From the NCBI GenBank assembly GCA_030141605.1, contig JAQGDQ010000066.1:310001-374000 (forward strand): a stretch of 64,000 nt of DNA, in the 5' to 3' direction. This document shows positions 1 to 64,000 of this stretch, one piece after another. Source of the DNA: Tubiluchus corallicola (taxonomy: Eukaryota > Priapulida > Priapulimorpha > Priapulimorphida > Tubiluchidae). Both the position numbers and the translations under genes were made by a program. The notes under the pieces are model-generated. The model saw nothing but the letters and a program-made list of their open reading frames with translations. It did not search any database and was not told the origin of the DNA. Position 1 is the stretch's first letter; each line of letters starts with the position of its first letter.

Positions 1-825
1 AGTAACGCCAATAGGATTCAATTGGGTAACGTAGAACTTGCCATATGCTAGTTCCTGATTGCTACCAACAAGAGGAGCCTGAGGAACTCGCGCAATTGCG
101 TGCGAACCTTGTGCTGAAAAGGTATTTAACTGTGGTGCTTGAGGAACTGCAACAGGCTGCTGGTAATTTATTGGTGGTCCCACAAATCGTTGTTGAGGAA
201 GTACCTGATAAGGTCTTTGCTCTTGAGTGATAGCGTATGACTGAGGCAAGTTATTTCTGTCTGGGATATTTGGTTGCTTTTGGAATTTTCGGGCACGTTG
301 ATTCGGTTTCTTGCTTCGCCGCTCATTTTTAGGATTTTGATTTTGCAGTCTTTCATAAAAACTTGCATCTCGCAACTGAATATCAGGAACTCTGTCTAGA
401 TAGCGAATTTGGTTTTGTTGAATGTTTGGAATACGTTCTGGTAATCGCTGGTTGCGCTGTTGCTGATTTAAAATACGCTTATCAAATCGTGTTTCGGCTT
501 GTTGGCCCAGCTGCCCTAACTGCTGAGCAGATTGAAGGCCTTGTTGCTGCCTGTTTTGGACATTTTGAAAGCGCGCTTCATCTCTGTTCTGGTAGTTCGG
601 AACTTGTTCTAGACGTTGGTCATATCTTTGTTGGATGACAGGAACGCGTTCAGCAAAACGTTGACCCTGATTTTGATTATTTAGACTTCTGTCAATAAAT
701 TTTTGATCCCTCTCTTTTTGGTACTCAAGAAACTTCTCGTACTCTTCCTTACTTATATATACTTTGCCAATTTCAGGGCGTTTTCCATAATTCTTCACAT
801 TTTGGTTTCTTTGTGGAATCTGTTC
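1..825 (-). CDS. Exon 3 (partial) of the secreted Q/N/R-rich protein
   Basis: A 275-codon open frame on the minus strand starts after the acceptor tttgaattacag and reads through to base 1. An open frame of this length is unusual in DNA this AT-rich, and its composition (frequent CAA/CAG, AAC/AAT, CGN) is unlike the flanking non-coding sequence. It continues the exon 2 frame exactly (phase 0). Short frames on the plus strand here are shadows. Confidence 0.72.
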
Positions 826-3800
826 CTGTAATTCAAATGTGAAATTTCGTGTGATTCGGACGACATCTATGCGGGAACACGTAAAATAAATAATTTTGAT
901 GAAAATTGTTTAATGCACTTCGCGTTCCTAAAATGTCTAAACTTTAATTCATGAGTCTCGTGACTTCATAATATACAAAGTTTCCCATGCAAACATAGCA
1001 AATATAAAATTTACAACAATTTTGTTTGTAAGATAAAAATGCTTTTAAAAATCTTATAAACATTATTAATACTATACCGTTTACTGCAAACTTACTGCAA
1101 ACTTCAAACATTTCGTTAATGCCGAATTCCCGATAAAATTTGTAGCAAGCAGATAGTAGCAACGCATTAAAAACATGCTAGCAATATAATACCAACCAAA
1201 CACTAAAGTTAATTAGCGAACAGAAAAAGCAATAGCATCAGTAGTAATAATTAGCAAAAGAACCAACACAAGCCATTAAAATGATTGCTTCCAGTGTTGA
1301 AAAATTTTACTGTAAATTTTATGGTTTGCTAAATTTGCATATGTTTATTAGTGACTGTTGAAACTTAAAAATGATTTTTACATACCTAATGATTTCTTTA
1401 GCATGATGCTCCAAAAGCACCAGAAACAATCATTAAATTTGGACACGTCTGTGACCCAGTTTGTGACCCAGTTCACACACGTTCGTCTATCATGAACGGC
1501 GGGACAGTTACGTGCGTTTCAGAAATCTAGAAAACTGTTTGGATAGTATAAACGGAAAAAATATGCCTTAACTTCAATTACGTACTTTGTCATTTCGCTT
1601 TACTGTTTCAGTTTGACAAGCCATACATAAATTTTGGCTTACACTAGCTGGAAAAATATAACTCTAACGTTCTTCAACAAAGTTCAGTTCTTTGAAGATA
1701 CGTTTTTTCAGATGAGATAGTACAAGAAAGAAAATCTATATAAAGTTCAATATTTATATCGACAAAAAGCTTACAAACTCTTTATCAGTAATGAACCTCC
1801 AAATTTAACTTCATGGAAAACTTCATTTTTGCAAAGAACTTAAAAGAATGAAATCATAAACAGCGGTGTAATTACGCAGCTAGTTTTGAATCAAGTTTCA
1901 ATCAATCCGTCCAATCCATTGTTAAATCCTATTTATTATCGAAGGAAAAACTACCGAATATAAATTAGAGTTAACAACAACCAAATAATTTATAATACTC
2001 AATAAGCTATTTTCGATTTTTAGATCTAGTACAGTACGCTATAATAGCGCCTACTGCTTAAATTTACTACTTGCGCGCTTTGCTTGTTTTACAGCTAACT
2101 TCTTACTGTTTTTTTTTCGTTATGTGTAATACCGATAAATAATGCTGATTACATGACCGATTAAAATAAACATTATAGCAAGCAAGTAAGCCAACGCGTC
2201 TATAGTATAACGACATTGTCAGTTCTTGCGAAAATGGTTGTGTCCACTATCCCAGTATCAAAGCCTGCAGTGAGCCTTCTTTCAACGAATTTTTTACATA
2301 AGCAGATGAAGGAGCTAGTGTAATCTCAAATTATTTTGAATGAACAAATTCTGCTCAGTCAAAGTTAATATCACGTTAAAAAGCCTAAACTCTTTAGAGA
2401 AAATGATAACCCAAAAAATTGGGATAAATTATTATAACAAAGCTGTTTTTGTCTTTAGGTTAGACACGGGCAAGAGTTCAGCAGAATCAAGAATCTAATC
2501 TCATAATTACAAGTCCATAACGTTTTTCTGTAAACCTACATGATATTTTAAGCAATAGACCTAATCTTTTTCTCATATCATGTGCATAAATAATTTTATT
2601 AGTCGCGAGTCTTGACGGTAGAGCTAATGTTAAGTAGCACTCATGTACCTGAATAATTAAATAAGGAACTCTGAATTGTTCCACATATGATAATATATGA
2701 GAGTCTTTTATTTGGAGTCAATTATTATAAAATGCCTGATACTAGTTGAACTTGAAAACAGCAACTATTTTTAATGGCTTTAATGGATTCTTGCGCATGA
2801 ATTAGGAAGACACCATGGAGATCTTATTGAGGTTCATAAAATACTGACTAATTTTGCCTAAAATTTTCTTTAATTTAGTTTTAATTCTAAAACTAGATGA
2901 CATAGTTTAAGCCTTTTTAAAGAGAGGTCACGTCTCAGCATTCGCAAATATGCATTTACTGTGAGAGTAGCGAACGAATGGAATAATTTGCCGGCCATGG
3001 GGATTACGTGCTAACTTTAGTAAAGTTTATCTCCTTAATTGACAATTGCTTTGTGGAAAAATATAGGGTTTCTATGACGTGTGCTCATTTAACCCCTAAT
3101 CGCGACAATATAACAGTATAACGTAAGTACCACGTAAAGTTCAATGTAATTGCTAATGCAAATTATACATAGATCAAGGAATGTAAATCGTGCGTGGTGA
3201 CAAGCAGAGATGTCGGCTGTCTAAACTTTATAACACTCGGTGGAGCTAATTTGTCAAAGAACCAACTGACTTACCACTATAATTGCGACATAAACTGTTA
3301 ATTTGAGACACTTAACTCCAAGCTAAAGCATTGGGAACTGACCCAAGTTGTGTGACTTTAATACACGGAAAGCAATTACTTAAATTACGGATTTTGTGCC
3401 CAAATTAGTGTCACGTACATATTACCCACGCAAGCGTACTAGGATATTACTTAGTTTACTTCCTAGTATTTAAATAGAAGTAGTTTAAAAATAATAAGCA
3501 ATAATCCAAACATAATTCGAAACACAAGGCATACAAATAAATATTGGGCGTTCGTTTTTACTATAAGAGCAAAGCAGTCACATTTTGTATAATACAGTAT
3601 GGATACAGTTTTAGCACGTATATATGTATATTTGTATTTGATGCGAAGACAATAACATTGTGAAAGCACTAAGCATGCATTTGTATAGAACAGATTCAAT
3701 CTAGGTAGGTCTTTCAGAAGTAAAAAATAATAAGTAACATTATTACATCTAATGAAGTTGAGTATTTCACAGAAAACAACAGTCTCCATTTATTTTTTTA

Positions 3801-5325
3801 TGTGTAATCGCCTCAAACGAGCGCAAGATAAAGGGCTACTTAGAAAGGTGGAAATATCAATGCATGTCCAGAAAAACAGCATTCACGACACTAACTTGCT
3901 GGTGTTAGAACGTATCTGTTGATGCTCTTTTTATAACGAGTAAGGTTGTGGTTAAAAGGGGGAAATTTTTCGACGAAGAATTCTATAAGTAGAGGCCCGA
4001 GAGAAAAAAATGCTTGTATAAGCAGCTGTTTTGTTTATGGATTTTTACCAGTATAAAAATGCTGGAAGCAGCATCAATAAGGGTACTACTGCAGTACTAC
4101 TAAACTATCGACAAGAAGAACCCAATGATCAAAGGCCCCAATGATCACAGAGGTTCAAATGCAGCAACTTTGACTGTTTAAAATTAAAATTTATGATGCG
4201 TTTTTGCGTGCCAAAAATTTGAATTTGCGTTAAACGAATTTACTTTACTTTATAAACCTATGAACACAGTCCTCGAACTTAATCAATTAATGATATTAGA
4301 GAAGTTTGACTCCCAATACTGAGAGTATTATAGGCGTAAATAGTTTATGCGCTCATAACGTTTGAGGTTAAAGCCATCATTGGGAAAGAGGTAGGGTTTG
4401 GGGGGGGGGGGGGCGTTAAGCTGAGGCATAGGCCTAGATTAAAATAACGGAGATCTATACGCGCACATATGTAGAGCCTAGAGTTTGCCTAATGGTGAAT
4501 GGTAAAGTAAATTATCACAATTAGAAAATGTTCGAAGCAGTCACAGAAGTAGACTAATGTAATCGTCAAACAACTGTAAACATATACGACACAAAAAAGA
4601 CAATAAAGAAAAACTATCCGTGCGTTTAGTTCTTTGACATTTTGAGTGCAAAAATTATGATTTGGATCGCCTAGATTATAATGATTGTTATGTTGAAACG
4701 TTGAAACAAATGTTAAGTTCGTAGGACGACTGTATTCCCAACAAACGCTTTTTAATTAGTCTTCATATATTATCCTATTCAGTCTGTTTTTTGGCGTCAT
4801 AGTGTAATCTGACCACAGTCATGGAGTGCGTGAATGTCTTGTTAATATTAGTAGCTATGCAAGCGAGCGATGCAACAAGCAGCATTAAGCTCCAGAAAAC
4901 TCAAGCAAATAACGGGTGAAAGATCAGGCGTTTTGTTAAAAAATCAAGCAAGCAGCGATATTAATTTCATAAAACGAAGTATGGCACCACAGCGAAAAAA
5001 CCCAATTTGCAAAAAAAGTAATTAATAGCTGTAGAACTTCGCAAACAATCTTAAACCAACAACAGATATACTTGAAAAAATGATGAATCGTTTAATACGA
5101 ACGGGCTTTTTATAAAGCACAAGTAACGAAGAACGTTGTTGGGTTTGTAAACATCGCGGTTTAAGATTATTTCGCGAGGTTTTAGTTGCTGCCACTTAGC
5201 CATTGTTCTGGTTAAGCAGTGTTCACACACATACCTTGTACTGCGCTGTACAGCTGCTCCACAGTGCGCAGATCAGCGCCAGCAACGCTGGTATCCTCAT
5301 CTCGACTTTGTAACTCTTCTACTTC
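1..5325 (-). CDS. Secreted Gln/Asn/Arg-rich protein, 5' part (exons 2-3; gene continues past left edge)
   Basis: I do not recognise the family. Two exons join in phase: 5235-5325 (ATG at 5300-5298) and 1-825. Exon 2 encodes a signal peptide starting MRIPALLALICALWSS, with likely cleavage after CTA (about residue 19). Exon 3 adds 275 codons with no stop and leaves the window open, so the protein is at least 297 residues. The mature part is very rich in Q, N and R. An early segment with KVYISKEEYEKFLEYQKERD looks helical, and a duplicated module of about 34 residues carries ERVPVIQ / QVPNYQ in its first copy and ERIPNIQ / RVPDIQ in its second. Acceptors are strong in exon 2 (ttatttttttcag) and moderate in exon 3 (tttgaattacag); the exon 2 donor is AAG|GTATGT. 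A missed small exon inside the 4.4-kb intron is possible. Being secreted is inferred from the leader alone. Confidence 0.72.
826..5234 (-). other. Intron 2 of the Q/N/R-rich gene
   Basis: A 4.4-kb AT-rich interval between the donor at 5234-5231 and the acceptor at 827-826. I see no convincing exon inside it. It contains a 14-G run at 4400-4413 and otherwise only short chance frames. Confidence 0.6.
4400..4413 (+). repeat. Poly-G tract (14 G)
   Basis: Fourteen consecutive G on the plus strand (poly-C in the sense of the host gene) inside intron 2, after gtagggttt. A homopolymer like this may form quadruplex-type structure and is prone to sequencing-length error. Confidence 0.9.
5235..5325 (-). 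CDS. Exon 2 (start codon and signal peptide) of the Q/N/R-rich gene
   Basis: 91-nt exon: 25 nt of 5' UTR, then ATG and 22 codons ending AAG at a phase-0 donor (AAG|GTATGTGTG). Translation MRIPALLALICALWSSCTAQ is a textbook leader: Arg near the start, a Leu/Ala/Ile core and a small-residue cleavage site. This start is chosen because it is the only in-frame ATG and gives the leader. Confidence 0.75.
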
Positions 5326-5658
5326 CTGAAAAAAATAAAGTTTTGTTAACGCTTAGCTGTAGCTTTTTACCTATAAACAAAATTTTACGCATTGTAGTCA
5401 GTTCGACAATGCAACACAACCTTGCAAATTCTGTCATTGTTTTAAGCGTTCATGTAGATAACAATTATATAACACATAACAAGAATGTGACAGTTTAAAA
5501 TCACCAGAAAAATAATATTCTGACCCAAGGAATAATATAATACCAAAACATTACAGACTCGCAGCAGTGAAACTGACAAAAGTCCACATAATTTACAAAT
5601 TATCAAACAAAAATTAAAATATCACAATTTTCCTCAAATAAAGGAAAATTAAGCATAC

Positions 5659-5727
5659 CTAAGATTATTATTGCTGTTGTGTACACTCTTTCACAGAAGG
5701 GTAACTCTCGCCCGACACACACCACTA
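5659..5727 (-). other. Non-coding exon 1 (5' UTR) of the Q/N/R-rich gene
   Basis: Inferred first exon: a TATA box lies about 30 bp upstream of roughly 5727, and the exon ends at a good donor (CTTAG|GTATGC, exon edge 5659). The next acceptor downstream is that of exon 2 at 5326-5327. The exact start site is estimated from TATA spacing. Confidence 0.5.
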
Positions 5728-5755
5728 ACAAAATGAATGACCATTGAAATAACGG

Positions 5756-5763
5756 TATTTATA
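5756..5763 (-). promoter_or_regulatory. TATA box of the Q/N/R-rich gene
   Basis: TATAAATA on the minus strand, placed correctly relative to the putative exon 1 and its splice donor. About 40 bp further upstream is an inverted repeat, GGGTGT-N9-ACACCC (5805-5825), containing a GTAAAC core of the kind bound by Fox proteins. That reading is only suggestive. Confidence 0.5.
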
Positions 5764-5829
5764 CTTGGACTGGACAATCTCACGTGATATATGAATAATA
5801 GGGGTGGGTGTGTAAACTTAACACCCACT

Positions 5830-6980
5830 ATTCGAGTTTGCTTTTACAATATAACTCTTAATGTCTCTCCCATTAAGTATAAATACTAATTTACATAATA
5901 AAGTAATGAGAATTGTTGTTACCTAGCGAAATTAATGTTGCTGGGTTGATCAAAATTATGAAACACCTCCTCTCCGCGAACGCAGATATTTGTGCTGTGA
6001 CCTTTATCATATTGCGTGACCCACCAGTAAGTGTGACAGAGTCGACGACGACGCGGAAGGGGGACAATGACTTATAGAGCCGCGGGTAATGAATTGAGGA
6101 AGTCACTTGCGACGATTTCTGTACAAATAGTGTCCAAGTTACTTTACATTGAGATTGGTAAAGAGAAAAGTTGGCGGTTCCAAAAAATTCTCAAAAATAA
6201 ACAGAAATCGGAAAATAAAAAGTCTTTCACGAAAGGGTTCCACAGAATTCATTAGCAGCGACTCTGTGCGCATGCTCAAAACTTTGTAACAAACGGTATT
6301 GCCCAGTTTTCATTTTAAGGTGTAGGTCAGCCTTTGCATAGCTGAAGGAAAGATGAGCAGGCGAGTTGACATTAATTATCTACGAGTAATTATCTCACAA
6401 TGCATTCTTTTCCTGCTTGTCTCTGCTCTGTTTTTCACCCTTAGAAAGTGCAAAAGTGAAATGTTATACGTATACGTCAACTTAACCTCAAAAATCCCCT
6501 ATGGAAAGTGCAGGCGAATGATTTTAAGCTTTGTAGTTGACAGATTATTATCTTTCCACTAAAAATGCATTTGGTTGACAAAAAAGTGATCACACCCTAC
6601 CTCACTCATTACACTTTCATTCGTGCTTTAAGCGAATTTTGTCAGTTGTTAATTTCACTTTTGAATTAACAGGGAATATTAAAACTTACACTTTTCTTGG
6701 CAAAATTTATTTTTTACATGCACACTTGCAAACCGTGCAATTGGTATCTTATAAATCAAATGTAGTTTACAATTATGTAGAGGTCTCAGAGAGTTATAAT
6801 ATATGTGAGAAAACATATGTGATTTATTTTGGTTTCGAAAGTTCGGTTTCACTTGGAGTGAAATGGTGAACAGGCCTGTAAAACAATTACATTAAAAATT
6901 TTAGTATTAAAAACTCGTATCAAAAACTTCGACTTAGTACTGCACTTTATTTCATAGATGTTGTCTCTTGGTCAATTTTT
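5830..6980. other. Intergenic, no gene seen
   Basis: Upstream of the Q/N/R-rich promoter. Short open frames on both strands lack splice context or recognisable composition. Nothing else could be supported. Confidence 0.5.
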
Positions 6981-7450
6981 GTTTTGGGACAATGTTCTTT
7001 TTTAATGGATAATGTTATTTTGTTTTTTATTGGACAATACTATTTTGTGACAATGTTGTTTTTCTTGGACAATGGTAATTTTTGGACAATGCTGTTGTGG
7101 TTGGACAATAATGTTTTTGGGGTGGCGTCATTTAAGGAACAACGGTGCGTATTTTTTAGACATTGATTTTTCATAATTTTGAGCGACACTGTTCTTCAAT
7201 GAACAATATCGTTTTACAACAATGTTCTTGGCAGGAAATATTGTTTGATTGACTGCGCTTTTGTTGTTCTCAGTAGAAAACTATGTCAAATGGAAAGTCT
7301 TATTTAAGGCTGTTCTGATGTCCAACAACCTATTTTTCTTTGCTTATTGAACATTATTGTTCGCGTGACGATTTTTTGCACGATGCAGTTTGTTAGACAA
7401 AATTAAACATTGTTTTTTTAGCAATGTCGTTTATTGGACAATTGTGAAAT
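6970..7450 (+). repeat. Degenerate minisatellite (unit about TTGGACAATGTTNTTTT)
   Basis: More than ten diverged copies of a unit built on GGACAATG with T-rich spacers of variable length, densest at 6985-7120 and fading to about 7445. A short open frame across it is a by-product of the repeat. Confidence 0.75.
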
Positions 7451-9498
7451 TCAATAAATTCTCAAGCAGCAAGTAAGCCTAATTTTGAGTGATGCCAATT
7501 TTTTTTATTTAATTTGATGAAAAGAAAGTACTGCAACAGTACAGTGACGGGGTTTTAAGATCGCGGTTTAGTATATTTGATTAATTACGATAGATCGTAA
7601 GTATTTAGTTAATCCGCTCAGCATGTATTGAATAATGTTATAAGAAGTCAATGTTATTTTAAACTGATCAACAAACGATTAAAGTTTAATGGAACAAAAA
7701 TACTATTGTACTAGTGTCAAAAGTTCGCTTTTTAAACAGAATAATAGCTGAGAAAATCTATAAGTGGCCTCACTAGTTGATATATAGAGTTCTACACGTG
7801 TAGTCGTGCATGGTACGCCTTTAAGCATGTGCGGCCCATGAAGAGTGACATTAAGTTCGAAATGTCATTAAGGTGTGACGGGTTTGTAATAAACTTACGA
7901 CACCATAGTCGAAACTACTGCAAAATAAACCTAGTTTAATTAAGAAAACAAACTCCTTTACGGAGTAGAAACGCAATAAATAGTCACGAATGTATTCGTA
8001 ATTTGGTTAATCGGTACTTCGTTACAGCATTAAATGCAGTAACCTTATCAGAGCGAACTATTTTGTCTAACAAAAATGTTCACTGTTTGCTGCTTAAAAA
8101 ACTCAATTCACATAGTTGCAACTGAGCAGATTTGGCTGTAAACTATAACTGTATTTACAATAATTAAGATGAAAATTAATTTATATTAGCAAATCAATAA
8201 GTAGACCTAATAAAGTAAAACTGTTTTCAAATTACGAAGTTAATAAAACATTTAACTCTCTCGCAGTAAACATGGTAATAATAACTATTATTCAGTTAAA
8301 GCTATTTTGCTGTAGCTAAATTGTGTAATCATATGTTTTATTCACGACTCTACTCTACATTCCACTGACACTGTTTCACTGCTTGACACTGACACTTGGT
8401 TTTATTATTGTAGCATGATAAAATGGTTTATTGGGCTGCCAATTTTGTAACACTTTCATAACTGTGACTTTTACAATAGGTCTATGACACAGAAAGATTG
8501 AATGATAGCAATTCACATTTAATACTGCGCTCTGTTGGTTACCCTAGCCTGAGCAGTTTTTGTGGCGCACCTTTAACATTACGCCAACAGCACGCAAAAT
8601 TGATGTTTTTCACAGAATTTACAACTTCCTAATAAGAAAATAAGAGACGGTACAAATATAACCACAATAAAAATATACTACTATTATGTTGTTAAAAACT
8701 TTTAACTGTGCACATAAAAAGTCATTACCGTATCTAGAGCTGAGTGACAGCCCTTAATGAGCTGTTGCAGAAACATAATTCACAGTAACAGAAGAAAATA
8801 ACTGATTACGACTACCCCCGTCAGAATTTCCTGAAAAACAGTTCCACCAAAACTAAAAAAATGTGTTAAACAATATGAAGGTTGATCGCTTACCTAAACG
8901 TTTGTTTACCAAAATGTTTATAACCTGAACAATCAATTCTTGCAAAAATGCCTTTTCATAATCGATACACGGAAACATATTAATAACTAAATACCCAGAA
9001 TCTTAAAAATTTATTTAAATTTCAGTTGGGTTCGTGTTGAAAACCCAAAAACCTGAATGTAATTTGCGTCTAAAATTTGGTAAATCTGAATTATTTAAGA
9101 GTGATATCTGCTTGGTAGTACATTTTCTTGATCCCGCAAAAAACCAGTACACATTTGTATGGATCTTTGTGTAACAGGTATTTTAAACCGTTTGAGGATG
9201 CGCAGATTGTCTTCCCTACATGTAATTGTTAACAATGGAACTCGCCGCCTTTTCTATGGGGTTATTGAATTCCCTAAAGATCCTATTTGTAACTAAGCAC
9301 GTCCATAAAATCTTGTACTTAATCATTCTTATGTGTAACAATAAATTGTTTAACTGCTTCATTTCGTCAGGGTTTAAATGACTTTCCATATTGTCATTAA
9401 CTTTTTGTATTGTTCGTACACATTCTTACCATTAGCCCAGATATACGCACCTCCTCGCACAATTACTTGTGGTGTGTTAATAAATGCATTTCCTTTTC
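7451..9498. other. Intergenic, no gene seen
   Basis: AT-rich sequence without long open frames, recognisable exons or repeats I could define. Confidence 0.5.
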
Positions 9499-9961
9499 AA
9501 CGCTTCGGCCACAGACTATAACGATTTCCAAACAACTAAAAATTAAAGTTTCACGTTCTAAAAGGTTTGTAATGCGTTAGTAAGTTTTTATTAATGTATT
9601 TTCGATAGCACTGTCTTTTCAGTAAACATTAGCTTTGCAACGTTTCGGCCACAGACTATAGCCGTTTCCAAACAACTAAAGATTATAGTTAAACATTCTA
9701 AAAGATTTCTGGCGCGTTAGTAACTTTTTTATCACTGTATTTTCGTTATCACTGTTTTTTTCAGTGAATTTAGCATTGCAAAGTTTCGGCTGCAGACTCT
9801 GACCATTTTAAGCAACCAAAGGTTAAAAGTTTAATATTCTAAAAGCAACACTCTACAATTGATAATTATAAGGTCTAGAATGCCGCTTTCAGAATGTTAA
9901 ACTTTGATCTTTGGTTGCCTGAGAACGGCCAGGAGTGGGTGGCCAAAACTTTGCAGAGCTA
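9499..9961 (+). repeat. 140-bp tandem repeat (three units) with an inverted partial fourth unit
   Basis: Units start at 9499, 9639 and 9780 (periods 140 and 141), each opening with a variant of AAMGTTTCGGCCACAGACT followed by a segment ending in RTTCTAAAAG. At 9891-9961 the first half of the unit recurs in reverse complement, from agaatgttaaa to ttgcagagcta. The third and fourth units can therefore pair as a hairpin with about 40 nt of loop. Confidence 0.85.
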
Positions 9962-12613
9962 ATACTTAATACAACAGTGTTAAAAACAAGTTTTTTGATC
10001 AGTGTAATTTCATTATTTTAAACGCTAGCACCTTTGCATGCGGCGCCTAACTTGTTTCTGTAAAAGACTAACATATTATGCTTCAAGAACCGCAATGAAC
10101 AATGAAGCATTTTTATTAAACTTTATAGGCCATTGTTTACCCTAAAACCTATGCAGAGTAACATACAATACCTCAAATCATGCTAGCTTATTTTGGCAAT
10201 CAAATACAACACCAGCCGACAACAGGAACCGCTTACAAGTAATTGTTACCTCAATCGTTATTAGACATTGAAACAGGAATCTTATTAAAGTTGAATGTTG
10301 ACCAGTATATACGTCCAAACAGCAAGCCTTTTTAAAAGTAGTTTTTGAATGTCCTCTCCAGCCTGCCTCCCTATTCATTGTCATCTTCCGGTCTTACCCT
10401 GCAAAGAGGTGCAGACCAGATCTTGGAATTATACTGATTTCTATTATAAGCAGCTAATTCTCACATATAGAGTGATTCAAAATATCGAATTCATCAAGCA
10501 ACTTCAGAACTGACTTCCCGTGGATTTTTTATCGTCTGAACTGGAGACTAAATTAAGCCAGAATAAGAAGCTGTTTTGGAATTTGTTGTGATTTTAGCTT
10601 GATTATCATACGTATTATAGTTTCCATTTTTTTACTTTTATCATTTTAGTTTGTATATAACACGTACGTGTGATGCTTTCTAACTAAAGATGCTCATTAG
10701 CAACTAACAAAAAATAAATATGTAGGCCTAACCAATTACAACATAAACAGGTGAATAAGTCGATAGACTTGAACACCGTAACGCCATAAAAATATCTAAG
10801 CTATAGACTCGGTTTTGTTAACACTTTCCTTTGCATTCTACACTCTATTTTTATTGTGCTTGTAAAAAATAATATTTCAGTTTGCCTTTGTATATTTTAT
10901 ATGACAATAAACTTGTAAACTTATAGGAACCCCTGTCAAGAGCATACCCTAACATAAAATCTTTTTTGAGTTGATATCGTTATATATCTTGTCTCTAAAC
11001 GCTCCAAATGGGTTCTAGTTACCACTTACTACTTACTACGGTGTTTGAAATTAACTTCGGAATCGATATAATGGTTTGCGAAGGTAGAAAGAGGGTTGGG
11101 CTCAAGCCATCCTTTTTACTATGGCCTTGCTTATGAACAGAGTGCTTCGTAAGTATATCTTTAGAATGTCGAGAGATTCTACTTATGAGAAGTTATAGTT
11201 GGCCCTTGATGACATCGTTATACACTGTCATGTGTTGCTGATTTTATTTATTACGTTGAGGGGGCGCTTTAGCTGTATTCAGTGAATTCTGTTTTTTTCC
11301 AGTTGGCGTTTTCATTACGTTAGTTTTCATGTAATTAGTTAAAAGAAATTTTTATATTAAAATGATTTTAAATTCCCCACGTAGTGTATTCGTCAATTGC
11401 AGGCTTAACTCTTGACACCCTTGAATTTTTTAATTTTTTAGCTGGCCTAATACAAACTATACTAAAGTAGCTTCTTTGTTTGTACTAATTATTTCTATTT
11501 GTTCAGTAGCTAGTACGTTGCGATGCCTGTAAAATGAAACTATTGCATGTATCCGTGCTGACTTTCTGGAAAGCAATATAAAAGTGGTTTCGAACATACA
11601 CCTTCAATGTAAAGAAAGATGATGATTAATGAAATACTGTTGTAAACCTCCAAGCATTTACAGCATAAAAGACTAAAATCAACAATGAAGTCGTACAAGA
11701 AATTTGAAATTATGAAATCAAATCACTATCATACATTCTTTAAATCAACTAATAAAGTAACTATTATTTACAGTTCGCAATTAAAAAAATGTAATTCCTG
11801 ATACAAATTGAATTAATAAAGTAAATTAAATAAAGCCTAATTACAGTTTTTAAATAGGGACAGCTTTCCTAATAAATACATCAGCTGTGATTAATTTGAG
11901 CAATAACTAAAACATACAATAACTGGATAATCTTGTTCAGCCTTTTTACGTTTTTAACTTTTACCCGCCAGATGGCAGTGGAAGTAGCACTCTTGGTGCA
12001 TTTAGAGGTGCTCTTGCATTGCGTTAAAGTATACGCCGAAGAAGTACAGAAGAGGTACTCCAAGTGCACACGTGACTCGTGCTTTGAACGTTTTGCTAAA
12101 TTCTAGTCTAAGTACCTGTGCATTTTACAAAATTTATTATTCATGCAAATATTAGTAATATATTATTTTTATAAACATTCAAAACAGATTAATCAAATGA
12201 AATCACGACCTAATGCGTTTGAACGAAAAAATAACGCGAAATAAATCGAAACAAATGTACATCGCTGAAAACGTTTCTTCAAGGGCATTAATATTAATGA
12301 TTTCACTTCTCTGCTTTAGTCATTGTTTCATAAGTTGTTTGTTTCTCGTCTCAACCACAATTTCAATAGTAAGTCCTCGTATAGTATTACTGAGTACATA
12401 CTTTTCATAAAATTTTCTTAAGTGTCAGATAGAGTCTGTGATTAAATGTTCTTGTTTGTTTCAGAACTTTCCTTATCATTATATGTATCACTCAAGACCA
12501 GTGTTGAACTGCTGCATCTTTTGCATTACTGTAGAATTCGACGAGCATTAGTCTTCACATTAGATCAACTACCGTCTTAGTGAGTTTTCAAAAGTTTTGT
12601 CTTCTAACACAGT
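9962..12613. other. Intergenic, no gene seen
   Basis: Downstream of the Ly6-like gene. Only short open frames are present, with no splice structure or family resemblance. Confidence 0.5.
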
Positions 12614-12619
12614 TTTAAT
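12614..12619 (-). promoter_or_regulatory. Poly(A) signal (ATTAAA) of the Ly6-like gene
   Basis: ATTAAA on the minus strand about 55 nt after the TGATGA stop. It is the common variant of the polyadenylation hexamer and would give a short 3' UTR. Confidence 0.45.
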
Positions 12620-12673
12620 AATACTGATCACATTCACTTTGTAACTATATATAAGTAGTTAGCCATTTCATCA

Positions 12674-12853
12674 TCATGACGGAGCAATCAATATCAGTGC
12701 AGCAAGCAAGCTTAATATTAGTGTCAAATGTTCCAAGCCATCACAATAACTGCTGACTCCTCTTGAATACTTTTTTGACCGCCAGATGGCATTGGTATGA
12801 TTTGTAGGTGACCATCGATTGCAGTACGATTCATCACAGCAAGAAACACATTC
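12674..12853 (-). CDS. Ly6-like gene exon 4 (CCxxxxCN signature, GPI tail, stop)
   Basis: Acceptor tatttctttttag, then 60 codons ending TGA followed at once by a second TGA. Encodes ECVSCCDESYCN and ends in a 15-residue hydrophobic run with no charged residue after it, as expected for a GPI signal rather than a receptor tail. Confidence 0.87.
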   Translation of the reverse strand, partial: ECVSCCDESYCNRWSPTNHTNAIWRSKKYSRGVSSYCDGLEHLTLILSLLAALILIAPS

Positions 12854-14949
12854 CTAAAAAGAAATACAGTTAAGAAAGTTTCATAATTATTCCTTTTATG
12901 GTTCTTAGCCAATCAAAGTAGCCAATTTCATAATCGCCATGCTGTTAAAATAGGACACGCTGTGACATTTAGTTTATCTGTCTGTTTGTTTGTCTGCGTG
13001 TCGTTCAGAGCTACATAGAAAATGTACAAAAATTGAGGTTGACATCATCATTTCACTTGACATGATACTGAATATGGAAGCCGAAGGTCTAAGTCAAGGA
13101 TAGCAAAATAGAATATCTAAAAATGGTTGAACCTAGTAGCCACTAAAACTATGGAAAAGGTCACTTTCGTTCATCATATAACTGTTCTCATCTAGCTGAT
13201 GACTCCGAAGGTTAAAAGCATAGTTCAGATCACAAAAGCAAAAGATTGTAACAAAAACTAAACTAAACGTGATTTACATGAACTCAAAAACACTGAATTT
13301 AATATGAGCATGACATTTACGGTATTACTAAAAACCAGCTATATATGTGATATAGTAATATTTCCTTCAACATTACCAAAAAATTGGCCCTTACAGTTTC
13401 TCGTAACTGGACTTTTAATTTCGAATGCACTGTTGTTGGTATCAATGCTATAAGATCCATGCTATATGAACCGCTGAAGAACACTTAGGACAGCTGATAC
13501 AAATTCAACTTTAAATCACATTGTATACTGATTCTTGGTAAAATGACAGTTAGCTGAGTGTTAAGGTGACGTCAGTATTAGAACTATAAACAGTTCTGCT
13601 ATTCATTTTCTGAAATCTTTTTGTCAGTCAGGAAGTATAGTGTTTATGATGCTTACTACAAACGCCGTTCCTAAACTAATTTATGATTTTACTTCAACTC
13701 ACCAAAACATTAATGTTATCAATCACTTGCTTCGTGCAGCCAACGCTTTGCCTCGTGCAGTTTAATGGTTGTGCGCAGACTTTATGCACATAGACACTTT
13801 CCCCAGTCTTCACGTCTATTCGATGTATTGCTTGACAGAACTCCAATCCTTCAAAAAAGTGTTATATGGCAATTTATGAAGATTTATGAAAGTACTGCAT
13901 TATGTATCCTATGTGAAAATTTAATGATTAAGGAAATTTCATTTATTATTATTTTTTAAAATTTTCAACCGAATGATTCTTTACTAGTGGACATACTCAG
14001 TATTAAAATTTTAATATTTGGCAAGAGAAAAATTTGATTTTGGAGTTTATTTAATCTGATTGCATTATTCTACACATGTTCGGTTACTACTTAAAATAAC
14101 CTTAATAGCTGAACTAAACTAAGTTAAAGTGCACTCAATAGTTATGCTACACGAGTTTTTGTGACATAAGTATGTGGCGATTAATGTATGACGAATTGCC
14201 TCAGAAACCAAACAAAAACCGATACAAAACTTACCTTTGGGACATGGTTCGTCTATGGCTAACCTATTACATTCTGCATCATTCTCTTTGGGCTTGCAAG
14301 TGTAGCAGGTGAGTTCTAAAAAGTGACAACAGCTTTATTACTTTGCTTGTGCTTTTAATCACTCTGTTTACTACAGGAGTTTGATGAAATTAGTCCTCAA
14401 CCATCTGTAGTTAAGCTATCGTTTTTATTTCAGTGTTAATGGTCATGTAATGTCTTGTGTTTTTATGCGAACCATCTACTCATAATAAATAAATATTTAC
14501 TTTACTTTACTTTACTTTACTTTACTTTACTTTACTTTACTTTACTTTACTTTATTTTACTTTACTTTACTTTACTTTACTTTACTTTACTTTACTTTAC
14601 TTTACTTTACTTTACTTTACTTTACTTTACTTTACTTTACTTTACTTTACTTTACTTTACTTTACTTTACTTTACTTTACTTTACTTTACTTTACTTTAC
14701 TTTACTTTACTTTACTTTACTTTACTTTACTTTACTTTACTTTGCTTTTCTAAGAAATCTGACACTGTGTAAAAACACATAAAGAGAAATGATTACGCTT
14801 CAAAGACGTAAACTACTAATTATAGCTTATACAAATCAGAAAACTTGGAACTTGCGATTCATACCTTCATAATCTGTTGATATGACCATTTGAGCTTCTG
14901 TGGTAAAATAAATGAGAAGTAAACTTGAAATGTACACAGTAGTAGCCAT
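12674..14949 (-). CDS. Ly6/uPAR (three-finger) domain protein, probably GPI-anchored, complete
   Basis: Four coding exons: 14865-14949, 14235-14315, 13703-13848 and 12674-12853. They join in phase (1, 1, 0) into 163 residues. Residues 1-20 are a signal peptide (MATTVYISSLLLIYFTTEAQ). The domain opens with LTCYTC (C32, C35) and closes with the family signature CCDESYCN (C109-N116); twelve cysteines lie between residues 32 and 115. N-glycosylation sequons are at N85 and N122. Residues 147-161 (LTLILSLLAALILIA) form a C-terminal hydrophobic tail, which after a small-residue region near 138-143 is typical of GPI attachment. Family members act outside the cell as ligands, receptors or channel modulators; the role here cannot be told. 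Exon and domain boundaries match the usual LU gene layout. The paralogue or orthologue is unknown. Confidence 0.88.
13703..13848 (-). CDS. Ly6-like gene exon 3
   Basis: 146 nt; acceptor acttttttgaag, donor TTTTG|GTGAGT. Encodes GLEFCQAIHRIDVKTG through CTKQVIDNINVL, the middle fingers of the domain with four cysteines and an NCT sequon. Phase 1 in, phase 0 out. Confidence 0.86.
14235..14315 (-). CDS. Ly6-like gene exon 2 (start of LU domain)
   Basis: 81 nt; acceptor cactttttag, donor CCAAAG|GTAAGT. Encodes (E)LTCYTCKPKENDAECNRL and on to EPCPK, the CxxC-led first finger. Phase 1 on both sides. Confidence 0.87.
14496..14740 (+). repeat. (TTTAC)49 microsatellite in intron 1 of the Ly6-like gene
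   Basis: Forty-nine pentanucleotide units with a single variant (TTTAT at 14551-14555). The near-perfect homogeneity suggests recent expansion. An open frame reading LLYFT repeats across it is an artefact. Confidence 0.97.
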
Positions 14950-14973
14950 TAGAAGTTTAATGTATCACCTCTC
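14865..14973 (-). CDS. Ly6-like gene exon 1 (5' UTR plus signal peptide; coding 14865-14949)
   Basis: An acceptor-like site (tttttttatttctag) at 14974-14975 precedes 24 nt of leader and then the ATG at 14949. A spliced or trans-spliced 5' leader is therefore likely. The donor is GAAG|GTATGA (phase 1). The start is chosen because it gives a clean leader peptide; 28 codons plus one base are coding. Confidence 0.82.
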
Positions 14974-14999
14974 CTAGAAATAAAAAAAATGTTGATAAT

Positions 15000-17900
15000 C
15001 ATCAAGTCGTACCAGTTATGCATTAATGTAAATCAACGTCTAATTACCAGTATTTACATTTTTATTTATATCTTCTGCAATGAATTGTAAAATCAAGTTA
15101 ATGCTAATAGTTGTTGAAGGACCGGAGTCTAGCTAATTATGCTATACGTTTGCATGGCTATAAATCCTCCCCCACGAAGTAGCATAGAACAACAAGGCCG
15201 ACGAAATCACCTACAAGCATTTCCCCCCGCAGTCACACATTCTTTTTCTGATCCGACTGAGCGTAGGTTAACTTCAATCGCTGGGCACACATAGTGACCG
15301 CTCACCTATTTCAATTGCTCAAAACGTATTAAAGAGATTACTTTTTTCACATCAATTAATAATTTTCTTTTGAAAATTAATTTACACAATTTTTTACTTA
15401 GGTAAACTTTTAAACTAATATAAAACAGCTTTTTACAAAAAGGTCTTGTAGTAAAACGTAAAAACGCTATACACTGGAACTGAGACAATTAAATAGAAAA
15501 CACAAATCAATCCAAGACAATCAGAAACAAAGACCGTCATAGTGGGTAAGCCTCTAGTTTAAGACTGATTTCTGTAAAGTAGTGAGAATGCAGTTAAAAT
15601 GAAAAATAGAAAAGGTAACTAGTTATAATAGTAAGAAATGGATAAAAAATGTTTACAAAATACATTATAAGTCCAGAAAATGAGATTTTTGGCAATGTAT
15701 GACGCGAAAGTTGAAGCCATTCAATTCACATTAACTGCGCAAGCGCGGAAAGGGTGATGATAGTCGGGGCTTTCAGTACTGTGACTAGGATTATAGAGCT
15801 TATCATCGTAGCGTAATGAAAGCAGACGGCTGAATCAATATTAGGGCACGCGAGTAATTGGCTGCAGAATTGAAGTGTCCACTCCCAACTGAATAGTTCT
15901 TGTTATTCCAATTAATATTTTAATAGGCAGTGCAATCTACGCGAGCTTGCACTCCCGAGGAAGAATATTGTAAAGATTCCTATACAGAAGCAATATGGAA
16001 GTTAGGTTTCACCCACATCGATAAATAAATGATCGCAGACAAATTTCCCTAATCAGCAGGCCAGGAGGCCGCAATCCGGTTACTAAACAATCTAATATAA
16101 AAGCATTGCTATTAATGTACTTTCGTAAAATTGTTTTGTAAAAATATTTTAATATGGTGTTTGTAAATATGTTCATTTATTGTATATAGTTTTGCACTTT
16201 AGTTTTTTTTTAGTATGCACTGGACGCATTTGTCTTGAACAGTGTGGTTATTTTAACATTACGCTAAGGCTTACTCGATTTTATTATAATGAGTGAACCA
16301 TTTTTATGACAAATAAAGAATTAATATATATATATATATATAATATCGTCTGTGGCTGTAATTGGGACGAAAAACAGTAAAGAAGGACTAATTTTACACG
16401 ATAGTACAGACTAGTGCAATCATATAACCTTACTCACCTGTCTATTATAAGAATCTTTATTAGACTAATGATTTGCACCTCTAGACCTCTAGTTCTTTGT
16501 AATTATCTTTCATGACGCATAAGTTATGTAGGCGTTTCGGTAAGATGTGGACGCTGGCGCAAGGTAACAAGAGAAAAAACGGAAAAACAGCGCCGCCGTC
16601 TTAAAGAATACCTATGTAAACAGACCATTGCCCTATTGTTCGCCTCCTTTATATAATGCACCTATAGAGCTCAGGCTTGCACTAATGATATTCATTATTT
16701 AACCAAACCCAACACTGAATTACACGTTTGAATTTTTTCTAATTTTAATGTTCGAAGTTAAAATCACATTAAGCTAACATTCTAAGTCAGCAGTTTCTGT
16801 ATGCAAACAGGAACGAGACAAAGGGATACTTGTGTGTGGGGCATAAGCATAAACTTGAATAATTTTTGTAATTCCGTTTAGATAAATATGTCATGAATGT
16901 GACTGCAACACCTCGCGTTTTTGTGAACAAAATAGTAAATCCGAAAGATCAACAAAGGTAAAAAATCAAGATTGAATGAAAAGCTAACATTAGCCCAACT
17001 AAAAATGCTGTAACATCTGAATGGCATGTTGACAGATATTTAATCTTTGTAGTAAAACTACATTGCATTAGTTAAGATACTCCTTTTGTAAGTAATGGAA
17101 ATCTCAAAATCTATCAAGATAAGCATTTTTAATGACAAGTTTCGTTATTATTACGTGACACAGACAGATTTCAAGGCATTCAATACACTATTTTAGAGCG
17201 CAACTCATCACATGGACCCATGGTGCGTAACGATAATTAATGTAAAAACTAATCCTAGATAAATAAATGAAAGAAGGAAGGAAAACAGAAGAGAAAGAAC
17301 GAAAAAAGGATGAATGAATACATGAACGATTGAACTACGAAGTGACCAATATGTCAAATAAGCGAACTACTCTGAAAGGTTTAAAATGAGTTTATGAACA
17401 ATTAAATAATGAAAAAATAAACAAAGTAACAAATAAACTTATAAATAAGCAAACGAACGAATGAATGACTAAACTAGCGTAAGTAAATAAGTAGCGATGC
17501 AATAAATAGATAAGCAAATAAACAAACAATGAATGAATAGCCAAAGAAATACAACAAAACGAATAGAAGAAAAACATGAACAGAAAGTTAACCAAACAAA
17601 CAAATAAACAAATTAGTAAACAAAAATACAAATGAAAAAGGAAAAACATAAGCAAAAAAAGTTCTGAAGGAAAACGGCTGTACGAATCGTAACAAATAAA
17701 CAATTTAAATATGTAAGTAAATAAATAAATAAAAATGACTGCGCCAATGAACGAAATACATGAAAAGGAGAAAAAAGCAAATAAGAAAACGTTGACGTGA
17801 CAAAAACGACTTAATAGATACTACCGTTGGAACTGCAATGCGGGACCCAGTGCACAGGTCAAACACGCGCTTTGTTTAAATCAGTTGAAAAATGTCATTA

Positions 17901-20140
17901 TCGTGACAATAATGATCCTTACAAACTGGTATTTTCCACATTATACTTGTCAACAGAGCGAGTACATCATATATCAAATTCAAAAATGTTTTTACTGAGG
18001 GATAAACTGCAAAACAAGTAGTTTAAATGCATTGCACCAGTGAGCCGAGCTTTTACTTCGCAGCTCTGTTAGTTTTGGAGCGCCCCGGCATTCGTCTGCC
18101 AGGGACAGATACTAGATACTGGACATGTTCTTATCAAACTAGTTGGTAAAAAATTCTGAAGTTAGTTAGGCAACAACCTGCTTTCGCTAACTGAGCTTAT
18201 CTCCGAAGAATGCGATACACCAAAAGAAGGTCAAGCGAATAAAAGGACAGAACTCGTGGCTCCAGACCACTAAATGGACAGCGAGTGTACAATAGCAGAG
18301 ATAAAGGTGTTGGTCATTTAATCGGATAATAGTCTTAAGCCGTCCACATTCCATATCTCACTTGACTCTTCGCAAAGCTTGATGTATTTAGCCTTACTGG
18401 AGCGTCCTCACCGATTCTTGAGAAGAATTTCTCTTTTTCTGAACTATTATAATACGGTTTAACTAGCTATTTAAATGAGGTAAAAGCGAATAAGTACCAA
18501 AACGTTTAACTGTAACCACGAGCACTATAATACTATCATTAATTGAAATTCCAATATCCGGGCCATTTTGTGTTCCCAAGACACTTCCTTGCGGTGCACC
18601 TAATATTACTGGCTGATATCTGAACAATGGAATCTGCCTATGATTAATACGAAACTAAACCTCGTGTTATGCTTTATAATTCGTCTTTATACTCCGTACC
18701 TTAATTTAAATTTTCTAAACTTCTGGGATAGAGAAACATACCAAAATTTTAGGAAGAACAAAGTTATATAGGTGTAGTGAGGAATGCAGGTAAAATGGCA
18801 CGGGCGTAAGAAAAAAGGCATAATTTTCCATTTGTGCACTTTTTCCTGCGCCATATTTACCTGTGCCGTGTTTACCATACACCCCTTGAAACACGCATGC
18901 ATATGAAATATTACAATGAACAACAATTGACGCCAGAATACCACTAAAGACTGTCCTGTCAGCCTTGTAACCAAGAAAATAAGCATCCCGTGACTACAAA
19001 ATAACAGCAAAAACTTGAAAGGCAATCATGTGGTTAATCATAATAGTATTGTTATTCACGCCTACCCAGTTTCGCTTTACAGATGAGTTGATGTGAACTC
19101 AATATCTAGTCTATTAACAAATGTATGATAAGCTACAAGGCCCAGGAGCCTGTAAAATGGTGATTATTTCACACCAAATAGAAAACTTTGCCTTCTGTTA
19201 TTAACTTAGTCGATTGTAATGATGTGAATACGAGTTTTGGGGCAGGAAGATCCTGTCAAAACCTCTCTATGCCGTGCAGTGACAAATGGACAGCCTGCAT
19301 GAACAAATTCCACTGTTTTGTACCCGGGAGGAAGAAATTGGGGAAATAAATTTCCATGACAAGTTTTCAGTCATTAGCGAGTTACTGTGTGTTCTCAGTG
19401 AATTTATTTTGCGTGTTTACATAGAAGAACGAGTCAAAAATGCGCCGAAATAATTTAAATTGGCGGTAACGAAATAAATAGTAGTTTAAACATTTCAAAA
19501 GTTAGTTTATAACTCAATTTATATTCAACACACCTCGGTATTAACAGTACAAAATGAGTTTGTTTAAAGAGAGAATAGCGAAGTCTTTTTTCTATACACA
19601 TGTATAGAAAATTTAAATAATTAAACCAAAATTTCCGTGTTAGTGGCTTTAATGCATTGTCAGTTCAGAATATTTGCAATTTAAATTTATACATATTATT
19701 CGTAATAAACCAATAATAAAGTTGTACTGTCTCTGTTGAAACACGCTAGATAGGACTAATTAAAAGGCAAAAGAAGCCACAAGTAGGCTTTAAACACAAT
19801 CTTTAAACAAAATTTCTACATTTTTTTTATTTTTAACTTCTTGTGTGCTCTTGCGTTGTGTGTTACATTGTGTCCGTACTGTATTCTTATAATTTTTACT
19901 TTCTAGACATACAGAAGAATATCATTCTAGTGACAAAATGCAAATTGCTCTTTTCTTTACACCTGATAAACTATTTGTAACAATATTATAGTACTACAAG
20001 CAGGCAAGAAGTAAATTGTAGATTGTTAGCTCGAAAAAGCTGATCAAAATTCATACCAACTACAGGTAAGTTGAGACACATAAGCGTTCTTTTGCAGGCA
20101 GGTGTGATTCTGCACCGGTGAAAGAGTTTTATGGGCTATA
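15000..20140. other. Intergenic, no supported gene
   Basis: Upstream of the Ly6-like gene. It holds a (TA)n run near 16324-16341, a low-complexity tract at about 17250-17790 and scattered short frames. A 112-codon minus-strand frame at 18687-19025 has no splice context or family resemblance and I do not call it. Confidence 0.5.
17250..17790 (+). repeat. Low-complexity AAAC/AAAT/GAAC tract
   Basis: Purine-rich degenerate tetranucleotide sequence (recurrent aaca, aata, gaaa, aaga). The minus-strand frame rich in Leu, Phe and Cys at 17392-17703 is its translation artefact. Confidence 0.75.
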
Positions 20141-20141
20141 A

Positions 20142-21536
20142 ATGCTGAGTTATTGCAGTCAATATTATGCTGTGACTCAGTCATTTCTAGTGACTGTATT
20201 GGTTATTGCGCACATAGGAATTGGACCACAGCTGCAATTTTCATTAGGAGTTTCAGGTGACAGGTTGATTGATGTAAACGCCATTGCACAGGTGAGTCAT
20301 TGTCGATTAAAGCATAATAAAAGCTTTGGTGTCATCACAGAACAGATAGTTAATGGTTCCGTTGTCTATTATTCACGTATCACTTATTGGTCACAAGAGA
20401 TTTACAAATCACTGATCCTGTTTTGAATATATACAGCATGAGACCTTATCATTATGTATTGTAAATAAGGATAAACTCAGTTCTCAAAAAAGCCCTGACG
20501 TCTTTGCACACACCACTCTTTAACTGCAGTTTATTCTTACTCCTCCTTTTTAATCCGTCTCACACAAACGTGCTCTCTTTTTGTGTATCTCCTCTCTCCT
20601 TTCCTTCTCTTATGTTTTTTCTCTGTCTGTTTCTTCGTGTACATACACTGTGTGTCTAACTCTCCCTGTCTATCTATCTCTTTATTTCGTATCTATCTTT
20701 TTCTTATCTTTAGACTTTGCCTCACTTTCTGTTCTTCCTCTTCTTTCTGCTTGCTTTTCAAGTTCTTTCTTACTCTCCACGGCAGGTTTTACTCCTAGTT
20801 TTAATATAAGTTTATGTATAGTTTTTATGCCCTGCGCTCCCTTTTTCTTTCCATATTTGTACCTTATGCACCGGATTCTTACTTTTTTCTCTTCTGTTTC
20901 CATAACTTTCTGTTTTTTAAATAACTAGCTAAAATTACCTGTAGTACTGTTTTCGTACAGTCACAACTGTGTGGACCAGCAGCACTTTTGGTTACATAGT
21001 GCAATTTTCCTGAAAAAAAGAATAATAGTCACATTACAAAACATTTTAAGGTCAGAATAATATTCGTGTATCACTTTCTACCTTTAATTGGACATGGGAT
21101 ACAGGCGGCATAAAAAATAAATTGATTTGATACAAATTAAAGTACTTGTAAAGAATGTCAAAAACTACATAAACAATGCAACAAACAGAGGCAGTTTAGT
21201 AAAATATCTTGATATAACTTGTACCACAATAATTGGGTATTAATATATTGTAACCAAAAATTATATAGATTTATAGCCATTTAAGTTGTTTAATTCGTTT
21301 AGCAAAACCAGAATTTGTTCATCCGTTACTCACTTTTAAGTCATCCACTGGTAATTATATTCACAATTAAGACTGGAGTAATCACACAAACACAAACAGG
21401 ACAAGGTTATAAATTTTGGCGAACAGAGTTTCAAGTTCTCAAGTCAACCACAGCACATGTTTTACTGAATGTGAGCCGCATCACAGTAGAAGCGCATACT
21501 AATGACAGCATTCAACCATATCTCAGTAGTTACTAA
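20142..21536 (+). CDS. Candidate two-exon gene, unknown product (weak)
   Basis: Exon 20142-20291 has an ATG, a hydrophobic stretch (FLVTVLVIAHIGIG, residues 15-28) and a strong donor (CACAG|GTGAGT) in phase 0. The acceptor aattcgtttag at 21301-21302 opens a 77-codon frame to a TAA at 21536. Joined, they give 127 residues with one possible leader or anchor. A donor-like site (CTACAG|GTAAGT) just upstream at about 20065 and an acceptor-like ttcttttgcag at about 20098 could mark 5' UTR splicing, but the interval of about 32 nt is too short for a normal intron. No family recognised; could be chance. Confidence 0.22.
20939..21009 (-). other. Orphan exon-like segment
   Basis: A 71-nt open segment on the minus strand sits between a very good acceptor (ttctttttttcag) and a donor (CTACAG|GTAATT), with the same phases as exon 3 of the Ly6-like gene. 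It reads ...AAGPHSCDCTKTVLQ, distantly like GCTKQVID of that exon. No partner exons could be joined convincingly. Confidence 0.2.
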
Positions 21537-21699
21537 GCTACTGATGGTTTATGATTGCAGCTGCGCATGCTCGTGAAACCGCACAGCCATAGTCGCATCC
21601 AATAACTTTACACCACCATTAGCTCCTTTTAGTAATTTTATAAGATTATTAAGAAGACTGGCCAATATTTTATTTTTGTGTTATAAATGTTTCTATTGA

Positions 21700-21862
21700 T
21701 TGCTAACTGTTGCTGCTACTGCCACTGCTGCTTCCTCTACTACTGTGGTTGTTGTTGATGATGATGATGATGTTGTTGTTGTTGTTGATGATGAAGGTGG
21801 TGATGACGATGATGATGATGATGATGAAGAAGATGAAGATGATAATGGTAATGATAATGACG
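21700..21862 (+). repeat. Trinucleotide tract (GTT/GAT/GAA)n
   Basis: Mixed GTT, GAT and GAA triplets give an artefactual poly-Val/Asp/Glu frame. Confidence 0.85.
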
Positions 21863-21912
21863 ATGATGCTAACAGGAAAATGAAATCTTATGTACTGACA
21901 ACTTGGATTTAA

Positions 21913-24900
21913 CTGGACAATTAGAAATAATGGATTTATAGATTAATGGTAGCAACAACGATATAAAGAGGCGTGTAAGCTTTTGTAATTCTTATACTCA
22001 ATTTAAAAACTGGCTTCGGCAAAATGATGAGATCGCCGCTAATAAACCACGCTTTCATTTGCAAATTCCTGAAAAGTCACTTCTTTTTGATTTATCAGCA
22101 ACACGACAGAGACCAGAATTGCAACCTGCATAGTGCAGATAAGAACACGCGCAATGAATCACTTTACAAGACAACGTTTCTAGGTTTCAGCCATGTTTTA
22201 AGCTTCCTCTGTCAGGTTATTATTCTCACTTAACTCCTATTTCTCTCTGATGGCCAATTACATACGTGACTTGCCTGTGTCTGAGCTTCTGAGAGTCGTT
22301 TTTTATATTTTATGAGTCATTTGCAAGCCTAACGAGCTCCACCCAGTGGATGGCAAGCCGATTGTTTGCGAAGCCATTTGGCGTGGTTTCTATGTTTCTT
22401 GTTAAATAAACGAAAAAACGAAAATGTTGCATGCTCTAGAAGCTAAAGAAAGTAAGTTAAAAATATTATTTAACTGCTAACAAAAAATCCCAGTGTTATA
22501 AGAAAGGAAACCATGACAGTTCAAGTCATCACTGTGGTTTTTCATCAGGTGTGAGATTAAGAAAATCACAAATGCACATTTTTTGGATTTTTTTAATTTT
22601 TAACACACACAAAATGATATCACACTTTAAAAAGAGTAAAACCCCAAAAACTGCATTTAGTGGTTTTATGAGTCTTTTTCCTTTTTTTAATTTCACCTGT
22701 TGATAAAACACAGTGGGGGTTTGAACCTTGTACTTTTTCTGTTCTCTTTTAATTGTGGCATTTCTCATTAATTGTACCATTTCATGTCATTCCTAAGTTT
22801 ACGCTCTTTAATCGTTAATTTGTTAATCCAACTTTGTTGTTCTGAATAAATATATAATGAATTATTATTACTGTAATTTGTTTTAGATATTTTGTTTATT
22901 TGTTTAACATTGAGTGGACAGGAAAAACGTTTCCTAAAGGGATTACTTTTTGGCTGAACGGCTTTTGAGGAAAGTTATAATTAACAGTATTGGCATATTC
23001 TTTACACTAATGCCCGAAACAAGAAAAAAAGCGAATATTTCAAAGCAAATGAACTCGTGTTATAACCATTATGCAGTTCGCATTAAATTTTATTTTAATT
23101 TGTGTTTATTAGGCACATATTTAACCGAACGTGAAAGTAATTTATGTTAATCAAAACTTATTTAAATCGCAAGTTTTATGTGTCCAATCAAAATAAAAAT
23201 TTATTTCAATAAATTACTGAACTAGATTTTATAGTTGAACGCTCAGATGGTCAGAGTAAAACAGATGGCTGGCGAGGCACAAAAGCAAAATCACCCAACG
23301 TATCTCTCCTAATCTCTCGTTCATTTCTTATCTGATCTCACCATCTACCTGGCACACAGCGTATTGTTGAAGACTGAATAGTAATTTCATAAAGTTTACA
23401 AAGCGCACAAAACCTACAGTTTATGCGTCTTCCTCAATAATTGCGCCAACACGCCATATATCCGGGTATATTCAACATTTATTCTATTGTATTGCCGGTT
23501 ATACAACCTGATCGTAATCGATGCAATTTTGAATTCAAATAGATTTGCAATAAAGCCGTGTTTTAGAAATCAGGTATAGGTTGGTGGCAGATGTGTTGTT
23601 TACATTCATTATCCCATCATATTGTATATGTTCTCTTTGATGAGCTAATGACATAGTCTGACATATAGTAGTCAGGAGTAGAGGGATGCACTGTCAGGTT
23701 CAAACATTTCAGAGACACTCTATAGTTTAAAAATGGAAGTTAGGAATTACCAGACGAATACAAGCAAAAAATTAAGAAAAAATTATAATGAGCTGGTTTA
23801 AAATACCCCGTTAAACAAACCACAATAGTAAGTTAGTTAATTGTTGAAATATGTAAAAGCTTATGAAATAAATACAACGAAATGTTCCAGAATTGTTTCA
23901 GTTCAAATAATTCATAATAAAACTACGTATTAAACGAATACGAGAATAATGCATTTTTCATTAGTGTCGTTTAACACCGTATAGAACTGGAACCGGGCCA
24001 AAAATAAAAATACGAAATATCATAATTGTTCATAGGCTCAATCAAGTAAAATCTCTACAGATGATTAAATATTAAACAACTATAATAACAGTAACAAGAA
24101 ACTCTACTGGATGCTGACACGGTATTGAAATGTGATACATGTAGTGACGTCAGTAAAAAATTATTGGTTGCCAAAATCTACAATGATAATCAATAATATG
24201 TGGCATCGTCTTAATAATAAGCTGCCTCCGTCTGAATCATTTACTTTGATAAATTAGGCGCCGAGCTAAATAAAAATGAAGCCAAGTCATTTATTGTTTG
24301 TGTCGTGTGTGCAGTGGGAATTATCCTAATCCAATTCCATACATGGAATCCTTTCATGAAGTCGATGGGTCCGCGCAGAACCATGATTTTTACTGATTAT
24401 GAACGACTTGTAGTAAAATAATGAGGTAGCGACTTTCAGAAAACTTTTTCAGCAGAAATCTCAAAGTTCCTACTTTCTGGTGTCTGACGAGCACTATAAT
24501 CACATTGAGGTGTATCGAAAGCAGTCTTTGAGAATTATTTTGATATTTAAGCTTTAACTGGGCCTCTGTAATATGACGAACTATGAGAGATTTATCAACT
24601 CAATATTTCTTCATCTGACGGATTGGTTCGTGAGGCCTTCTAGAATGGAACACTGTGGTTTGACAAATTTGGCCGATCTGCGTTCTTTTTTGAGACTGAA
24701 TGAAGAAAAAGTTTATACAACATGAGTGACGAACACAAACTTCAGAGTTTGGTATAATGATTAGAGTTGTTGTGCCAACATGTAACTCGAAATGATGATG
24801 TTTGAAATTCATGTGTTAATCATTAACTGAAGTGCTTCAAAATGGTTCGGCACGTAGAAGTTTTCACGTGAGGATTTTGATTTTCAGATTTTCATCTGAT

Positions 24901-27900
24901 TGGATTATAAAAGACATTAAAAAATTTTTAATTTACCTATGCCTATTTGTGCGTTAAAAATAAAAAAATGTAAAAGGTTTAGTGACTTCTGAAACATTTT
25001 GCATATTTTAATAGCACGCCGGGATCATTTGATGGGTGAAGTCTTTATTATCCTAAGTTCCTAAACTAATTAACCTTAATATCCCCAAACCAAAAGACCA
25101 GATGGAAGCCGAAAATTCTTGGTAAATGCTTACACACGAGCAATTACTTGTGTGTTTGGTAATACGAATCGCTGTTCTTAACTCACATTCTAACCCCCAG
25201 GCCTAGCATCAGCAAAATATCATCAATCATAACCCAGACGGCAGCTAAATCTTACTGTGAATAAACGGAATGAGAACTTATTGAAGCGAGTGACAAGTTT
25301 TGGATGTTGCAGTTGAAATTGACGTGACATTTGAGCAATGGCGTACGATATTAACCTCCTCCCATTGACGTGACAAAGATTTGTTGAAGCAAATTTCGGC
25401 GTCACATGTACGCAAGTCCAATTGTGACTCATGCAAAGACAGCATCTGATTCCAGACATGGGATTTGTGTATGATCGATGGTTTTGAGAAAGTGGGAGGG
25501 CAATATAATTGAGGAATTACTCTGGGCTTTTCTTGGCTCAAGTGGGATCACAGAATATTTGTTTGACGAAAGTCTAATGAGATCTAAAGCGAGTTTTTGT
25601 CTCCAAGTGGTGAAGCGTAAATATCAGGGCAAATCTAAGAAAAGATGCATGGAGACATTGATAGATTCTTTGGATATTAGAGCTGCCCCTTATTCAACTT
25701 CCCGAATTTACTAAGTCTGAATTTTCATTTAGACCAAGAAAATAATTTCTGACGAAAAATCACGGGAATAGAATAAACTCGTTATTTTGTGTTATAGTAT
25801 ATATATACATATACATTCATTTTTTCAGTTTGTAACTCTTCAGTCGACCAATTTGCTGCTGTTCCCGCAACCTCTGGTACCACTTGCTGTCGCTCGTTTC
25901 ACATTATTTAACAAAAAAAATCCCTACTCATTACTCATCCAACAAAATGTTAGACAAATCGTCGCCATTTTGTCATCCAGTCTTCTTATATTAATGATTG
26001 AACTTATGTCTGTTGAAAACAGCAGGTGAGGCATTAAATGATCAGTAAGGCCATTTTCACTGTATACGATACATCACCATGATACTGATGTTACAGGATG
26101 CTTTTCACCTGCTGAATATTAGGTGATGAAGTGTGAACTGTCTCGCGTGATGAATGAGTTAAAAATTAAGCCGTAGCTAAGTATGCGGTCTGCTTTTTAC
26201 TCCCTGCAGATAAAATTATTCCGCTTTATGCCTTCCATTAACGCTAGCTACATATATTAAGAACAACTATTTTAATTTCATTGCACGTGATATTACACCA
26301 AGTTTGTTTTATATTCCGTACTGTGAAGTTTGAGTATAGTGTACATTGTACTTACAGGGTTACAATCCAACATTTTGAAAGTAAGAAACGCTGCATGCAG
26401 TATGTTTGCGAGCTTTTTAATGTAAAATGTAGAATGAGTAAAAATTTTGGGATTTGAAGCGGTTTGACTTCACGAAATGTAAAATTTGCCAAACACTTAG
26501 TTATCAGAAGATTACCTGTTGTCCCAAATCGTTAGAATAAAATCTTGGAAATATATGCGAAAGTAGAACTATGAGCTTATGATATAGTGTCATTTTTTGC
26601 CGGAAAATCTCAGCTTTTTCTATAACGTACATCGTGCTCACTAGTCACTCCATCAGAGCAAAAAGCAATGCTAATCTGGTCCTCTTCGAACCTAAATTCT
26701 TTAAAAGAACGCACAAGTGGAAGTTAGCAAGAGGTCCACTAGACCTAAGCTCTTTTTAAACTACGCATTTTCCGCATTAGAGTCGATAATTAGCAATCGT
26801 TTGCAAGTAGTAACATCCTTCTTAATTCCAGCTGAATGCTTTCAGTTTCGGCTGAGAGCTCAAGTTAAATTAGACCTTCGTGTTCAAGAGCTAGACCCCA
26901 CCACAGCGCCATGCCCAGTAGATACTAAAGGCAAGTATCTAGAAATTTAACAAGAGCAATCGAATTTTCGAAACTGTTAAGCAAACAACTCAAGCTGGAC
27001 AAATTTCAGCAAAGTTAAATTTCACCGGGTCTTGTACTCGAGGTTGTGTCAATAGACTGGCTTTTGTGCCCTTTCGCTTGAACAAATCTGACTTTCTGTA
27101 GGTAAAACTACATTGGCGGGGCGCTATGGTTGACCAAGCAAAACTGTCAGTGGTATGACGATTTTTGTAGCTACTTATCAAACTTAATTACTATCTAGCA
27201 ACATCTTATGCCTAATTGCATTGGTGTCACCTAGGTGTATATTGCTAAACTATTAGGTTTTGACTAGACGGCTTGAAGAGACCAGTGGTTTTAGTAGTGT
27301 CCATTCTGTGGATTAAGCTTAGCTCACGTGTGGCCTTGCTTGTAACTAAAAGCCAATGTAAGTAGTCACTTTCGCAAAAAAACTCGAAGCGGTACCTCCA
27401 CTTTGTCGAGGGAGGCAGACTAGCAAACCCACTAAAGCTTGTGTAGGTCCTTGTGTGTAAGCCAATGTTATACTCGTTTAACTCAGCTTCTATAGAAAGC
27501 TATATCTCACTATTAATAACATGTTCAAACGCGAAATTATTCCTTAAAAATAAGTTCCTATACCTTTTTTGAAGTTATCACCAAAATGCCAGCTTATTTC
27601 CGCGACCAGTAACTATTCAATGGAACCATTTTAGGGAACACAAAGACTAACGCTGGGGGAGGTGGGTAGACGCCCACTAGAGCAAAATAGGCTTTACAAT
27701 TGCGTTTTATAAGTGCAAGTTAACCCAACTTTCTGATACAATATCTTTTTCCTCTACATTGCTCGCTGACAATGAATATGTTTACATCATGTACACACAC
27801 CTAAGTGATTTTTCTTTGCAAGAACCAATGGCGTTATTTCATTCATAATAGAACCTTCATTTCAAGCTTGAAAGTTGAGAAGAGTTTTGTGAAAAACTAA

Positions 27901-28390
27901 AAGTGAAAGCTTATTCATAACACGTACTTCTGTGTCTGCACAGTTAAAACCTTTGCTATGCATTCCTAGGTGAATTTGCTTTTAATATTTAATTATGAAA
28001 CCGAAAGATTACACCAAATATTATATACGCTGTAATAACCAATTATTGTACCATTCTATGAGAATAAGGCCCAAGTGGTCAATCCTGTCACGCGTTGTCG
28101 TCATCGTTATTGTTGTTGTTGTGGACACAGTGGAAAATGGCTGCACATGCCTTTTATCTTATTGAACATTCCACAGCAGTAAGTTCGAGCTATCTATGAT
28201 TGATTCTTGTTAGATAGTTGTACTAGATAAGATTATAAGTACATTGTATTAAACATTTTTCACTTGCTTTTTCTTATTCTGAATTGATGATATAAAAATA
28301 AGTGAGCGAATGTGCGTGTATGTTTGCGTGCGTGTGTGCTTGCGTACGTGTCGGTGTTTGTGCGAGTGTGTATACCAAGGTGAGAATTTA
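21913..28390. other. Intergenic, no supported gene
   Basis: Long AT-rich interval. Frames of 60-90 codons at 22529-22780, 24600-24812, 25223-25714 and 26717-26950 were inspected; none shows a family motif or paired splice sites. Confidence 0.5.
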
Positions 28391-28392
28391 GA

Positions 28393-28488
28393 CCAGCTTG
28401 GCAAGTAGATCAAATGGTACAGCAAAGTGCTGTGTAAACACAAAAGTTCTGGACTCGAATCCTAGTTGGTTCACAGTTTTTCAGGGCC
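28393..28488 (+). repeat. tRNA-derived SINE-like segment
   Basis: Contains a B-box-like stretch (gttctggactcgaatcctag) about 40 nt after a possible A box (tggtacagcaaagtgc), followed by a T-rich tail (tttttcag) like that of the repeat at 37782. Only the promoter-box resemblance supports the call. Confidence 0.4.
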
Positions 28489-31400
28489 TCATTCTTCAGT
28501 TAATTATCCGCTAGGCAATTGTTGTATGCGTGATGACTTTCTTAATATGTGTGTGAAATGTGATCCAAATGTTTCAGATTTTGGTCAACCATACCTTATT
28601 CCGCCATTAAGCTTTCTTTTCGTGGCATTTACATCTAGACAGGATGATAAATTACTCCGCCTCCGACTTCTTAAGAAGCTTGGATTACATTTCGGCATAA
28701 TGAGGACCTGTTTAGCGTCGGATCAGTTTCTGTCTGCATGCACGGCATCTGTTTGATCCCTTGATCATCTTTGTTTCCAGGTAAACATATCTATAGAACA
28801 GCCTCAACATACTTACAGAATAAAGCTGCATTTGGAGAAGACTCAAGCCTGGAATGATCAAGATCTTATCAAAATAGCCGCAAAATGCCAAAGTTTGTTA
28901 TTTAGACCTTTAGATTAAATTTCTCACCTGTGATGGTATGAGGCGACAAGACTGCATTTTAGAAGTTGCTTTACTTTAATTTTCATACAACTCTTAATGA
29001 ATTTTATCATTTAGTGTCTTTCAAAAGTTCCTCATTAATTTTAAAAATCTTTTAAAGCAACAGCAACAAAAGGAACCAAATGAGAATTTTGGTGCCATTA
29101 AATATGTTTAATAAATCTGTTGCAGCGATTTTTACAAGTACAGTAGTAAAAGAAAATGGCATAAAGCTTCAAATCAAAACTAAACCATTTGTCAATTAAC
29201 TGCTAAAAATTAAAAATCAAATTAGCGATGGAGGTTCAGCGTCATTGACAAAGTTACTCACCAATGTGTGCTAAAATTACAGTACAGAAGAGAAATGACT
29301 TTAATTGTTGGTTTTATAACGTGTTTCGTGTTGGCATTTACCCTCTCCGGTTTTTGTCAAAATAATTTTGCAAAATATTTTTTACTACGACAGAAATATA
29401 ATAAGATCAAAACAGCAAAATTTTAAACCATTATTTAGGTCTTTGGGGTAGCAGCAACTCTTCCCTCTCACGAAATCACAAGCGTTGGGCTACTTACACC
29501 ATTCATTCAAATTAAGTAATCCCTTTTCGTATTGTTTTCTCTCTGATGTAATCTTATTTAACAGGTGCCGTAGATGTACATCATAATAACAAGGACAGGT
29601 AACCTGTTTTGAACAGGTGTATAATTAGATACAGTCATTCGCGCGCTGAAAATTACCTGGGCGTCGTTATTGAGATCATAAATCTATACAGAAAAGCGGT
29701 AGTTACGTATCAAACATGGGTGTATGCTAGTGCAGTATGTGAAGGTGTCACAATAGTGATATTACTATGGCGTGGGCATTTATAACCATTACTCATATAT
29801 TATTATTGGCGATGTAAAGTTACCTACTGCCCGAGTACATATCTGTGTTCCTTGAGTATCTATTAACGCAATTTGAATGCTATGATTTGCACAGATTTTA
29901 GATAAATTCGCTTTTATAAAAATCTTAAACTTTACTAATTAATGCTGCTTATCTATAGCCACGGTATCTATATAGTGTTTAACAATAACAATTTCATTTG
30001 AGTAGAGATGTGTTTAAAAGCTCTGCTTATTGCTCCGCCCACAAATATGTAAAAACTTTGCCCTATAAATCGGCATTGGACTGCCTGACTAGATTACAGT
30101 AAGTACCTGTGTCTATTAATCTGAATATTGCGATTTTCCTAGTTTTTAGTTAAATAAGTTTTTGTCATACTCTAAAAATCGGCTAACAAATACTGCTAAT
30201 CTGTGCCACATCGTTTGTACAACAATAACATATGACTTGAATTTTGAAACGCTCCAGTTGTTCTGCAAACTTCATCAAAAACATGACATTATCATGAAAC
30301 GCATTTACATATTTTAATGAATTCGCAAAAGTACACCACGCTCTAGTCCCTGAATTGAAAGCTGGGCACTTTTTAGCTTTTAGGAATTACCATGCCAAAA
30401 CTCTAAACAACTTGGCTTCACAAACAAAATTTGCTAATCACTTTTCAAGCTATAACCCTTCAAAATAAGATGGTGCATCAAACGAAACACAAGCCCGCGC
30501 ATAAAACCCGAGTTGTTGTTCGCCAAATTTGGTGACATTATACAATGTTGGTGACATTATACAATGTCATTACAGTATAGGTAAAGAGAGGAACTTCCTT
30601 TGATTTAACAAACATTGGGTAGTATTTTTCAGAAATCCACAACCTTAGCAGAGACTCCCAAATTATTCTCCAGTAACCCAGTTATTTCTATCTTTATTGG
30701 AAAAAATAAATACATCTGAATGTGGCCAAGACAGTCAACGACAAAAAAAGATTATCTTTGATAATTAGCTATCTTCTGATTCTACCAAAACTTTGTGTAT
30801 TAACTGTGCTTTACTATTAAGTGCTGCCGAGGTCTATCTCTTATTGCGATGAACTAAACCGTACGAAAATAATAGGCAGTTCATTAATAATGACGATTAA
30901 ATAACCCTTGCATCTCTCAAAATGTCAGTATTACATTTATGGCTGAAGTATTTGTTCACAAAAAAAGTATAAAACACGCTTAAATAGATCTCAACATTTT
31001 TATGTTCACACAATCATATTTATGGAGCAAACTTATCTCCACGATCATAATCGATAATAATAATATAGTTTTTCCTAATTAACTACACATCAACTAACTA
31101 AGTAACCGACTCGTTCAAATACATTTTTGTGTAGGTATACAGAATTATTATTATAAATTGTTTTAGTTCGTAAGATTGGATAAAAAGTTATTTTCACCAC
31201 ACCCTGTTATACATATAGCCTAATATTTAACGACTATATCTAAATACATAAAAAGTTTTTGATGGCACCCTGCGCAGTAATTATTGGCGAGCCTTGTAGT
31301 TAATTGTAAGTTAATGAGCTCATAACAAATCAATTTAATTCAAGTATTTTTGATTTTATTACACCACAGAGACAGTAGACGCCAAGAGCGTCATTAATCC

Positions 31401-31600
31401 TAAAAGTAATAAACTAAAGCAGACGCTGTGTGACTTGCAAGACGCCTATTGTAACTATTACAATACGAAGTCTTTATCATTTACTGAAAAAAAACGCGAC
31501 GAGTAGTGGTCGTTAAAACTGAAAAACTGTTGTTCATTCATAAAGGTGCCTCATGATCCTTATCAAACCTGTTTTATTGCATTTTAGCAGAACAAATTTA
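28489..31600. other. Intergenic, no supported gene
   Basis: A 96-codon plus-strand frame at 28466-28756 has no recognisable family and overlaps the SINE-like segment. At 30064 a TATAAAT is followed about 38 nt later by a strong donor (ATTACA|GTAAGT), but no coding exon could be linked to it. Confidence 0.45.
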
Positions 31601-32149
31601 TGACCCAAGTAAGAACCTGCAGCGGCCTCGTTCCAAGTCCACAAATCTCAAATATAGCTTTTCTACAGATGTTCTATGCCCAAGAAGAGAAAATTTACAA
31701 GATTAGCTTGGCTGCTTGATGGACAAAATACTAAACAGAAATCAACAATTTCCTCAAAATTGTCCTAGAAACGCCATATGCGAAATAATTAGACGATAGT
31801 TAAATTATTAATAATTAAATGGAAAAAGAAACATTTAAACGTCGTTTAAGTGTTATTTAAAGCAAGGAAAGTTTCTTTTTTACAAGGCTCCTGAATGGTC
31901 ACCGGCCTATGAACTATAGTCACTATATGCAAAATACGTCTGAAAAAACACGGTAACAATGATTCTGTTGTAGTAAATGTACACATTCTGACAAGAAAAC
32001 GCCTCTGTCAACATTGCACTGAAATTTGATTCTCTGTGCTTACTGTGTGTTAAAATAACACGCATGTGACTTACACGGTGTTTTGTTTTGCTCTTTTCTT
32101 GAAAGTAAAAAAATGTTTCAACACGAACAACGTATTTAACAAAGACAAT

Positions 32150-32252
32150 GCCGTAGTAGTGGTCGTGGTCATGATAGTGGTAGTAGCAGCAACAGCAGCA
32201 GTAGTAGTAGACTGTAGTAATAGCAGCAGCAGCAGCAGTAGCGGTAGTAGTG
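32150..32252 (+). repeat. Trinucleotide tract (GTR/GCA)n
   Basis: Imperfect GTA, GTG, GTC and GCA triplets lie inside the copy-A-specific insertion. They create poly-Ala/Thr and poly-Val frames on both strands that are not genes. Confidence 0.85.
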
Positions 32253-33280
32253 TATTTATTATAACACACAGAGACAAAATTTTCAAATGTGCAAAAAAGA
32301 CATGTCGCTTAACATTACTAAAATAAACAAATAAAGAAACACGCAAAAACAACCAGGTAATAAATAACAGACATTTGTGTCACTCACATATTAACAGTAA
32401 CTACAAAGCGCCATTTACTGCACATTTAACTCCTTCGAATCGAGTTACATACCTTTACAACAATATGAAATCAGATTCTAATTGATCTATGCTAATCGTT
32501 TAGGCCTACTGCAAATTAATTAGAACGCAATTAGCAAAATAAATCATTACAGATCTGAGCATTATTATGACAATGTTATCCCTGAAACCGTTGAGCCAAT
32601 AAATCCAGAAACGAGTATACGCAATACAAAACATACCTGAGTTGGAGCTAAGATTGCTGCAGGATGTAGGGGCCCACGAAATCGAGTAGGCCTAATACTA
32701 TAATCCTGAATACAATCGTTTTAATTATTCTGACTTTTCAACCATTATAAGCTGATGGTATTATACCATAGAGCAAAACTGTTGTAAAATAGACTTGTTT
32801 TACACGCATGACTATTGAGTATTGATACAGATGTTCCAATGCCTGAGGCTCAAGTCATGCGTAAGAGAAGATCTGGCCATGTCAACCATGCTAAAGCATA
32901 TTCAAGAAAGTGCTGCCACCTAAGCGGCAAAATGAGACAACGGTTTTTAACTCTTACCTATCTTGTACTGCAAACTTTAGGATAACGAAACACATAACAG
33001 AAAGTGAAGAAAAATCTGTTCACTCGAAAATTCAGTAGTGTCCGATAACAGAGGCTGTCAGGATATCACAAATATCATAAAAGAACTATAAATAAGTAAA
33101 TAAACATCCAGGACCCAGACAAATTTTGTTCTGGAATCATTTTATAAATTTTCTACAGCTTACAAAATATACTATATATTAGCACTACACTATGACTATG
33201 TATAAAATTTAAAACTATTAAACTCTCTTTTACAAAATTTCAACATGCATAATTAGTAGTATTGCATGAAAATAACGTAA

Positions 33281-33402
33281 CTATAATGTAGATAATGTCG
33301 CATTTAAAGTGTCAGTAGCATTAGTTAAAACTGATTTGGTGGTTCCACCAATTAATCTTTCTAGAGCCTTTCTCGAAACGTCTGGATCGGAAATTAGTAA
33401 AC
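33281..33402 (-). CDS. slc28a3-like: SLC28 copy A exon 11 (C-terminus and stop)
   Basis: Acceptor tttttcag; 39 residues after the split Gly658, ending LNATLSTL and TAG. A short extracellular-type tail with two NAT sequons. Confidence 0.9.
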
Positions 33403-36400
33403 CTGAAAAATAATAAACATTAGGGAAAAAAATCCTTTGAAAAAATTTAATATTATTATTAGCAGTTTCATGGTTTTTTATCAGTGATTTAAATCTAATT
33501 CAAACATAACTGTAATCACCTTCAAAACAATATTTACGACAGCAAAATGATGATGTCGATGATGATGATGATGATGATGATGAGTGACGATGAAAATAAG
33601 GAGAAGAAGCAGAAAGAGCAGGAAGGAGCAAGGAGGAGATGAGGCCAAGAAAAAAGGATTGACTGAGAGGAGGGACAATTTCTTCGCAAATGAAACTGGG
33701 ACAGTAATCTGTGAAACCGCACTTCCGGGATTGGTTGGTTGATACTGTTAAGACCACGCCATCTAAAACTTTGCGGGCTTGATCATTCACACAAAGCAAA
33801 TACTATTGAGAAGGACCGAGCAGTGACAGATTCACCGTTGCAGATGACTTAGTATTGTGTTAGTAATAATTATAGTGTAATCTGGTGTTTATTTTGCTGC
33901 TAATTGGTCGAAATTCTGTGTGTAAGTTTCGAGAAAGCAACAGTATGGGTCGAGTTACATCATTATATATGCTGAAGCACATATTTTCATTACTGCAAGA
34001 GTTGAATTTAGGCTGGTTGTCTTATGCGAATCAAATTTGAATTGGTCCACTAAGGAATTCATCGCCGATTATGGTGAATTCACCACCATAAAAGTACATC
34101 GTTATGCCAGAATAGGCATTCATACCACAAAAAAGAGGAGGAAACAGATAGGGGGATGGTGGTGATTGTGATGGTAGGTGTTATAATGTGCCACGCACAC
34201 GTCAGGTAAAGATGGTCCTCCTCTGGAGTCTGGGGCTGTCATACAGTTATGATGGTCTGTGTTGTTTTTGTTTGATATCCACATTATTTGATGTGCTGAC
34301 TGTTGTAACTTTTTCAGTAGAAACAATGTCCATGAAATAGTTATAATAGTTTACACAGAAATTACAATTATTTTACCTGCTATGCAAGCAGTCATGAAAC
34401 AGGATATAGTTCCTGCCACCAGGGCGCGTATTCCGATCTCTGCTAAATCTCGTTTTCTCTCGGGCGCCATTGCTCCCAATGCACCAATCATGATTCCCAC
34501 AGAACTGATATTAGAGGCTCCACATAAGGCGTACGTGGCAATCACCTCTGAACGAGCCTACACCATAGAAGAGAAAATCAGGGCATTTTAGAGCCTACCC
34601 AAAACCTGGATTAAACTTGTGTCAGCTCTTTCCTTGTTATTTTAACTAGCTTTTGTTGCCTAAGTTGCCTAATCACTCCGGTTTGCTACAATGACAATAA
34701 CGACGACTACAACAACAAACTGCAGTAACGAAACCATTAAAATAGTCATCAATCATATATAATAGTGCTAGAAGCAAAATTTAGGAAACTTGACAAGGTT
34801 AACGAGTTATAATTTACTGAATAAAAATGGGTGAAGTAAGTTCACATCAATAACTGGAAAGATACATGAGCTAGAGTCTTGAAGCATGTTTTGCAAATAC
34901 CTGGAAGCTGAAACAAAGGTGTAATGAAAAGGTCAAGGTCAATGGGCATTTGGCAGTTCTACTGCAGCCTCTAACAGTGCAGCACCAAACTAAAAAAGTA
35001 AGGTACCTAGAGTGGTATAATTTACAAGATCGACACATAAGTGTTGTTACATTATGCTACACTACACTACATTGCTTCACATTACATTACATTTCAATAT
35101 CCACGACATAGTATGATATGAAACTGTTTTAATATTATCTTTAAATTAAATGTAAGTGTTCAATATATACTTTGCAAATTATAAATACTACAATAGACTT
35201 ACCGAAAGTTGTCCTTCTTTTATGTAAGTTCCTAGACGGCCATAAGCAATGAATTCATTCAGAAAAGTTTTTGTTCCTATGAGTTCTGCAACGAGGCCGG
35301 AGTCACTCCAGTCCACCCCCATCAGGAACGCGAGGGGGCGGAAAATATATGAGCAGATCAGCTGTAAAAAACAAATGATTTCAGACATTAATAACACTCG
35401 CAATTTATAAGTCGCTAGTAACTGAAAAACAACAATTACCATTCACAAAACCAGTCAGCCATCATACAAATTGGCTTAACCAAATTAATTGCTTAATTAA
35501 TCACTCAACCAACCATTTCAGTAATGTTCCGAACTGTTATGAAAATATCTTATTTATGCCTTATACTATATAGTTAGTTGCGATTACCGTAGCAAACTGA
35601 TTACGCAGCCAGTCAGTCAAATAGACAGAAAGCAGATAAGCAGGCAGGCAGACAGACAGATCAACAGGCAGGTTGACTGACTCAGTGACTGACAGACAGT
35701 CACTGAGTGATTCAGACTAAATAAACTAAACATGTTTGCTGACTTTTTGATTGATTAATGAAAGAGTGAATAATTGAATTAGTTAACTAGTTGTCCCTTT
35801 TTACTGACTGGTTTAGTTGATTGGGCAAAGTAGGGACATATATCTTTACACTGAAAATGAAAATCAAATGACTATGCCTGTTATAAACATAAAAATCGAA
35901 AGTATAAAGTAACTTGCCGTTTATAAGTGCACTCATACTCATTCAAATTGCTTAAACTGAATTACCTCAAAAGTTAGACCTTCTACGCCTATCAAACCTC
36001 CAAAGTAGGTAAGCAACGAGTTAGCCAATGCCAAGTAAGCAAGAAAAACTATGAGATTAACAGCCATGTTTGCAACTAGTTTGATCGACTGAGATGCTCC
36101 ATTAGATGCAGCTTCTACTACATTTATCTCTGATCTGCAAAAATTGGAAATGAATTAAACAATGTTACATTCTAAAGGCTCTAGATGGCGCCGTGTTTTC
36201 TAGAAATGCTAAAGTTTCAAATATGCCAATTTTTACACACTTCGGCACACAGCAATGGGGAATCAAAAGCACGGATTACTTAACGACATGTTTGTGTAAT
36301 GATCGAGGCCTGGCTTCACCATCAATGATATCCCAAAAATACAAACCATTGAACAGGCAGGAATGTCCCGCTGAACAGGCAGGGATGTTTAAGTCACAAC

Positions 36401-39400
36401 TGGATATTTATAAATCCTCTCTCTATGAAAGAGAGTGTGTGAACCACCAAGTTACATAGCTTACTATGCTGGTGAAAGCCACACAATTAGACTAAAAAAG
36501 TCTGCTTAAATAAAAACACCTATTTGTTCATTAAAAAGAAAAAAGTAGGCCTGTCTCTACAAGCTATTTTCAAAACAATATCAGATTTGTTGAAAGTTAC
36601 ATGAAATTTTGCGTAACCGGCTGACCTGCCAGGAAAACCAGGCGTGGCCGCCTGTAAACAACACTTGTTTTACTATCATACTTCCTAGTAGATCAATTAA
36701 ACAAAAACAAACACCAAAGTTGCCCTGCTCGTGTTTTTAATTAAATGTTGTGAAAAACTGATTATTTTACATAAAACAGAAAAATACCCGATAAAAAGTA
36801 ACTTAACGTTGCTGACAAAATCAGTGCAATGTTGAGTTTTCCATAACATATTTGTTTAACACATCTGCTTACAAAACAGCTAGCTTTAAATTTTAAGGCT
36901 CAACAGAATTCACCTCTATGGGTATCGAACGGGTATTGCTAACCTTTTTTAGCACTTGCAATAGTAATTAAACCATATAATAGACATCAACAAAGTTTAA
37001 GGAACGGTATAAACTTCGTTCCAAAATACCTAATAATGTAATGAATTGCAAATAAAAGTAGTCGGTTTACATACTTCTGCTCAACTTATACAAAACACCT
37101 CAGTTCAGCTCTAGATCAATAAGACCAACCAATGTTAATCACATGTAAGAACACATATTATAAAGACATACTTTTGTATCAGTTGAATGAACAAGGACTT
37201 TTTTATAGTAAACGGAATAAGAACACGTTGGAAATCAAACCTTCTCGTAAGCTATAGGTCCAGTTTGCTCTCGCTTTCAAATGATCATCAAAAATTGTGC
37301 AGCAATTTATGTTGTTACAAAACATTTCAAGTGCCACCCGTTCCTTGCAGAATTTTAAGTAAACTTCTTACCCTTTTGGCAATTCTACATCCTTTGCAGT
37401 TTTGGTCTTACTTTCCTCTACCTCAGGATAGAAAAGCTTGGAGATTGCTAAAGCAGCTGGAGCTGACATTACTGATGCAGACAGCAAATGACTTGCTTGA
37501 ACCTTGAACAATAGAACACATTTACAAAAGGTATAATATTATTAACAATTGTAAGACTAATATCATTTGACTATTATTTAATGCACACAGCTATAATGTG
37601 ATTCACTCATAATAGATTTTGATTTTAGCCATCTATAAGTGCATTGTTAACCTTAAAACGGCAACCTAGGCCCTCCAAACAGCATTGGCCTATTACAGTC
37701 ACAAGCATAATTTTCAAATTTCTTGCAAATTATATGTTGTGATTGAATTTATTAGAATTGAATTAAAATACGCTACACACAAGGCTCCACGTGGCCTAGT
37801 GTCATAATCTTGAACTTGTAATGCGAAGATCCCTGGTCCAATCTAGACTCAGCCCTAGTTTTTTCAGTGTTTCTTTTTTATTATTTAAAGATTTGATAAT
37901 TACGACTTTATTCCATCATTACTGGTGACCTTTACATGTAAATAATTAATTCATCATGCTTGGATTATTCTAGGCTTCGTATCAAGTATAAAAATTAATC
38001 TAATTAGTTATAAATTATATTAGTTTCTCTAGTGCGAGTAAATTAGCAGGAAATTTTGAGTTTGATTGGTAAGCTACTAAAATTAAATCAAGACCTGCTT
38101 TGATCACTAAATGCTTTATGCAAACAATGACCAGAATGTTAATGTGGTTAATTTAGTGTAAATGCATCTAGCTGGATACTTGATGTACGCTGTACGCTGA
38201 CATGCACTATACACATAATTACCAACAGCATCATTTTAACAGAAAGTGCTAAATGCTTAATTTCCTTGCTGGCACGAGAGAAGAAAGAATGTGAGAAAAA
38301 GGGCAGCGAGAGAAAAAGGGAAAAAGAAAGGGAGAAGACAGACAGGCAGACAGACAAACAATCAGTAAGACAGACAGACAGATTAGCAGATAGACAGATA
38401 GGTAGACAGTGAGAGCAGAAACATAGTGAGGAGAGAGAAAGAAAGAAAGGGGAGAGAGAAAAATAGAGAGTGGGAGAGAAAGAAGGGGAGAAAAACAAGC
38501 ATGTGCAAAAGAAATTGTGCGAAACAATAACGAAACAAAAAACAGTAAGGTCTTGAGACGAACAACACTATAATTAAGAAGTATGGCACTTCGCATCACC
38601 CAATTGTCATCAGCACCAACTAATTGTTTATAAACTAAATATACTTACCCCAAATTTGATATATGCTCCCAATACAGAGCCACCTACTGTAGAGAAACCA
38701 TTGGTCATTATAGCATGAAGTTCTGACTTGGTCATGTTCTTGAGGTATGGCTTAATCATCAGTGGAGCTTCAGACTTAAAACAAAATTTAATGTAGAATA
38801 ACTACCAAAGACCGTTTTTACAAACTGGCATCAAGTGGTATGTGTATGAATACACAGCAATTCAATTCATTAAGATAGAAATACATTACGAACAGCCGTG
38901 AAAATAAACTAACAATTTTGCAAAAGCATCGAAAAACTTGTAATATCTGTTAAACCAGGAAATAACAAGATTGGTTATTCTACAATGTGACAGTAAGCTT
39001 TATGGGACGATTATGTCGTAATTACGTCACTAAAACAGTTTTGGAAGCATGGCTCAACTGTGTATGCAAACAAAAATTAAGCTAAATTGATATTGCTATA
39101 AAATGCACAATTTTCCTTTAATTCAATCAGTTTTATCCCTAAATACATTAGTGAAAGTTTATATTTTGTTATTTATATTACAAAAATAATGTTATTTTTA
39201 CAAGTTGTCTATTTTAAGTCAAAAGTGACGAATCAAAATTCTATTTTCTCAACAAATATTTGAAAATCTTTAAAAAGAATATACAACTTTTCAGACCAAG
39301 CAATTGGTAATGTAACAGAGTTCTGGGCATATGAACAGAATAAAGGATGTCATCCAAGTTAAGTAACTTCATTATCGCAAAATAAAAAGAGCTCTAGCAT

Positions 39401-42400
39401 CAGAAAATATATCTAGCAATAAGCCAATTGTCAGGTTCAAAAAAGTTGCTGGCAATGGTGCATTCATTTTAACGTTCTTTTTAAATATGCGGTTTAAAAA
39501 CTTGTGGTTCATTCTTTTTCGAGTTCTTTTTAATATCCATTGGTTCAAAAAGTCGTGGTCCATTTAAAGCTTTATAAATTATATGTTGGTTAATAGTGAG
39601 CTATATAAGCTTGATATGCTACTGATGACAACATACAGAAATCATTCAAAGACTATTTATTAACCTTTAAATTTTAGTGTGAAAAATACATGAATCGAAA
39701 TTGTGTAATTTACAAGCCATTTTAATGCAGCATAATTTTTTGGCAAACTCTGTATTAATGGCGACTATAGCGTCAGAACATCCTCCCACTACTTATTACA
39801 TTAATATTCATCAGAGGTGGAAAGCGTGTAACATCAGCTTCATGTCATCTCACCTGGCCAATAAATATGTTCCCAGCTGCATTCAATGATTCAGCTGCTG
39901 TGGTTTCCATGGTAAACTGCATCAGCCAAGCCACTTTTTTGATGACGACTTGCATCACTCCCATATAGTAGAGGACGGAAATGACGGAACTGAAATACAC
40001 CACTACCGGAAGTAGCTACAAACACAGCAAGAATAGAAATTTTTATCTTCATGACACATAGCTAAAGACAAACAACATTAAGATGTTGTGATCTCGCCCA
40101 AGCTCTACAAGGAATTATTATACCACTGGTAGTGTACATGAATATAGATTAATAAAACTGAAATGCCAATTTTATCAACTGGAGTTAACAATCTGTGCAA
40201 AAATGTGAACTTGCAATTACAACACAAGACCAGTTTGACAGAAGTTTTCCAGATGTAGGTCTTACGCATTCAGCACAAAAGTGAATAGTATTAGAACTAA
40301 ATATGCCTCTCTAACAATAAGAGAAAAGGAAGAATCGTGCTAAGTCTACAATAAAAAATATGCCAGATGTTTGTGTGAGATTTTTAAAGTATCTCATGTG
40401 AACAGAAGAAGGTCTGTTACTCCTGTTAGTCTGTCAAGAATTTCAGCAACTAATAACCAATCTACACTCTTGGAAAGAACTAGTAAAGTACTTCGTGCTC
40501 CTTCCTAGACAAAAATTGGGGTCGATATTACGGTTCTCACATGCAGACAAACTCACCAAAAATATCTCCCCTTCCACGAATGACATTGTTCTTGAAATCA
40601 TTGTAAAATAATAAAAACCCAGAATACAGGAAATTTGTAAAGAGCACTAATGTTCAACGTAATAGGACATAAAAGATATAAGGATGACACCTGGAGAAAA
40701 TGAAACCCAGAAATGCGTTTTTATGAGCGAAATCGCAGAGACATTACGCATTTTGTGTTAGTGGAAAATATTTAAATATACATAATACATCGAATAGTAA
40801 TAGAACACGTGTACATTATCTTTACACTGAAATGCATGCAAAGCGTTAATGATTTAATTAATGTATATGCACAGCAAGACTTGCATTGCAAATAAATAAA
40901 AATTTGTTTCGAATTAAAGGGTTAATTTGAAGCACCTAAGTTCACTTTCATTATTCTATATAGTATAGTGTGTTAGTGCAACTGTAAATGTATTATCATC
41001 TCTTTTTATGCAAGGTACATTCACCTGAATGTTAAAAAATTAGTGTTTTCCTAATTAGTCATTAACAAGACATGTATGACTTATAGTAAAATGAAGTACT
41101 AAAGTTCTAGAACTACTTACAGTAAAGGCAAAGTTGGTGAGCTTTTGTACGACGTTGCCGTCTTCGTCCACCTGAAACTCCCCAAATACAAATTTGGCAC
41201 CTGCATCAGCGAAGGACAAGAAAATTGTAACTTTATCTCCTAGCCAAGAAAAAGCAAGATTACTAACGGAGGTTCGCAGAATCAGCAGAGCGAAGATGAA
41301 CTGTAGTCCCAGGCCCCATAAAACGGGTCTCCACCTAACCTGTTTAATAAATTATTGTCAATACCACTAAGCTTAAATAAAGCTTAAATACAGTAACTAT
41401 GTATAATAATCATGTGTGCTTGTATACCAAAATCATCCACAACGTCGGTAATTCAGCTTTTCTAGTTATTCACATATCCCAAATATAAATTTCATGAGGA
41501 TTATTTTAATACCAAGTTCATCGCTCTATGTCATTTCTAAACTGAGATAATCCATGTTGAAGTTGAGGTGCAGGCTACGCATTGAAAAACATAATTTTGA
41601 AAAAATAGCTGTTAAAGTTAGCCATTGTTTTTTGTCGCGTTTCAACAAAATGCTTGGCAACTGCATGACTGTTGGTTGCTACTGACTTTGCAAGAACACA
41701 TTGACGGCTCTTACCGATGAAGATCTGGGCTTGGCTACAGAAAAAAACCCGAAGCAAAACGACTGCTTCCACGAACTACTATCGGAGTTTGAAAATAAGC
41801 GCATTTTACAATTGCAGTGCCAGTTATTAACCAGAAAAGTGGGTACGAGGTTATAAAATTAAGTGCTTAATATTTTTAGAAATTTTTTTGATAATTTGAT
41901 GCTAGAATATAAAAGTCCAATATATTTATCATTTGTTTTTATAAAAAAAAACAAAAAATAACATTTGACCAAATTTTTGGTGTATTCTACTTTGAAGCAT
42001 CATAACGTAGTTTTAATCCCCGTTATAATGCCGACTTATAGACGGTTTTGGTTTGCAAGCACACTTATTATACTTAATCAATATAACCAATTTTTAAACA
42101 CGATACAATAATCATCAATGCAATACAAAACATTGTCAATACAAAAATGCAATATTAGGTCGAATACTCAATGTTCATTAACAATATAAATTATGTAAAA
42201 AGTACGAAGCAGTAGTCATTCAATGTATGTTATCAATATAAACAATTTTTGAAAAACGAAACAATAATCACCACGACTTTTCCCATCCATTAAAACTCTT
42301 CCGTAAATGACTTCATTTGCTTAATTAAAAATACTATGTTTTATGAACTCACATCTTTGTAAATATCGTCTATATCCTGACATTAAATTGTAGTGTCACC

Positions 42401-45400
42401 TGTTGACTATTATTTACACTTACTAATACCGGGTCATATAGACCTAGCCGTTGATTTTTAATTAGAGTTACCTCAATGACATTATTAAAACAAGTACCAA
42501 GTCTGCAGTAACATGTATAATAATTTTGCAAAAATAGACTCATGTTTGTGTGTAGCTTTAAGCTACTGCTTGTTTTCGTTGAAATTTACCACAAAGACAG
42601 GTTACCAATAGCATAGATTTGTTGTCAATTACTTAACATACAAGGACAAGGAGGCTTACACTAAGACTTCTCCCAAATGTTGTGTACCCAGTCCTACACA
42701 TGTTAACCGGTTTAATTAAGGAAAAACTGCAGTATTGCTTTAGAGTTTTGTTAGACATAAATGGCAACAAAAAATGCTAGGTGGTCGCACTGTAATAGGG
42801 TGCTTGGTCTGTGTAACTGTAGATGTGTTGCATTGTAATTGTAATTGTAGATGTAGATATATTTATTTCTAGATGGGTATCGTTCAACATTTCTACTCTC
42901 TGGTAGACTAAGTTTATTTAACTTGTTTTTATTTTATAAAGCAATCTTATTTGATCTTGTATTAATTAATTTTAATGTTTGTTTGTTCGTTTATTTGGTA
43001 GTTTTCATTTTATGCAATTGTTTTGGGCAATTATTCTGTAGATTCAAATCCAAAAACTAACTTCTTCAATCAAAGTCAGTCCAATTTAAATTAGTACTAC
43101 ACTAGAAAGTAGTTTTGAAAATGTTCTACTCTAGCATGTTTAATTTGAAGTTAGTTTCAACTTTAGAAATAAATGGAAGTTTGACATATTTACATATTAA
43201 GTAACAGTGGTCAACATCACTAGACACACGATTCACCAAATATCTCAACCCTCCATTTAGTTTTACTTCAGGTTATAGTTTAAGTAAAAAAACTCGTTAA
43301 AAAGTTGAAGAAATAATAAAAACAATCCACAATGTGGCGCCACCTATGGACTGCACCTACAAATAAAATGCATTTACCCATCTTGACATGGTAATATGAG
43401 TCTCTTGTGACATACGTACGTGTGAGGGGTGTCTGGAAAAGACGAAACAGAACAAGCAAAGAGTAAACAGTCCAACAGCAGAGATGAGATTGTTTGGCCT
43501 CTCGTGTAAGCTCAAACCAGCAAACAATATAACAAAAATCAATACGACCACAACAGAATAAACTAACCTGGAAAAGATAAAATAATTATAATGGTAGCCT
43601 TCAAAACATGTTTACAAAATATAAATAATTTAGTGTAATGAAAGAATTACAGTTTATTAACCCGCAACTAGCCATTTGTGCATGAAAATTATCGTTTTGT
43701 GGATAGCAAGACGTGTTAATGATAAACCCAAGAAAAAAGAAATAATCTTCTTTGTGACTCTCTGTTATTTTCAAACCATATATTATTCAGTGCTTAAAAA
43801 TCTCCTGGGCAAATTATAGATTTTTCTCTCTTACACAACATTACCCAAAATCAATCTGGAAATATCTTTGTCAGAAATGGGAGTGCAACGAAACAACGAC
43901 ACAAAAAATCTAAATAACATAAATTAACATAGCAATAATTAAACAAAATTAATGTTAATACACGCAGGCGATAATTTACAGTTTAAAAACACTTACCATT
44001 TCAACCAGTGCCATTGTTTTTCAATCTTTTCCGCCATACGGTCCCAAAGCTTAGTACAAGAAGTCTCGTATAATGGCTTAGTCTTATAATAACCGTAAAT
44101 AAGAACAACAAACACAGTGATACCAATGAGTTCTTTGATTCCCTTGGGCATATAACCAAGTGGTTTCTTATAATGGCGCACATTGTACGCTATAGCCGCG
44201 AAAAAGTATTTAAAATACAGAAGAAGCGCTATTACTCCTATAACAATCCATATTGTCCGTTTGTTTTTCGTGTAAAAGTCTGACAGTGCATTGACCACTT
44301 TTCCAACACAGTTCTTTGCCGGTTCTGGCGTGTCTTCCGGTTTATCGTGCACTGGTTTTTCCTCTTTGTCCACTGATATGGCGTGAGTGTTTCCATCATC
44401 TTGCTTAGCCTAAAACAAAAAACAGGAGTGGCTCACATCATGTACACACTGATGACTAGGTGTTGTAGAAATGCTTTTGTAGTATATAAAAAATCATCCT
44501 GTCTTCTTTTAAGTGAACTCTAATGTTTTGAATAAATATTATTAAACTATTTTACAAGGTTCTAGAATTTTAACTGGATTGAAATACCACTTTTACTGCC
44601 TGATTTGTGGTTTTAATCCTGGCTAAAATTTAAATTACTTCACAATTTTATACACAGAGAAACTAATTTAATATCTACGCGTTTCATCTATCAAATAGTA
44701 AAATAAAATATTGTTTCACTATATATGTAATAAGAGAGAAAACAAAATATGTAAGCGAACGTTTCCAATTAGCCATGAAGAAACACTTCAGTAAACTTAA
44801 AAGAGAAACTGTAAACGTTTAGTGATTTGCATATTTTTTGTTTTATAACATTTGACAATTTCAAAGCCGGAATCGCGCACTAAACACAATGGTGAAGTGC
44901 GATCGGAATCTACCTCATTTTCGATAATGCTACTTTTCAGAGAAGACACCGCCACTTTTTGATGTATGTAAAAACCCTTTCTCATTAAAGTAAATAACTG
45001 TAGATGGTGTGACGGTGTGATGGCTAAAACAATCCAGGAGTAGCTCTTCAGGTGATCAACAACTTATTTACAAACTAGGCCTGGAGTTCTTTAACTTGAT
45101 TTAGACAAACCTTGCCTTAAAGTAAGGATATGGCAAGTACTACATACCTAAATACAGAGTACTAGATATCTTATATTAGCATTAGAAACACAAAGGTAGT
45201 GTCATGACTGAAATTTCAATTGTAGATTATGTCATATAAAAAATAATCAGCAAAAAATCAAGAAAATGAAAACATAGACCAGAAACAAACTATAAGTGTA
45301 AGTAAATATAAGAACAATGTTTGTTTTCTGCCTTACACCAAAAAATCTTGAAAATAAATGTTTTACTCGAATCACGTTTTCTGCCTTATATCAAAAAGCT

Positions 45401-45749
45401 TGAAAATAAATGTGCTACACAAATCATGCCACCACTTTACTTGTTTGGAGATTTAAAAAAATCATTTTCTAGAAGCATTACTTACGTATTCGGCTCCACG
45501 GTAAACATGGTCTGCTTCTACAGATTCATTTGATTTCGCATCCAATCCGGAATCTATCGATTTATTGTGATTGGCTCCACTCTGCTGCTGATTTGCCGGA
45601 CCACTCCTTTCAACTAGGTTATCATAATCCAGAGGAGCCGATTCTGCTGATTGATCAGAGCCGGGCTTCTCCACTGCCTCCTTTTCAAACGCCAGATTGT
45701 CGTAAACTTTTGATGCATCTTTTTTGTATTCTTCCGGTCCTTCGGACAT
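33281..45749 (-). CDS. slc28a3-like: Concentrative nucleoside transporter (SLC28/CNT family), complete, copy A
   Basis: Cation-coupled importer of nucleosides across the plasma membrane. Eleven coding exons, high to low: 45486-45749, 43997-44409, 43420-43567, 41121-41339, 39854-40015, 38649-38774, 37372-37502, 35966-36134, 35203-35361, 34377-34557, 33281-33402. They join in frame into 697 residues, close to vertebrate CNT3. The cytoplasmic N-terminus (1-about 135) is polar and has two YDNL motifs. Family hallmarks follow: [14 protein letters not shown] (276-289), GNIFIGQSEAPL (396-407), [15 protein letters not shown] (449-463), FLNEFIAY (577-584), ATYALCG (604-610) and APERKRDL (628-635). Odd points: Ala611 where the family, and copy B, has Phe in the nucleobase pocket; Asn427, Gly433 and Lys442 at usually constant positions; Ser403 for the common Thr (shared with copy B). 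It has no stop or frameshift, so it looks intact. Confidence 0.95.
33540..33590 (+). repeat. (GAT)n tract in SLC28 copy A intron 10
   Basis: Run of GAT triplets. Copy B has a corresponding shorter, interrupted tract at about 55272-55330. Poly-His/Ser/Ile frames here are artefacts. Confidence 0.9.
34377..34557 (-). CDS. slc28a3-like: SLC28 copy A exon 10 (substrate-site helix)
   Basis: Encodes [16 protein letters not shown] and [11 protein letters not shown] through MTACIAG. Asn613 and Ser616 of the substrate site are kept; the aromatic before them is replaced by Ala611. Ends in phase 1. Confidence 0.95.
35203..35361 (-). CDS. slc28a3-like: SLC28 copy A exon 9 (NEF motif)
   Basis: 53 codons, phase 0 at both ends. 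Contains [15 protein letters not shown] and FLNEFIAY; Glu580 corresponds to the conserved substrate/cation-linked Glu of the family. Confidence 0.95.
35630..35712 (+). repeat. (CAGA/CAGG)n tract in SLC28 copy A intron 8
   Basis: Degenerate CAGA/CAGG/CTGA tetranucleotides. The same intron of copy B carries a different GAAT/GAAC repeat at 56913-56982. Confidence 0.8.
35966..36134 (-). CDS. slc28a3-like: SLC28 copy A exon 8
   Basis: Acceptor atttttgcag; encodes [20 protein letters not shown] and a membrane helix ([15 protein letters not shown]). Enters in phase 2, leaves in phase 0 (GAG|GTAAT). Confidence 0.94.
37372..37502 (-). CDS. slc28a3-like: SLC28 copy A exon 7
   Basis: Encodes [20 protein letters not shown], the strongly conserved SHLL/SVMSAP segment, then a charged loop ([19 protein letters not shown]). 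Donor AAAAGG|GTAAG, phase 2. Confidence 0.94.
37782..37866 (+). repeat. tRNA-derived SINE-like repeat in SLC28 copy A intron 6
   Basis: Reads like a decayed tRNA: ggctccacgtggcctagtg (acceptor arm and A box), cttgaacttgtaatgcgaag (anticodon-arm region), ctggtccaatctagactcag (B box), then a T-rich tail. The matching copy at 60230-60316 shows it predates the duplication. Too decayed for a functional tRNA. Confidence 0.6.
38280..38490 (+). repeat. Purine-rich tract with (CAGA)n core in SLC28 copy A intron 6
   Basis: Almost pure A/G with a central run of GACA/CAGA units. Its homologue in copy B is at about 60880-61175. The Leu/Ser/Cys-rich minus-strand frames over it are artefacts. Confidence 0.85.
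38649..38774 (-). CDS. slc28a3-like: SLC28 copy A exon 6
   Basis: 42 codons, phase 0 at both ends. Starts [19 protein letters not shown], completing the GQ-S-E-AP substrate motif begun in exon 5, and continues [20 protein letters not shown]. Copy B has [20 protein letters not shown] here, the usual family form. Confidence 0.95.
39854..40015 (-). CDS. slc28a3-like: SLC28 copy A exon 5
   Basis: 54 codons, phase 0. Encodes [20 protein letters not shown] and [14 protein letters not shown], the start of the Na+/nucleoside-binding hairpin region. Donor GGCCAG|GTGAG. Confidence 0.95.
41121..41339 (-). CDS. slc28a3-like: SLC28 copy A exon 4
   Basis: 73 codons, phase 0. Encodes [20 protein letters not shown] and a soluble stretch ([16 protein letters not shown]) before the next helix. 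Donor ACT|GTAAGT. Confidence 0.95.
43420..43567 (-). CDS. slc28a3-like: SLC28 copy A exon 3
   Basis: Acceptor tatcttttccag completes Trp226, then two membrane helices ([17 protein letters not shown] and [18 protein letters not shown]) to SRHPSH. Donor CAC|GTACGT, phase 0, chosen because it restores the family's HVRWRPVLW junction. Confidence 0.93.
43997..44409 (-). CDS. slc28a3-like: SLC28 copy A exon 2
   Basis: 137 codons plus two bases. A charged cytoplasmic part, then the first helices ([33 protein letters not shown]) and an ending EKQWHWLKW across the splice. Acceptor ttgttttag; donor AAATG|GTAAGT, phase 2. Confidence 0.93.
44410..45485 (-). other. Intron 1 of SLC28 copy A
   Basis: Holds the left arm of an inverted repeat (44866-45112) whose other arm lies upstream of the gene. 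Confidence 0.85.
44866..45112 (-). repeat. Inverted-repeat element, left arm
   Basis: Its reverse complement matches 46471-46692 over most of the length (shared landmarks: ctgaagagctactcctggat, gagaaagggtttttacatac, ccattgtgtttag). The left arm has 22 extra bases after ggcggtgtc. Confidence 0.9.
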
Positions 45750-45774
45750 AATTCGGAAAGACTAGGTGTGAGAT
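45486..45774 (-). CDS. slc28a3-like: SLC28 copy A exon 1 (5' UTR and N-terminus; coding 45486-45749)
   Basis: 88 codons from ATG at 45749 to GAATAC|GTAAG. Hydrophilic cytoplasmic region with YDNL at residues 16-19 and 42-45, both fitting the YxxPhi sorting pattern. An acceptor-like tttttcaattgcag ends at 45775, so the leader probably begins at 45774 after cis or trans splicing. The joined frame to exon 2 and the total length support this start. Confidence 0.87.
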
Positions 45775-46011
45775 CTGCAATTGAAAAAGTTGTTTTTCTT
45801 CGGTGCATTTCTCAATTTTTAAAGCTAACACATCCTTGCCAATTGCAGCTAATTTTCATGTTAATTAGATTGGAAAATTAGGAAAACATATGCAGTATAA
45901 CACACGTGTACAGAAATAATTGTATTAAGACAAGAGTACGACTTAAGAATGCTTTTAAAATGAATACAGAGGTGCCATAATAAAAGCGAAGTTGTTGAAT
46001 TAGAACAGTGT

Positions 46012-46215
46012 TTAAAGGGATACTAAAGTTTCAAACAACATAAGTTCAGAACATTTGCCGTATGTTAAGCGATTTGCTTCGCGAACTCCTAAAGACAAAT
46101 TTTATGTTAAAAAATTTCTGCTTTCACGATGTGGTTGGCTTTCACAAGGGCTATGCCATCATTGGAACATTTCATACCATGATGCATAAATTATGACGTC
46201 ATCTCGTCCTCCCGT
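46012..46215 (+). repeat. MITE-like element, copy 1
   Basis: Begins ttaaagggatactaaag and shares in order ttaagcgatttgcttcgcgaa, a ggttggct block and atgcat...tgacgtca-like sequence with the reverse complement of 49850-50075. The far end is not defined. Confidence 0.55.
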
Positions 46216-46470
46216 GTTTAGCCTGAGCAACTAAATACTAGTGCATACAGAAAAGCAGTGCAGTTTCTCACTGTTTATAGAAAAGAATGTCTAAACTGAC
46301 TGCTAAAAATCGATACATACAGTAAGCAGTAGGATAGCACAGTAAATAATACTGTAGAATAATTTTACTACCAAGCTTTGATTTTCTCTGTTGGGATTCA
46401 CCACAGATTAGCTGTTAACACTGGCCCTTAACAACATTCATACAGTTTTTAGTCATGTATATGTCAAGGT

Positions 46471-46692
46471 TTGTCTTAATCAAGTTAAAGAACGCCAGGC
46501 CTACCTAGTTTGTAAATATTTTGATTACCTGAAGAGCTACTCCTGGATTGTTTTTGCCATCACACCGTCTATAGTTATTTATCTTAATGAGAAAGGGTTT
46601 TTACATACATCCAAAAGTGGCGGTGTCGAAAATGAAGTAGATTCCAATCGCACCTAACCATTGTGTTTAGAGTGCGATTCCGGATTTGAAAT
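46471..46692 (+). repeat. Inverted-repeat element, right arm
   Basis: Opposite-orientation partner of 44866-45112. Together they flank SLC28 exon 1 at distances of about 0.4 and 0.7 kb. Confidence 0.9.
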
Positions 46693-48197
46693 GTAAACAA
46701 ATTGCTTCCTCCATGGCAACAAAATTTAGTTTGGTTTATTACATAAAATTCATAAAGACATTTAAGCAAGAATTTATCATCATTACATTACTCTGGGCAC
46801 TCTCCCAAGTTTTCTGTGCATACACAACAGAAAGTAGTAGCCGACTGGCCAAAATTTATTCTCAGGAAAATAATATGATGACTGAATGTGAAAATCAGTG
46901 AAAAACGTGTGACAAACTTAATAGCATAAAATAACTGAAATTTATTAAACATGTAATGACGATCCTTCGTCATCTGCTGATCTTAAATCATTCTAATCAT
47001 TTTATGTGTTGCTTCTCAGTGGAATTGTGAAAGATTTTGCACAGAGGAGGTAAAGGATGTAGAAGGGCACCCTACCTCCCCTTCCCAAAACTTTCACTTA
47101 GGGAGCCCGGAGGTGATTCAAAGGTTGCTTCAAATGGAAAAAAAACCGTAGAACCTATGTTGCGTAAGGACACCGCAAGCAGCAAAAAATAATTTGCATT
47201 TTCTGTATGGTTTCTCTTTTTTCATTTCTGTCCCTTCTTTATTTCTTCCTAATTTGGGATGCTTACAGAAACACAAGGGTGGAAATTGCCCCTCTGCCTC
47301 CCCTGTTATGTCACAGTTGATTTTACATGAGCTCTAAATTACTAAACAAAAGTACTGGGCTGCTAAAAAATGATCAATCAATTAGTTAAGTGAAGATTCT
47401 GTATCTTTCTTAATTTAAGTACTGTGATACATTTTTTGTACACAGATTTCTAATTTTTTTCGTTTGATGTTATGATACAGTAAGTTATAAGTTCATGTCT
47501 GGTTGCTAAAAATTGGAAGCTTCGAAACTGGCAGACTCCATAAGATATACCTCTGCGTCTACAACAGTTTAGATAGATCTGACAGTGTGACAGGTTGCAT
47601 TGCAGACTTCAATGATAATCAGGTGCCTTTCCTACACTAGCAAAGTAAAATACACTCGTTTTAGAAAAAAAAAGAAACAGCAGCAGAGTATGTTAACTAG
47701 GCTTGCGCCTGCATTATAGTTGCACAGCCCTATACTGTACACATAGTTAACTACTGAATCGAATCGAGAAATAATTTAGAGCTGTAAACCAAACAAAAAA
47801 TGCAACGAATTTCTTCAAATTGTTGTGTATGAATGACTCAAAGCATGCATTTCTTATCAGCTGTTTACATACACTAGGACTCCCATAAAGCATGTGCGGA
47901 TGTGAGGATGCGATGCCATAATTTGTGCGCAAACATGGCTGGTTTTTTACGGTAAAAAACAATGCATTATAGCTTCCGGGAAAATTTTCGCACAGAGCAA
48001 TGTCACAATAGGTTGATAATTTTTGATAACACATAAGTTAAACTTAAGTTGTAATACAGATTAGAATCTATTTAAAGTGGATGAAGGTACAATTTAATTT
48101 AAAATAATAAATGATATCGCAGCCGAGAGATTAATAAACTTAAAGGCATATAATGGATAACAATTTACCCAGCTTCTTGTTGAAGAAAGGAAGCGAT

Positions 48198-48295
48198 TCA
48201 CCAACTGAACCTGGGATTTGAACTTGAGTCCTAGTGGCCCTAGTGCAGAAGGAGTACTTGCTCTGCCTGCCCAGTTATCATGGCTCTCACCCAAG
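48198..48295 (-). repeat. tRNA-derived SINE-like segment
   Basis: On the minus strand a B-box-like ctcaagttcaaatcccag follows a candidate A-box region (gataactgggcaggcag). Sequence continuing to about 48475 may be the body of the same element. Confidence 0.4.
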
Positions 48296-49849
48296 AAAGC
48301 TGATTTGAATTCGCTTCGTCACAGCACACACTCAATTACGGCATCAAATAAACTACAGGGTCTCGGTAAAGGTACATGTGTTGGCCCTATGGGCAAAAAT
48401 TGGCATCTTTTCATGATGTGACCCCTGACCATCAACCGTTTCCAGGTTTTGCCCAGGCCCCGATTGTAATGTCCACAAGATATAGCAACAACAGTTGACT
48501 AATTAGTAAATACTGAAACAAAAGTTTATTAAATTAGCATCAGATTAGATAAGAATTGGAACAGATCAAATCCGACATTGCATAACTTCTATCACGTAAT
48601 TAGGCCGCTGAAACAATGACGGAAATCTTAGTAACTGCAAACATTAAAATATTATCCATAAAGTATTAGTAGTATTTTTTTGTCAATAAGACCAACAAGA
48701 TTACATTTACAATAACGATACGTGCAACGCATATTAACACATATGGAAGTGTGGCCTTCAGAAGTATGCCCCTGATTAGATACCTTGTTACACATTGTAT
48801 CATAGACCTTTATGCAACGGGTGTATCGTTTTACAGTTAAGGGGGTTGCTTTGCTTAAGATGTTGTTAGTCTTCAGACATTCTAATATGACCGAGCTATT
48901 CAAGCAAAACTTGTTTAAACTATCAGCAATCTGTCTTATTATTAATTTATTTTAATGTAGAATTTATATGTATTATATTGCAAGATGTACAGTCATATTA
49001 CGAGTGCATAGTAATATGACTTGCACTTTTTTATACAGTTAGCACATTACAGTACAACTGTGCAACCAACAGAAACAGTGAGTCACCCTGCTACCACTAG
49101 TTATTAAAATTATAAATTATGTACATATACAAGTGGCTACTGTAAAATCTATAAATACTAGAATAATGAGGTTAGAATAACGTTTCTGCGTTTCTGCTCC
49201 TGTTTTTATTAGACTAACAAAATATTCAGACCTCTATTTAAGGGACAATAAATTTTTTGCAGCCTCTCGCAGTAGCCACTTAATAATGCACATGCTTTAT
49301 GTAACTAGTGATATCAGAGTTTTTTGTTGTTGTTGTAATGCTGTACTGTAATGTGCCAACCGTGGGTTTTTTAGTATACCTATTTTGGGGCGTACGTCCT
49401 AAAAGCCCCACTCCAATGACAAACGGGTACATGTATTATAATTACTTTGCCAATGTACATATGATTTTTAGTGTGTAACATGTTAATACTTAAGCCTCTC
49501 AATCAACACATCATAGATTCTAGGTAATAAAATTGAGAAGGGGATAATCTTAATTTCATACTCATATCATAACATAAGATGCGCAATTTCTTCCAGATTT
49601 TATTTTCATCCGTGTTCTCTCGGTTTGCTAGGCACAGCGTTACTGTCTATGGATAGATTAACACACGTCACAGTTTCTACCGCTACTGCGCAATAAACTT
49701 AATCGACGCTTAACGCGATTATTTTCAGATTCACTATGATGCATTACATCAAAGGCAACTAATTTTACCAAATAATTCCAACAGTACAAATACTATCAAA
49801 GAAAATAGTTAAAACTTTCAACATTACACGTGCACAAACTATGGCTGCC

Positions 49850-50075
49850 AAATGGCGCGAGAACACATTGACGTCACCGCTGATGCATGATGGAAAGAAG
49901 CCAATCATGGCGCAAGTCTTAGCGGAGCCAATTAGAAAGCGAAAGCGAGAATTTTTTAAACTACAAATCAAGTTTCAAAAATTCGTGAAGCATATCGCTT
50001 AAATTTTTTTGATGAAATCGCTAAACGAAGCGAATGTTTTGAGCTCAAGTCGTATTACAGTTTAGAATCCCTTTA
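49850..50075 (-). repeat. MITE-like element, copy 2 (opposite orientation)
   Basis: Reverse complement begins ttaaagggattctaaac and shares ordered blocks with 46012-46215 (aagcgatatgcttcacgaa, gattggct, atgcat, tgacgtca). The TTAA-flanked end suggests a TTAA-targeting DNA element, but the other end was not found. Confidence 0.5.
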
Positions 50076-50439
50076 ACTCTGTGTTTATTGTTCAATTATT
50101 TTCCATTATAAGTCTTTATTTTTATTAACTATTATTTTTATTAATCCCTTGGTACCAAAAGTCGCGATCCATCACAAGCTATGACTTGACATTACTAAGT
50201 TGTCATAAGGCTGTATGAACAATAGGTTTGCCGAGTACTCCCACGAATTAAATCATGTTGCAACTAAGCTTCTAACCACTATTTTGAGATAGATTCACAG
50301 TAAGTAAGGTAATAATTAACCTTTTCTGCTAAATTTCATGAACATTATATTTAGTCTAGGTTAGCAGTAAGACATTTCAACTCTGCCAATTTAAGTTTGG
50401 GCAGCTACACGTAGAATAAAGGTGTTCGACTGCACAAAG

Positions 50440-50441
<2 letters not shown>

Positions 50442-50472
<31 letters not shown>
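50442..50472 (+). repeat. (TA)n microsatellite
   Basis: About fifteen AT dinucleotides, uninterrupted. Confidence 0.9.
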
Positions 50473-50474
<2 letters not shown>

Positions 50475-51175
50475 ACGTAAAACTGTAAACTGTGAGAATA
50501 TTTCTTTTAAAGCCTTTTTTCTCTGAAACTTCATTTGTACATTCGAAAAAAATGCCACAAAGGTTTTCCAAAGTGTGTAAAAATGTAGGGCGAACTTTTT
50601 CAATGAATTAAAAATGTTGTCTGTGAAGCATTTCTTTTTTTGCATTTTCTTTTCCAATAAGCCTCACATTGTCAGATTGTATACCCGGTCTGCACAGGCT
50701 CAAAACGTCGGTAAAGTCTAGGAAACAAAATCTGTCACTAACTTGCCTTCCTGTCTATTTTTTTCTCGTCGATCATACCTAAGAATGCAGTTATTTTACG
50801 ATTTTATTTGCAGGCGTACTGCTTGGCGCTTGCATGACTCCGCCTATATCAAAATACAGCGAGGTCACATATGCGCAATGTCGTTCCTTACGGACATCAC
50901 TTCCGCTTTCTTCCTCGATTTTTCGTTTTTCGCAAGATGTCTGTGCTGCGCTAAATTTGATGTGTTTCAATGCTAACCAAACCGAAAACGCGCATGTTTA
51001 TAAAGAAATAAATCCGCTTTTTTCTATCACGCTAGTCAGTAATGAATTTTGACAGCAGGAGTCTACCAGGCTTAAAGTGGAACTTTAATTATCTAATGAA
51101 TCCTTCACTTACTTTGGGGACATTTTATCGTTATGTTATTTGCGACGTATTGTATGTCGTTGCGTCAGTTATATT

Positions 51176-51540
51176 TCCGCCAGTCAATCTTTTCGCCAGT
51201 CTACCTTTTCACCAGTCTACTTTCTCCCCAGTCTATTTTTTCGCCAGTCTACCTTTTCGCCAGTCTTCTTTTTTTGCTAGTCTACCTTTTCCCCCAGTCT
51301 ACTTTTTGGTCAGTCTACCTTGTCGCCTGTCTTCATTTTTGCCAGTCTACCTTTTCGCCAGTCTTCTTTTTTTGCTAGTCTACTTTTTCCCCAGTCTATT
51401 TTTTCGCCAGTCTACCTTTTTACCAGTCTACCTTTTCGCCAGTCTTCTTTTCCCCAGTCTACTTTTTCGCCCGTCTACTTTTTCGCCCGTCTACCTTTTC
51501 ACCAGTCTACTTTTTCGCCAGTCTATCTTTTCGTCAGTGT
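51176..51540 (+). repeat. Minisatellite (unit about CCAGTCTACTTTTTCG)
   Basis: Twenty or so units of 15-17 bp, each with CAGTCTA followed by a T-rich run and CGC or CCC. Reads as FASLPFRQS-type peptide in three frames, which explains the long frame at 51042-51551. An inverted fragment of the same motif lies near 52130-52165. Confidence 0.93.
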
Positions 51541-51824
51541 ATCGTGGCTAACACTGACCTAGAAGTCACAATTGCCAATTAAGTATCGGCATGGTTTCAT
51601 TTGAACGTTTTGCGAACGGAAGATGTAAGTCCTACAGAAGGGTGCCATATGTCATTCGCAATAAAAAGTAGAATCTTATGCACCGTGTCAAACTCACGCA
51701 TCGAGTTTCGTTTAGCCAGAAAACGGCAGTAAATAGGATATTCGAAAAGTTAGCATTCAGAATCTAATGTTATTTTCGTTCAGCGATGTTTAGTTTCCGA
51801 CATATGCATCTTCTTGGAATAAAT

Positions 51825-51868
51825 CAAAAACTAGGCAGAGCTACTCCACCAAATTTGGTGTGCTTGTA
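51825..51868 (+). repeat. 44-bp inverted repeat, left arm
   Basis: Matches the reverse complement of 52040-52083 with few mismatches (both start caaaaactag and end ttggtgtgcttgta). The arms are separated by about 171 bp. Confidence 0.92.
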
Positions 51869-52039
51869 TCGTTCTCAATAGGTAATAATAGTCTAACCAA
51901 ATATCGAGTGATATTGCGCTTAAGTATAAAGTCTTCCTGTTCAATATCTAGTAAATTTCGTTGCTCAAAGAATCTTCTTAACAGGCGGTCCAAGGGTCAC
52001 TACCCGAAATTATAAGCAAAAGTGGCCCTCTACGCTAGC

Positions 52040-52083
52040 TACAAGCACACCAAATTCGGTAGAGTAACTCTGTCTAGTTTTTG
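52040..52083 (-). repeat. 44-bp inverted repeat, right arm
   Basis: Partner of 51825-51868; abuts a GT-rich run and then the BEL/Pao-like fragment. Confidence 0.92.
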
Positions 52084-52199
52084 TGTATGTGTGCGTGTGT
52101 GTGTGTAGGTAAGTTATGTCTTCATTGTTACGAAAGGATAGACTGGCAAAGAAGTACACTAGCGAAAAAGGAGACTTTGCAGTAATGCGTAAAAGTGCA

Positions 52200-53172
52200 C
52201 AAGACAATACACATCTGAAATCAGAAACTTTAATAATTTACTTTCTTTTTGAATTAAATGTTGCTGATATTCCTACAAAGCCAACTAGAGATGAGATAAC
52301 CGATTTCTGGTTAAAAGCACCTAGTTCCTTACAAACCCCTAAGGACAATGGGCTGTTTACGACTTACCTCCTGTTACGTCAGAACAGCTAGTTGATATTC
52401 AGTCTGACGAACTTATAACACTTTTCTTAGTAATGACACAGTTTTTGTTTCATTCTGTGATATAGACATTGCAAAGTTTTCCAAACTTTCTAGATTGATA
52501 CGTGTCACTGCCTAAGTGTTAAAAGCGGCAGATAGTTTTTTAGAAGGCCTACTGACCTACATCTCACAGTGATTGAGCTGGAACGAGCCACTCAGCTATG
52601 GGTAAAACAGGTTCAGCGTGACACATTAACGTCTAAACAACTGAGGAAACGTCATGATCCCCGACCTACCCTCGACAAAGATGGACTCATCCGATACCAG
52701 GTGCTGCCATCTATGTCGGAGCTTGACTTCACCGTGGATGATTTCAATACTGGCAAAGATGTAATTTCGCCGCAGCTAGTGGAGTTCTGGAAGAATGGTC
52801 AAACCATTCTACAGCGTTTTTTGGGACTGTTGGTTAACCGAATATCTGCAGTTTTTGCGAGAGTGCTATACAGCTGAGTTGAAACATTCTAAGGTGACGT
52901 CGTCGGTTTTCCCCATATTAATGACGTCGTTCTCGTGGTCATTACCACGTTTACAGTGGCGTTTAGCAAGAATTATTGTATTACATGCATCTGCTGATCA
53001 ATGGACAAATTCGCTCAACCACCGTTCAATTAGTTAATGGCAGGAAATTAAACCGTTCCTTAAAGTCTTTATTTAAATTAGAATTACCTAAACCGACAAG
53101 TTCAACGGCAATTAAAAGACTTGACTTAGTTGATAGTAATGATGTCAACAGTTTCTCAAGAATTCACTCCTA
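52200..53172 (+). pseudogene. Broken BEL/Pao-type retrotransposon pol fragment
   Basis: Pieces in three frames resemble the 3' half of BEL/Pao pol. About 52240-52330 carries ELNVADIPTKPTRDEI..FWL, like the RNase H/integrase linker. About 52470-52510 carries KLSRLIRVTA. About 52565-52700 carries LTVIELERATQLWVKQVQ and DKDGLIR, the integrase zinc-region neighbourhood. About 52800-53090 carries FWDCWLTEYLQFLREC, PRLQWRLARI and NGQIRS..VQLVNGRKLNRS, the pol-C-terminal DUF5641-type region. Stops and frameshifts break it, and the integrase catalytic core appears deleted between DKDGLIR and the C-terminal part. No LTRs identified. Family-level call from motif memory. Confidence 0.6.
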
Positions 53173-55092
53173 ATCAATCTTTCACTTTCAGAAGAGCTTT
53201 CTGTTGATGGCGCGAACGGTGATGATTTATGAACTCTTATTACGTCTTGTCGCTGCCGTACCCGTTGCGATTATTCTTTATCACAGTGGATTCTATGTTA
53301 TGATAGACCGTGGTAGATCAGATGGTTTCCATTTAGCATCCACTGATGATTATCGTGATCGTAAATATTTTGTGAAATATTGTATTTACTACTATTGTAT
53401 TTTGTCTTTTGCACTTCAAGTTAGTATAGGCGCATTTAACCTTTTCTGGTCCAACACTTGTTGCAATTTAGTTATTATGAAGTAAGTAAGACCCTGCATC
53501 GGCAAATCTCAAAAATAGCTTTTCTACAGATGTTCAAATGCCCGAGGTTAGAGCATACATCATAGAAAATCTGGCCCTGTTAACCATCCAAAACCATATT
53601 CGAGAAGGTGCTCCCATTTATGCGGCACAAAATCATAAAAGAACTATAAATAAGTAAACATGCATGTACATACAATTTATTTGCACAAATGAAGAAGTGA
53701 GTGTGTAATTGACTGAATGTACAAATGAATAGAATAGATGAGTGATCGAGTCCAATAATATAAATTAAGAAATTATTCAACGCCATTGTGATTAATTTAA
53801 CATTCAAACCAAAATGATTTTATTTCGATAATTGCAGCAGCCAGATTTGATACTATAATCGATAATTATCATCATTAGCATTAAAAGTAGCATTAAAACT
53901 AATGTTGAGTTAATTCAACGGATAAGAACAATCGGTAATCTTTTCACGCTTGGTTTAAAGATTTACATAAGCAGTTGCACTTTTTAATGCATCGTTTTAA
54001 TTATTGTCTTTAAACTTCTTACACGAGTTTTTTAAATATGGTTGGTACGAACAAGTTAAAGATACAAAGCTTCACTATTAGCCTATATACACAAATATAT
54101 ACACCAATAAAAAATAAAAACTTTAGTAAATTGAGTCTATCTACATTTTATATATATACATCTATCTTATGCTTATTACTTTATATAAAAATATACTTTA
54201 TGTAGATTTGGACGGAGCGACTACATTGGTATAATTCTATGTAGGGTAAATAGACACTGATAGGGGAAGTACTTTGCAATGAGAAATAACGTAAGAGCAA
54301 AAATAAGATGCAGACTGCCTGTTTCACAAAAACAGTGATTGTAATTGCAAACATTTTTTCACTGTCGCTTCTTATTATGTTTACTACCAATAAACAATCC
54401 TACAACCAATCACTATAAATCATAAAGAGATATTAAATGGTATTATGCATATGAGATTCGCATAACAGGTTGCTATTATTATAAATGTGTATGGAACATT
54501 AAAATTGTGACAACCAAACGAGGAAAATTGGTAGTCTTCTTATAAAACAACAAAGTAACTTGTGATTTTTACTTAAAAAAACTTTGATGCGCTATCTTGC
54601 TTTGCTAACTTCTCCATTTCTATCCTCATTATGATTTTTTAATTATAGTCTAACAATAAATACAACCTCAAAAGGTAAATAAAATTTAATACACTATTAT
54701 CAAAACTTAGATATTTAGGAGTAATTGAGTAGTAAAAGACAAAACATATATATTTTAATATTCCATTTTTGAGCCAATGCTAGCATATTAGACTATGCTG
54801 TCCCTCATTCTAAAACCTGTTCATATTACGCAAAAAACTTTACGCGTTGTGAACTATTTTGATGCGGATGTAATATATACAGTCGCAAAGCCTCGTCTCA
54901 GAAACTATATACATCCAGGACCCAGACAAGTTTTGTTCTGGTATTATTTTATAAATTTCTACAGCTTAGCAAGATGAACTATGTACTAGCATTGCACTAT
55001 GACTATGTACAAAATTTAAAATTTTTAAAATTCACTTTTACAAAATTTCAACATGCATAGTTAGTAGTATTGCACGCGAATACATAACGTAA

Positions 55093-55214
55093 CTATAATG
55101 TAGATAATGTCGCATTTAAAGTGTCGGTAGCATTAGCTAAAACTGATTCGGTGGTCCCACCCACTAAACCTTCTAGAGCCTTTCTCGAAACGTCTGGATC
55201 GGACATTAGTAAAC
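55093..55214 (-). CDS. slc28a3-like: SLC28 copy B exon 11 (C-terminus and stop)
   Basis: Encodes [20 protein letters not shown] and ends [11 protein letters not shown]. Differs from copy A by a handful of residues (M/I, G/R, V/I, E/K, A/T). Confidence 0.9.
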
Positions 55215-58200
55215 CTGAAAAAGCGATAAACATTAGTGAAAAAAATCAATGAACGCCTTCACAATCTTTACTACGATGATGATGATGATGTCGACGATGG
55301 CGATTATGATAACGATGACTGATGATGAAAACAAGAAAGAGGAGCAAGAATACTACAGCAAAGAGGAAAAGAAAAAAGAGCAAACGGATAGGGCGACGGT
55401 GGTGGCAAGAGCGGTGATTGTGATGGTAGGTGTTATAAAATCCCTATAAATATGCTGCGCATGTGTCAGGTAAAGATGGCCCTCTTTTGGAGTCTGGGTC
55501 CCTTTTTCGTGCTGTAATGATCGTCTGTGTTGTTTTGTTTGATATCCACATTATTTGATGTGCTGAATGTTGCAACTTTTTACGTAGAAACAATGTCCAT
55601 GAAATAGTTGTAATAGTTAACACAGAAATTATAATTATTTTACCTGCTATGCAAGCAGTCATGAAACAGGCTACAGTTCCTGCCACCAGGGCGCGTATTC
55701 CGATCTCTGCTAAATCTCGTTTTCTCTCGGGCGCCATTGCTCCCAATGCACCAATCATGATTCCCACAGAACCAAAATTAGAGAATCCACATAAGGCGTA
55801 TGTGGCAATTACCTCTGAACGAGCCTACAACATAGAAGAGAAAATCAGAGAATTTTAGAATCTATCCAAAACTTGGATCAAACTTTTGTCAGCTCTTTCC
55901 TTGTTATTTTAACTTGCGTCTGATGCTTAATTACTCCGGTTTGCTGCAAATTGAAGACTCGTAAGAAACAGCAACACAACTTGTAAGAAAAAAACACAGA
56001 CGACGATGACAACAATAATAAACTGCAGTAACGAAACCATTAAAATAGTACTAATCATATATAATAGTGCTAAAAGCAAAATTTTAGGAAACTGGACAAG
56101 CTTCACGACTTCTAATCTGTTGAATAAAAATGGGTGAATTAAGTTCACATCAGTAACTGGAAGTCATGAAGCACATTTTGCAGGTATCTGGAAGCTGAAA
56201 CAGAGGTGTAACGAAAAGGTCAAGGTCATTAGGCATTTTGGGAATTTGCCAGTTTCTAGTGCAACCTCTAACAGAGTAGCACTAAACAAAAAATGTACAG
56301 TATCTAGACTGGTATAATTTACGAGATGGACACCTAGGGTAGGTGTTGTTACATTACATTACATTGCTTCACAGATTACATGTCAATACTCACGACGTAG
56401 TATGTTATAAAATTGTTTTAATATTATCCTTAAATTTAAATGCTACTTTTAAATGTAAGTGTTCAATAAATACTTTGCAAATCTAAAATGCTACAATAGA
56501 CTTACCGAAAGTTGTCCTTCTTTTATGTAAGTTGCTAAACGATCATAAGCAATGAATTCATTCAGAAAAGTTTTCATTCCTATTAGTTCCGCGACGAGGG
56601 CGGAGTCACTCCAGTCCACCCCCATCAGGAACACAAGGGGGCGGAAAACATATGAGCAGATCAGCTGTAAAAAGCAAATGATTTTTGGCATTAATAACTC
56701 TCACTTTATAAGTCACTAATCTCTGAAATACAATTGCTGTTCACGAAGCCAACTAAACAACTAGTCACTCAATCAACTATTTCAGTAACATTATTTGCCT
56801 CATAAAAATAGCAAAAGCCTTGTTTATATAATTTAGTTAACTGCGATTGCCGTAATTAACAAACTGAATATGCAGCCAGTCAGGCGAACAGATAGACTGG
56901 CAGACAGACTGGCTAAATGAATGAATGAATGAACGAACGAGTGAACGAACGAACAAATGAATGAATGAGTGAATGAATGGCTGATGACTAAATTAAACTA
57001 AGAGTGTTTGTTGTTGACCTTTTGATTGATTAATGGAAGAGTGAATAATTGAATTATTTAGCTAGTTATCTGTTTTTTATTATATGAGTAATTGCTGCTC
57101 AGTTGATTGGATAAAGTAGGGTCATATGTAGTTGGCGAAAAGTTACTGTTATTTGTGAAAGTCAAATAGGCATCCCAATTATTAGCATAAAAACCGAATC
57201 TTTCGTAAACAAAATATTAAGTAACTAGCGGTTTATATATTCTAAATTTCTCCTAGCGTTTTATAAAAACTATTTTTTTCATATAAATATAGAGCATTCA
57301 AATTCATTCAAATTGCTTAAACTGAATTACCTCAAACGTTAGACCTTCTACGCCTATCAAACCTCCAAAATACGTAAGCAAGGCGTTAACCAATGCCAAG
57401 TAAGCCAGAAAAGCAATGAGATTAACAGCTATGTTTGCAACCAGTTTGATTGACTGAGATGCTCCATTCGATGCAGCTTCTACTACATTTATCTCTGATC
57501 TGCAAAAATATGAAATGCATGAAACAATGTTGCATTCTACAGACACTTAGATGGCGTTACAAGCAGTGTTTTTATGAGAATCTTCTCTCTGCTTCAAGAG
57601 CTTTTATCTTAAAAACTTGAACTTTGTTTGAGAAAAGTTAGTTCTGGGCGAGGTAAAACTGAGTGATCGCGGTTAGCAACCAGAGTTAAGCTACGCCGAT
57701 GTTGAAAACAGATGGGTGACCACAACGTTAGATACTAGTTCTGGGGTGTTTCAGATACTGATGCTTGCTGTGTGTGTACTGTTTACCTATTAGAGAGAGA
57801 ATGTTTTCCCATTTTTATGCTCCTTTGCCAGTTCGATATCTGACCTTACAAGAGTAGCTTGAATAATGAGCCGTATTCCGGTCCCGGCACAAGCACCCAC
57901 ATAACCTTGCATTTGAATGTTGGATTTCAACTTACAGAACGCTGTATAGAAAAATCTCGTTGACATGAGATAAGAACTGAAATAGCGTTTTATGAAGTTG
58001 CATGTATTGGTGTTGTGCGCGTACGGAAGGAACGGTATTGTAAACTGCAATGTAATGGCATGCAAGTTTCTGAAGGTAGTAAACGTTGTGATAGAACCAT
58101 TGCCTGGATGGAAAAAATGTATTCTAACAATTTTTCATTTCTCACTTCCCTGGATAGGCAGGCCTACTGCGTGTTACTCGTGAGACTGTGTGAAAGTTGT

Positions 58201-61200
58201 AACTGTATATTTTAGGTGCTGCCATCTATTGATTAGTTACTTTAACATTTACTAGTTCAATTCACCCCTTATCACAATTGTTCAGTCCAGTGAATATTCA
58301 AACTCTCTGTATCTCCCCTATTTTACTGTAATGGGATATGTGAAGCCAAGTTTTTGCATAGTTCTTTACATATATAAACTGGCTAGATTCCACTTCTAGC
58401 CACTGTCTACTCATTCGTGATCACTGCAGGACACTCTGGTCCTCAGTGCAGCAGTCATGTTCATATAACTCTGTAGTGTATTTATTGTAATAAAAGTGTT
58501 TTAGTTTTGTGCAAACATGTAATCTGGTGTTTAGTTGTTTTCTACAAGTGTTCAATTTCGACTTCACAAATAACTTTTACAGACTGTACTGAACTGTTAC
58601 AACTACAGAATTCGTAAGACAAATGCATATTTCCTTAATTTTTCTAATGAATTAAATGATATACTTGACAGAAAACAGCGCAGCAGTTCAAACGATGCTC
58701 TGTTTGCTTTTTAATTTCTCCCTTGTTTACTATTTAGTTACCTTGGTAAGACTTTTATCTCCGTATTCTCTAAAAATGCTAAAGCTGCAATTACGCTAAT
58801 TTATACACAGCAATGGCGAATCAAAAGCAGGGATTACTTAACGAAATGTTAGTGATATGACCGGAACCTAACTTCACCATTAATGATATCCCACCAGCAT
58901 GAACCACTGAACAGTCAGACAGGGACAATCTGACGAATATAAATCCTCCTTCCACGAAATTACATAGCATTAATTAGGCTACTTTCCTTGTGAAAGCAAT
59001 ATAATTAGACTACAAAAGTATTCTGCTAAAACAATGACACTTTTGCTGATTAAAAAGAAAGCAGTAGGCCCGTGTCTACATACTATTCTCAAAACAATAA
59101 CAGATTTTTGAAAGTTACGTGAAATTTTGTGTAACCGGCTGACCTGCCAAGAAAACCAGGCCTGGCGCCTGTGTCAACACTTGTTTTATTACCATACTTC
59201 TTAGTAGATCAATTAAACAAAAAATAAACACCCAAGTTGCCCTCCTCATGTTTTTAAATGTTGTGATTAACCGATAAAAAGTAACTTGCAATGTTGAGTT
59301 TTCCATAACATATTTGTTTAACACATTTCCTTACAATGCAGCTAGCTTTACAGCTACGACTCAACAACATTCACCTCTATTGTTTAACACATTTCCTTAC
59401 AATGCAGCTAGCTTTACAGCTACGACTCAACAACATTCACCTCTACGAAGGGCATTGGTAACCTTTTTTAGCACATGCAACAGCAATTATACCATATAAT
59501 AGTCATCAACAATGTTTAAAACCCCGTATAAACTTCATTTCCTGTAGATACCCAAAATCCCTACTAATGTAATCATTGTAATGAATTGCAAATAAAAATA
59601 GCCAGTTTATAAACTTCTGTTTAATTTATGTAAAACACTGCAGTTTAAAAGCTCTAGATTAATAAGACCAAACAATGTTAATCTCATGTATGCATAGAAA
59701 CTGGTTTTTTTTATAGTAACTGGAATAAAAACGTTGCAATTTCATACTTTCTCGTAAGCTATCTGCTCTCGTTTTCAAATAATCATCTAAAATCGTGCAA
59801 CAATTTATGTTGTTGTAAAACATTTCAAATGCCAACCCATGCCTTGCAGACTTTTAAGTAAATTTCTTACCCTTTTGGCAATTCTACATCCTTTGCAGTT
59901 TTAGTTTTACTTTCCTCTGTCTCAGGATAGAAAAGCTTGGAGATTGCTAAAGCAGCTGGAGCTGACATTACTGATGCAGACAACAAGTGACTCGCTTGAA
60001 CCTTGAAAAATAAAATTCATTTATAAAAGATATAATATCTATAACGTGATTCACTCATAATAGATTGATTTTAATTTTAGCCAACTATAAGTACATTGTT
60101 AACTTTAAAACGGCAACCTAGGCCCTCCAATGGCCGCTGACCAACTACTATCACAAGTATAATTTTCGACTTGCGACTTATATTTTGTGATTGAATTTAT
60201 TAGAACTGAATTAAAATACGCATACAAACAAGGCCCCATGAGGCCTAGTGTCACAATCTTGGACTTGTAATGCGAAGACACCACCTGGTTTAAATCTAGA
60301 CTCAGTCCTGGTTTTTTCAGCGTTTTTTGTTATTTAAAAATTTAATAATTATGACTTTATATTCCATCGTTATTGGTGACCTTTAAATGTAAATAATCAA
60401 TTCATTATGCTGGGATTATTCTAGGATTCAGATTAATTATAAAAATTATTCCAATTAGTTATTAATTATGTTAATTGCTCTAGTGCATGGGTTCCTATCT
60501 ATTGCATAGAGTCTAGTGCGAGTAATTTGCAGGAAATTTTGCGTTGATTGGTAAGCTACTAGAAGTAAACCAAGACCTGCTTTGATCACTAGAGGCGCTC
60601 TTTGCTCTAGCAGTCATGGTTTTAAATTTGCAGGTCCTGGAGTGTTACTTGTTAATGTTATTTTAATTACGTTGAAGTGCAGGCAGCTTTACGCAAACAC
60701 TGACAATCACCAGAATGTTAATGTGGTTAATTCAGTGTAAATGCATCTAGCTGGATACTTGATCTTTCATTGTATGCTGTACAACCTTGAAAGTGACATG
60801 CACTATGAGTATTACCAACAGAATCGTTTAAACAGAAAGTGTTAAATGCTTAATTTCCTTGCTGGCATGAGAGGAGAAAGAATGAGAGAAAAGGAGCAGC
60901 GAGAGAAAAAAGGGAAAAGAAAGGGCGAAAACAGACAGGCAGACTGACTGACACACTGTATTTCACTCAGTATTTCAATTTAGACATCAGACATTTGCCA
61001 TCAGCCTGACAGACAGACAGATTGGCAGATAGACAGATAGGTAGATGATAGTGAGAGGAGAAACACAGTGAGGGAAGAGAAAGAGAGAAAGAGGGCGAGA
61101 GAAAAAGAGAAAGGGGGAGAGAAGGGGGAAGAAGAGAGAGACAGAGAGAAGGGGAGAAAGAGAAGCACGCGCAAAAGGAAATTTGCGAAACCTCTAAGGA

Positions 61201-62960
61201 AAAACACTAAGATCCTGAGACGAACAACACTATAATTAAAAGGTATGGCACTTCGCATCGCCCAATTGTCATCACATTTAACTAATTGTTTACAAACTAA
61301 ATATACTTACTCCAAAGCTGATATATGCTCCTAATACCGAGCCAGCTACTGTAGAGAAGCCGCCGGTCATTATAGCATGAAGTTCTGACTTTGTCATATC
61401 TTTGAGGTATGGTTTAATCATCAACGGAGCTTCAGACTGGAAATGAAATTTAATGCAAAGTAAATACTAAAAACCGTTTTACAGGTTGGTATTAAATTAT
61501 GTATGGTGTGTATACGAATATGCTACGAAGAGCCGTGATGCGTTTCAGCATTAAAATTTTCATTATAAAAATAAGCAAAGGCGTCGTAAAACTGTAATAT
61601 CCGTTAATACCACGAGCATACAAGACTGGGTGTACGATAACGAGGCAGTGAGCTTTAAGCAGTGAACATTGCTCAACTGCGTGTGCAAACAAAAAATAAG
61701 CTAAATTGATATTGCTATAAAATGCACAACTTTCTCTCAATTCAATCAGTTTTATCCCTAAATACATTAGTGAATGTTTACTCTGAATATTTTGTTATTT
61801 TTGTTACAAAATAATGTTATTTTTACAAGTTGTGTAAATTAAAGTCAACAGTGACGAATCAAAATTCTATTTTCTCAACAAATATTTGAAAATTTTCAAA
61901 AAGGATATATAGTTTTTTACATCAAGCAATTCACGTAACAGTTCAAGGCATATGAACGCAATAAAGGATTTCATCCAAGTTAATCAATCAATTACATGAC
62001 TTCATTATCACAATTTCGCTTAAGATTATATATATAGCAATAAGCCAATTATTTGGTTCAAAAAAATTGTGGCGATGGTACATTCTGTTTAAAGTTTTTA
62101 AAATATGCGTTGGTTCAAAAAGTTGGGGTACATTCATTTTCGAGTTCTTTTTTTGATACGCGTTGGTGCAAAAGTCGTGATCTTTTTAAAGCTTTTTATA
62201 ACTATATACTGGTTGATAGTGAGCTATATAAGCTTGATGTCTTACTGATGACAACATGCAGAAATCGTCCAAAGATTATTTATTAACCTTTAAATTTTAA
62301 TGTGAAAAATAGATAAATCGAATCGAAATTGTGTATTTTATAAGTCCTTTTAATATGGCATAATTTTTTGGCAAACTCCGCATCAATGGCGTCGGAACAT
62401 CCCTCACCTATTACATTAACTTTTTTAACTTTTAACTTTTATTTTTCATTCCACCACATCACAATTTGGAAACATTATGCATGTAATTGTATTTGTGGTT
62501 TACATGCCAAAAACGCTGCAAAACGTACAGATCGTCCAGACCATTAACATAAATAGCATATAAAGTAGATCGATGATGACAAGTGGTGATGAACATTAAA
62601 TGATCAAACTATACAGGATGTTAACTATTAATACTATTACTCTACAGGATTTTACGTATGATTGAAGTACAAACATGCTCAACCTGAAGTGAAATAATTA
62701 TATAACAGGCCTGGGATCAACTTAATTAAAGATGAAAACTTTTGTTAATAAGTCATCGAAGGTGGCAAACACGTAACATTAGCTTTCTGTCATCTCACCT
62801 GCCCAATAAATATATTTCCAGCTGCATTCAATGATTCAGCTGCTGTGGTTTCCATGGTAAACTGCATCAGCCAGGCGACTTTTTTGATGACGACTTGCAT
62901 CACTCCCATATAGTAGAGGACGGAAATGACGGAACTGAAATACACCACCACCGGAAGTAC
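55093..62960 (-). CDS. slc28a3-like: Concentrative nucleoside transporter (SLC28/CNT family), copy B, 3' part (exons 5-11)
   Basis: Seven coding exons, high to low: 62799-62960, 61311-61436, 59871-60001, 57331-57499, 56506-56664, 55644-55824, 55093-55214. Lengths (162, 126, 131, 169, 159, 181, 122) and phases equal exons 5-11 of the left gene. Translation has no stop: 349 residues covering the C-terminal transport domain. Family motifs are canonical: [50 protein letters not shown], and [15 protein letters not shown] with the pocket Phe kept. The last exon ends LNATLSTL like copy A. Exons 1-4 must lie beyond 64000; intron 4 still aligns with copy A at the edge (acattcacctgaatgt). Probably a functional Na+-coupled nucleoside importer. 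Confidence 0.93.
55644..55824 (-). CDS. slc28a3-like: SLC28 copy B exon 10 (substrate-site helix)
   Basis: Encodes [19 protein letters not shown] and [20 protein letters not shown]. Retains the Phe-x-Asn-x-x-Ser pattern of the nucleoside pocket that copy A has altered. Confidence 0.95.
56506..56664 (-). CDS. slc28a3-like: SLC28 copy B exon 9 (NEF motif)
   Basis: Encodes [20 protein letters not shown] and [18 protein letters not shown]. Same length and phase as copy A exon 9. Confidence 0.95.
56913..56982 (+). repeat. (GAAT/GAAC)n tract in SLC28 copy B intron 8
   Basis: Tetranucleotide run (gaatgaatgaac...). Copy A has CAGA/CAGG units at the same intronic place. Confidence 0.85.
57331..57499 (-). 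CDS. slc28a3-like: SLC28 copy B exon 8
   Basis: Encodes [20 protein letters not shown] and [20 protein letters not shown]; phases 2 and 0 as in copy A. Confidence 0.94.
57643..57760 (+). repeat. 5S rRNA-like segment (probable 5S-derived SINE or pseudogene)
   Basis: Contains in order ccagagttaagctacgccga, gatgggtgaccac and ctggggtgtt, corresponding to the internal control region and 3' arm of metazoan 5S rRNA (GTTAAGC..CG, GATGGGTGACC, GGGTGTTG). Lies in the copy-B-specific insertion. Incomplete and mutated, so not a working 5S gene. Confidence 0.6.
58198..58601 (+). mobile_element. Candidate solo LTR in SLC28 copy B intron 7
   Basis: Bounded by short inverted ends, TGTAAC...GTTACA. Inside, in the right order, are a TATA box (tatataaac, 58371-58379) and an AATAAA signal (58489-58494), and the element carries a gctgccatctattg block near its start. 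No clear target-site duplication was seen, so boundaries are tentative. Confidence 0.4.
59315..59446 (+). repeat. 66-bp tandem duplication in SLC28 copy B intron 7
   Basis: Two adjacent copies (59315-59380, 59381-59446) differ only at the last base. Copy A has one diverged unit at about 36852-36918. Confidence 0.97.
59871..60001 (-). CDS. slc28a3-like: SLC28 copy B exon 7
   Basis: Encodes [20 protein letters not shown] and [19 protein letters not shown]; one Val/Thr change from copy A. Confidence 0.94.
60230..60316 (+). repeat. tRNA-derived SINE-like repeat in SLC28 copy B intron 6
   Basis: Duplicate of the copy A element (37782-37866): gaggcctagtgtcac, cttggacttgtaatgcgaag, ctggtttaaatctagactc, then T-rich sequence. 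Confidence 0.6.
60880..61175 (+). repeat. Purine-rich tract with (CAGA)n in SLC28 copy B intron 6
   Basis: Homologue of the tract at 38280-38490, here interrupted by about 65 bp of ordinary sequence near 60950-61005. Confidence 0.85.
61311..61436 (-). CDS. slc28a3-like: SLC28 copy B exon 6
   Basis: Encodes [19 protein letters not shown] and the canonical [20 protein letters not shown]; phase 0 at both ends. Confidence 0.95.
62799..62960 (-). CDS. slc28a3-like: SLC28 copy B exon 5
   Basis: Acceptor ctttttgtag; encodes [20 protein letters not shown] and AAGNIFIGQ. First exon of copy B inside the window; the preceding exon is outside. Confidence 0.95.
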
Positions 62961-64000
62961 CTACAAAAAGAATAGAAAATTTTATTTTCACGACTTATAG
63001 CTAAAGACAAACAACTTTAAGATATTGTTAGGTAGCCTACCCTCTACAAACTACTATTACAATTGGTAGTGCAGATAAATACAAATCAACAAAAATTAAA
63101 ATCAAAGGCCGATTTTACCATTTGGTGTTAACAACCTGCGCAGAACTGTGAACCTGCAGTTATTTCCAGATGTAGGTCTCACGCATTCAGTACAATAGTC
63201 AGTGATATTAGTACTAAATATCGAGTACTAAATAGCACTCTAACAATACAAGAAAAAGAAGAATAATGTTAGGCCTACAATAAAAAATACGCCAGGTAAA
63301 ATTTGTGTCAGATTTTTAAAGGGTTGTCATGCAAAGAGGAAAACGGTCTGTGAAGAATGTTAGCAACTAATAGGCAATGCACACTTTTGGAAAGTTTAGT
63401 AAAGTAATTTGTGTTACTTCCTAGTCAAAAACTTAGGGTCGATATTACGGTTCTCACATGCGGACAAACTCACCAAAAATATCGCCCCTCCGTGAATGAC
63501 ATTGTTCTTGAAATCCTTGCAAAATAATAAAGACCCGGTGTATAGGAGATTTGTAAAGAGCACTAATGTTCAACATAATAGGACACAAGTAGTTATAAGG
63601 ATGACACCAAGAGAAAATAAAACCCAGAACTGCGTTTTTATGAGCGAAACTGTAGTAAAATTGTGTCTCTTGTGTTAGTGGAAAATATCTAAATATACGT
63701 AATACAGAGGAAGTGTAATAGAGCGCATGTGCATTATCTTGAAACATTAACTTTGCAGTAAAATGCATGCAAAGCGTTAGTGATTTAACTAATGTATACG
63801 CCCACCAAGATCACTTGTATTTCACAAAAAATTTGCACAAATTCGTTTCGAATCAAAGGGTTAATCTGGAGCTAATCTGGATTAACTTTCATTATTCTAT
63901 ATAATGTAGTGTGTCTGTGCCATCTGGGGTGTACTATCAACTCTTTTTATGTTGCAAGGAATACTCATACGTGTACATTCACCTGAATGTCAGTTATCCA

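Follow-up and report, generated by a model that had tools for sequence, protein, structure and literature searches.

Can an SLC28/CNT protein that has lost the phenylalanine of its substrate pocket still serve as a transporter, and what would it then carry? The question is raised by two tandem SLC28/CNT genes with an animal-type intron-exon structure, both on the minus strand of the 64-kb stretch of Tubiluchus corallicola DNA analysed here (the window). The spliced model of copy A (33281..45749) has 11 coding exons and 697 aa, with a reading frame that runs uninterrupted up to a stop codon and introns that start with GT and end with AG in 10 out of 10 cases. Exon e1 (45486..45749) begins at a putative start ATG at 45749, e5 (39854..40015) encodes the Gate domain and the HP1 motif GNIFIGQ, e6 (38649..38774) the SEAPL and TM7 region, e9 (35203..35361) the HP2 motif FLNEFIAY with Glu580, and e10 (34377..34557, 181 nt) the motif CGASNISS with Ala611. 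Copy B (55093..62960) is represented by seven exons, e5-e11, with 349 matching residues, and the counterparts of e1-e4 lie beyond the window; its e10 (55644..55824), which matches that of copy A, encodes CGFSNFGS.

The family to which copy A belongs is indicated by three Pfam domains, PF01773, PF07670 and PF07662 (Nucleos_tra2_N, Gate and Nucleos_tra2_C), which score 86.4, 68.8 and 269.5 bits against cut-offs of 27, 29.6 and 32.3, and the e10 peptide by itself matches PF07662 in copy A (1.1e-23) as well as in copy B (2.7e-26). The closest PDB matches of copy A, nearly full length, are bovine and human CNT3 (SLC28A3; 1.8e-156 and 2.4e-151; PDB 8tz1 and 6ksw), followed by vcCNT (5.4e-83; PDB 3tij), which shares the transport core by sequence and is without the N-terminal helices (PMC7440666). 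Copy A is filed as an SLC28/CNT homologue, with the missing pocket Phe as a stated exception. Column 611 corresponds to Phe366 of vcCNT and Phe563 of hCNT3, and it is here that the Phe expected in the family is absent, Ala611 standing in its place.

The sequence-only reading had reported this motif difference, and the exon translations bear it out: Ala is residue 611 of the spliced model, Asn613 and Ser616 are still present in the alignment, and the interval in which the difference was noticed is exactly one minus-strand exon, flanked by TGGTGTAG before and GTAAAATA after. By counting, Ala611 is the 14th residue of e10, encoded at 34516..34518, and the Cys codon of the motif starts at 34524. 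A third copy of e10 was not found in the window by low-stringency tblastn, and there is thus no sign of an alternative Phe exon for copy A within the window.

Given that misassembly is likelier for tandem copies, it might be supposed that the codon is an assembly or base-calling error, or else a rare allele. However, the codon is GCC in copy A and TTC in copy B, so that two bases would have to be wrong, and a further seven base differences are found in six other e10 codons; the six introns compared at the locus also differ by 13.5-29%, and the frame of copy A is intact, which together make an error or a rare allele highly improbable. The same exon also holds a run of 98 bases identical between the copies, which may have arisen through gene conversion, although constraint on the exon may account for it.

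What the loss of this residue would mean can be judged from studied CNTs. In vcCNT of Vibrio cholerae, Phe366 stacks on the uracil and makes CH-pi contacts to the ribose. A 2014 eLife paper describes it as universally conserved and as a strict requirement for the binding of nucleosides; by ITC, the KD for uridine rises from 45 uM in the wild type to 920 uM in F366Y, 1470 uM in F366W and approximately 1630 uM in F366A, the last value being flagged by its authors as not reliably measurable, while the Phe366 mutants run as trimers (PMC4139061). In hCNT3, Phe563Cys is inactive (PMC5465479). The hCNT3 ribose is contacted by E519, N565 and S568 and the base by Q341, T342, E343 and V375, with F563 acting on both, through CH-pi (ribose) and pi-pi (base) interactions; the selectivity between purines and pyrimidines has been assigned to G340, Q341, S374 and V375, in HP1 and TM7 (PMC7440666).

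Given this, the earlier claim that the Phe lines the nucleobase site holds for the base contact but leaves out the contact with the ribose, and the motif residues Asn and Ser, which had been placed next to it at the nucleobase, hydrogen-bond the ribose and not the base (PMC7440666). The further expectation that Phe to Ala would alter affinity agrees with F366A and Phe563Cys (PMC4139061, PMC5465479), whereas an altered choice of substrate is the weaker expectation, since the known selectivity residues lie elsewhere than the Phe. The published substitutions are losses of binding or function, and they would fit an inactive protein as well as one that binds weakly.

The weight of the substitution also depends on how rarely Ala occupies this column. 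Among 53 prokaryote-type CNTs, Phe is found in 51, Val in one (L034), Tyr in one (L035) and Ala in none; many of the sampled loci are near-identical, and the count corrected for this redundancy, by reduction at 80% identity to 36 representatives, gives Phe in 34, Val in one, Tyr in one and Ala in none. Human and bovine CNT3 both have Phe, as do hCNT1 and NupC according to a published table (PMC5465479). Ala is thus not common in the CNTs sampled (0/53 prokaryote-type, 0/2 mammalian), among which the only invertebrate members are copies A and B themselves, and no report of a natural Ala at the pocket-Phe position was found in open-licence PMC papers, covered mostly at the level of title and abstract.

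The 53 CNTs comprise 25 of 26 genome-scan loci, 21 of 88 plasmid loci (hand-picked for diversity among the 60 listed of the 88 records), two of seven phage-labelled loci and five of five viral-contig loci; viral contigs gave one CNT fragment (L027) in one scan and five loci in another. Left out of the count were L026, which stops short of the column, and L027, which gave no match. The genome, plasmid and viral queries end before the motif, and these loci were therefore not chosen by the column, while the two phage-labelled loci were found with a query that contains it. Because its two peptide patterns were taken from the window copies, the genome scan favours close, canonical relatives.

The two plasmid CNTs that have Val or Tyr are like copy A in combining a non-Phe residue with a retained Asn and Ser, and differ from it in that their HP1 is altered (GVVES in L034, GMTAV in L035), where that of copy A is intact (GQSEA). 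Their scores against the NCBIfam NupC profile are 249.3 and 330.2 bits, and that of the partial copy B is 437.5, against a cut-off of 442, in a comparison that included no Phe-bearing bacterial CNT. As Phe is found in 51 of the 53 and is not universal, it is read here as a sign that nucleosides are bound in the canonical way, and not as a sign of descent. The gene of L035 adjoins a nucleoside hydrolase gene.

These divergent bacterial CNTs lend something to the proposal that Ala at 611 is an ordinary, old trait of an invertebrate SLC28 clade, accompanied by compensating changes nearby (Ile614, Ser615, Gly433). A lineage that had drifted at the motif is also suggested by Ser612, present in both window copies at a position that is Ala in 47 of the 50 outside sequences. 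On the other hand, Ala is found in 0 of 55 outside sequences, none of them from an invertebrate, and the closest relative, copy B, carries Phe, so that an old clade trait appears rather improbable. The ancestral state is assumed to be Phe, since this is the residue of copy B, of both CNT3 proteins and of nearly all of the sampled prokaryote CNTs. Conservation among the 50 outside sequences reaches at least 90% in 33 columns, and of these 611 is the sole one at which copy A departs while copy B matches the consensus; only copy B departs at 555, both depart differently at 648, and both depart identically at six more.

The seven other substrate contacts (Gln402, Ser403, Glu404, Val436, Glu580, Asn613 and Ser616) are identical in the two copies, as are Asn397 and Thr431 of the sodium site, and the base-contact residues of HP1, Gln, Thr/Ser and Glu, are present in copy A as Gln402, Ser403 and Glu404. 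Relative to CNT3, the substrate-contact residues of copy A are the same except at 403 and 611, where Thr342 corresponds to Ser403 in both copies (NupC also has Ser, in the table of PMC5465479) and Phe563 to Ala611. The essential glutamate motif of HP2, given as (G/A)xKx3NEFVA(Y/M/F) (PMC5465479), is present in both copies around Glu580 (copy A numbering) with one mismatch, Val to Ile.

Near the pocket, Asn427, Gly433 and Lys442 of copy A all differ from copy B, in which the counterpart of e6 lies at 61311-61436. Positions 427 and 442 vary freely among the prokaryote CNTs, while at 433 none of these has Gly, and 45 of 48 have either Ala or Ser. Gly433 and Lys442 of copy A, in place of which copy B and the mammalian CNT3 proteins carry Ala and Ser, correspond by counting to A372 and S381 of hCNT3, and Gly433 is adjacent to the sodium-site residues, as counted from T370 and I371 of hCNT3. 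Gly433 and Lys442 may weigh as much as Ala611.

The history of the pair bears on whether copy A is still maintained. The copies align across exons and introns, and the six introns compared differ at 13.5-29% of aligned positions, with many indels. Over the 349 codons of e5-e11 the copies show 26 nonsynonymous and 37 synonymous codon differences, with a dS of 0.185, a dN of 0.041 and a dN/dS of 0.224 (bootstrap 0.13-0.35), which is an average over both copies and is evidence against an old pseudogene. Exons e10 and e11, with small numbers of changes, show little sign of constraint when taken alone (dN 0.047 and dS 0.066 in e10; dN 0.073 and dS 0.103 in e11).

The argument from constraint presupposes that a reasonable proportion of the silent changes fell on the copy A branch. 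If half of them did, neutrality would predict about 72 nonsynonymous changes on that branch, against 31.5 observed on both branches; with 35% the expectation is 51 (P 0.002), and with 25% it is 36 (P 0.22), which is uninformative. When bovine CNT3 serves as the outgroup of a relative-rate comparison, 11 changes are unique to copy A and three to copy B, and all sequences differ at eight sites (chi2 4.57); with human CNT3 the figures are 10, three and nine (chi2 3.77). The excess of copy A is borderline, with p of about 0.03 and 0.05 at one degree of freedom.

The A-B differences within the motif include changes at 611, 614 and 615, and the clustering of nonsynonymous changes at 611-615 is no greater than chance (permutation p 0.48). 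Positive selection, as a reading of such clustering, is thus unsupported, and what gives the finding its weight is the identity of the altered column.

The larger number of unique changes in copy A, among which are Gly433 (beside the sodium-site residues) and Lys442, would be expected if copy A no longer transports, either as a recently relaxed paralogue on its way to loss or as an intact non-transporting protein, such as a nucleoside sensor or a subunit of CNT trimers formed with copy B. The severe effects of F366A in vcCNT and Phe563Cys in hCNT3 favour the same reading, as does a dN not far under dS in e10 and e11, and hCNT1 has itself been termed a transceptor (PMC8629896). Against it stand the intact frame and splice sites of copy A, the overall A-B dN/dS of 0.22 and the retention of the remaining substrate contacts and of two sodium-site positions. 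A non-transporting copy A is accordingly regarded as possible but doubtful, a grading which, like the confidence attached to all the readings here, is a matter of judgement.

The reading preferred over these rivals, and held at about even confidence, is that copy A is an intact tandem-duplicate CNT that lost the pocket Phe on its own branch and would work at low affinity or with a shifted substrate. The retained contacts, the intact gene and the average constraint argue that the protein still does something, the published Phe mutants argue that it binds uridine poorly, and the preference follows from the two together. In the proposed sequence of events, a tandem duplication would have yielded copy A, and the change from Phe to Ala at 611 would have followed on its branch. 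Deprived of the aromatic ring that packs on the base and the ribose, copy A would have a far lower affinity than copy B for ordinary nucleosides such as uridine; it would still use the retained contacts and the sodium-site residues. Copy A may then transport with low affinity, or it may have moved to a ligand that occupies the space left by the ring, with copy B retaining the ancestral role.

A narrower proposal, considered unlikely, is that copy A evolved away from the Phe in favour of a non-canonical substrate, which might be a nucleoside that is modified or of greater bulk, or else some related metabolite. If this were true, the tandem pair would constitute a natural experiment in CNT specificity. 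In the pair, a binding residue described as universal has been replaced naturally by Ala in one transporter that is intact in other respects, next to a sister gene of canonical type, and a comparison of the two would bear both on the role of the Phe in animal CNTs and on the possible repurposing of the pocket.

Finally, several repeats and fragments accompany the two genes. Two stretches of about 260 bases in inverted orientation, 80% identical (44858-45114 and 46465-46692), lie on either side of e1 of copy A, and the intron between e7 and e8 of copy B contains a perfect 66-base tandem duplication (59314-59445). Between the two copies, at 52780-53034 on the plus strand, there is a fragment that matches DUF5641 (E 3.7e-7), a domain known from BEL/Pao-type retroelements. 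An array of about 23 copies of a 16-base unit (51174-51538) lies inside the sole listed ORF of the window with at least 150 aa, and an array of about 50 copies of TTTAC occupies 14496-14748. Two exon-like stretches on the minus strand, at 14122-14334 and 12677-12853, resemble parts of the Ly6/uPAR domain below the cut-off, with UPAR_LY6_2 scores of 18.9 and 21.5 bits, respectively, against 31.5.
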